A stretch of 40,399 bases of DNA from contig WGDP01000035.1 in NCBI GenBank assembly GCA_015493215.1, positions 1 to 40,399 on the forward strand. The letters are read 5' to 3'. Below, piece after piece: positions 1 to 40,399 of the stretch. The position numbers and the translations under genes are program-made. The stretch is from Bacteroidales bacterium. Its GTDB lineage: Bacteria; Bacteroidota; Bacteroidia; Bacteroidales; F082. The notes beneath the pieces are model-generated. The model was given only the letters and a program-made list of their open reading frames with translations. It was not told the DNA's origin and searched no databases. Positions within the stretch are counted from its first letter, which is position 1. Every line of letters begins with the position of its first letter.

Positions 1-311
1 AGATAATGGCCCGGTTTTACCAATTTGTCGAGATGCTTTTTTTCGGCTACCCATTCAAAATTATTACGATGGATAATCAATCCGTTTTGATACAAAATTG
101 TTTTCAACATATTGTAATCCGATCCCGTGGGAACATTTACGGCTACCGGTTTGCCGTCGGGTGTCCACGTGTTGGGCGAATAGATAACCTGATACAGATA
201 GTATCCTGCGGCCAAAGCAAGGATAATTAAAAAAAGAATAAAAAAGAGAATAAATTTTTTAAACTTATTTTTTTTCTTTTGATGTGTGTATCTTGAATGA
301 TAATAGGCCAT
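1..311 (-). CDS. mltG: Endolytic transglycosylase MltG, N-terminal part (cut by window edge)
   Basis: Only the first 103 codons are present; the frame runs off the left edge. It starts with ATG at 311 (MAYYHSRYTHQKKK). A basic cytoplasmic stretch is followed by one membrane helix at about residues 20-40. A periplasmic segment begins around residue 45 and contains PVAVNVPTGSDYNMLKTIL and GLIIHRNNFEW, typical of the LysM-like N-terminal module of MltG/YceG. In the family, MltG is an inner-membrane lytic transglycosylase that cleaves nascent peptidoglycan strands and limits glycan length. The catalytic glutamate lies outside the window, so activity cannot be judged. It sits 11 nt downstream of the GNAT gene, which overlaps dapF, so all three are probably co-transcribed. 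The call rests on N-terminal features and context. Confidence 0.8.
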   Translation of the reverse strand, partial: MAYYHSRYTHQKKKNKFKKFILFFILFLIILALAAGYYLYQVIYSPNTWTPDGKPVAVNVPTGSDYNMLKTILYQNGLIIHRNNFEWVAEKKHLDKLVKPGHY

Positions 312-322
312 ATATTAATGAT

Positions 323-844
323 TTAATCATTGATTAATTGTAATAAATATTCATCAGACCAACTCTTGCCGCCATCGGTTGTATTCCAGTCTTTTTTTAA
401 TCCTGAAATACTGAATCCGGCTTTTTCAAACAGTTTGAGGCTGTTGGTATTGCTGCTTTCAATGTTGCAAAAGAGCTGATGAAGGTTTAAATTATTAAAG
501 CAATAGGATTTCAATAATTCAAGAGCCGTTGAAGCATATCCGTTGCTCCTGTAAGCTTCAACAATTACGATGCCCACGCCTGCTCTTTTGTTGTGAGGGT
601 CAATGCTAAACAGATCGATGGTTCCGATGGTTTCACCCGAGGCAAGGTCAATCATAAACCGAACCTGATTTGCTTCAAAAGGATTTTTTTCGGCCATTAA
701 AACATATTGTTCCATTTCGAACCTGGAAAACGGCCTCAGTGTTTGGCTCACATGCCAAAGTTTTTCATCATTTTCCAAATGATAAAGAAAATCCACATCG
801 GCAGGTTCGGGAGCACGTAAAACAATATTTTTTAACTTCAACAT
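323..844 (-). CDS. GNAT-family N-acetyltransferase (RimJ/RimL/SpeG-like)
   Basis: A 173-residue protein with the single-domain GNAT fold of the RimJ/RimL/SpeG type (Acetyltransf_3). The acetyl-CoA pyrophosphate-binding motif A is visible as RSNGYA at residues 99-104, after the conserved GVGIVIVEAYR strand. The C-terminal NTNSLKLFEKAGF block (about 132-143) is the usual motif B. Such enzymes transfer acetyl from acetyl-CoA to an amine, either a protein N-terminus or a polyamine. The substrate cannot be told from sequence. The ATG at 844 overlaps the dapF stop codon by one base (TAATG), so translation is probably coupled. A polyamine or ribosomal-protein target is possible, but neither is supported directly. 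Confidence 0.85.
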   Translation of the reverse strand: MLKLKNIVLRAPEPADVDFLYHLENDEKLWHVSQTLRPFSRFEMEQYVLMAEKNPFEANQVRFMIDLASGETIGTIDLFSIDPHNKRAGVGIVIVEAYRSNGYASTALELLKSYCFNNLNLHQLFCNIESSNTNSLKLFEKAGFSISGLKKDWNTTDGGKSWSDEYLLQLIND

Positions 845-1629
845 TATAGCTCTGTTTTTCCAATAAATACCCTTTTTGCAGGCCCGCTAAGCCATATTCC
901 GGTAAAGGGCATATTTCCTTTAAAATCAACTCTGAAATCGCCACCACGGGTTTTTATACGCCTGATTTTCTTTCCGGTTTCCAAAAAGGCTGCCAAAGCC
1001 GAGGCCGTAACGCCGGTTCCGCACGAAAGTGTCTCATCTTCAACACCTCTTTCATAGGTACGAACATATATTTCTTCATCGTAAAGCTGAACAAAATTAA
1101 CGTTGGTTCCTCCCGGTTGATAATCGGCGCTGTTTCTTATTTGCCTGCCCTTATTAAAGACGTCAATTTCATCAACCTGTTTTACGAACTCCACATGATG
1201 AGGCGACCCGGTATTTAAAAAATAACCCGTTTTATGTTGGGAAACTTTTTCCACAGCAGTCATTTCAAGCGATACATCGTACAAACCCTTTTCTGCCTCA
1301 GCGCTATTAATAACTGCCTGATGAAATCCGTCATCAGCATTAAAGAGCATCTTTTTTCCGGCCAGATTGTGCGAAAAAGCAAAAGCGGCAATACACCGCC
1401 CACCGTTGCCGCACATGGTGCTTAGTTGCCCGTCGGAATTGTAATAAAGCATCTTGAAATCAGCCTTTTCGTCGGGCTCAATAAGCATCAGTCCATCAGC
1501 ACCAATGCCAAAACGTCGGTGACATAAATGGCTGACATCTTGTTTGGATAAAGAAATAGTGCCATTCATATTGTTGATAATGACGAAATCATTGCCGTTG
1601 CCATGATATTTTTCAAAATCAAGCATCAT
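844..1629 (-). CDS. dapF: Diaminopimelate epimerase
   Basis: A 261-residue protein that matches DapF throughout. It interconverts LL- and meso-diaminopimelate in the cytoplasm, supplying lysine and the peptidoglycan cross-linking amino acid. The two catalytic cysteines are visible: Cys73 in MCGNGGRC and Cys203 in LSCGTG. The N-terminal KYHGNGNDF substrate-binding motif and the RTYERGVEDET segment are also intact. Two consecutive ATG codons (1629 and 1626) open the gene and either may be used. It leads the dapF-GNAT-mltG group, a fitting context because both dapF and mltG serve cell-wall synthesis. It is divergent from the protease gene across a 168-nt spacer. Confidence 0.97.
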   Translation of the reverse strand: MMLDFEKYHGNGNDFVIINNMNGTISLSKQDVSHLCHRRFGIGADGLMLIEPDEKADFKMLYYNSDGQLSTMCGNGGRCIAAFAFSHNLAGKKMLFNADDGFHQAVINSAEAEKGLYDVSLEMTAVEKVSQHKTGYFLNTGSPHHVEFVKQVDEIDVFNKGRQIRNSADYQPGGTNVNFVQLYDEEIYVRTYERGVEDETLSCGTGVTASALAAFLETGKKIRRIKTRGGDFRVDFKGNMPFTGIWLSGPAKRVFIGKTEL

Positions 1630-1649
1630 AATTTAAAAATTGTTAACCA

Positions 1650-1665
1650 CCTTGCCTGTGGCAGG
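1650..1665. repeat. Short intergenic palindrome with TGCC-TGT-GGCA core
   Basis: In the dapF/protease spacer the core TGCC, TGT, GGCA forms a small hairpin extended by CC/GG. The same TGCC-TNN-GGCA core recurs in intergenic DNA near 4490, 36034 and 36127. The rest of the 1630-1797 spacer is AT-rich, and I saw no clear Bacteroidetes promoter in it for either divergent gene. Confidence 0.5.
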
Positions 1666-1797
1666 AAATTTGAGCGTGCAAGATACGAATAAGTAAGAAA
1701 TAGTAATGCTTTTAGCTTAACATTTCTTAACTACCTGTTTGCAACAAAACAATATATAAATCGTAATGAGTATAAACTTTAAAAAATCATTAAAACC

Positions 1798-3285
1798 ATG
1801 AAAACATTTTTGAAGAGTTTTGGCGGAGCTGTTGCCGGCACATTGCTGGTACTTTTAACCATGTATTTTTTTATTAAACCCAAAACACCTACCGGTTCGG
1901 GGCATATAAAAGCCCATCAGACCAACTACAAGGTGGCAACTTTAAACGGTGGGCATAAAACACCGGTTACGCCGGCTTCGCTTCCTGCAGCATTACCCGA
2001 AGCACAAATTGATTTTACAACTGCCGCTCAAAAAACGGTAAATGCGGTTGTGCACATAAAAACAGAAATGTCGGTCAAGCCGGTTAATTACGATAACTTT
2101 TTCGATCCTTTCAGAAACTATTTTTATCCCCATCAACCCAACAGCATTGTGGCATTTGGCTCAGGTGTAATTATTTCGGCCGATGGATATATTGTTACAA
2201 ACAATCATGTGGTGGATGGCGCTGATAAGATTATGGTTACCTTTAACGATAAAACCGAAAAGGAAGCCAGAATTGTTGGAACCGACCCCAGCACCGATCT
2301 CGCGCTGATTAAAGTAGATGGTGATGGTTATGAATATTTAACTTATGGCGATTCTGATAAGTTGAAAGTGGGTGAGTGGGTATTGGCCGTTGGAAACCCC
2401 TTTAATCTAACATCCACGGTTACAGCAGGTATTGTAAGTGCAAAAGCCAGAAACATTAATATTTTGGGCGGTGCCTCCGCCATCGAATCTTATATTCAAA
2501 CAGATGCTGTTGTTAACAAAGGTAACAGCGGCGGCGCACTGGTAAATGCAAAGGGCGAACTGGTGGGAATCAATGCCGCCATCGCTTCGCATACGGGTGT
2601 TTATGAAGGGTATTCGTTTGCAATTCCGGTTAATCTGGTAAAAAAGGTGGTTGAAGATTTGAAAAACTATGGCGAAACCCAACGGGGATATCTTGGCGTT
2701 CAAATCAGAAATATTGATGCCGAATTTGCCCAGTCGGCAGGCATTGATAAGTTGCAGGGCGTATATGTTGCCGGTGTGGTAGATGGTAGTGGTGCCGATG
2801 ATGCCGGCATAAAATCAGGCGATATAATTGTTGCCATTAACGATAAACCTGTTAACAGCTTGTCGGAATTGACCGGTATTATCGGCCAATACAGGCCGGG
2901 AGATAAAGTGGTGGTTAAACTGAATAGCGATGATGGTGAGGATATTGTTCAGGTAACACTCAAAAAACGTGATAATACAACCAATCTGGTTCGTAGCTCC
3001 GATTCGTTTTACAACGATGTTCTCGGTGCCTGGCTGCAAGCTGCTACAGATGATCAACTTTCAAACCTGGGTCTAAACAACGGACTAAAAGTGGTTGATG
3101 TAAAAGAAGGTATTCTCGACCGTGGCGGTATAACAAAAGGATACATTATTTACAACGTTAACGGGATAGCTGTAAACTCCGAAGCCGATTTAAACAGGGC
3201 AATAAAGAACAGTAAGCGTAAAGTTGTGAAAATAAAAGGCATGTACCCTGACGGCGTTAAAATTTCATTTGAATTTATATTGTAA
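1798..3285 (+). CDS. htrA: HtrA/Deg-family periplasmic serine protease (trypsin-like plus two PDZ domains)
   Basis: A 495-residue Do-family endopeptidase. An N-terminal hydrophobic segment at about residues 11-27 is an uncleaved anchor or signal peptide. The protease domain spans about 72-290 with the full catalytic triad: His137 in TNNHVVDG, Asp167 in STDLALIKV and Ser244 in KGNSGGAL. PDZ1 covers about 297-395 (GYLGVQI, then GIKSGDIIVAIND). A more divergent second PDZ covers about 410-495. The family degrades or refolds damaged envelope proteins in the periplasm. The protein is a typical length, and ATG at 1798 is the natural start. It ends just upstream of the sigma-factor promoter. DegP versus DegQ cannot be decided from sequence alone. 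Confidence 0.95.
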   Translation: MKTFLKSFGGAVAGTLLVLLTMYFFIKPKTPTGSGHIKAHQTNYKVATLNGGHKTPVTPASLPAALPEAQIDFTTAAQKTVNAVVHIKTEMSVKPVNYDNFFDPFRNYFYPHQPNSIVAFGSGVIISADGYIVTNNHVVDGADKIMVTFNDKTEKEARIVGTDPSTDLALIKVDGDGYEYLTYGDSDKLKVGEWVLAVGNPFNLTSTVTAGIVSAKARNINILGGASAIESYIQTDAVVNKGNSGGALVNAKGELVGINAAIASHTGVYEGYSFAIPVNLVKKVVEDLKNYGETQRGYLGVQIRNIDAEFAQSAGIDKLQGVYVAGVVDGSGADDAGIKSGDIIVAINDKPVNSLSELTGIIGQYRPGDKVVVKLNSDDGEDIVQVTLKKRDNTTNLVRSSDSFYNDVLGAWLQAATDDQLSNLGLNNGLKVVDVKEGILDRGGITKGYIIYNVNGIAVNSEADLNRAIKNSKRKVVKIKGMYPDGVKISFEFIL

Positions 3286-3290
3286 AAAAC

Positions 3291-3321
3291 TTGTTATTTA
3301 GATTTTTTTTAAATAAATTTG
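3291..3321 (+). promoter_or_regulatory. Bacteroidetes-type promoter of the primary sigma factor gene
   Basis: TTG at 3291-3293 and TAAATTTG at 3314-3321 match the Bacteroidetes -33 (TTG) and -7 (TAnnTTTG) elements with a 20-nt spacer. The expected transcript start leaves a leader of about 20 nt before the ATG at 3347. Confidence 0.7.
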
Positions 3322-3346
3322 TCAGCCCCAAATAAAAAAACAGAAT

Positions 3347-4216
3347 ATGAGACAACTCAAGATAACCAAATCGATTACGAACCGAAATACAGCGTCGCTG
3401 GACAAGTATTTGCAGGATATCGGCAAAGAAAGTCTGATTACAGCCGATGAAGAGGTTGAGTTGGCTCGGAGGATTAAAACCGGTGACAAGGTAGCGCTTG
3501 AGAAACTCACAAAAGCAAATCTTCGGTTTGTGGTTTCGGTGGCAAAGCAATATCAAAATCAGGGTCTAAGCCTTCCTGACCTAATTAACGAAGGTAATTT
3601 GGGATTAATTAAGGCCGGCCAGCGTTTTGATGAAACAAGGGGCTTTAAATTTATTTCGTATGCCGTTTGGTGGATTCGCCAGTCTATTTTGCAGGCACTT
3701 GCCGAGCAGAGCCGTATTGTACGGCTGCCGTTGAATCAGGTAGGCTCGTTAAATAAAATAAAAAAGGCTACCGCCATGTTGGAGCAGCAGCTTGAAAGGC
3801 CTCCATCAGCTGAAGAGATTGCCGAAGCCATGGAACTTCCGGAACATAAAATCGACGCTGCCCTTAAGATTTCTACCAAGTTTGTTTCTATTGACGCACC
3901 CATAGGGCAGGAGGAAGATACCAAATTTTTAGACCTGTTTGTCCCTAAAAATGCCACCAACACCGATGAGGATTTAATGCGGGAGTCGTTGGGCAAGGAA
4001 ATTCAGCGGTCGCTGTCAACTTTAAGTGAAAAGGAGCGCGACGTTATCAATTTGTATTACGGATTGGGTGAACGCACGCACGAATATACACTGGAAGAGA
4101 TTGCCGTTAAGTTTAACCTTACCCGCGAGCGTGTGCGGCAAATTAAAGAAAAAGCCATTCGCAGGCTTCGTAATACATCACGAAGCAGGCTGCTTAAAGC
4201 TTATTTGGGACAATAG
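3347..4216 (+). CDS. rpoD: Primary RNA polymerase sigma factor (RpoD/SigA, short Bacteroidetes form)
   Basis: A 289-residue group-1-type sigma factor. Region 1.2 is near the N terminus, region 2 follows ([44 protein letters not shown]), then region 3, then region 4 with the helix-turn-helix [20 protein letters not shown] near the C terminus. It lacks the acidic region 1.1 and the long non-conserved insert of proteobacterial RpoD. That matches the short primary sigma factor known from Bacteroides, which recognises TTG/TAnnTTTG promoters. It has its own such promoter upstream and a strong terminator downstream, so it is likely monocistronic. In the cell it directs core polymerase to housekeeping promoters. 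Confidence 0.95.
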
Positions 4217-4239
4217 TTTAAATTGACAACAGAATGGAT

Positions 4240-4271
4240 AAACTCCCTGCCATGTGTGGGGAGTTTTTTTT
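4240..4271 (+). terminator. Rho-independent terminator after the sigma factor gene
   Basis: An 8-bp stem (AAACTCCC / GGGAGTTT) with an 11-nt loop runs directly into eight T residues, 24 nt after the rpoD stop codon. Confidence 0.88.
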
Positions 4272-4316
4272 GATGTATAAGTCTTAAAAATATTTTTTAA
4301 AAAACCGAATAAATAT

Positions 4317-4346
4317 TTGGAGATATATTTCAAATAGCTATTTTTG
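4317..4346 (+). promoter_or_regulatory. Promoter of tRNA-Ser
   Basis: TTG at 4317-4319 and TATTTTTG at 4339-4346 with exactly 19 nt between them match the Bacteroidetes consensus. The predicted start near 4353 lies about 37 nt before the mature tRNA. Confidence 0.75.
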
Positions 4347-4389
4347 CAGACCGTTTCGTAAATGAAACAAAAAGCCGTATAGCCATCAT

Positions 4390-4477
<88 letters not shown>

Positions 4478-4481
4478 AACC

Positions 4482-4510
4482 TGCCAGACTGCCGCAGGCA
4501 AGCCGGCAGA
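4482..4510. repeat. Imperfect intergenic palindrome just after tRNA-Ser
   Basis: CTGCC at one end and GGCAG at the other flank a central TGCC-GCA-GGCA hairpin (4490-4500). The core is the complement of the TGCC-TGC-GGCA core found near 36127. It could assist 3'-end formation of the tRNA transcript or be a dispersed REP-like element. Confidence 0.5.
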
Positions 4511-4517
4511 CAGAAAG

Positions 4518-4556
4518 AAAACCCACAACGATAGTTGCGGGTTTTTGTTTTTTTTA
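4518..4556 (+). terminator. Rho-independent terminator after tRNA-Ser
   Basis: The stem AAACCCACAA / TTGCGGGTTT has one A-C mismatch and a 6-nt loop. It is followed by a T-rich tail (TTTTTGTTTTTTTT), about 40 nt past the tRNA end. Confidence 0.75.
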
Positions 4557-4575
4557 AGCGTGCTAAACTTGTTTG

Positions 4576-5051
4576 CTCACAGTTGCAAACTGTGAGATGG
4601 AAGCAATGGAAATGGTCGCTTCACAGTTACAAACTGTGAGATGAAAGTGACAATAAACAGTTGCAAACTGTGAGCTGGAAACATAAAAACAACACAAACT
4701 GTGATTTGAATTTGTTTGGTATCGTACGTTTTTATTTCAGATAACAGTAAACAAAAAAGGATGTTGTGCTCACAGTAACGAGAAACGATGAAATATTTGC
4801 TCACAGTTGCAAACTGTGAGATGGAAGCAATGGAAATGGTCGCTCACAGTTGCAAACTGTGAGATGAAAGTGCCAATAAACAGTTACAAACTGTGAGATG
4901 AAAGTGACAATAAACAGTTGCAAACTGTGAGGTGAAAGCGACAATAAATAGTTACAAACTGTGGGCTGAAAACAACAAAAACATTTGCTCACAGTTTGTA
5001 ACTGTGAGCAGGAAACAACAAAAACGTTTGCTCACAGTTTGTAACTGTGAG
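4576..5051. repeat. Array of about 12 palindromic elements (34- and 43/44-nt periods)
   Basis: The 598 nt between tRNA-Ser and the SDR gene contain no credible gene. The element is a perfect palindrome with arms CTCACAGTT and AACTGTGAG around a 3-nt centre (GCA or ACA). Full or nearly full copies lie at 4576-4596, 4621-4640, 4800-4820, 4843-4863, 4988-5008 and 5031-5051. Copies missing the first CTCA lie at 4658-4674, 4881-4897, 4915-4931 and 4949-4965. Decayed remnants lie at about 4693-4704 and 4769-4782. Centres are 34 nt apart where the spacer is ATGAAAGTGACAATAAA, and 43 or 44 nt apart elsewhere. The block 4572-4620 is repeated exactly at 4796-4844. The last two copies have the opposite centre (TTTGTAA), as if inverted. 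The array lies in the convergent gap between a plus-strand tRNA and a minus-strand gene end. Confidence 0.93.
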
Positions 5052-5074
5052 CAGGAAATATTTGGTTGGTAAAG

Positions 5075-5851
5075 CTATCCAAAAAATCCACGAGCCAGGC
5101 CACCGTCGTGGGAAATGGTTTGTCCGGTAATATAACGCGCATGAGGAGAAAGTAGCCAAATAGCAAGTTTTGCAAGATCATCGGGGTTTCCCATCTTTTT
5201 TACGGGTATATCATCGGTAAACTGTGCTTTTACACTTTGTTCGTCAACATTATTTTGCCGGCTCTTTTTTTCAATTAACCTTTGTATGGCAGCCGTATCA
5301 TGGTAACCCGGTGCCAATACATTGACAGTAATATTTTTATCTGCAACTTCATTTGAAAGTGTTTTGGAGAAACCAACCACAGCAGCCCGAAGCGAGTTAC
5401 TAAGTATCAGGTTCTCAACGGGTTGTTTTACCGATATGCTTTCCAAGTAAACAAGCCTGCCATATTGTTGTTTTATAAGTTGGGGTAATAATAATTTTGT
5501 GAGTTCAATTTTCCAACGAACTACCGATTGCCAGGCATCGTCCCATTGTTTCATGGAAACCTCCTCAAATATTCCGGCAGGAGGTCCACCCGCATTAAAG
5601 AAAACACCTGATAATCTATTTCCGGCTGCTATAACAGCAATCTCAGAGAGCGTATTACTTTTGGTTAAATCGCCAACAAGCAGATGAACGTTATTGGGAT
5701 ACAAATCTTTAAGTGCTTCCAGTTTATTGCCTGTACGGCTTACTGCTAATACTTGTGCCCCTTCGGATGCCAAAGCAAGTGCTGTTGCCTTGCCAAAACC
5801 GCTTCCGGCGCCACCTACAATAAAAAAGCTGTTTTCAATGTTTAAATCCAT
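5075..5851 (-). CDS. SDR-family oxidoreductase lacking the canonical Tyr/Lys pair
   Basis: A 258-residue short-chain dehydrogenase/reductase fold. The NAD(P)-binding loop GGAGSGFGKA is at about residues 13-22, the structural NAG motif (FFNAGGP) at 84-90, the substrate-side serine at Ser138 (YLESIS) and the PGYHDT turn at about 181-186. The usual catalytic YxxxK is not there: the aligned stretch LSNSLRAAV has Ser151 and Arg155 in place of Tyr and Lys. Some atypical BKR-like SDRs share this change, so the reaction is unknown. The frame stays open upstream to 5983, but that extension overlaps the preceding gene. ATG at 5851 (MDLNIENSFFIVGG) puts the gene 11 nt after the neighbour's stop. It is the last gene of the M16 operon. 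Confidence 0.85.
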   Translation of the reverse strand: MDLNIENSFFIVGGAGSGFGKATALALASEGAQVLAVSRTGNKLEALKDLYPNNVHLLVGDLTKSNTLSEIAVIAAGNRLSGVFFNAGGPPAGIFEEVSMKQWDDAWQSVVRWKIELTKLLLPQLIKQQYGRLVYLESISVKQPVENLILSNSLRAAVVGFSKTLSNEVADKNITVNVLAPGYHDTAAIQRLIEKKSRQNNVDEQSVKAQFTDDIPVKKMGNPDDLAKLAIWLLSPHARYITGQTISHDGGLARGFFG

Positions 5852-5862
5852 AACCTGTTTTG

Positions 5863-7893
5863 TTATCGTATCAACGTAACCGTTCCTTTCTGGGTAACGG
5901 TATTCCCACTCACCGACCTGTATGATGACACATAAACGTATGTTCCCACGTCGGCAGGTTGATTTTGTATGGTTCCGTCCCAACCTTTTTGGGGGTCGGA
6001 TGTCTCAAAAATTACTTTACCCCAACGGCTGTAAATCTGTAACAGATAATTGGTTCCGCCAAAAAAGCTGAAAACCGGTTTAAATTCGTTGTTTTGCCCG
6101 TCAGGCCTAAATGCATTGGGGTAATAGAGGGTTGCTTCTTTAAAAAGGGGAAAACGGTTGGAGGTACTGGTAATGTGCTCAGTTGAATCACTTTTTTTAA
6201 GTGCCTGCACAAAATAGATAATCCTTCCGTCTTCCACCGGTTGGTTGGAAGCGGGTTCCTGATATTGCAACACATCACCGTTAACCGAGTCGATGGGGGC
6301 AGTTGGCTCGACACCGGTTATCGTTCGGTAGATGTAATATTTTTCAACGCCGGAACCCCATCCTCCGGGAGCGGTCCAGTTAAGATAATTGATATTGTCT
6401 TGAGCATACCCCTGCAACCAAATGGTTTTAAAGGTGTTGGAGGTGAGCCGCTCTTTTCCGCAACTGTCGATAACCGTGGTGTAGTAAAACCACGGATTTA
6501 TTGAAGCATCCACCGTAGCATCACCCACAAAAAACGGTGAGCTGTTTTGGTTGGGTTTGGTAACCTGCTCCACCAATGTTGTGTCAGGCTGATTACCATC
6601 GAAATGCCAAATATTCCATATGCAGTTGTTCACATCCATATCTCCCTCAACGGTTACGTTAACGGTATTGTCGGCCAACACGTCGGCGGTTAATGTTTCT
6701 ACAAACTGAGGAATTTTATAGCTTTGGGTAATCACATGTTTACGGCATGACGATGAAGAAATATCGCCCATAATGGCTCTTACAAAGTATTCGTAATCGG
6801 CACCCGGATCAAGATTTTGATGAATGAAGGTTATTTCTCCGTTAACAGCATCGGAAGGCTCCTTCTGGCCTGCCAATTTGTAAGCTCCTCCATTTTTACT
6901 GTACCATATTTCGTAACGCTCAATGGGAACTTTAGGGTTCACATATTCGGTCCATCTGATGGTATCCTTTAAATCGCATACGCTGTAATTAATGTTGTAA
7001 AGAAAGATGGGACGTTGTGCGGTTAAATCGGTAAAAGGGCTGTTATTACCGCAACTGTCGAAGGAGGAGATAGCATAGAGGTAGTTTTCGTTGCAGGGAT
7101 TAATAACCGTATCGGTGTAGGTTTGTGTCTGATAGCCCCAAACCGAATCAATGGGACTCCATATAAGGCCGTCGTACCGGTAAATAATATTTCCAACCAC
7201 ATCCATGCTGTCCGATTGTGTCCAGCCGATGATGGTATTGCCGTCTGACGTAATACTTACCGAATCTAAAACAGGCTTGTCGGGGGCAACAATATCGGTA
7301 AATCTGCCCTTAATAACCGGCGAATTGGATGTGCATGAATTCCGGTAGCTTATCTCTACCTTAAACCTGATGGAATCGTCACAGGTAAAAATTTCAAAAT
7401 TACGAAGGCTTGTTTCGGCGGTTGTATCAAGAAGATGCCAGTCACCGTCAGGGTAGTCGTAATATACACGATAATAGCTCATTCCGGAATCTAATGTGTC
7501 GGCAAAAGAGGTCCAAAAAAGACTCCCCTGATAGCCGTTCGGGTTTACATCAATACCCTGTAGGAAAAGGGTTTTGGCAATGGGGGAGATGTCGCTTTCG
7601 TTTACTTTAACATAGTAATACTTGGGCGTATTGAGCGCATCTATACCCGTATGCAAAAAGGTAGTATCGTTTACATCGATAATTATCGGGCTTACAGGGC
7701 TAAAGCTTGCTCCGTCGTTGGAAAAATAGAGTACATAGCTTTGAAAAGAGTCGATATCCGAGCGAGTCCATTTTATTTCAACATTATTATTGTCGATTAT
7801 GTTAAGGCAGACAATACTCGATGAGCTGACACGTTGCGCAACAAGTGTACTGCTGTATAACAAGATAAGGAGTAGTATCAGGCGATATTTCAT
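5863..7893 (-). CDS. Secreted FN3-rich protein with type IX secretion (gliding-type) C-terminal domain
   Basis: A 676-residue exported protein. A clear signal peptide (residues 1-19, LILLLILLYSS, ending in VAQ) is followed by repeated fibronectin-III-like beta-sandwich segments. Their recurring features include IRWTEYVNPKVPIERYEIWY and YYYTTVIDSCGKERLTSN. The last 85 or so residues (from YYPNAFRPDGQNNEF through IYSRWGKVIFET and GWDGTIQNQPADVGTYVY) are the gliding-motility-associated/type B sorting domain recognised by the type IX secretion system. The protein should therefore be moved across the outer membrane and held at or released from the surface. Its ligand is unknown. It follows the non-catalytic M16 subunit by 6 nt, so it is in the same operon. 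Confidence 0.88.
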   Translation of the reverse strand: MKYRLILLLILLYSSTLVAQRVSSSSIVCLNIIDNNNVEIKWTRSDIDSFQSYVLYFSNDGASFSPVSPIIIDVNDTTFLHTGIDALNTPKYYYVKVNESDISPIAKTLFLQGIDVNPNGYQGSLFWTSFADTLDSGMSYYRVYYDYPDGDWHLLDTTAETSLRNFEIFTCDDSIRFKVEISYRNSCTSNSPVIKGRFTDIVAPDKPVLDSVSITSDGNTIIGWTQSDSMDVVGNIIYRYDGLIWSPIDSVWGYQTQTYTDTVINPCNENYLYAISSFDSCGNNSPFTDLTAQRPIFLYNINYSVCDLKDTIRWTEYVNPKVPIERYEIWYSKNGGAYKLAGQKEPSDAVNGEITFIHQNLDPGADYEYFVRAIMGDISSSSCRKHVITQSYKIPQFVETLTADVLADNTVNVTVEGDMDVNNCIWNIWHFDGNQPDTTLVEQVTKPNQNSSPFFVGDATVDASINPWFYYTTVIDSCGKERLTSNTFKTIWLQGYAQDNINYLNWTAPGGWGSGVEKYYIYRTITGVEPTAPIDSVNGDVLQYQEPASNQPVEDGRIIYFVQALKKSDSTEHITSTSNRFPLFKEATLYYPNAFRPDGQNNEFKPVFSFFGGTNYLLQIYSRWGKVIFETSDPQKGWDGTIQNQPADVGTYVYVSSYRSVSGNTVTQKGTVTLIR

Positions 7894-7899
7894 GTTTTT

Positions 7900-9195
7900 C
7901 TATTTTCTTCCAACGGTCAAATGTAGTAAACTTTCGGTTTCAAAGTATCTATCAGCCACTTTCAATAATTCATTCGGAGTCAGCTTCATGGTGGCTTCCA
8001 GGCTTTGGTTGTAATAGCTGAAATCAAGGCCTGCGTCTTTTACGGCTCTGAAACGTTCGGCCAGTGCCAACGGCCCGTCAAAACTTTTCAGGAAGTTACC
8101 AAAAAGGTAGTTTTTTACCAGTTGGAGTTCATTGTTGTCAACCGGCACGGTTTTTATCCGGTTGATTTCGTAATCAATTTCTTTCATGGCTGCTTCGGTA
8201 TAATCGGCGTTAACCTCCGTGGCAACCGTAAAATATGCCGCGTGCTTGTATGTTTGGATAAATGAGTTTACACCGTAAGTGTATCCCTTGTCTTCGCGAA
8301 GGTTACTCATCAACCGCGAGCCAAAATATCCTCCCAGCAGGGTGTTAACCATCTGCAATGCAAAAAAGTCGGGATGTGTTTTGTTAATAATCTGTTTTCC
8401 AACTCTTAATGCCGATTGCATGGCATTGCTGCGCTCAACAAATTTGTTTCCGGCCTCCTGTTTGGTTGAAAAAACTATCCGGTCGTTTACCCGGGAACTT
8501 CCTTTTGCCTGAAATTCCCCAAGATATTGATTCGTAAGTTTAATTACTTCATCATTAACACTTCCGCTTACAATAATGTAGGCAGAGTTGGGTCGATAGT
8601 AGTTTTTGTAAAAATTAACAACATCCTCACGAGCGATGTTTTCAAAGTCATCTTGGTGCAGAATCTGGCCATAGGCGCTGTTTTCACCGAAAATCATTTT
8701 GTTAAACTCCATGGAAGCGCGGTATCGCACCTTTTCGATGTTTACAAGATATTGCTGCTTTTGCCGCTGAAGGTATAGTTGAAACTCCTTTTCGGGAAAC
8801 ACGGCATCGGTAACTATTTCACCCAATAGCGGCAACAGTTTTTGCAGATGTTTGGTGAGTGCATATAGGGTTACGGATGCGGTATCTTTATTGATTTGTG
8901 TGTTTAGGTAAGCCCCGTAATAATCAAGCATTTCGGCAATTACCGCAGAAGATTTGCCGGTAGTACCCTCTTTGAGCAGATTATTGGTGCTTCCGGCCAC
9001 CAGTTTTTTATTTTGATAGGCCGAGCCTGCTTCAAAAACAATATCAATGCGTGTAATGGGTTCGCTGCCGGCTCTTATAATGTTTGCCTCGATACCGTTT
9101 GAAAGGACAATGGTTTCCGGATTGGTAAGTTCAACCTGAGCCATTTTGCCGGGATTTGGCATTCTTTTTCTATTGGGGGATGTGATACTGGTCAT
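7900..9195 (-). CDS. M16-family peptidase, non-catalytic subunit
   Basis: A 431-residue M16 (pitrilysin/insulinase-like) protein. It has the two-domain M16 fold, but the zinc motif HxxEH is replaced: the aligned stretch VAGSTNNLLKEGT has STNNL. It keeps the C-terminal substrate-binding arginine/tyrosine region LREDKGYTYGV. That combination is typical of the partner subunit in two-protein M16 enzymes. The frame continues upstream to 9267 inside the neighbouring gene. ATG at 9195 (MTSITSPNRKRMPNPGKM) leaves a 4-nt gap after the catalytic subunit's stop and is the more economical start. There is no obvious signal peptide. It probably forms a heterodimer with the product of 9200-10441. Confidence 0.9.
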   Translation of the reverse strand: MTSITSPNRKRMPNPGKMAQVELTNPETIVLSNGIEANIIRAGSEPITRIDIVFEAGSAYQNKKLVAGSTNNLLKEGTTGKSSAVIAEMLDYYGAYLNTQINKDTASVTLYALTKHLQKLLPLLGEIVTDAVFPEKEFQLYLQRQKQQYLVNIEKVRYRASMEFNKMIFGENSAYGQILHQDDFENIAREDVVNFYKNYYRPNSAYIIVSGSVNDEVIKLTNQYLGEFQAKGSSRVNDRIVFSTKQEAGNKFVERSNAMQSALRVGKQIINKTHPDFFALQMVNTLLGGYFGSRLMSNLREDKGYTYGVNSFIQTYKHAAYFTVATEVNADYTEAAMKEIDYEINRIKTVPVDNNELQLVKNYLFGNFLKSFDGPLALAERFRAVKDAGLDFSYYNQSLEATMKLTPNELLKVADRYFETESLLHLTVGRK

Positions 9196-9199
9196 GGGC

Positions 9200-10441
9200 T
9201 TAATGATTTGACAGGTAACAGAGTTTGTTTTTTCGGTGTGGGGCAAAAAGCCGGCGGGCTGTTTCACGAATATCGTTACGGGTTACCGAACGGTATTTCT
9301 CCGCTTCGAGGTTAAACAGCATTGCATCGCCGAGCATTTCGTAGTAGCCGAGGTTCATGGCTTTGTGCAAGGCAGAAAGTCTTGAAAATACCAAATTGGC
9401 TTCCACCTTATTAATTACCTTTTCCAGCTCGCGCTCATCAACAAGTTGCTCCTGTATTTTTTCCAGCTCCGTGTCAACCGCAGCTTCGGCGTCTGCCATT
9501 GAAACGCCCGTATTAAGCTTTCCCGATACGATGAACAGGCCTTTATCAAGGTCGCCGGTAATAAATGCATTGACCTCCGTAAACAGTTTTTTTTCTTTTA
9601 TCAACGTTTGATACATTCTTGACGATTCGCCGTTGGAGAGGATGTCGGAAATCAGGTCGTAATGATAAAAAGTTGCATCGGTGCGTTTTTCGGTGTGCCA
9701 GGCCATATACAACGCATCCTGAGGCACCTTGCGTTTTACAGTTTGCGAACGTGCCTTTTTTTGCTCCGGTTCAACCGGCAGCGCACGATTAATCTGTTTG
9801 CTTTGCTTATTGATGCTGCCAAACCATTTTTCTGACCATTGTTTAATTTGTTTTATATCCACATCGCCGGCAATGGACAAAATGGCGTTGTCGGGATTAT
9901 AAAATCTTTTGTAGAAAGCTTTTACATCTTCCATGGTGGCATTTTCGATGTGGCTTATCTCTTTTCCGATGGTAGGCCAGCGATAGGGATGTACTTTATA
10001 GGCCAATGGTTTGAGTAACAGATATACATCGCCGTAAGGCTGGTTCAGATAATTTTGTTTAAACTCTTCAATAACCACCTGGCGCTGTACTTCAAGGCTT
10101 TTTGGGGTAAATGCCAGGTTGAGCATTCTGTCCGACTCAAGCCAAAAGGCAATTTCCAGATTATTTTTCGGAATGGTAAGGTAGTAGTTGGTGTAATCGC
10201 TGTTGGTAAATGCATTGTTTTCGCCACCGGCAATCTGCAACGGTTCATCGTATTTTGGAATGTTAACCGACCCGCCAAACATCAGGTGTTCAAAAAGATG
10301 GGCAAAGCCTGTTTTGTCGGGGTTTTCGTCTCTGGATCCCACTTTGTAAATAATGTTCATAGCCACTACCGGTGTTGTTTTATCCTGATGAACCAACACG
10401 GTGAGGCCGTTATCCAAAGTGAATTTTTCAAAATTTACCAT
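9200..10441 (-). CDS. M16-family zinc peptidase, catalytic subunit
   Basis: A 413-residue M16 protease. The inverted zinc-binding motif HLFEH is at residues 48-52, with the general-base Glu51. The third zinc ligand is probably in VIEEFKQN at about 125-126. The N-terminal LDNGLTVLVHQD and GSRDENPDKTGFAHLFEHLM blocks are classical. The C-terminal half lacks the GYTYG substrate-binding block, which the next gene retains, so the two subunits complement each other. The family cleaves small peptides inside a closed clam-like chamber. No signal peptide is evident, so the protein is probably cytoplasmic. It is the first gene of a four-gene operon with a consensus promoter 20 nt upstream. Confidence 0.95.
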   Translation of the reverse strand: MVNFEKFTLDNGLTVLVHQDKTTPVVAMNIIYKVGSRDENPDKTGFAHLFEHLMFGGSVNIPKYDEPLQIAGGENNAFTNSDYTNYYLTIPKNNLEIAFWLESDRMLNLAFTPKSLEVQRQVVIEEFKQNYLNQPYGDVYLLLKPLAYKVHPYRWPTIGKEISHIENATMEDVKAFYKRFYNPDNAILSIAGDVDIKQIKQWSEKWFGSINKQSKQINRALPVEPEQKKARSQTVKRKVPQDALYMAWHTEKRTDATFYHYDLISDILSNGESSRMYQTLIKEKKLFTEVNAFITGDLDKGLFIVSGKLNTGVSMADAEAAVDTELEKIQEQLVDERELEKVINKVEANLVFSRLSALHKAMNLGYYEMLGDAMLFNLEAEKYRSVTRNDIRETARRLFAPHRKNKLCYLSNH

Positions 10442-10459
10442 ACGTAATATTTAAGCCTG

Positions 10460-10487
10460 CAAAGGTAATCGAAAGTGTGTAATGCAA
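10460..10487 (-). promoter_or_regulatory. Promoter of the M16 peptidase operon
   Basis: On the minus strand TACCTTTG (complement of 10460-10467) serves as the -7 element, with TTG (complement of 10485-10487) 17 nt upstream. It lies about 20 nt before the ATG at 10441, inside the 127-nt spacer that follows the exopolysaccharide operon. I saw no strong terminator in that spacer. Confidence 0.6.
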
Positions 10488-10568
10488 TAACGCCAAAACA
10501 AAGGTTCTGGTACACTTTGAAAATAAAAATGATAGTTTCTTTTCGAAATGCTTAAAAAACTAAATAAC

Positions 10569-11375
10569 CTAACGGGCAATGTTTGCTTGAGTTTTGATGG
10601 CACCCATGTTAAGGTCGTCAACTTCAAGAATTTGGAAGCTGTTGTCGATGCTTTTTAGCAGTTTTGTCAGGTTTTCTTTGCCTGAGTGAACCGACTCCAT
10701 TACAATGATGATTTCGGGAAATGATTTCAAAAACTTTTTTGCACCTTCCAACACGTTGGATTCCATTCCCTCCACATCAATTTTAATAAAAACCTTGTCC
10801 TTTTTGGGGTCGAAATTACATTGGCCGATAAGTGAGTCGAGGGGTACCACTTTTACCGTTGTTTCATCACCATCTTTAACATCTTTGTTTTCGATACTTT
10901 TTAAATGTGATGCGCCGGTGTTATCAGGAACAAAAGTAAAAACATCGGTATGCTCGTATTTGCCCAAAGCCAAATTAATCGGTTTAACAGAATGTTGAAA
11001 CCCGTTAAGTTCGATGTTTTTCGACAAAGCTTCAAAATTATCTTTTACCGGCTCAAAGGCACACCCTTCAAGCCCCTTTTTGGCAAATAAAATAGAGTAG
11101 GTACCGATATTTGCCCCCACATCCAAGAATTTATTATAGTTCTCAACATGTTGATAAACAAACTTTTTCACTTTCCACTCGTATGCATAATTGGCAAACT
11201 GAAAATCGAGTGTTCCGGCACGAACAAAAAAGGTTCCCAGGGAGCTTTTATAAATTGCCTGGCGCCGCGAGAGCTTACCGGTAAGCATATATTTTACCGA
11301 TGACAAAAAGAAGTGGAACTCACCATGCTTTATAAAGTCCTTTGAGTATCGCCAAAAGGTTAAAATTTTTCCCAT
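10569..11375 (-). CDS. FkbM-family SAM-dependent methyltransferase
   Basis: A 268-residue protein of the FkbM methyltransferase family. The SAM-binding motif I is visible in KFLDVGANIGTYSILFAKKG, with acidic residues in GCAFEPVKDNF just after it. The hallmark KIDVEGMESNVLEGA block follows in the second half. The family usually O-methylates sugars or secondary metabolites. As the last gene of the exopolysaccharide operon it probably methylates a hexose or uronic acid of the repeat unit (inference). The frame can be read from a TTG at 11381, but ATG at 11375 (MGKILTFWRYSK) is the better start. It lies 20 nt after the acyltransferase stop. Confidence 0.87.
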   Translation of the reverse strand: MGKILTFWRYSKDFIKHGEFHFFLSSVKYMLTGKLSRRQAIYKSSLGTFFVRAGTLDFQFANYAYEWKVKKFVYQHVENYNKFLDVGANIGTYSILFAKKGLEGCAFEPVKDNFEALSKNIELNGFQHSVKPINLALGKYEHTDVFTFVPDNTGASHLKSIENKDVKDGDETTVKVVPLDSLIGQCNFDPKKDKVFIKIDVEGMESNVLEGAKKFLKSFPEIIIVMESVHSGKENLTKLLKSIDNSFQILEVDDLNMGAIKTQANIAR

Positions 11376-11395
11376 TATCAATTAAAATGTAATTG

Positions 11396-12016
11396 TTATT
11401 TTTTAATTCGTTCCCACGCTTTGGTGTCGAAATTGTAATGTTTTAACGGCTTTGCCGGATTACCTCCCACAATGGTATATGGAGGTACATCTTTTACAAC
11501 CACGCAACCGGCCGCAACAATTGAATGTTTGCCTACCGTAACTCCTGCGGTAACCACTGCATTGGCGCCAATCCATACCTCATCCTCAATAACAATGGGT
11601 TTGGTTTCCACCTGCTGGTCGCTGATGGGGATGTTGATGTCGGTATAACCGTGATTCAATCCAGAAAGCACCACATTTTGAGCAAACATTACATCGTTGC
11701 CTATTTTAACAGGGCCTATCAGTGTGTTTCCGAGGCCAATGCGGGTTCGTTCGCCTATATAAACATCGCCAACGCCATTGTTAACGGTGCTAAAGTCTTC
11801 GATGGTGGAGTCGCGTCCAATGGAAAAATTATTAAACGGCATTACATCAATGCGGGTGCGGCGTCTGATAAGCGACCCTTTACCTTTATGGTGTTTAAGA
11901 GGATTAACAAACCATTTTACCCACAATCGCGGCCTTGCCTGATTTTTGGGCATCAACATCCATAAAGCCAGTTTTTTAAGCTTTGGATTTGACTTTAATT
12001 TTTCTTTTAAACCCAT
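11396..12016 (-). CDS. Left-handed beta-helix (hexapeptide) acyltransferase
   Basis: A 206-residue LbetaH acyltransferase. From about residue 65 to 190 there are repeated hexads of the [LIV]-G-x4 type (FSIGRDSTIEDFSTV, VYIGERTRIGLGNTL, VKIGNDVMFAQNV, VTVGKHSIVAAGCVV). The end block VVVKDVPPYTIVGGNPAKPL is typical of WcaF/VatD/maltose-type O-acetyltransferases. A probable catalytic histidine is in VVLSGLNHGYTDI. These enzymes form trimers and move acetyl from acetyl-CoA to a sugar hydroxyl. In this operon it is likely to decorate the exopolysaccharide repeat unit. The first 60 residues are basic and may contact membrane or lipid-linked sugar. It is 12 nt downstream of the GT4 gene. Confidence 0.88.
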   Translation of the reverse strand: MGLKEKLKSNPKLKKLALWMLMPKNQARPRLWVKWFVNPLKHHKGKGSLIRRRTRIDVMPFNNFSIGRDSTIEDFSTVNNGVGDVYIGERTRIGLGNTLIGPVKIGNDVMFAQNVVLSGLNHGYTDINIPISDQQVETKPIVIEDEVWIGANAVVTAGVTVGKHSIVAAGCVVVKDVPPYTIVGGNPAKPLKHYNFDTKAWERIKK

Positions 12017-12028
12017 GACTCAATGTTT

Positions 12029-13228
12029 TTATTTTGAACTTTCAATCATTTCAATTTTATCGTAAATCTCTTTTACGTTGTTTTCCCAGGTATGGCTTCG
12101 AGCCAGTTTTTCGCGTGCAGCCTCTTTTTCGGGGCTATTTTCTTTTAAAGCCTTGTCAATAAGGGTAACATACTCTTCTTTGGTTTCGGCAAGGTAAACA
12201 TATCCTTCAAAAACCTCCATTGCTTTGGTTTTTGTTTGAACCGTAGGTTTTCCCATGGCAAGGTATTCGTCAATTTTACGGGGATAATTGCCGATGGTTA
12301 CCTCGTTTAGCTTTTGCGGGTTTATGGCCACATCAAAGGCGTAGAGATAGGAGGGAAGCTCTTCCATTTTTTTACTGCCGAGAAAATATACATTCTCAAG
12401 ATTATGTAACTCACTGTTTTTAAACTCGTCATCTTCGGGACCCACCAAAACAACACTCCAGTCGGGTCGCGATTGTGCTATGTGAATAATAACATCCAAA
12501 TCGAGGCGTAATGCCAACAGCGCGCCAATATATCCTATAACCGGTTTTTTAATGGGTTTAATATCCTTAGGAACCTCTTTGATAAGTTTTTTATCGAACA
12601 GCGATACATCGCATCCCTGACCCACATAATAGGAGTGTTTGTTAAATTTACGTGCCAGGTCGGCAAGATAGGTTGAGTTGGCTACCACCAAATCGGCTTT
12701 AGCCATGTGTTGTGCTTCGATACGGATTCCCTGAGTTTTCCAAAAATCTACGGCAATCATGTTGTCGCGGGTATAATATACATAGGTTTTTGGTTTGAGC
12801 AACTCGGGCAGATAAAAACTTCGGAACATATCACTGTCGTTAAAAATGATAAAATCCTTAAAGTCAAGTTCTGCAATGGCTTTTTTTATTTCGCGGGCAA
12901 AGCGCTTGTTGTTTATTTTATTTAAAATATCAAACAACCAGTTAACGGGCAGCTGACTAATGGACTCCAATTTTGTGTTGGGATAAAGATTCCACATATT
13001 GTCGTTTATTTTGACAAGATTTGGCTCTTCACCCTTCATAATTTTTATCCGCTTTTGAATTAACGGGTCATTTTTTTCTCTGATTAAAGTCAGCCTGTCC
13101 AACGGGTAATTTACGTACAACACCCTGTTATGCCTGGAAAATTCGTACGCGAGGTTGATACAGTTGCTTCCGATGCGGCTGTCGAGCGCCTGTAAACCAA
13201 CTACAATAATGTCTCGGTTTTTAATCAT
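12029..13228 (-). CDS. Glycosyltransferase family 4-like protein
   Basis: A 399-residue GT-B glycosyltransferase. The N-terminal domain opens with IIVVGLQALDSRIGSNC. The C-terminal nucleotide-sugar-binding domain contains KPVIGYIGALL, WSVVLVGPEDDEF, VYFLGSKKMEELP and a late RKIDEYLAMGKPTVQT block, where the glutamate before the G-P-turn occupies the place of the GT4 E-x7-E motif. No signal peptide or membrane helix is seen, so it acts on the cytoplasmic face, adding one sugar to the lipid-linked unit. Donor and acceptor cannot be read from the sequence. It lies 11 nt after one GT4 gene and 12 nt before the acyltransferase. Confidence 0.87.
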   Translation of the reverse strand: MIKNRDIIVVGLQALDSRIGSNCINLAYEFSRHNRVLYVNYPLDRLTLIREKNDPLIQKRIKIMKGEEPNLVKINDNMWNLYPNTKLESISQLPVNWLFDILNKINNKRFAREIKKAIAELDFKDFIIFNDSDMFRSFYLPELLKPKTYVYYTRDNMIAVDFWKTQGIRIEAQHMAKADLVVANSTYLADLARKFNKHSYYVGQGCDVSLFDKKLIKEVPKDIKPIKKPVIGYIGALLALRLDLDVIIHIAQSRPDWSVVLVGPEDDEFKNSELHNLENVYFLGSKKMEELPSYLYAFDVAINPQKLNEVTIGNYPRKIDEYLAMGKPTVQTKTKAMEVFEGYVYLAETKEEYVTLIDKALKENSPEKEAAREKLARSHTWENNVKEIYDKIEMIESSK

Positions 13229-13239
13229 AACTTTAAATT

Positions 13240-14400
13240 TTAACGGTAGTGTTTTTGGTAAACTTCATCATACAACTTCAACACATCTTTGGCCATGTTT
13301 TCCCACGAAAACTTTTGTGATTGCTTAAATCCCTTTTCAATAAGCTCATTGCGCAGTTTTTCATCCTCCATAAGGCGGATAATACCTTCGGTAATTTCTT
13401 CAGGTTTAAAGGGGTCGATTATGTAGGCGGCTTCCCCGCCTGTAATCTCAGGCATGGATGATGTGTTGGAGGTAATAACAGCTACGCCGCAGCGCATGGC
13501 TTCCAGTATGGGGATGCCAAAGCTTTCGCGCAGCGAGGGATACAAAAATATCCTGCACTGATTGTAAATGGCAGGTAAATCGGTATTTATAACATATCCT
13601 GTTAAGTGAATCCTGTCGATTAATCCGGGATCGCCAATATCAGCCAACACCTTTTTAAGCTCGTTGGCTTCGTAATCCAACATAACAAGGTACATTTCGT
13701 CGTCGTTGGTTTGTTTTAAATAGTCGGAAAACGCTTTTAAGGCACCGGGAGTATTTTTTTTGGGATCGGTATTGCCAAGAAAAAACAGAAATTTATCAGG
13801 AAGTTTGTAAAGTTTTTTAACCCTGTCAAGTTCCTTTTTATCATCAATTTTACGAAAGTGTTCACTAACACCGTTATAAACTGCAACAAGGCGTTCATCG
13901 TTTTCAGGGAAATGAAAAAACTCTTTAATGCGGTTTTTTTCAAAATCCGATACAGTAATAATTTTATCGCTCTTTTTAATTACACGCGGCACCACAAAAC
14001 GCCGGTACATGTTACCAAACTTTTGATACCATGTTCCCGATTTTTTTAGCAGCGGGTGGCTCTCCATATAAATGATGTCATGCAACGTAACAACCAGTGG
14101 CATACCCGGGTTAATGGGGGCCGTATTGCTTGTGCAATGTAAAATATGACACCCTTCCTTTTTTGCTGCCTTTGGCAAAGCCGATTGCTCCCAAACAGGG
14201 TACGGGCCTCCGTCGAGTTCAACAATTTTAACGTTTTTGGTATCCTTAAGTGCCGATTTATCGGCATCCGGCTTTACAAAAACAACATATTCGTTTTTTT
14301 TGTCCAGCTTTTGAATATAGTTGATTAACTCCAATGCAACCATATCCATTCCGTGTTTTTTCTCCCGCTGTAACCGTTGACCTTCGATAGCAATTTTCAT
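13240..14400 (-). CDS. Glycosyltransferase family 4 (retaining, GT-B)
   Basis: A 386-residue GT4 enzyme, more canonical than its neighbour. Features in order are MKIAIEGQRLQREKKHGM at the N terminus, LVVTLHDIIYMESHP, KIITVSDFEKNRIKEFF and then the donor domain with FLFFLGNTDPKKNTPGALKA. The E-x7-E-type motif follows in FLYPSLRESFGIPILEAM, and then GVAVITSNTSSMPEI. The second glutamate normally contacts the donor sugar ribose or phosphate. The product resembles mannosyl- or rhamnosyl-transferases of capsule loci, but the sugar is not predictable. It starts at ATG 14400, 33 nt after the GT2 gene's stop. It is soluble and probably membrane-associated. Confidence 0.9.
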   Translation of the reverse strand: MKIAIEGQRLQREKKHGMDMVALELINYIQKLDKKNEYVVFVKPDADKSALKDTKNVKIVELDGGPYPVWEQSALPKAAKKEGCHILHCTSNTAPINPGMPLVVTLHDIIYMESHPLLKKSGTWYQKFGNMYRRFVVPRVIKKSDKIITVSDFEKNRIKEFFHFPENDERLVAVYNGVSEHFRKIDDKKELDRVKKLYKLPDKFLFFLGNTDPKKNTPGALKAFSDYLKQTNDDEMYLVMLDYEANELKKVLADIGDPGLIDRIHLTGYVINTDLPAIYNQCRIFLYPSLRESFGIPILEAMRCGVAVITSNTSSMPEITGGEAAYIIDPFKPEEITEGIIRLMEDEKLRNELIEKGFKQSQKFSWENMAKDVLKLYDEVYQKHYR

Positions 14401-14433
14401 ACTTTTATATTTTTATAAGAAACCTGACTTCCT

Positions 14434-15642
14434 TTAATGTTTATGCTTTTTTATTTGAAATGCGTTGTAGGTATGTTTTGTGTGAATAAATTTTTTGTTT
14501 CCCTTTCTAAAACTAACAAGTGAAATCATCATCATCACAATTCCTTTGGGTAAAGTTAATACTGCTTTAAAAAAGCTAAAGTTATAAAATTTACGCGGAA
14601 TGGCAAATGCAAAAACCAAAATAATTGCTACAAACAGCGACATCCATGCGATAAGCCAGCCCAACGGATTGAATAAAAGTGAAAAAGCAGCCATAAAGGT
14701 AAGTATTGCCAGGAGCAGCACTCGCGGAAGCTGGATATAAATCATGGCACGAACAAAATATTCAAAGTTTCCTTCGGTAAACAGTGCTTTAATTGAAGGT
14801 AAGAAGTTACGTCCGAAAAAATGAAATTGTGCCGAGAGCCACCGCCTGCGCTGACGAGTGAACACCTCGGCGTTTTGTACTTTTTCGTCGTACACGTAAG
14901 TATCGGGCAAATATTCTACTTTTATGCGTCTGCGTGATAAGCGCATCTCTATTTCCTTGTCAAAACCGCCAACTACCTCAACCTCTTTCATCATGGTTTT
15001 AAACATGGCGAAGTCAAAAGCCATGGCAGAGCCTATCAGCGCCGATGAAAAGTTAAGAACCCGAAATCCCTTTCTGAAAATACTGTTGTTAATTTCTTCG
15101 CTTATTGAGTCGAGCAGGGCAAAATTGGTATTTAAATTTTTTGCCGTTCGATGCCCTTGAACAACTTTATACCCTGCTGCGAATGACTGGTTTATGGTTG
15201 TAAGGAAGTCGCTGCTCATAATGTTGTCAGCATCTAATATAACAGCGATGTCATAATTATTACTTAGGTTTTCGAAAGCATAATTGATGGCTCTCGATTT
15301 GGTACTGATTTCAAAATCTTTGGCCAAAAGCGTGATGTTATATCGCATCAGGTCGTGCAGGGTATGCGGCAAAAAATGGTCGGCCACCACCACAATTTCA
15401 AATTTATCATCCGGATAGTGCTGCTTCAAGGCACTTTCAACCACTTCAAGAATTACATTGTCTTCGCTGTAAGCCGGAATGATGAGCGCTATTTTCCGGA
15501 ATATTCCATCATCGACAAGTTTGGGATGATACGAAAAAAGACTTGCTGTTGAAAACACAAACAACACCAATACACTTGCAGCTATGTAAAGAAAAAATAC
15601 AAGTTGAATAATTTCCAATATGTCGGTTAAAAGATTCATCAT
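14434..15642 (-). CDS. Membrane glycosyltransferase family 2 with QxxRW motif (copy B of cassette)
   Basis: A 402-residue integral-membrane GT2. One N-terminal helix (about 12-35) leads to the catalytic domain (IALIIPAYSEDNVILEVVE, DAD at 137-139, GHRTAKNLNT, QRRRW at 264-268). Two or three membrane helices follow (about 305-385). The QxxRW motif is characteristic of processive enzymes such as cellulose and hyaluronan synthases, although some single-addition GT2s have it too. It resembles the product of 16586-17809 over its full length, with identical stretches such as QGHRTAKNLNT. Two adjacent ATG codons (15642, 15639) are possible starts. The first overlaps the upstream stop as ATGA, so translation is coupled. 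Confidence 0.9.
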   Translation of the reverse strand: MMNLLTDILEIIQLVFFLYIAASVLVLFVFSTASLFSYHPKLVDDGIFRKIALIIPAYSEDNVILEVVESALKQHYPDDKFEIVVVADHFLPHTLHDLMRYNITLLAKDFEISTKSRAINYAFENLSNNYDIAVILDADNIMSSDFLTTINQSFAAGYKVVQGHRTAKNLNTNFALLDSISEEINNSIFRKGFRVLNFSSALIGSAMAFDFAMFKTMMKEVEVVGGFDKEIEMRLSRRRIKVEYLPDTYVYDEKVQNAEVFTRQRRRWLSAQFHFFGRNFLPSIKALFTEGNFEYFVRAMIYIQLPRVLLLAILTFMAAFSLLFNPLGWLIAWMSLFVAIILVFAFAIPRKFYNFSFFKAVLTLPKGIVMMMISLVSFRKGNKKFIHTKHTYNAFQIKKHKH

Positions 15643-16568
15643 AACATTGGGTTTTCGTGAATTTCATCATCATACAAGTGGTTGATATTCCACAATATAG
15701 CCTTATAATAGGCCATAAATACAGCTATTTTTCCTTTTAACAGGTATTTAAAAGCATTTTTAGGAATGGCCACAAACAGTTGGTAAAAAATGCCAAGGTA
15801 AAAGTTTCTTCCCTCGTAGTTCCGCCGCATAAATACCAGCCGGTTTCTGTTAAGGTAGTATATTTTTAAAGCACTGAGTTTGCCCGTTGTTACCGATTCT
15901 TTATGTAAAACCGACGATTTTCCGTTATAGTATATTTTGTAACCCGATTTGATGATTCGGGCACACCAGTCGGCTTCTTCGTAGTACAGAAAAAAGGTGT
16001 ACGACATCAACCCGACATCTTTTATAACTCGCATGGGAACCATTAATGCGGCACCATGACCGTAGGCGGTTTCGCGAATATCATCATATTTTCCGTTATC
16101 CTTTTCCATATACCCGATGGCAAAATTCCGCATGGTAACCGGATTAATGGGAGTATATCCTGCGTACTGAATGGTATCGGAGCGATAGAAATATTTTATT
16201 TTAGGGCTGACGGCACCAATTTCCGGGTTTTTTTCCAGTAGGTCAACCAGTGGCTCTAAAAAATTTTTTGGAACTTCAATGTCGTTGTTGAGCAAAAGCA
16301 CATAATCGCCTTTGGCCGCCATAATACCGAAATTGTTTCCGGCAGCAAACCCGTAGTTTATGGGGTTTTCGATAAATTTTATCTGCGGATACTCCTTTTT
16401 TATAATGGAAGGGTCATCTTCAACCGAATGGTTATCAACAACAATAACTTCAACATTGGGATAGGTAATCTGTTTCAACGATTCAAGCAACTCGCAGGTA
16501 ACCCTTGCCTGGTTGTAGTTTACCGTTATGATGGAAACCAAAGGATATCGGTTGAAAGTATAGGCCAT
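15639..16568 (-). CDS. Glycosyltransferase family 2, rhamnosyltransferase-like (copy B of cassette)
   Basis: A 309-residue inverting GT2 with a GT-A fold. The start YPLVSIITVNYNQARVTCELL, the donor motif VVDNHS, NYGFAAGNNFG and the metal-binding LLNNDIEVP (Asp96) are all present. FFLYYEEADWCARI provides the likely catalytic acidic region. Most similar enzymes transfer rhamnose or related deoxyhexoses (WbbL-like), but specificity cannot be assigned. It resembles the 310-residue product of 17812-18744 across its length. A C-terminal amphipathic stretch may hold it at the membrane. Its TGA stop overlaps the start of the next GT2. Confidence 0.9.
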   Translation of the reverse strand: MAYTFNRYPLVSIITVNYNQARVTCELLESLKQITYPNVEVIVVDNHSVEDDPSIIKKEYPQIKFIENPINYGFAAGNNFGIMAAKGDYVLLLNNDIEVPKNFLEPLVDLLEKNPEIGAVSPKIKYFYRSDTIQYAGYTPINPVTMRNFAIGYMEKDNGKYDDIRETAYGHGAALMVPMRVIKDVGLMSYTFFLYYEEADWCARIIKSGYKIYYNGKSSVLHKESVTTGKLSALKIYYLNRNRLVFMRRNYEGRNFYLGIFYQLFVAIPKNAFKYLLKGKIAVFMAYYKAILWNINHLYDDEIHENPML

Positions 16569-16585
16569 CTTTAAACATTAAAGTA

Positions 16586-17809
16586 TTAATTATGTTTTAT
16601 GCTATCGGTGTGAGAGTGGGTGGTGTGAATAAATTTTTTGCTTGCACCTTTTATTTTTAATAAGCTCAGCAGCATTAATACAAATCCCGTGGGAATATAA
16701 AGCATAGCTTTAAAAGTTTTTTTGTTGTAAAATCTTCGCGGTATGGAAATGAATAAAGTAAAGGTAGTTACAGCAAATAGTAGCAGCCAATACCGTGAAC
16801 TAAAGTAATAGAGGCCGGATGCCAGGCCGGGGAAAAAAATTTCGAAAAGCCATAAAACCGCAGTAATAATAAACAAAACCCCAACCAATAAAATTCGGGG
16901 AGGCTGCACCATTTGAAGTACTTTGTCAAAATAATCCACATTGCCTTTAAACAGAAACTGTTTTAAACCGTCGAAAAAATATTCTTTAAAGTAGCTAAGC
17001 TGGGCTGCAATCCATCGCCGGCGCTGGTTTACAAACACATCTGACTTTTGTGTTTTTTCATCAAAAATAAGGGCATCGTTTACATATTCTATTTTTACGC
17101 CGTTTTTAATTATTTTCAACTCAACTTCTTTGTCTTCTCCCACCGAATCAACCGTAGCCATGGTTGATTTAAACAGATGATAATCAATACCCATACCGGA
17201 ACCTATAAGTGCTGACGACATACCCAAAACCCGGTGTCCTTTACGGAAAATATGATTGTTTATCTCCTCACTCATGGCATCCAGAATAGCTACGCTGGTG
17301 TTTAGGTTTTTGGCAGTACGATGTCCCTGAACGGCAACAAAGCCACGGTCAAAAGCTTCGTTAATTTTTGACAAAACATCGGGTTTCATCACGTTGTCGG
17401 CATCCAAAACAAAGGCTACATCGTAGTCATCTCCTATCTCCTCCATGCACTTATTAAGTGCTTTCGACTTTTTACTTACCTCAAACACAACCTCCACCAC
17501 AGTAATGGGAAGTTTGCGAAGTGCATCAAGGGTTGATTTTTTAAAAGAATCGGCAATAACAATCACTTCATACTTATCCTTGGGATAGTCTTGTTTTACA
17601 GCCTCTTCGGCAACATGAATAATGACTTCGTCCTCTTTATAGCCGGGAATTAGCACGGCAAATTTTCGCTGATTCGAGATTGTTTTAGCATGTTTCTGCC
17701 GGTAAAAAAGTCCAAACACGGCATATATAAAAATATAAAGGGTTGCTAAAGCAAAGTAGAGATAAAAAACACCTTCCAAAACAGAAATTACAAAATATAA
17801 AGTACTCAT
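16586..17809 (-). CDS. Membrane glycosyltransferase family 2 with QxxRW motif (copy A of cassette)
   Basis: A 407-residue GT2 with the same architecture as the protein from 14434-15642. An N-terminal helix (about 10-35) precedes a catalytic domain with FAVLIPGYKEDEVIIHVAEE, DAD at 136-138, AVQGHRTAKNLNT and QRRRW at 262-266. Two or three C-terminal helices follow (about 305-375). Both proteins end in a basic tail with KKFIHT, supporting a common origin. It starts 2 nt after the preceding GT2 stop. Whether it is processive, making a homopolymer stretch, or adds one sugar cannot be told. Confidence 0.9.
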   Translation of the reverse strand: MSTLYFVISVLEGVFYLYFALATLYIFIYAVFGLFYRQKHAKTISNQRKFAVLIPGYKEDEVIIHVAEEAVKQDYPKDKYEVIVIADSFKKSTLDALRKLPITVVEVVFEVSKKSKALNKCMEEIGDDYDVAFVLDADNVMKPDVLSKINEAFDRGFVAVQGHRTAKNLNTSVAILDAMSEEINNHIFRKGHRVLGMSSALIGSGMGIDYHLFKSTMATVDSVGEDKEVELKIIKNGVKIEYVNDALIFDEKTQKSDVFVNQRRRWIAAQLSYFKEYFFDGLKQFLFKGNVDYFDKVLQMVQPPRILLVGVLFIITAVLWLFEIFFPGLASGLYYFSSRYWLLLFAVTTFTLFISIPRRFYNKKTFKAMLYIPTGFVLMLLSLLKIKGASKKFIHTTHSHTDSIKHN

Positions 17810-17811
17810 AA

Positions 17812-18744
17812 CTAATTCTTTTTAAGTTTGGGTAACGAAAACAAACCTTTGTGATGTGTAAAATGCCACCATCCAGCCCGCAATACGGCACGAGCCAAAT
17901 CAAACCGCCCTTTTGCGGCATAACTTAAAGCAGTTTTGGGCAGCGCGAGAAGGTTCATATATAAAAAGCTTAACAGTTTATTTATTCCTGTTGAATTTCG
18001 GCGTGCATATAAAATGCGGCCTCGGGTAAGGTAAAAAATTTGAAAGGGGCTGTCCTTAACCGTTGAAATGGATTCTTTGTGAAGTACGAGCGACTTCCCC
18101 TGATAGTAGATTTTATAACCGGCTTTTTTGATGTGTTCGGCCCAGTCGTGCTCTTCGTAGTACAGAAAAAACACCTCTGTCATGGTGCCTACCTCCTCAA
18201 TAACTTTGTAAGGCACCAACATGGCAGCACCAAAAATCGATCCTGTTTCGCAGGTCATATCGTATTGTCCATGGTCGGTTTCGCCAAATCCAATGGCAAA
18301 ATTCCTGATGGTAATTGGGTTTATGGGTGTAAAGCCTGCAAACTGAAAAGTGTTGGGGGTGTGAAAGTAGTGTATTTTAGGGCTTACCATTCCTATAGTG
18401 CTGTCGCTTTCAAGCAGTTCAACCATGGGTTCCAAAAAGCCCGGTTCAACTTCGGTATCGTTGTTAATAAATAAAATATATTTACCTTTTGCCGGAGGAA
18501 TTGCTACGTTGTTACCACCTGCAAAACCAAGATTCTTTTCGGTTTTAATATAATGAATGTAAGGGTAACGCTCTTTAATTATATCAGGGTTATCGTTTGG
18601 TGAAGCATTGTCAACCACAAAAATCTCGATGTTGGGATAGGATATTTTTTTTATGGAATCTAAAAACTCACAAGTAACTTTCGATTGATTATAATTTACC
18701 GTAATCAATGACACCAAAGGCAAACTTTTACTTTTTGATTTCAT
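17812..18744 (-). CDS. Glycosyltransferase family 2, rhamnosyltransferase-like (copy A of cassette)
   Basis: A 310-residue GT-A enzyme, the paralogue of the 15639-16568 product. It carries LPLVSLITVNYNQSKVTCEF, VVDNAS, NLGFAGGNN, the metal-binding FINNDTEVE (Asp96), SPKIHYFHTPNTFQFAGF and FFLYYEEHDWAEHI. It transfers a nucleotide-activated sugar to the growing lipid-linked unit on the inner leaflet. It is the first glycosyltransferase of the operon in transcription order, 20 nt after the polymerase/ligase gene. The order soluble GT2 then membrane GT2 is repeated in the second cassette. Confidence 0.9.
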   Translation of the reverse strand: MKSKSKSLPLVSLITVNYNQSKVTCEFLDSIKKISYPNIEIFVVDNASPNDNPDIIKERYPYIHYIKTEKNLGFAGGNNVAIPPAKGKYILFINNDTEVEPGFLEPMVELLESDSTIGMVSPKIHYFHTPNTFQFAGFTPINPITIRNFAIGFGETDHGQYDMTCETGSIFGAAMLVPYKVIEEVGTMTEVFFLYYEEHDWAEHIKKAGYKIYYQGKSLVLHKESISTVKDSPFQIFYLTRGRILYARRNSTGINKLLSFLYMNLLALPKTALSYAAKGRFDLARAVLRAGWWHFTHHKGLFSLPKLKKN

Positions 18745-18764
18745 AATGCAATTATTTAGTATCG

Positions 18765-20273
18765 TTAATCTTTAACCTTTAATGCCCAGGGACTCATACC
18801 TCTTTTAACAAGATCGGTATATTCTCTGTCTAACTGAGGAGCCATAAACAGAAATGCCCAGCTTAAATAAATTAGCATACCGGTAGGCATCTGACCCAAC
18901 ACACCATTACCGTAACTTGCACCTGCGATGCCTACAAATCCGGCTAACAAAGCCCCGAGCACTCCGTTGAGTTCTTCGTTTTTAACTATAAAAAGCAGAT
19001 AAAAAAAGCTTTTAAACATGATGTATGAAAGGATAAAAAGGTGAAGGATTAAGCCAACCCGTCCCTGTTCAGCCCAAATCTGTACATACCATGAGTCGGT
19101 TGCCACGTTAGCCAGAAAACCCTGTGGCGAAAACCGTTTACCCCAGTCGCCGGCAGCACCAATACCACCGCCAAAAGGTTTGTCGGCAAGATAGGCTTTT
19201 AAAATTCGCCGGTTTTCAAGACGCACGAGGTATGAAGCATCTTTTTCAGGCCTGAAAGCGGTTCGCATACGTCGAATTTGCGAATTACTTTGCCCAATCA
19301 TTGTATAGGCAAAAAAGATGTAGGTAAGAGCGAGGAGAATGCTGCCGCTTACAATAACCTTTACATTTTTTCGTAAGACAATATAAACGACTCCTCCAAG
19401 CATCGGCACAATCATAGCACCTCGCGTACCCGAAAGGAACATACCCCAAATTCCCAAAATCCCCATGATATAAAAGAATATTTTATTTGCTCTTCCTTTT
19501 ATTGCCGAGGCGAGAAGAATGCCCACAATACCGGCAGCAGCCTGCGAAGCACCAAACTGACCGGCATCGGAAAAGAAGGAGAATACCCTCAGTTCTCCAA
19601 AAATAATGTGGGTAACGGCACCTCCCTGGTCGAGCCAAAGTTGTTCTGCCGAGTCAACTCCTATATATTTCTGTTTTAGACCGTTAAGGGTTGCCAAAAT
19701 GGTAAATATCCCCCAAATGTATAAAAAGGTATATAGATACCTTAGGCGGTTAAATAGCAGAAAAGCCAGAGGAATAACCAAAAGCGGATAAAGCGACATA
19801 CCACGCATGGCATAAAACCAGGCTGTTCTGCTCAAAGCCAACGGGTTAACAAGCTCAAGCAAGGCGTAAGCAAACCATAGCATCATTAAATAAGTTAGGT
19901 CGCGGTTAACCTCTCTCCATTTTATTCCCTTGTTAAACTGGTTAAAAAAAAGGGCAATGTAAGTCATTACCAACATGCCGTCAATTGAAAGGCCCAACGG
20001 CACACCCCGAATATACCTTGTTAAACCAATGGCTGTAAAACCAAGTACCATTAGCGTGTAAATGCCAATCACCGGATAATTAAACAGACGGTTAAAAAAG
20101 TATATTACAGGCAAAGCAACTATTAAGGCCACTGCCACTTTCATGCCACCCTTGGCAATGATTATGCCCAACAAAAACGTCATCAACAAAACGGCTAAAA
20201 TCATTAACGGATGCTGTAGCTTGTCAGCACCGGTTTTTGATTTAAATGAATCGATGATGGGTTGTAACTTCAC
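18765..20273 (-). CDS. O-antigen polymerase/ligase-family membrane protein (Wzy/WaaL-like)
   Basis: A 502-residue polytopic membrane protein with roughly 11-13 helices. A large periplasmic loop before the last helices contains NRRILKAYLADKPFGGGIGAAG, the signature of the Wzy_C/O-antigen ligase family, including the FGGGIG turn and a following W. Between the Wzx-like and glycosyltransferase genes it most likely polymerises repeat units in the periplasm. A ligase role is possible, because the two families share this domain. The start is GTG at 20273 (reads MKLQPIIDSF). No upstream ATG exists, and the next internal ATG would remove the N-terminal cytoplasmic stretch. Confidence 0.87.
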   Translation of the reverse strand: MKLQPIIDSFKSKTGADKLQHPLMILAVLLMTFLLGIIIAKGGMKVAVALIVALPVIYFFNRLFNYPVIGIYTLMVLGFTAIGLTRYIRGVPLGLSIDGMLVMTYIALFFNQFNKGIKWREVNRDLTYLMMLWFAYALLELVNPLALSRTAWFYAMRGMSLYPLLVIPLAFLLFNRLRYLYTFLYIWGIFTILATLNGLKQKYIGVDSAEQLWLDQGGAVTHIIFGELRVFSFFSDAGQFGASQAAAGIVGILLASAIKGRANKIFFYIMGILGIWGMFLSGTRGAMIVPMLGGVVYIVLRKNVKVIVSGSILLALTYIFFAYTMIGQSNSQIRRMRTAFRPEKDASYLVRLENRRILKAYLADKPFGGGIGAAGDWGKRFSPQGFLANVATDSWYVQIWAEQGRVGLILHLFILSYIMFKSFFYLLFIVKNEELNGVLGALLAGFVGIAGASYGNGVLGQMPTGMLIYLSWAFLFMAPQLDREYTDLVKRGMSPWALKVKD

Positions 20274-20305
20274 AATAAAATACTTAATTAATTCAGATGC
20301 TAAAT

Positions 20306-21730
20306 TTAACGATTTTTTAGCTTAAAATAGAAATCTTTAAAAAACAAAAGCCCTTCGGTAAATATTTTTTTAAATTCCAAATCTATAGCATCATCCAAGT
20401 ATTTGAACCCCACATAAATACCAAGCAGCGTGAAAGAAATGGTAACCGCTGCTACCAGCTCAAGGGATGTTAATGTGGAGTAAGTAATCATCGAATGCCA
20501 AAAGGAAGAGCCGGTAACACCAAACGAAACAAGTTTAATGGAGGCAAAAATGGCAACGAAATAGTAAAAACCGAAGACCACCAGGCTGTCGCCAATTAAG
20601 TTGGCAGCAGCCATATAAACCACCTTAATAAAGTTTTGTTTCGGACAGTTTACCGCATCAAGAGCAACCCCTGTAAACCTGTCGAGGGGTAGAAGCATGC
20701 CATAAACACAAAATATCCTGAACACATTAGCCGTAATGGCATACTGTTCACCTCCAATTAAGGTAACAAAGTCCTCAGCAAAAAAGAACGAAAAAATCAT
20801 AACAGGAACAATCAACAGGGTAAGGCCTCCCGAGTTACGATAGTATGACCTTTTAACATCTTCCACCCGGCCTTCTATACTGGCTTTCGACATCTCCGGA
20901 AAGGCGGTCATGGCAAAACTGCGTAAGGGTATCTCAATAATTTCAGTTAGTTTCATCGGAATACTGTAAAAAGCTACTCCAACCGTGCCAAGAAACGGAC
21001 TTAACCCTATAATAAAGGTATCGGCACTTTTTAGCAGGTTACTCCCAATCAGGGTTCCGGTGGTATATTTTCCAAAATCAAGAATCACCTTGCTGTCTTT
21101 TCGGGTAGCTTTAAAAACATATTTTATTCCATCCCAATTTAATATGGATGCAAAAATCGATGATGCCGCATTAATAATAACATAAGCAATCATTATCACC
21201 ACCACATCTGATTTAAAGAAAATCATGTTAACAAGAAGGTAAAGCATAAATCCCCCAACCGTAATCATTCTAAGTAATAAAATTAAATCAAACCTTAGTT
21301 TGGCTTGTAAAACCGAGAAAGCATTGTTAAACGGTAGCGTAACAAAAGCAACGATAGGGAACCATTGAAAAAAGAGATAGTAACCGGAGTTGTCAATACT
21401 TTCTTTTGCAAGAAAATAGATAAGATAGGTAACTACAGCCAAAAGCGCAGTGGAGAGCAGGTTGATGATGTAATTTGAACCAATCAGGCGCTTACCTTCC
21501 TCTTCGTTTGCTCCCGACAAAAAGCGTACAATAGCTGTTCGGGTAATGCCAAACCGAAGCATATCCAGAAAGTTAGTTGCCGTAAGGAAAAGTACCCAGG
21601 CACCATAATCCATGGTGGGCAAACTCCTCACCAGAATCATAAAACCAAGTAAACCGAATACCGCAATCAGCCCATTATTGGCTAATGAAAGCACATTGTT
21701 GCTTTTCAGTATTTTAGACAATGAAACCAT
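20306..21730 (-). CDS. Polysaccharide flippase (Wzx/MATE-like, MOP superfamily)
   Basis: A 474-residue membrane protein with about 12-14 predicted helices and the layout of Wzx/RfbX-type flippases. N-terminal features are GLIAVFGLLGFMILVRSLP, MDYGAWVLFLTATNFLDMLR and FGITRTAIVRFLSG. A central basic stretch is followed by FYSIPMKLTEIIEIPLRSFA, where conserved MOP flippases carry a YSIP-type motif. It would move the undecaprenyl-linked repeat unit to the periplasmic leaflet. It starts 5 nt after the Wzc-like gene's stop, so the two are co-translated. The substrate is the product of the downstream glycosyltransferases. Confidence 0.92.
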   Translation of the reverse strand: MVSLSKILKSNNVLSLANNGLIAVFGLLGFMILVRSLPTMDYGAWVLFLTATNFLDMLRFGITRTAIVRFLSGANEEEGKRLIGSNYIINLLSTALLAVVTYLIYFLAKESIDNSGYYLFFQWFPIVAFVTLPFNNAFSVLQAKLRFDLILLLRMITVGGFMLYLLVNMIFFKSDVVVIMIAYVIINAASSIFASILNWDGIKYVFKATRKDSKVILDFGKYTTGTLIGSNLLKSADTFIIGLSPFLGTVGVAFYSIPMKLTEIIEIPLRSFAMTAFPEMSKASIEGRVEDVKRSYYRNSGGLTLLIVPVMIFSFFFAEDFVTLIGGEQYAITANVFRIFCVYGMLLPLDRFTGVALDAVNCPKQNFIKVVYMAAANLIGDSLVVFGFYYFVAIFASIKLVSFGVTGSSFWHSMITYSTLTSLELVAAVTISFTLLGIYVGFKYLDDAIDLEFKKIFTEGLLFFKDFYFKLKNR

Positions 21731-21735
21731 AGGTT

Positions 21736-24699
21736 TTATGCCTCTTTTTTGAACGAAAATTTATACTTTAACGGGTAGCTTATAATTTGCTTAACTTTAA
21801 TAATATAATGCTTACTGTTTCGCTTTTTAGGCAGGTTCGATAAAAGTTCTTCCAAGGCATACAATTCTACTTTATTTAATATAACCTGAGGTTTAACCGG
21901 ACAAATTTCCCTAAAGGTATCAATGGCTCTTTTGTCAGCTTTGGTCATTCGACTGTTGGCTTTAAGTACATAAAAAGCAAAGTCAACCTGCTGTAATAAA
22001 CCAATAGGGTAGGTATTAAAAATAATGGACGGTATTTCGAGGAAGATATAACTGTAGCTACTATTGTTTTTTCTAAGAGCTTTTTCTTCAATCAACTCGC
22101 TAAAGTCTTTGATATCAATAAAATTATCTTTAATCTTATAGGAGTACGAGAAGTTGTAATCGTCTTCATCGACCGGTTCATCATCAAAACGATAATTAAG
22201 GTATAGCACACTATCACCAATTTCTCTTAGCCGGTTAACAATTTTATGGCCTAACAACGATTTTCCGGTCTCGTTTTGCGTACTAAACATCAAAACAACT
22301 TTTGGTTCCTTTTCCAGTGTGTTTAAACCCATTTTTAGGTTTTGGATGATCATATCAATTAATCTGCGGGCAAAAGCATTTAATTCCTGAGTACTGTTTC
22401 CGGTATTTAAAATAGGATAGGCACCGGCAAGTTCCATTTCAGTTTCTTTAATAACCCTGCTTGGGTTTTTCATTGAATTGTCAAAATATTCCAATGCCAA
22501 AATAATAAAAGCAATCATAACAAAGCCAAATAAAAAGGCTGCTACAATTAACACTTTAGCTTTTGAAGGCATGGCGGAGATAGGGAAGTAGGGTGGGTCA
22601 ACAATCTTGATATTGGTAGCCATTTCAAGATTTTGCTGTTTCATTTTAGCGAGGTTAAGGCTGTGCAACAACTCCAGATAGGATTGCTCGGTTACTTTAA
22701 TTTCGCGTTCAATTCGTTTTAACATAGCACCCAGAGGAGCATACTTCTGGTAGGTTCTTACAAAATCCATTTTACGTCGTGCCAATACAACAAGTGCTGC
22801 TTTGGCTTCCACATAATTTATGGTGTTTTTTAACCATTCGTTTAGCATGTTTGTAATGGGCAAACCCTGTGTTGAGTGCGAGTACAAATAAAGCTGATCG
22901 ACATAGAGCTTTATTTTATTTCGCAATTCGGTTTGTCGTGCTCTTAATTTTGCAATGGCTTGAGCCGTACGCTCGTCGTAATCAGCTGTAGGCTCGTTTG
23001 AAATGATTTTAGTAGTAACCTCAGCCAGCTCTTTTTTAAGCTGGTTTACTTCATCACTTTTAAGGTACAGGCTGTCTCTTGCAGTAAGATGTGTTTCTAT
23101 TTCGTTGAGCGATGCACCCGAACCGGATAACCTAATCTGTTCGTTTTGGTAAGCTACTTCGAGGTCTTCCTTTTGAGCGGCAATGGCTTTACTTTGCTCG
23201 TAGTAGTTTATAATGTTATTTTTCTTGTTGAATTGTAACAAGCGGTCTTCTGCTTTTTGCAGACGGCTGTCGGCCAGGCGTACCTGCTCTTCAAAATATT
23301 TTACAACGAGGTCGGTTTCGTTTTCTCTCAACAGTTTATAGTTTTTCATAAACACCTGCGAAAGAATTTTTAGCGTTTGCATACAAATACCCGGGTCATC
23401 CGAATGAAAAGTCAGCTTTACAAGGTCGGAATTATTAATCCGGTAGATTTGAATTTCACTAATTGACCGTATGCTGTAATGGTTGTTTTCGCCATAATGT
23501 AAAAGGCCATAAATAAAATTGGTATCGCTTGAAGAGTAAAACTTGGTAAGATTTTTTACCGTTTTTTCATAATCTGATTTTTTAACACCCGGAGGCACAA
23601 TGGGATCGCTTACAAAGTAATCTTTTTCTAAAACCTTGGATTCAAAATCGGTGGTAGGCTCTGGAACATTGGGAAGTTCGTCATACACTCCCTGGTCGTT
23701 TAAACTTTTGTTGCTTTGATGCGGGGAGGAGCTACCTGATATATTGTCGTCGGAGAGCACCTCTTTTTTACTTCCCGTATAATAATTAGCTGCTCTTGAT
23801 TTGTAGCCACGGTCGATTAAAATACGTTGTCCGGGTGTAAGCGACCGGTTTGAAAGGTTGTTAAGCTCACGAAGTTTACTAATGTTAACTCCGTATTTTT
23901 TAGCTATTGAATAGAGCGTTTCACCTCTTTTAACTGTGTGATAAACAGGACTTGAGGCGCTATTTAGTTTTTGTACTATAATAGATTGTCCCTGTGAAAC
24001 ACTGTTGGGGTCGGAGATGTCATTCATATCTAAAATCTCGCCCATGGATAAGCCATATTGCGAGGCTACCTGCGCCAGCGTTTCTCCCGGAGCCATCACA
24101 TGATATACATACTCAGCACTTTTATCAGCTGATGCTCCTACATTTTTTGATACACCACTACTACTATGAACCTGTTTTACTGTTGTTCCCTGAGGAGATT
24201 CGTTTAAGACTTTGTTTTTCTTTTTCGATATTTCTCTTTCCAGCGACCGTATTTCCTTTTGCAATTTTTTAACAGCTTCCTCACGCTTGCGCATAACACC
24301 TGTTTTGTTGTTTTTTACAACCAAATCTTTAATATACTCAGGTGTAAACGATTGAAGTTGATTATAGTTTTTATCGGATATATACTGAGGTATCGGCTTT
24401 TCCAAACAAAGATCCTGTGCCAGCAATCTGATGGATGTTTCAACGATTGTCTGGCGCGATTTAAGTAAATTCAAAAGGTTGTCGAACTGGGCGCTAACAC
24501 TAAAGTAGTCGGTAGGCCGCTGTGAGGTTGACTCAATGGAATAACCAGTGGTAATCCCGGTATAAATAACTGTTTCCGACTCATAGGCCTTGGGTTTGTT
24601 ACGTGTAAAATAATACACCACCACAGCTAACAACAGCGGTACTACTATCAGTAATAGTAAATTTCTTTTAAAGAGTTGTATAAAATGACCTATATCCAT
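21736..24699 (-). CDS. Wzz/Wzc-like polysaccharide co-polymerase with two LysM domains and degenerate kinase domain
   Basis: A 987-residue protein. A first helix (13-31) and second helix (715-737) enclose a very long periplasmic region. In it are two LysM modules, about 198-243 (YHVMAPGETLAQVASQYGL) and 252-295 (YHTVKRGETLYSIAKKYGV), each ending in P/SxGQxIxV/I, then long coiled-coil helices (about 455-700) typical of Wzz/GumC proteins. The cytoplasmic end (about 755-960) resembles a BY-kinase/ParA ATPase. It keeps TGKS at 811-814, but the Walker A' aspartates are replaced (VLYLNYR) and no tyrosine cluster is seen at the tail. Family proteins set chain length and connect synthesis to export. 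LysM binds peptidoglycan, which suggests wall anchoring (inference). It lies 13 nt after the TolC-like gene. Confidence 0.9.
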   Translation of the reverse strand: MDIGHFIQLFKRNLLLLIVVPLLLAVVVYYFTRNKPKAYESETVIYTGITTGYSIESTSQRPTDYFSVSAQFDNLLNLLKSRQTIVETSIRLLAQDLCLEKPIPQYISDKNYNQLQSFTPEYIKDLVVKNNKTGVMRKREEAVKKLQKEIRSLEREISKKKNKVLNESPQGTTVKQVHSSSGVSKNVGASADKSAEYVYHVMAPGETLAQVASQYGLSMGEILDMNDISDPNSVSQGQSIIVQKLNSASSPVYHTVKRGETLYSIAKKYGVNISKLRELNNLSNRSLTPGQRILIDRGYKSRAANYYTGSKKEVLSDDNISGSSSPHQSNKSLNDQGVYDELPNVPEPTTDFESKVLEKDYFVSDPIVPPGVKKSDYEKTVKNLTKFYSSSDTNFIYGLLHYGENNHYSIRSISEIQIYRINNSDLVKLTFHSDDPGICMQTLKILSQVFMKNYKLLRENETDLVVKYFEEQVRLADSRLQKAEDRLLQFNKKNNIINYYEQSKAIAAQKEDLEVAYQNEQIRLSGSGASLNEIETHLTARDSLYLKSDEVNQLKKELAEVTTKIISNEPTADYDERTAQAIAKLRARQTELRNKIKLYVDQLYLYSHSTQGLPITNMLNEWLKNTINYVEAKAALVVLARRKMDFVRTYQKYAPLGAMLKRIEREIKVTEQSYLELLHSLNLAKMKQQNLEMATNIKIVDPPYFPISAMPSKAKVLIVAAFLFGFVMIAFIILALEYFDNSMKNPSRVIKETEMELAGAYPILNTGNSTQELNAFARRLIDMIIQNLKMGLNTLEKEPKVVLMFSTQNETGKSLLGHKIVNRLREIGDSVLYLNYRFDDEPVDEDDYNFSYSYKIKDNFIDIKDFSELIEEKALRKNNSSYSYIFLEIPSIIFNTYPIGLLQQVDFAFYVLKANSRMTKADKRAIDTFREICPVKPQVILNKVELYALEELLSNLPKKRNSKHYIIKVKQIISYPLKYKFSFKKEA

Positions 24700-24712
24700 C
24701 TATTAACAATAA

Positions 24713-25531
24713 TTATCTCAACACATTAATGAGGTTAAACCTCATGCCCGTAACAACTTCGAGCATTTGGTAGTTTTTATTAAATTCCGAAACAGCCTGT
24801 TGAAAATTAACGGAGCCTCTGGTTTGAATTTCTTTTAAACGGGCATATTCGGCAGTTGTAATTTCGCCATTTAAAAACTCATTTTGAGCCATTTGCATCT
24901 GCATCATGGTAAAATTCTCGTAATCCTCGTATATCCTTATATATTTTTGATATTGAACCATATCGTTGTATATTCTGATAACCTCCTTAACCAAAAATCG
25001 TTTGTTAATTTCTTTTTGGGTTAACGAAATTTCCTGCCATTTTTTTTGCTTATTAATTCTGTTTCTTCTATCCACAAAGGTGGCCAATGGAAAGCGAATG
25101 TAAAATCCCACGGCATAATTATCGCGAATGGAACCTGACCAGTAATACCGGTCAATTTTATTAATTTCGTCTTTATCCCAAAAATCCCAGTTTCCAAAGT
25201 TTGCATCAAAGTTGAGACTGAAGTGTTCGAGCCATGCTCTTTGAGCCGAAAGTTGTTCGTAATAGTAGTATTGAGCCTTTAAATCTTCGTATTGAAGGCT
25301 TGGAGAGTTGTGCGAAGCCGAATCGATCAAAACACGTAATGGTGGTATTTTTTGCCTGATATCATCAACAAGGGGGTTGAATAATTTTGTACTGTCGATA
25401 GCAAGACTATTGGTTGTACCACTTTGTGCATTAACATTATAGGGGCTAATGGCAGCAATTGTAATCAGCCAAAAAATAACTGAAAACAGATTGGTTTTAT
25501 TTGTTGTATTAAAAATTATTTTTACCTTCAT
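24713..25531 (-). CDS. Short TolC-like outer membrane protein
   Basis: A 272-residue exported protein with an N-terminal signal (about 1-36, ending NVNA-Q). The mature part is alpha-helical and looks like an outer-membrane efflux (TolC/OEP) protein: LRVLIDSASHNSPSL is the typical start, FYIRFPLATFVDRR the beta strand, and MVQYQKYIRIYEDYENFTM plus FLNGEITTAEYARLKE the helical parts. Full TolC proteins have about 420-480 residues and two repeats; this has about one half. It may work as an oligomer of half-units or act as a periplasmic accessory. It probably assists export of the polysaccharide. A 116-nt spacer (25532-25647), in which I see no gene or clear promoter, separates it from the sugar transferase. 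Confidence 0.8.
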   Translation of the reverse strand: MKVKIIFNTTNKTNLFSVIFWLITIAAISPYNVNAQSGTTNSLAIDSTKLFNPLVDDIRQKIPPLRVLIDSASHNSPSLQYEDLKAQYYYYEQLSAQRAWLEHFSLNFDANFGNWDFWDKDEINKIDRYYWSGSIRDNYAVGFYIRFPLATFVDRRNRINKQKKWQEISLTQKEINKRFLVKEVIRIYNDMVQYQKYIRIYEDYENFTMMQMQMAQNEFLNGEITTAEYARLKEIQTRGSVNFQQAVSEFNKNYQMLEVVTGMRFNLINVLR

Positions 25532-25647
25532 TTTATAAAAAACTCATGCCAAATACCAAATTGCAAGCTACTATTTTTTTTTATTTGTTAAGAGTTGTTG
25601 CCAACTAATTTATTAAAATACTTACCAACATACTTTTTTATACAATT

Positions 25648-26847
25648 TTAAACATTCTCTTTTTGCAAAAGGGCAGGAATTGTACGCAGTATTAACTTTA
25701 TATCTCCCCAAAAAGAGTAGTTTTTTGAATATTCATTATCAAGCGATTTTCTTTCCTCTTCCGACATTTCTCCTTTTTTACTGCGCAGCTCAACCTGCCA
25801 AAGTCCTGTTATGCCGGCAGGCCCCATAAATCGGGCACTCCAGTCATCGGAAGTCAGCAGTTCCGCTTCGTAGAGTGGGAGGGGGCGGTTGCCTACAATA
25901 GACATGTCGCCTTTGAGTACGTTAAACAATTGCGGCAATTCATCAATGCTGGTATTTCTGATAAATTTACCGACTTTTGTAATTCGCGGGTCGTCTTTAA
26001 TTTTAATAAAGGTTGAACCGGCCATTCCTTTTTTCTGTTCCTTATACCAATATTCACAAATATATTTTCCGTCAATAAATAGCAGGGGAGAGCAGTGTTG
26101 TCCTTCGGGCAGCTCTTTACAGCGTGGGCAATCGGTATTTAATTCCTGCGAATTTTCTTCGTTTTCAGCTTCTTTTTTTGCAGCGTTGTACTTATTCAGG
26201 TGCTCCAGGTCCTTTAATTTGGCATCGGCACCGGTGTACATCGACCTAAACTTGTAGAAATCAAATATTTTGTATCCGGTACCAACTCTTTTTGATTTAT
26301 AAATTATGGAACCTTTTGATTCCAAACGGATTGCAATGGCTACTAAAATAAAAACAGGTGATAAAAGCAAAATTGCTGTTAGTGAAACAATGATGTCAAA
26401 GGTTCTTTTTACAAATGGAATCTTATAACGTTGAAAAACTCCTGTTACCTCCTTTTTATTTCGGTATTTATCGTAATAATCTTTTAAAAAGGTTAACCGT
26501 TTGTGTAGTTTTTTTACATCAATGGGAACAGAATAGTAATCGTCAACAACGCCTTTTGCTTTCAACAATTTTTTAAAAAGGCCAAAATCTTTTTGCAATG
26601 AAAAAATTACGAAAGGTGTTGTAGCATAGTTGGCATATCCTTTTACCATTTTTGCAATGGAAAGGCCGTTCATACCGGGTAAAACTGCCTCGCATAGGAT
26701 AGCATCAAATTTTTCTCCTTTTTTTAGCAAAAGATTTTGGGTTTGTACGCCGTTTTCAACTGTAGTTACCTTAAATAACTCACTGTTTTCTTTTAATTCG
26801 TTCACTAAATCAGGCCAACTACCGATGTACAGTAAATTTATTGCCAT
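25648..26847 (-). CDS. Pseudo-receiver fused to undecaprenyl-phosphate sugar transferase
   Basis: A 399-residue fusion. Residues 1-122 form a receiver-like domain with FDAILCEAVLPGMNG and VIFS, but the phosphate-accepting aspartate is Glu53, the conserved lysine is Val107, and the acidic pair near the N terminus is missing. After a linker, residues 147-399 form a bacterial sugar transferase (WcaJ/PglC type): a membrane helix or hairpin at 152-173, KFRSM, a catalytic Asp302-Glu303 in RNTSIDELPQLFN, SIVGNRPLP, GITGLWQV. An insert of about 45 residues holds Cys240, Cys243, Cys252 and Cys264 (C-x2-C-x8-C-x11-C). It would transfer a sugar-1-phosphate to undecaprenyl phosphate, starting the repeat unit. 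It is 15 nt after the receiver gene. Confidence 0.9.
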   Translation of the reverse strand: MAINLLYIGSWPDLVNELKENSELFKVTTVENGVQTQNLLLKKGEKFDAILCEAVLPGMNGLSIAKMVKGYANYATTPFVIFSLQKDFGLFKKLLKAKGVVDDYYSVPIDVKKLHKRLTFLKDYYDKYRNKKEVTGVFQRYKIPFVKRTFDIIVSLTAILLLSPVFILVAIAIRLESKGSIIYKSKRVGTGYKIFDFYKFRSMYTGADAKLKDLEHLNKYNAAKKEAENEENSQELNTDCPRCKELPEGQHCSPLLFIDGKYICEYWYKEQKKGMAGSTFIKIKDDPRITKVGKFIRNTSIDELPQLFNVLKGDMSIVGNRPLPLYEAELLTSDDWSARFMGPAGITGLWQVELRSKKGEMSEEERKSLDNEYSKNYSFWGDIKLILRTIPALLQKENV

Positions 26848-26862
26848 AGCTTTTAAATGAAA

Positions 26863-27237
26863 TTATGAAATACGTGCCAGAATATTTTTAATGCGAAGGT
26901 AAAGCTCTTCAGGATTAAAAGGTTTGACGATGTAGTCATCGGCACCAAGACGCAAGCTTTTGATACGTTCTTTGCTACTTTCGTTTCCCGAAAGCATGAT
27001 GATGGGGATGTGGTTAAAAAAACCGCTTGCTTTTGCATTTTCCAAAAATTCGTAGCCATCCATATTGGGCATTTGTATGTCAGCCACAATAAGATCGGGC
27101 AGGTTTCCCTCCTCAAGAAATTTAATCCCTTCAAGGCCATCATTTTTTGTAATTACATCAAACTCCTTTCCGAGGAAGTTTTCTAAAAGCATTCTGATGC
27201 TTTGCTCATCGTCAATAATAAGTATGGTTCTTTTCAT
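26863..27237 (-). CDS. Single-domain response regulator (CheY-like receiver)
   Basis: A 124-residue stand-alone receiver with every active-site residue: Asp9 and Asp10 (LIIDDEQ), phospho-acceptor Asp53 (LIVADIQMP), Ser83 (MLSGN) and Lys105 (DYIVKPFNP). There is no output domain, so it acts by protein-protein contact or as a phosphorelay intermediate. It is the first gene of the exopolysaccharide operon and is followed after 15 nt by the pseudo-receiver/sugar-transferase fusion. The hybrid histidine kinase just upstream is the likely phosphoryl donor (inference from position). A consensus promoter lies about 35 nt before its ATG. Confidence 0.95.
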   Translation of the reverse strand: MKRTILIIDDEQSIRMLLENFLGKEFDVITKNDGLEGIKFLEEGNLPDLIVADIQMPNMDGYEFLENAKASGFFNHIPIIMLSGNESSKERIKSLRLGADDYIVKPFNPEELYLRIKNILARIS

Positions 27238-27271
27238 AGATTTATTTCATAAAATGATATCACATTGAGAA

Positions 27272-27304
27272 CAAAAATAACCAATATTATTGAAATAGCT
27301 GCAA
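27272..27304 (-). promoter_or_regulatory. Promoter of the exopolysaccharide operon
   Basis: On the minus strand TATTTTTG (complement of 27272-27279) is a full match to TAnnTTTG. A TTG (complement of 27302-27304) lies 22 nt upstream, slightly longer than the ideal 19. It would give a leader of about 28 nt for the receiver gene. No other comparable promoter was seen down to 10569, so it may drive all 14 genes. Confidence 0.6.
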
Positions 27305-27360
27305 ATAAAGGGAAAGAAATTAACCGGGGTATCCGAATTTCAGAAAAAAACAAGTTACTC

Positions 27361-28617
27361 TCAGGCAGGATTTAGTTGCGTTGACGGATCAAGATTACTT
27401 AAAAGTACCGAAAACTTATCGACGTTAAAAGGTTTATTTATAAAAAAGTTGATGCCCGCCTCGTTGAGTTTAGCGATGTTATTTTTATCGGAATTGGCTG
27501 AAACGGCAATAATGGTGGCCGGCTTTTTTAAAGGGTTCAGCTTTTCATATTCTCTAATCAACCTGGCTGACTCATATCCATCCATTACCGGCATTTGTAT
27601 ATCCATTAAAACCAAATCGTAATTGTTTTGTCGGTATTTGTCAACACCTATTTTTCCGTTTGATGCCGTATCAACATTAAAGCCCTGCCTGTCGAGTATT
27701 GCTTTAGTAAGTTTTTGATTAATGATGTTGTCTTCAACCAAAAGAATGTTTTTATAAAGCTCTTTGTTATCGGAAACTCCCAGTTCAAGGGGAATGGTGA
27801 TGGAAAAAGTGCTCCCGATATCTTTTTTGGAGTCAACAACAATTTTACCTTTCATCAAATCTACCAAATCTTTTGCCAGCGATAAGCCGATGCCGATACC
27901 GGTATTTAACGATGTATCGGTTCTTGAAAATGAAAACATTTGCCAGATTTTTTCCTTTTGAATTTCATCAATGCCAAATCCGGTGTCGGAAACAATAATA
28001 TCAATATCAAATGTTTTATAATCAATATTGTACCCGTTTATGGTAACGCTTATTTTTCCCTTATCAGTGTATTTTAAAGAGTTTGACAGTAACTGATGGA
28101 TAACTTGTTTTATTCGCGTTGGATCACCTTTTAAATATTTAGGAATATTATGCCCGTATTTAACAATAAATTCCAACTCTTTCTCTTCGGCTTTGTTTTT
28201 GTAAAAATCCAAGAGAGGTTGCAATTCCGATTTTAAATTAAAGTTAACATAATTGAGTTTTATGGTTCCGTTTTCCAGATTATAAAAATCAAGAAGGTCG
28301 TTTAATGTAGTCATTAAATATTGGCTGTTTTGCTCAATAATGTTGACATTGTATAAGTCCTCGTTGTTAAGATTTTTACTGTTTTTAAGTAAAGAAACCG
28401 AATTGAGAATACCGTAAAATGGGGTTTTTATTTCGTGGCTAATATTACCTGATAACTGCTTGTTGGTTTTAATAGTGTTGTTATATGCATTTTCCAGTGA
28501 CTGGTGCTTTTCTTGGAGTTTGCTAAACTCCTCTGAAAGTTCGCGATAACTTTTTAGAAGTTCGCTATTGCTGGCTTCAGGCTTATTTGCAGTTTTCGAT
28601 TTTAAGATGTATTTCAT
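27361..28617 (-). CDS. Cytoplasmic hybrid histidine kinase (HisKA-HATPase-REC)
   Basis: A 418-residue protein with no membrane helix and no sensory domain. A coiled coil (about 18-55) precedes the HisKA box SGNISHEIKTPFYG with phospho-histidine His61. Next come the ATPase N box (Asn179 in HQLLSNSLKYT), G1 (Asp211 in VSDTGFGID) and G2 (TGIGIGLSLAKDLV). A C-terminal receiver (about 289-408) has Asp339 (LVLMDIQMP) and Lys395 (INKPFN). In the family, phosphate passes from His to the attached Asp and on to an Hpt protein, or the receiver controls the kinase. The start is ATG at 28617; a GTG at 28647 would add ten residues. It precedes the receiver/exopolysaccharide operon by 123 nt on the same strand. 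Confidence 0.93.
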   Translation of the reverse strand: MKYILKSKTANKPEASNSELLKSYRELSEEFSKLQEKHQSLENAYNNTIKTNKQLSGNISHEIKTPFYGILNSVSLLKNSKNLNNEDLYNVNIIEQNSQYLMTTLNDLLDFYNLENGTIKLNYVNFNLKSELQPLLDFYKNKAEEKELEFIVKYGHNIPKYLKGDPTRIKQVIHQLLSNSLKYTDKGKISVTINGYNIDYKTFDIDIIVSDTGFGIDEIQKEKIWQMFSFSRTDTSLNTGIGIGLSLAKDLVDLMKGKIVVDSKKDIGSTFSITIPLELGVSDNKELYKNILLVEDNIINQKLTKAILDRQGFNVDTASNGKIGVDKYRQNNYDLVLMDIQMPVMDGYESARLIREYEKLNPLKKPATIIAVSANSDKNNIAKLNEAGINFFINKPFNVDKFSVLLSNLDPSTQLNPA

Positions 28618-28776
28618 ATTAGCACATTTCTCCGGAATGTATTCCACCCGGATAAACTTGTTTTATATCAAAAATTAAACCAAATGGAATAAATAAAAAT
28701 ATATAAAACATAATCAGCATGTTATAAATTAATTAGAGTATAAAAAAATCTCAATATTGGAAAAAACTTCTCTAAT

Positions 28777-29244
28777 TTAATTGTATTTTCCTGTGTCAGG
28801 AGTATAAATACTCCATTTTTTATTGAAAGCCAGATTACCCGATTTTAATTTTTTGTTTGAAGCAAAGGTAATAACAATTTTGAAGTATTCCAATTTGTTC
28901 GTCATCTCCTGAAACATTTCTGTAAATTTGGTAAAAGGAATACTTATTCCGGCTTCTGTTTCTATAATATTGCCTGCAAGGTCAATGACCAAAGTTTCTT
29001 TATTTTTTAACGTCACTTCGGCAGTAATGTCCAATACAGTTTCATTACCTTGTTTTATGTAGGGATTGACGATTAGAGATTTTATCTCTTTATTCTGTTT
29101 CTCAACCAGTACTTTCAAACTGCCAAAAGAATAGTCCTTTTGGCTCAATACAAATTGTTTGGTTTTTTCTTTGTTTGATAAAAAGACGTAGGTAAAAACA
29201 ATGAGTAACCCGAAAATGATTACATAGGTCAAAATATCTTGCAT
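28777..29244 (-). CDS. Single-pass membrane protein of unknown function
   Basis: A 155-residue protein I do not recognise. One hydrophobic helix at about residues 5-22 (LTYVIIFGLLIVFTYVFL) is followed by a lysine-rich turn (SNKEKTK), suggesting Nout/Cin orientation. The remaining 130 residues look like a soluble, beta-rich domain (alternating VLDITAEVTLKNKETLVIDL and FKIVITFASNKKL). There is no cysteine and no lipobox. It has its own consensus promoter and no close operon partner, lying between the TPR gene and the kinase gene. The reading frame, start and promoter make it a credible gene. Confidence 0.75.
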   Translation of the reverse strand: MQDILTYVIIFGLLIVFTYVFLSNKEKTKQFVLSQKDYSFGSLKVLVEKQNKEIKSLIVNPYIKQGNETVLDITAEVTLKNKETLVIDLAGNIIETEAGISIPFTKFTEMFQEMTNKLEYFKIVITFASNKKLKSGNLAFNKKWSIYTPDTGKYN

Positions 29245-29266
29245 CTGAGTTTTCTTTTTTAATGTA

Positions 29267-29296
29267 CAAAAATAGTATAAACTTTAAGATTACAAA
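29267..29296 (-). promoter_or_regulatory. Promoter of the 155-residue membrane protein gene
   Basis: On the minus strand TATTTTTG (complement of 29267-29274) and TTTG (complement of 29293-29296) are separated by 18 nt. The leader to the ATG at 29244 is about 16 nt. Confidence 0.65.
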
Positions 29297-29336
29297 TGTC
29301 CTATAATTAATATTATGTTAAATATAAAAGTTAATA

Positions 29337-29368
29337 AGAAAGGAGAGTACTTTTGATAATACCCTCCT
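29337..29368 (-). terminator. Possible terminator after the TPR gene
   Basis: In the minus-strand transcript AGGAGGGTA pairs with TACTCTCCT (one G-T wobble) around a 10-nt loop, followed by TTCTT. It lies about 24 nt after the TPR gene's stop. The T tail is short, so termination may be weak. Confidence 0.45.
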
Positions 29369-29391
29369 CACCTAGAACTATTATAACGGAT

Positions 29392-30591
29392 TTAATTTCC
29401 CAAAGCTTTTGCCTTATCGTATTGTTTTAACTTTGTATAGGCTTCTTTAAGCGCATGTAAAGTATAGGTGTCGTCAGGCTTAATCTTTAAAGCTTTTTCA
29501 AGCCATGGTACAGCTTTTTCAAGGTATCCGTTGGCTTCTTTGATAAGAGCATCATACTTTTTTGATTCTTCAAGCGGCAAATCGTTTGCTTTTTTCATTA
29601 ACTCGGAAGCCTGGTTGTTGTATATGGCACCTATGTTATAATAAGCTTCAAAAAAATCGGGTTTAGCTTCAATTGCTTTTTTGTAATACTCTTCGGCTTT
29701 TACTTTGTCGCCATCATCATCGTACGTTTTACCAAGTAAAAACCAAAGGTTAGCATTGCTCGGATCTTTTTCTACTGCCTGAAGCAGACTGGTTTTAAGT
29801 TTTTCGTTTTCACCTTTTTCAAGATAAATTTGTGCTTCTTCTAACAATATTTGAAGTTCTTCCGGATATTTTTCGCGGGCTTTTTTTACAACTTGTATGG
29901 CAGCACTGGTATCTCCTTCCATTTTTAATGCACGATTCCAATAGATATAGACACGAGGATCCTTAAAAGCTACCTGGTCACATTTCGACATATAATCCAC
30001 CGTTGTTTTCGGGTCTTTATCCATAAAGCTAACTAATCCTACATAAAAAGCGGATGTTGTGTCAAAGACACCTCGCAGCTGCTGAACAGCAAAGGCAGCT
30101 TTCAAATCGTCTTTAGCAATTGAGTACTCCTTGTTGTTAAAACTGGTTGCCCCCTGACTGAAAAACAGATTGTACAGATTTTGTAAATACAAATCAATAT
30201 CGGTTTTATATCTTTTTTTCTTATCAAGTTCCTTGGCTTTTTTTAATGATTCATAAGAGGTCATGGCCGATTCAACATTAATCTTGCCGGCTGAATCAAG
30301 GTCAAGTGGCAATCTGGCATCGTTGTAATAAATAATCCCTCTGTACAACCAGGTTTTAGCATCATTCATGGTTTTTTCATGGGTGATGGTCGGATCGATG
30401 TTCTCTTTTGCAAGCTTAAGTGCATCTTTAGCTTCTTCAAGGCTTTTTTCATCTTTTTTGAGTTTGTACATTTCTATTTTGTTGTCAAACTCCTTATTAT
30501 AATTATACGCACTGGTACGTTTACTTTTCTGCGCATAAATTCCTGTGGTTACCAGTAATGAAACCAACAATGTTACTACTATTTTTCTCAT
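29392..30591 (-). CDS. Exported tetratricopeptide-repeat protein
   Basis: A 399-residue protein with a signal peptide (MRKIVVTLLVSLLVTTGIYAQ) and several TPR units across the mature region. The clearest are ANLWFLLGKTYDDDGDKVKA and PDFFEAYYNIGAIYNNQA near the C terminus. TPRs form scaffolds for protein contacts, probably in the periplasm. A TTG 24 nt upstream could extend the frame, but ATG at 30591 puts the signal peptide at the true N terminus. It follows gyrA by 76 nt and may be co-transcribed with it, though a -7-like element sits in that gap. I associate a TPR gene beside gyrA with Bacteroidetes genomes; the partner is unknown. Confidence 0.88.
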   Translation of the reverse strand: MRKIVVTLLVSLLVTTGIYAQKSKRTSAYNYNKEFDNKIEMYKLKKDEKSLEEAKDALKLAKENIDPTITHEKTMNDAKTWLYRGIIYYNDARLPLDLDSAGKINVESAMTSYESLKKAKELDKKKRYKTDIDLYLQNLYNLFFSQGATSFNNKEYSIAKDDLKAAFAVQQLRGVFDTTSAFYVGLVSFMDKDPKTTVDYMSKCDQVAFKDPRVYIYWNRALKMEGDTSAAIQVVKKAREKYPEELQILLEEAQIYLEKGENEKLKTSLLQAVEKDPSNANLWFLLGKTYDDDGDKVKAEEYYKKAIEAKPDFFEAYYNIGAIYNNQASELMKKANDLPLEESKKYDALIKEANGYLEKAVPWLEKALKIKPDDTYTLHALKEAYTKLKQYDKAKALGN

Positions 30592-30612
30592 AATGTTAAT
30601 AATTTTATGGTG

Positions 30613-30620
30613 CAAATATA
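30613..30620 (-). promoter_or_regulatory. Possible -7 element upstream of the TPR gene
   Basis: The minus strand reads TATATTTG, a full TAnnTTTG match about 22 nt before the ATG at 30591. No TTG is found at the usual -33 distance, so this is tentative. Confidence 0.4.
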
Positions 30621-30667
30621 TTTAATATCAAACATCAGGCCGAAATTGGGAATTGTTTAGATTATTT

Positions 30668-33208
30668 CTAATTATCTTCTGTATTACCCACAATATCAGC
30701 CTCATCTCCATTTATCTCAGCATCATTTTCCTGCTCATTTAGCAATTCCTGTTCCTCTTCGCTAATTTCAACCTTGGCAACGGCAGCAATCTCATCGTTT
30801 TCCTGCAACTTAATAAGACGTACTCCCTGTGTTGCCCTGCCCATTACTCTTAAATCGCTAACCGACATACGGATGGTAATTCCCGATTTGTTAATAATCA
30901 TCAAATCGTCGTTTTCACTTACTCCTTTTATGGCAATTAGTTTTCCTGTTTTTTCGGAAATATTGAGTGTTTTAACGCCTTTGCCTCCCCTGTTGGTAAT
31001 GCGGTAGTCTTCCAGTTTCGATTGCTTACCATATCCTTTTTCAGAAACAACCAAAACATTCATTTCGGGGTCGTCCAGGCAAATCATGCCAACTACTTCA
31101 TCTTCCTCCGAACTCAGCTTAATACCTCTTACACCGGCAGCAGTTCTACCCATTGGCCTCACCTTATTTTCCGGAAAACGAATGGCTCTGCCCGATTTGG
31201 CTGCCAAAACAATTTCGCTGTTTCCGTTGGTCATTTTAGCTTCAAGCAATTCATCGCCTTCTTTAATGGTAATGGCGTTGATGCCATTGGTACGTGGACG
31301 AGAGTAAGCTTCGAGGGTTGTTTTTTTAATAATTCCTTTTTTAGTTGCGAGAATTATAAAATGGCTGTTGATATATTCTTCGCTTTTTAAATCTTTTACA
31401 TTTATATAGGCTTTAACCGTATCGTCCGGTTCGATTTGAATTAAATTCTGGATGGCTCTACCTTTGGATGCTTTTGCACCTTCGGGAATTTCGAACACTC
31501 TAAGCCAAAAAACTTTCCCTTTTTCGGTAAAGAAGAGCATATAATTATGGTTAGTAGCCACAAACAGATGTTCAAGGAAATCCTCATCGCGCGTAATACT
31601 TCCTCGTGAGCCGCGCCCTCCCCTGTTCTGCACTCTGAATTCGGTGAGCGGTGTACGTTTAATGTACCCCATTCGCGAAATGGTAACTACTACCGGTTCG
31701 TCGGGTACAACATCTTCCATCTTAATGTCTTCGGCACTGTAAACAATGGTTGACCTGCGTTCGTCACCATACTTTTCTTTAATCCTGAGTAATTCCTCCT
31801 TAATAATATCCATGCGAATATCTACGTTGGCCAATATTTCTTTCAGGCTTTCGATAAGCTTCATCAACTCTTCGTATTCAGCTTTAATTTTATCACGTTC
31901 AAGGCCTGTCAATTTCTGCAAGCGCATATCAAGAATAGCCCTGGCCTGAATTTCGGAGAGGTTAAATCTTTCGATCAATCCGTTTCGAGCATCTTCGGGT
32001 GTTTTGGAAGCACGGATAAGGGCAATAACTTCATCGAGGTTATCAAGGGCGATGAGTAAACCGGTAAGTATGTGTGCTTTTTTCTCTGCTTCCCTAAGGT
32101 TGTATTCCGTGCGGCGGATAACCACTTCGTGACGGTGTTCAACAAAATAGTGGATTAAATCTTTCAGGTTAAGCATCTCCGGACGGCCGTTAACAAGCGC
32201 AATATTATTAACGCTAAACGAGCTTTGAAGTGCAGTCATTTTATAAAGCTTGTTAATAACAATGCTTGACAGGGCATCGCGTTTAAGCTCATAAACAATT
32301 CGCATTCCGTTTCTGTCGGATTCATCACGTATGTCGCTGATGCCGTCAATCTTTTTTTCGTTGATTAAATCAGCGGTTTTTCTAATCATCTCCGCTTTGT
32401 TAACCTGATAAGGAAGTGAAGTAACAATAAGCCTTTCACGTCCCGAAGGCAGCTCTTCGGTTTGAATCTCTGCCCGCATCATCACACGTCCCCTGCCCGT
32501 TTCAAAGGCCGATTTAACGCCTTCGTATCCGTAAATAATGGCTCCGGTCGGAAAATCGGGAGCCTTTATAAACTGCATTAGTTCGGGAATGGTAATATCA
32601 TTGTTATCAATGTAGGCTATAATACCGTCAATAACTTCGGTAAGGTTATGCGGTGCAATGTTGGTAGCCATTCCAACGGCAATACCGGAAGCTCCGTTAA
32701 TCAACAGGTTTGGTATTTGAGTGGGCAATACCGTGGGTTCCTGCAAACTGTCATCAAAGTTATTTTGAAAATCGACTGTTTCTTTGTCGAGGTCAACCAG
32801 CATTTCTTCGGCAATTTTTTGCAATCGCACCTCGGTGTAACGCATGGCTGCCGGGCTGTCGCCGTCAACCGAACCAAAGTTACCCTGCCCTTCAACCAAC
32901 GGGTATCTTAACGACCAATCCTGTGCCATTCGCACCATAGTATCGTAAACCGACGAGTCACCGTGAGGGTGGTACTTACCAAGCACCTCCCCTACAATTC
33001 TGGCAGACTTTTTATAGGGTTTGTTTGAATATACGCCCAATTCGTGCATACCAAACAGCACCCTGCGGTGAACAGGTTTAAATCCGTCGCGCACATCAGG
33101 CAACGCACGCGAAACAATTACCGACATCGAATAATCGATGTAGGCCGATTTCATCTGGTTTTCAATCTTTACTTTTACAATCCTATCCCTTTCTGATACG
33201 CTATCCAT
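30668..33208 (-). CDS. gyrA: DNA gyrase subunit A
   Basis: An 846-residue GyrA. It breaks and rejoins DNA for negative supercoiling, in an A2B2 complex with GyrB. The catalytic tyrosine is Tyr124 in [10 protein letters not shown]. The quinolone-resistance region [18 protein letters not shown] has serine and aspartate at the E. coli Ser83 and Asp87 equivalents (Ser85, Asp89), so it is the susceptible form. The breakage-reunion domain runs to about 490 and the C-terminal beta-pinwheel from about 500 to 815. The GyrA box QNRGGRG at 527-533 distinguishes it from ParC. An acidic tail ([15 protein letters not shown]) ends the protein. It is divergent from clpC; I found no convincing promoter in the 244-nt spacer for gyrA. 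Confidence 0.98.
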
Positions 33209-33344
33209 TCCTTAACTCCTTATTTATTAGTCCTGTATATTTTTTAGAAATAAGCCACGAAAATACAAAAACTTTCTAATAGTAATACATGGTTACGACT
33301 ATAATAATATTAACAGTTTAATGTGTACAAAATTGCTGACATTG

Positions 33345-33376
33345 TTGTCTTGTTTTTTTTAATGGTATTATCTTTG
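33345..33376 (+). promoter_or_regulatory. Promoter of clpC
   Basis: TTG at 33345-33347 and TATCTTTG at 33369-33376 with a 21-nt spacer match the Bacteroidetes consensus. The predicted leader is about 70 nt. AGAAAGGA just before the ATG is an unusually good Shine-Dalgarno-like sequence for this phylum. Confidence 0.65.
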
Positions 33377-33452
33377 ATAAAGAAATTAGTTCATGAGGTG
33401 TCACGCGTTGGCCTTATGTTTATTTTTGTAAAAAATTTAGAAAGGATATTTT

Positions 33453-36008
33453 ATGGAGGCAAAGTTCTCGCAACGAGTTAAAGATGTGTTAACCTATAGT
33501 CGTGAAGAAGCTGTAAGACTGGGTAACAATTACATAGGCCTGGAACATTTGTTATTGGGAATTATACGTGAAGGAGATGGAATGGCAGTTAAGCTGTTGC
33601 AATATTTTGGTGTTGAATTAAAAGATTTTAAAAAAGAGTTGGAAAATGCCATTAAAACTCCTAATAATATGGCAGGCGATGCAGAGAATATTCCGTTGGT
33701 AAAACAGGCTGAAAAGGCATTAAAGATTACCTATCTCGAAGCAAAAGTTTTTAACAGCGAATTAATTGGTACGGAGCATTTACTTTTGGCAATTTTAAAG
33801 GACAAGGATAATTTGGTAACTTCAAAGTTGAAAGACAAAGGGGTAGGTTACGAAATGATTAAAAATGAAGTTTCCGATTTGGCAAAGGAGAGTTTAGGTT
33901 TGAAAGATCAGATTACAAAGAAGGAAAATAAGGATATCAGGAATGAATTGCCCGGAGATGTTGAAGATTCTTCGTCTGGACAGGGACGTCCGAGGATTCC
34001 GAAAAAACCTGAATCGAAATCGAAAACCCCCGTGTTGGATAATTTTGGACGCGATTTAACAAAAGCTGCCGAGGAAGACAGGCTTGACCCCATTGTGGGA
34101 CGACAAAAGGAGCTGGAGAGAATTGCTCAGATTTTAAGCCGGAGAAAAAAGAACAACCCTATATTAATAGGTGAACCCGGCGTGGGTAAATCGGCCATTG
34201 CCGAAGGCCTTGCCCTTAGAATTACTCAACGAAAAGTGTCGAGAGCTTTGTTTAACAAGCGTATTATCACTCTCGATTTGGCATCGTTGGTTGCAGGAAC
34301 AAAATACAGAGGCCAGTTTGAGGAACGCATGAAAGCAGTGTTGAACGAGTTAACCAAAAACCCCGACATCATTCTTTTTATCGATGAACTTCATACTATT
34401 GTCGGAGCCGGAAACGCTTCGGGATCGCTGGATGCTTCCAATATGTTTAAACCGGCACTTGCAAGAGGCGAGTTACAGGTTATAGGTGCCACTACTTTAG
34501 ATGAATACCGCCAGTACATTGAAAAGGATGGCGCGCTGGAGCGCAGGTTTCAAAAGATTTTGGTAGAGCCGACAACACCTGATGAAACCATCGACATTTT
34601 AAACAATATTAAGCAACGTTACGAAGATCATCACCTTGTTAAATATACCAACGAAGCTATTAATGCCTGCGTATCACTGACCGACCGGTATATTAGCGAC
34701 CGCTATTTGCCTGACAAAGCCATTGATGCGCTGGACGAAGCCGGTGCCAGGGTTCATATCTCAAACATTCATGTTCCCTCGGTTATCATCAATCTTGAAA
34801 ATTCTATTGAAGAAATAAAGCTGAGAAAAACTGATGCTATCAAGGCACAAAAATTTGAAGAGGCAGCTCAATTCAGAGATATTGAACGCCGATATACCAA
34901 CGAGCTTGAAACAGCCAAAAAGCGTTGGGAAGAAGAGGCCAAAATAAATCGCGAAACCGTTTCGGAAGAAAGTGTGGCTGAGGTAGTTGCCATGATGACC
35001 GGTATTCCGTTAACCAATATTGCCCAAAGCGAAAGCGACCGGCTTATAAATATGGAGCCTGAACTTAAAAAAGAGGTTATCGGGCAAAACAACCCCATTG
35101 CTAAGATTGTGAAGGCCATTCGCCGAAACCGAGCCGGCTTAAAAGACCCCGGTAAGCCCATCGGCTCTTTTATTTTTCTAGGGCCAACCGGCGTTGGTAA
35201 AACTTATCTTGCAAAACGACTTGCCAACTATATGTTCGATTCCGAAGAGGCTCTTATTCGAATCGACATGAGTGAGTATATGGAAAAATTTGCCGTATCT
35301 CGTTTGGTGGGCGCCCCTCCCGGATATGTGGGCTATGAAGAAGGCGGACAGCTTACCGAAAAAGTAAGACGTCACCCCTACTCTATCATCTTGTTGGACG
35401 AAATTGAAAAAGCTCACCCCGACGTTTTTCACCTTTTGCTTCAAGTGCTTGATGACGGTACACTTACCGATAGTTTTGGCCGTAAAGTTGACTTTAAGAA
35501 TACCATTATTATTATGACGTCAAACATTGGTTCGCGTCAGCTAAAGGACTTTGGACAGGGTGTTGGCTTTAGCACCGCTGCCAAAAAAGCCAGCAAAGCA
35601 AGCCATACAACAGGGGTTATCGAAAACGCGCTAAAACGTGCTTTTGCTCCCGAGTTCCTAAACAGAATTGATGATGTGGTTATTTTTGATTCGCTGGAAA
35701 GAGAAGATATTCACAAGATTATTGATATTGAGTTGTCGCATCTTTACGACAGAATGACCAAAATGGGCTATAAAATCAAGCTCAGTACCAAGGCAAAAGA
35801 TTTTATTGCCGAACGTGGCTGGGATGAAAATTATGGCGCCCGTCCGTTAAAACGTGCTATTCAAAAATACATTGAAGACCCGTTGGCCGAAGAAATTATT
35901 AAAACATCACTGTCGGAAGGTGACACTGTTACCATTGATTACGATAGTAAAAAGGATGATTTGAAGGTTAAAATTACGAAGCCAAGAAAACAGGCCGCAA
36001 AAAAATAA
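33453..36008 (+). CDS. clpC: ClpC-type Hsp100 ATPase/unfoldase
   Basis: An 851-residue class I Clp/Hsp100 protein. Two Clp-N repeats (about 1-145) precede AAA1 with Walker A GEPGVGKS (240-247) and Walker B ILFIDELH (307-314). A UVR-like middle segment follows (about 450-490, [19 protein letters not shown]), then AAA2 with Walker A GPTGVGKT (577-584). The small D2 domain is near the C terminus. The UVR segment and short middle region indicate ClpC rather than ClpB. A hydrophobic-glycine-phenylalanine loop (VGF at 704-706) fits a ClpP-binding loop, so it probably feeds substrates to ClpP. ATP hydrolysis drives unfolding in the cytoplasm. It is monocistronic with its own promoter, divergent from gyrA. 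Confidence 0.96.
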
Positions 36009-36018
36009 TTATTAAACC

Positions 36019-36051
36019 GTTCTTCTTCATGCCTTTGGCATGAGGAAGAAC
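36019..36051. repeat. 15-bp hairpin after clpC (TGCC-TTT-GGCA core)
   Basis: GTTCTTCTTCATGCC and GGCATGAGGAAGAAC pair around a TTT loop with one U-G wobble. It lies 10 nt after the clpC stop and could slow or end transcription, but there is no T tract. The core belongs to the same TGCC-TNN-GGCA family as other intergenic palindromes here. Confidence 0.7.
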
Positions 36052-36063
36052 CATAATTTGTTA

Positions 36064-36107
36064 AATTCGTGTAATTCGTTGACAAAAACCAACGAATTAC
36101 ACGAATT
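36064..36107. repeat. Perfect 18-bp inverted repeat
   Basis: Arm AATTCGTGTAATTCGTTG (36064-36081) and its exact complement (36090-36107) surround the 8-nt loop ACAAAAAC. Each arm itself contains a direct repeat of ATTCGTGTA/ATTCGTT type, and a further ACACGAA follows the right arm. The 359-nt gap 36009-36367 contains no gene. Confidence 0.85.
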
Positions 36108-36111
36108 ACAC

Positions 36112-36144
36112 GAAATCTATCATGCCTGCGGCATGATAGATTTC
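36112..36144. repeat. Perfect 15-bp inverted repeat with TGCC-TGC-GGCA core
   Basis: GAAATCTATCATGCC (36112-36126) and its exact complement (36130-36144) flank TGC. It begins 4 nt after the preceding 18-bp hairpin. Confidence 0.85.
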
Positions 36145-36230
36145 ATATTATTGCAATAGAATATCAAATAGTAGAAAAGGAATAATAAGTTGCTGGTTTG
36201 AATTGTATAATATTATTTTTCCTCCTCCTC

Positions 36231-36266
36231 CTCCGATAGTTATCGGAGATATCGGAGCTATCGGAA
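36231..36266. repeat. Palindrome followed by 9-nt periodic TATCGGAG repeats
   Basis: CTCCGATA (36231-36238) and TATCGGAG (36241-36248) form an 8-bp palindrome. TATCGGAG recurs at 36250 and, as TATCGGAA, at 36259, giving a period of nine. A CTC-rich run precedes it. No function is evident. Confidence 0.6.
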
Positions 36267-36340
36267 TAAAGAGTTAACTTTAAACAACTTCATATTACCG
36301 GTAGTTTAAATAAAAGACTTTAAACAAGTTCAATATGTAA

Positions 36341-36369
36341 AAAAAGCCGCTTTTAAGCGGCTTTTTTTT
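36341..36369. terminator. Terminator at the DUF2795 gene end (bidirectional)
   Basis: AAAAAGCCGCTT and AAGCGGCTTTTT form a perfect 12-bp hairpin with a 2-nt loop. T runs lie on both strands. The plus-strand T run meets the stop codon of the minus-strand DUF2795 gene. It ends that gene and could also stop read-through from clpC. Confidence 0.85.
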
Positions 36370-36589
36370 AATACTCATCTTCGTTAAAGAAGAAATCTTC
36401 TTTGGTGGGATAGTCAGGCCAAATATCCTCAATACGATCGTACACTTCGCCTTCGTCTTCAATTTCCTTAAGGTTTTCAATTACCTCAGCCGGAGTTCCC
36501 GTTCTGATGCTCCACTCAATCAATTCGTCCTTGGTGGCCGGCCAGGGTGCATCCTCAAGTTTTGAAGCAAGTTCTAATGTCCAATACAT
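36368..36589 (-). CDS. DUF2795 family small acidic protein
   Basis: A 73-residue strongly acidic protein (APWPATKDELIEWSIRTG, NLKEIEDEGEVYDRIEDIWP, then PTKEDFFFNEDEY). It matches the small DUF2795 family, very conserved in Bacteroidetes and of unknown biochemical role. There is no signal peptide or membrane segment. The ATG at 36589 follows a consensus promoter by about 30 nt and a strong terminator abuts its stop, so it is a stand-alone gene. The high conservation I recall for this family points to an important function, but none is known to me. Confidence 0.88.
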   Translation of the reverse strand: MYWTLELASKLEDAPWPATKDELIEWSIRTGTPAEVIENLKEIEDEGEVYDRIEDIWPDYPTKEDFFFNEDEY

Positions 36590-36620
36590 AGTTCTTCCTT
36601 TTTTTGGTTTTAATTTTTTG

Positions 36621-36650
36621 CAAAAATAATTTTTTTTACTACTAATACAA
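36621..36650 (-). promoter_or_regulatory. Promoter of the DUF2795 gene
   Basis: On the minus strand TATTTTTG (complement of 36621-36628) and TTG (complement of 36648-36650) are separated by exactly 19 nt, an ideal Bacteroidetes promoter. The leader is about 25 nt. Confidence 0.75.
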
Positions 36651-36677
36651 GAAAAAGAAAAAATTTTGCAAAATCCT

Positions 36678-37238
36678 TTATAAACGGGGTTTCCAGACTA
36701 TCTCGTCAGCATTAAAGTCCTTAGCCAGTTTTCGTCCAAGTACAAAAAAATAGTCGGAAAGCCTGTTAAGGTACCTAATATTGATTTCTTCAACCGTTTC
36801 CTCGTGCGATAGTTTGATTAATAAACGTTCGGCACGCCTTGTAATTGTACGGCAAATATGAGCATACGAAACAACAGGGTGACCGCCGGGGAGGATAAAC
36901 GAAGTTAACGGAGGCAGTGATTCGTTCATAACATCCATTTCTTTTTCCAACAATTCAACATCGGCATCGGTTAAAACCGGAAGGTTGGTAATTTTTGTCT
37001 CAGGGTCATAGGCCACCAACGATTCTAGAGTAAACAACCTGTCCTCTATTTCAATTAACATTTTTTTGCTGTGCTGGTCGATATTCTGATCTCTTAATAA
37101 CCCAACAAAGGCATTAAGCTCATCAACGGTTCCATATACTTCAATGCGAGGATGGTATTTGGGTACTCTTGTTCCGCCTATTAGGGCAGTGGTTCCTTTG
37201 TCGCCGGTTTTGGTGTATATTTTCCAGTTTTTACTCAT
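36678..37238 (-). CDS. Cob(I)yrinic acid a,c-diamide adenosyltransferase, PduO type
   Basis: A 186-residue PduO-type ATP:cob(I)alamin adenosyltransferase. The ATP-binding N terminus YTKTGDKGTTALIGG is present. So are EVYGTVDELNAFVG, the RRAERLL helix and NIRYLNRLSDYFFVLGR, the corrinoid/ATP-binding segment. It forms adenosylcobalamin from cob(I)alamin and ATP in the cytoplasm. The length is normal for the stand-alone enzyme. It lies 20 nt after the ABC ATPase gene on the same strand and is probably co-transcribed with it. No other cobalamin gene is in the window, so it more likely serves salvage and cofactor supply than a local pathway. Confidence 0.94.
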   Translation of the reverse strand: MSKNWKIYTKTGDKGTTALIGGTRVPKYHPRIEVYGTVDELNAFVGLLRDQNIDQHSKKMLIEIEDRLFTLESLVAYDPETKITNLPVLTDADVELLEKEMDVMNESLPPLTSFILPGGHPVVSYAHICRTITRRAERLLIKLSHEETVEEINIRYLNRLSDYFFVLGRKLAKDFNADEIVWKPRL

Positions 37239-37258
37239 TTGTTGTAATAATTTTTCAG

Positions 37259-37990
37259 CTAAGCATCTGTCAGGGTAACGTCAGCAATTTTTACGATGTT
37301 ATCATTTTTTTGGTCGTGTTCAATTTCACCATCTTTAAGCCTTACTATTCTGTGTGCATGCAGGGCGATATCAGGCTCATGCGTTACCAGGATGATGGTA
37401 TTCCCCTCGCTGTGAATTTCCTCCAGCAGCCCCATAATTTCAACAGAAGTTTTTGAATCGAGGTTTCCCGTAGGCTCATCGGCAAGCACAATGGAGGGGT
37501 TGTTAACCAATGCTCGTGCAATGGCTACCCGTTGACGCTGTCCGCCCGAAAGTTCATTGGGACGGTGGTTCATTCTGTCAGCCAGTTGAACATGCTCCAG
37601 CGCTTCTTTGGCCATTTCGAGGCGCTGATGCTTGGGGTAACCGGCATAAATTAAAGGCAACACAACATTTTCGAGTGCGGTTGAGCGTGGTAATAAATTA
37701 AAGGTTTGAAAGATAAAGCCTATTTCACGATTTCGTACATCGGCCAGCTCGCTGTCAGTCATTTTACTAACATCCACATCGTTTAAAAAATAGCTGCCTC
37801 CGGTAGGCGTATCCAAACATCCTAAAATATTCATTAAGGTAGATTTACCGGAACCTGAAGGCCCCATCATAGCCACAAATTCATTTTTATGAATCGATAA
37901 GTCGATGCCGTTCAATGCCTTTACTGTTTCGGTACCTACCTGATAGAAACGTGATATTTCTTTTAAATTTATTATCTCTTTTGTTTTCAT
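37259..37990 (-). CDS. ABC transporter ATPase, LolD/MacB type
   Basis: A 243-residue ABC ATPase with Walker [10 protein letters not shown] (43-51), the LSGGQ signature (147-151), Walker [14 protein letters not shown] (168-179) and the switch histidine in [11 protein letters not shown]. The sequence, including GCLDTPTGG and [11 protein letters not shown], fits the LolD/MacB/FtsE subgroup, which pairs with FtsX-like permeases for lipoprotein release, macrolide export or mechanotransmission. No permease is next to it in the window, so its partner must be elsewhere. A possible -7 element lies about 18 nt upstream. Confidence 0.93.
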
Positions 37991-38007
37991 AGGCTATTTT
38001 AAGTGCT

Positions 38008-38015
38008 CAAAGGTA
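38008..38015 (-). promoter_or_regulatory. Possible -7 element upstream of the ABC ATPase gene
   Basis: The minus strand reads TACCTTTG, the same -7 sequence as at the M16 operon, 18 nt before the ATG at 37990. No TTG is seen at the right distance upstream, so it is tentative. Confidence 0.4.
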
Positions 38016-38026
38016 AGCATACCATT

Positions 38027-38818
38027 TTAATATTTTATAATAAAATCCTGTTTAACAACACCCTTTTTAAAAAACACCATTCCGAACCAAAAAATATCGA
38101 TGGTAAGGCTTACCCGATTGTCGGCTTTTATAGTGTTCCAGGCGGTTTCCATGCCCTTTGACCAGTGGATGTCATCAAAAATAAAAAGGGTGTTTTCGTG
38201 TGCTTTTTCCAAGCATTGGTTAAAGTAGTTCAGGGTTGGCTCTTTCCGATGGTTTCCATCGAAAAAAACAAAGTCGAGTTTATCAAAACTTTTTAGTACT
38301 TCGGGGAGTATAACATCGAAGTTTCCATTTGATACTGTTATGTTTTCCAGCTTCATTCTTTCAAAATTCTCTCGTGCCACAGCACACAATCCGGGACACC
38401 CTTCCATGGTAACCATCCTGCTTTCGGGCAATCCTTTTTTGAGGTACATGCTGCTAACACCGGCTGCCGTTCCAAACTCCAACATGGTTTCCGGACTGAA
38501 ATATTTCATCAGGTTATAAAGCAGGTGTAACCGTGGTTTTGTATGCGAACGTTCCTTAACAATTTTCCCCAAAGGCTTTAAATATACCTTATAATCATTT
38601 TCGCCTGCACCTGCACCAAAATCAGTGGTCTCAATGGCCGATTCTTTTTGTTTCAGTTCATCAAAATAGTTGTCAAGTATTGCAAAATCGTTGTAATACT
38701 CGTTGTTTCGGAACACATGATTAATTAAATCGAAAACAAAAGGCGAGTGAATTTTAAACCTCGATTTAGCTGCTGCCTTATACTTTAAATATCGTGTTGT
38801 TAATGCGATGGCTCCCAT
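38027..38818 (-). CDS. Class I SAM-dependent methyltransferase
   Basis: A 263-residue protein with a Rossmann-like methyltransferase core. Motif I is MLEFGTAAGVSSMYL, followed by the acidic VTMEGCPGLCAVARENF. The late LDFVFFDGNHRKEPTLNYF and LFIFDDIHWSKGMETAW blocks resemble class I O-methyltransferases (Methyltransf_24 type). The D-G-N-H and DDIHW residues are likely to form the active site or metal site. The substrate is unknown. It lies 8 nt after the secreted 520-residue protein gene, so they are co-transcribed. No membrane segment is seen; a basic N-terminal stretch (KYKAAAKSRFKIHSP) precedes the catalytic domain. Confidence 0.85.
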   Translation of the reverse strand: MGAIALTTRYLKYKAAAKSRFKIHSPFVFDLINHVFRNNEYYNDFAILDNYFDELKQKESAIETTDFGAGAGENDYKVYLKPLGKIVKERSHTKPRLHLLYNLMKYFSPETMLEFGTAAGVSSMYLKKGLPESRMVTMEGCPGLCAVARENFERMKLENITVSNGNFDVILPEVLKSFDKLDFVFFDGNHRKEPTLNYFNQCLEKAHENTLFIFDDIHWSKGMETAWNTIKADNRVSLTIDIFWFGMVFFKKGVVKQDFIIKY

Positions 38819-38826
38819 AAATAAAA

Positions 38827-40389
38827 CTATTTGAAAACTATTTTATTAATGTAAAAAACGGTTCGCGACGATTTGTCCTGTAACGAACGATTTTTAAGCT
38901 TTTGATATCCGTAAACCAGATAATAATCATCATACCAATGTTTTAGCCTGTTGTTTTCGTCCTGAACTATCCGGTCTTTTTTAAAAGCGGTTGCCAACGG
39001 TGTTTTTTCCCTGTCGCCAAGGTCGGTGGCACCGTTAAAAGTTTGACTGATAATTTTTCCGTTGTGAACATAAGCAAAGGTTATAAAATTATTATCAGGA
39101 ACGGCAATAACATGATTCTTTAAGGAATATGTTTTTAAGTCGTTAATGGGGAAATCGTTGTTCCAAACCATATTGCCATTTTTGTCAAATCCCGAAAATA
39201 TGACATCATAGTATTCGTACCCGTCAAACACCTCATAAGTTATGGGGTAAGGACGTCCGTAGAAGTCGTAGTCCATTCGCGATTCTGTTTTAAAATAGGG
39301 TTTGTACAACTCCACCGAAAAAACGGTGCTCTCTTTTAATTTAGTTATTTGAGGGTTACTGATTTTATAAAACACGTTTATGTTTTTTCCTATATTATTT
39401 TTGCTTTTTGATGTTCTTATCTCTTTTCCATGCACCGAATAGTAGGTGTTATCAAATTTCATAAAGTCGTAAAAGGCAAATCTATCCTGTTTTCCATCCT
39501 TAAAGTCCAAATAGAAAAAGCCTGCTGCAAGGGCTTTGCTGTCATAGTCGGTTTCTCCCACAAGGTCAGTCCACGATGGCTTTCGTCCTGCCAGTAAATC
39601 GTAGGTGCCAACCATGTTTATTTGGTTGTTTGTAATGGCAGCAAATTTAAAGTTGCGCGGAATCCTCAGGTTATCAGGGTAATCAACTTTTAATGTCGTA
39701 ATAGTTTTTCCGTTTTGGCCAAAAACATATAGGTAATCGGTAAAAAAGGTTACCGGATTAAAATATTTGGCAATCACATAAAACCGTTCGGATGGTTGAT
39801 CGGCATGTACCATTTCAATTAATACTTCATCCTCCTTATCAAGATGAACAGGAGTTATTTCGCCGGAGGTAAGGTCGATAAAGGCAACATCGGCTTTTTG
39901 TTTATTCATCTCAAGGCCTACACATGCAGTATTGCCAATTATTTCAAATCCTATTATCTTTGATTTATAGGGTATCGAACCGGAAATACTTGTAAAGTGT
40001 TGCTCCGTTTTATCATAAACCACTATTTCGTAAACATCATAATCTTTTGAAACCTTTTCACGATTTTTAAAAAGAAAATAAACCTTTTGGGTATTTTGTA
40101 CCGAAGCTTTAAACTCCAGCTTATTTTGCAGCGGTACCGATTTAAGCCATTGCTGCTTTAAAATTTTATCCAAAAGGGCAAAATACCAAACACGTTTTCC
40201 TTTTTCGGTAGTTTCGGTTGATTCGTAAAACACCAGCACACCGTTTTTCCCAACAGGTTCAACATGGTATGTTTCCACATCAATGTCGCCGGCAACTTCA
40301 AGACGCACGGGGAGTAGCTTCTGAGCCATTAAAGAAAGGTTCAGAAATATCAGATAAGTTGCTAAAACCAATAACCAACGTCTGTGCAT
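38827..40389 (-). CDS. Secreted protein of unknown function (520 residues)
   Basis: A 520-residue exported protein that I do not recognise. A signal peptide covers about residues 1-22 (LLVLATYLIFLNLSLMAQ). The mature part is beta-rich with many aromatic and lysine residues and recurring strand-turn patterns (KRVWYFALLDKILKQQW, RFYVIAKYFNPVTFFTDYLY, YYDVIFSGFDKNGNMVW), suggestive of a beta-propeller. It ends with YINKIVFK and has no recognisable type IX sorting domain or lipobox. ATG at 40389 lies 11 bases from the window edge, so upstream context cannot be seen. It is followed after 8 nt by the methyltransferase gene. Confidence 0.75.
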   Translation of the reverse strand: MHRRWLLVLATYLIFLNLSLMAQKLLPVRLEVAGDIDVETYHVEPVGKNGVLVFYESTETTEKGKRVWYFALLDKILKQQWLKSVPLQNKLEFKASVQNTQKVYFLFKNREKVSKDYDVYEIVVYDKTEQHFTSISGSIPYKSKIIGFEIIGNTACVGLEMNKQKADVAFIDLTSGEITPVHLDKEDEVLIEMVHADQPSERFYVIAKYFNPVTFFTDYLYVFGQNGKTITTLKVDYPDNLRIPRNFKFAAITNNQINMVGTYDLLAGRKPSWTDLVGETDYDSKALAAGFFYLDFKDGKQDRFAFYDFMKFDNTYYSVHGKEIRTSKSKNNIGKNINVFYKISNPQITKLKESTVFSVELYKPYFKTESRMDYDFYGRPYPITYEVFDGYEYYDVIFSGFDKNGNMVWNNDFPINDLKTYSLKNHVIAVPDNNFITFAYVHNGKIISQTFNGATDLGDREKTPLATAFKKDRIVQDENNRLKHWYDDYYLVYGYQKLKNRSLQDKSSRTVFYINKIVFK

Positions 40390-40399
40390 AGTGATAATA

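Follow-up and report, generated by a model that had tools for sequence, protein, structure and literature searches.

A response regulator gene and a transferase-fused pseudo-receiver form a conserved pair in Bacteroidota that may control the first step of polysaccharide synthesis

The window analysed here is a 40,399-nucleotide stretch of DNA from a Bacteroidales bacterium (assembly GCA_015493215.1, contig WGDP01000035.1), in which a run of genes on the reverse strand is, judging by the domains of the predicted products, a Wzx/Wzy-type polysaccharide cluster. In the direction of transcription, a hybrid histidine kinase with HisKA, HATPase_c and receiver domains (Pfam; 27361–28647, with a GTG start and a possible ATG start at 28617), which is a candidate phospho-donor, is followed by a 124-amino-acid single-domain response regulator (26863–27237; Pfam Response_reg, E = 1.6e-27) and, after a gap of 15 bases, by the start of a 399-amino-acid initiating sugar transferase (25648–26847). 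Further along the same strand lie genes for an outer-membrane efflux-type protein (24713–25531; Pfam OEP, 2.8e-12), a polysaccharide co-polymerase-like protein with two LysM stretches (21736–24699; Pfam GNVR and Wzz, both below their cut-offs), a Wzx-type flippase (20306–21730; Polysacc_synt), a Wzy/WaaL-type protein (18765–20273; Wzy_C) and a group of glycosyltransferases, acetyltransferase-like proteins and FkbM methyltransferase-like proteins (10569–18744; Pfam for 17812–18744 and NCBIfam for the remainder, most of it under the cut-offs). To our knowledge, LysM stretches are unusual in proteins of the co-polymerase type. A scan of the window for promoters and terminators returned 14 promoters, with 15.0 expected.

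The earlier note, made from the letters of this DNA, had read residues 1–122 of the transferase as a response-regulator receiver with Glu53 in place of the phospho-acceptor and Val107 in place of the switch Lys. Both residues were confirmed in the window, and the domain itself was borne out by domain search, structure prediction and fold comparison. Response_reg matched residues 17–118 just under its cut-off in a Pfam search with the whole protein (E = 7e-7; 29.8 bits, cut-off 30.2) and above it when the N-terminal 132 amino acids were searched alone (E = 6e-8; 33.3 bits). An AlphaFold2 model of the fused enzyme, built from a 64-sequence alignment, had a mean pLDDT of 86.9, with block means of 90–98 over residues 1–120, and placed strands and helices in the (βα)5 order of receivers (3–8/12–20, 25–30/33–42, 49–53/61–69, 79–83/88–96 and 103–106/111–130). 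Foldseek matched this part of the model to receivers in the PDB (for example, VicR 8fk2, TMt 0.83). The earlier note would have given up its reading had a structural model lacked a receiver fold, and the fold is present. We refer to residues 1–130 (26458–26847), whose conservation was assessed in 172 relatives, as the pseudo-receiver. A single long helix (145–176) lies between it and the catalytic fold.

The catalytic domain spans residues 147–394 (25666–26409; Pfam Bac_transf, E = 8.8e-59) and is present in 64 of the 64 members of the fused-family alignment; the best PDB match to this part of the model is PglC (8e37, TMt 0.83). Its Asp302-Glu303 dyad (25939–25944), which we take to be the catalytic pair of small monotopic phosphoglycosyl transferases, is kept in all 125 relatives compared. 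Small monotopic enzymes have one re-entrant membrane helix and no four-helix bundle, and the predicted model likewise contains one long, putatively re-entrant helix and no such bundle. We assign the fused enzyme, from its sequence and model, to the small monotopic phosphoglycosyl transferases (PF02397), with putative transfer of a sugar phosphate to undecaprenyl phosphate. Column comparison across the 125 relatives also revealed a Cys-rich insert inside the catalytic domain (26056–26130; C240, C243, C252 and C264, arranged as CPxC...C...C), all four residues of which occur in 70 relatives, with zero Cys at those columns in the other 55; it is possibly a metal site. An identity with Porphyromonas gingivalis WbaP was rejected, that protein being of the large type by its length (498 amino acids in the available part of PMC4560394) and not a member of the fused family.

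In the model, Glu53 (codon 26689–26691) is the final residue of β3 and Val107 (26527–26529) occupies the position of the receiver Lys. The acid pair that follows β1 is also gone, being replaced by Gly9-Ser10, a point absent from the earlier note, and the window domain thereby has none of the acid pair, Asp and Lys of a phosphorylatable receiver. Across the domains of 172 fused transferases with a regulator encoded upstream, an acidic residue 10, Asp53 and Lys107 occur together in none; Lys107 is found in 11 and Gly at position 9 in 145. Position 53 is occupied by Glu in 113 of these domains, Asp in 23, Gln in 11, Asn in 7, Tyr in 6, Ser in 4, Ala in 3, His in 2, and Lys, Thr and Gly in 1 each, so the window domain and 149 of its 172 relatives are aspartate-less receivers, and Glu accounts for 113 of those 149. 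The picture is similar among 125 unique fused proteins (Glu 88, Asp 11, Gln 9, Asn 5, Tyr 4, Ser 3, Ala 2, His 2 and Thr 1). By majority share, column 53 ranks 6th of 128 in conservation in the 125 proteins and 12th of 128 in the 172 domains, and a quick catalytic-domain tree requires 16 changes between Glu and another residue. The window's own genome has 75 receiver-family matches; in 46 receiver hits from 30 loci, some domains being counted twice where loci overlap, the acceptor is Asp in 42, Thr in 2, a gap in 1 and Glu in 1, the last being the window's pseudo-receiver. A receiver domain with Glu53 is unusual within this genome and is no chance match. The two Thr acceptors belong to what is, by sequence, one protein, in the overlapping loci L284 and L302 (G000:C187).

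The earlier note had suggested that Glu53 may mimic permanent phosphorylation and held that free variation of position 53 across a wide family would count against this. Glu proved strongly preferred but not fixed, and the remainder of the active site speaks against the simple form of the idea. A constitutive, phosphate-independent mimic would keep the transferase active at all times, for instance through homodimer formation. Glu is indeed the commonest residue at position 53, and the Asp103 and Arg117 described below would suit a homodimer too; according to the available text of PMC4395418, replacement of Asp by Glu activates some regulators, often only in combination with other changes, and Glu is found in 26% of Asp-less receivers generally, a smaller share than the 113 of 149 seen here. 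However, the acid pair and Lys are lost, and 59 of the 172 domains have a residue other than Glu at position 53, with the domain and the upstream gene still kept and with Asp103 retained in 52 of the 59. A permanently active enzyme would also leave the near-constant upstream regulator without a reason. Because the acid pair and Lys are lost and Glu is so often replaced, the simple phospho-mimic reading is weak, even with Glu favoured at this position, and we consider an enzyme locked on by Glu53 improbable.

Searches of overlapping sets of genomes (41 from the window's own organism and relatives, 295 and 393 from its order, 173 from its family and 392 from the phylum) and a scan of named genomes, from which the best 80 loci were kept, showed that the fusion recurs over several orders of Bacteroidota, yet is far from universal. 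By record title it occurs in Bacteroides, Prevotella, Pedobacter, Mucilaginibacter, Flavobacterium, Dyadobacter, Hymenobacter, Sediminibacterium and others, genera that we take to fall in the Bacteroidales, Sphingobacteriales, Flavobacteriales, Cytophagales and Chitinophagales. A whole-protein model applied at E = 1e-60 found matches in 47 of the 392 sampled phylum genomes, receiver-less enzymes included, and the fused form is present in 51 of the 173 family genomes. Among the best 80 loci, a receiver was not detected in the seven that were outside Bacteroidota by title or unplaced (L159–L165). Pfam recognizes the receiver in only 21 of the 64 alignment members (E = 0.01); as the domain thus escapes it in the majority of those checked, annotation tends to hide the fusion.

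The regulator encoded upstream has the active site that the pseudo-receiver lacks: its acid pair, Asp53 and Lys105 are intact. To assess how regularly the two genes occur together, we used 173 unique fused genes that had been gathered by transferase sequence, not by regulator, and that each had at least 350 bp of upstream DNA. A single-domain regulator lay directly upstream on the same strand in 171 of them, the weakest match having E = 2.2e-9 and five being weaker than 1e-20. Asp53 is present in 169 and Lys105 in all of 172 upstream regulators, and 165 have the complete set including the acid pair; among the other seven, three look incomplete (L012, L051 and L140) and two carry Glu at position 53 (L190 and L259). 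Of the two exceptions, L064 has no regulator in 1,467 bp of upstream DNA, and L172 has none directly upstream, where the frame, inspected by eye, resembles the C terminus of a histidine kinase. L194, in which just 87 residues precede the catalytic domain and which has no upstream regulator, was left out of the 173, and L040, L041 and L212 have less than 350 bp upstream and no regulator within it. L065, L155, L194 and the second half of L104 stand outside all count classes; L065 and L155 do have an upstream regulator. That the fused gene nearly always follows a gene for a working regulator suggests that the regulator attaches to the enzyme and thereby controls it.

Transferases lacking the receiver served as controls. 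Intact receiver-less paralogues from the window's family had a regulator upstream in none of 19 cases (20 were fetched, and the fragmentary L239 was set aside). Across all lineages, receiver-less small transferases had one in 8 of 38, or 7 of 37 without L083, a fused gene broken by stops that is counted as receiver-less in the former figure, and other transferases in 1 of 24, or 0 of 23 without L104, a frame-split fused gene counted among the 24. The seven receiver-less small transferases, from other lineages, with a regulator directly upstream (L139, L151, L152, L184, L185, L188 and L189) represent the pair without the fusion, and they show that the regulator can occur, and may act, without the pseudo-receiver. 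Within the 173 family genomes, the regulator, called at E of at most 1e-28 and in a single copy per genome, is found in exactly the 51 that have the fused enzyme; in one of these (G711) the two lie on separate contigs, where adjacency is not visible. Five family genomes with the paralogue only had no regulator at E = 1e-28. As linked genes are co-inherited, the matching 51 genomes point to a dedicated pair and cannot be counted as 51 independent cases. On the catalytic tree, the state lacking both receiver and regulator requires three changes, a count from a quick tree that carries long-branch warnings and gives no direction. Many genomes of the family contain both the fused enzyme and a receiver-less paralogue; the window's genome is one with a second, receiver-less transferase (L002, G000:C236:7339–8085), which is 54% identical and has no regulator upstream.

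The two genes might instead be co-inherited operon members only, with the regulator acting elsewhere (on other proteins, or as a phosphate sink) and the pseudo-receiver binding, for example, the kinase or the co-polymerase. The hybrid kinase does adjoin the pair in the window. Yet, of 48 loci that had 4.5 kb of upstream DNA, only 7 have a similar kinase on the same strand in that stretch, within the reach of a single phmmer query, so that in most species examined the regulator would be driven from elsewhere in the genome. Immediate adjacency of the two genes also persists where the remaining cluster differs: of 54 scanned loci, 44 have a protein related to the Wzz-like, Wzx or Wzy protein of the window nearby, as expected of polysaccharide clusters, and the other 10 have none. 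The family's receiver-less paralogues, 19 of 19 without a regulator, argue in the same direction. Co-inheritance by itself thus seems unlikely to us, although the covariation and distance correlations described below, which did not single out the pseudo-receiver as the regulator's partner, leave it some room. Earlier, the pseudo-receiver had been proposed to be a docking module for the kinase, for the intact receiver made by the preceding gene or for itself. The upstream position of that receiver in 171 of 173 fused genes and its distribution over the same 51 of 173 genomes favour it as the partner, and the kinase is unlikely as a general direct partner.

Next, we considered which surface could mediate such a contact. 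With positions numbered from the conserved Lys, residues 103 (codon 26539–26541) and 117 (26497–26499) of the pseudo-receiver correspond to Asp101 and Arg115 of PhoB, a pair at its dimer face; charge reversal of Arg115 impairs PhoB and reversal of Asp101 partly rescues it (PMC4511772, available text). The best-conserved position of the 172 pseudo-receivers is Asp103 (155), followed by Gly9 and, third, Arg117 (136 Arg and 16 Lys), and Asp103 occurs together with Arg or Lys at 117 in 147. The 172 upstream regulators keep, in PhoB numbering, Asp101 in 160, Arg/Lys115 in 150, Arg/Lys91 in 162 and Glu111 in 162; the 91/111 pair, the other pair of the dimer face, is lost in the pseudo-receivers. Retention of Asp103 and Arg117 with the active site lost suggests that the dimer face of the pseudo-receiver outlasted its active site, although the two residues could instead be conserved for folding.

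Paired covariation gave no clear interface. Mean-field DCA between regulator and pseudo-receiver over 171 pairs (Neff 133; L051, L091 and L266 left out) yielded a top inter-protein z of 5.0, compared with 5.3 for the top signal within the pseudo-receiver, and no face stood out. Partial distance correlation of the regulator with the pseudo-receiver versus the catalytic domain gave r = 0.52 versus 0.45 over all pairs and 0.42 versus 0.51 over closer pairs only. When a pseudo-receiver profile was compared with receivers of the window's own genome (those in 30 loci, out of 75 matches), the adjacent regulator scored best after the domain itself, at 79.5 bits, and the next at 66.1; in this one genome and its 30 loci, the ranking fits an origin by regulator duplication and fusion.

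Alternatively, the pseudo-receiver might be a structural remnant, serving merely to stabilize or dimerize the enzyme and having no part in signalling. It has diverged widely, with a mean identity of 0.24 among pseudo-receivers versus 0.60 for the catalytic domain, and the close paralogues do exist without it. Against this, a strongly diverged Bacteroides fragilis member (L127) retains the receiver fold in its model, with the CheY-like domains of TadZ as the closest match, Asp103 and Arg117 are among the three most conserved positions, and 171 of 173 fused genes have the regulator. We therefore find a purely structural role hard to credit.

Our preferred reading, to which we assign a probability of roughly 0.6, is a two-gene phospho-switch: once phosphorylated, the regulator would dock onto the pseudo-receiver and so govern the reaction that starts the polysaccharide. 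A histidine kinase would phosphorylate the single-domain regulator (26863–27237) at Asp53; the α4-β5-α5 face of the phosphorylated regulator would then pair with the pseudo-receiver of the transferase (25648–26847), and this pairing would control the first sugar-phosphate transfer to undecaprenyl phosphate, most likely by activating or positioning the enzyme. The pseudo-receiver, itself unphosphorylated, would be the fixed half of a receiver heterodimer and probably descends from a duplicate of the regulator. From the computed folds of the two proteins, the residues lost and kept, and the gene pairing with its controls, we infer that phosphorylation and binding occur, which face is used, the direction of the effect and the origin of the domain. 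The regulator pairing makes it likely, as had been suggested earlier, that the first step is controlled by protein contact. The wider proposition, that Bacteroidota including Bacteroides and Prevotella use a dedicated receiver/pseudo-receiver heterodimer to switch this step, that it arose by regulator duplication and fusion, and that regulator and domain come and go together in the window's family, seems to us evenly balanced.

Known systems resemble parts of this arrangement. In Streptomyces, BldM and WhiI form a regulator heterodimer in which one partner has a degenerate receiver, with DNA binding as the output and both partners free-standing; the window pair likewise combines a regulator with a degenerate receiver but differs in that the partner is fused to an enzyme. 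Among the Asp-less receivers described in the available text of PMC4395418, such as ChxR with Glu, the receiver fold likewise lacks the phospho-Asp and Glu is the commonest replacement, but 70% have a basic residue where the Lys would be and 65% retain the first acid residue, whereas the window family has Lys in 11 of 172 and Gly9 in 145 of 172, and its output is a membrane enzyme. The closest functional likeness is in Myxococcus xanthus, where, according to the accessible part of PMC12802240, proximity labelling points to contact between the phosphorylated form of EpsW and the initiating transferase, EpsZ, co-expression of EpsW stimulates EpsZ, and an EpsW/EpsZ complex has been modelled. There, as we infer here, a phosphorylatable single-domain regulator from a polysaccharide locus controls an initiating monotopic transferase, and the window, too, encodes such a regulator beside the enzyme. 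As described in that text, EpsZ is a large transferase with a transmembrane bundle and a cytoplasmic DUF, whereas the window enzyme is of the small type with its own pseudo-receiver, and not a large transferase lacking the DUF β-hairpin; unlike epsW and epsZ, moreover, the regulator and transferase genes lie side by side in many Bacteroidota. Receiver-containing small monotopic transferases, which share the fusion seen here, were noted in the survey of O'Toole et al. 2021 (PNAS), as cited in PMC12802240. Within the parts of these sources available, then, both the receiver fusion to small transferases and regulator control of an initiating transferase are already in print, and the pairing described here is a variant. 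In the open-licence literature, chiefly at the level of titles and abstracts, we found no report of the Bacteroidota regulator/transferase pair, and terms for receiver or regulator do not occur in PMC12550135.

Little is settled about how bacteria decide which polysaccharide receives their undecaprenyl phosphate, and we found one experimental example of a response regulator directly controlling the initiating enzyme (PMC12802240, accessible part). A conserved two-gene module in Bacteroidota would open this question to experiment in species of the gut and the environment and would give a clear role to a receiver incapable of phosphorylation. Finally, in 13 loci from Prevotella and relatives (L120, L121, L124, L125, L130–L133, L135, L137, L138, L144 and L158), the regulators are 98% identical on average (95% at least) and the pseudo-receivers 66%.
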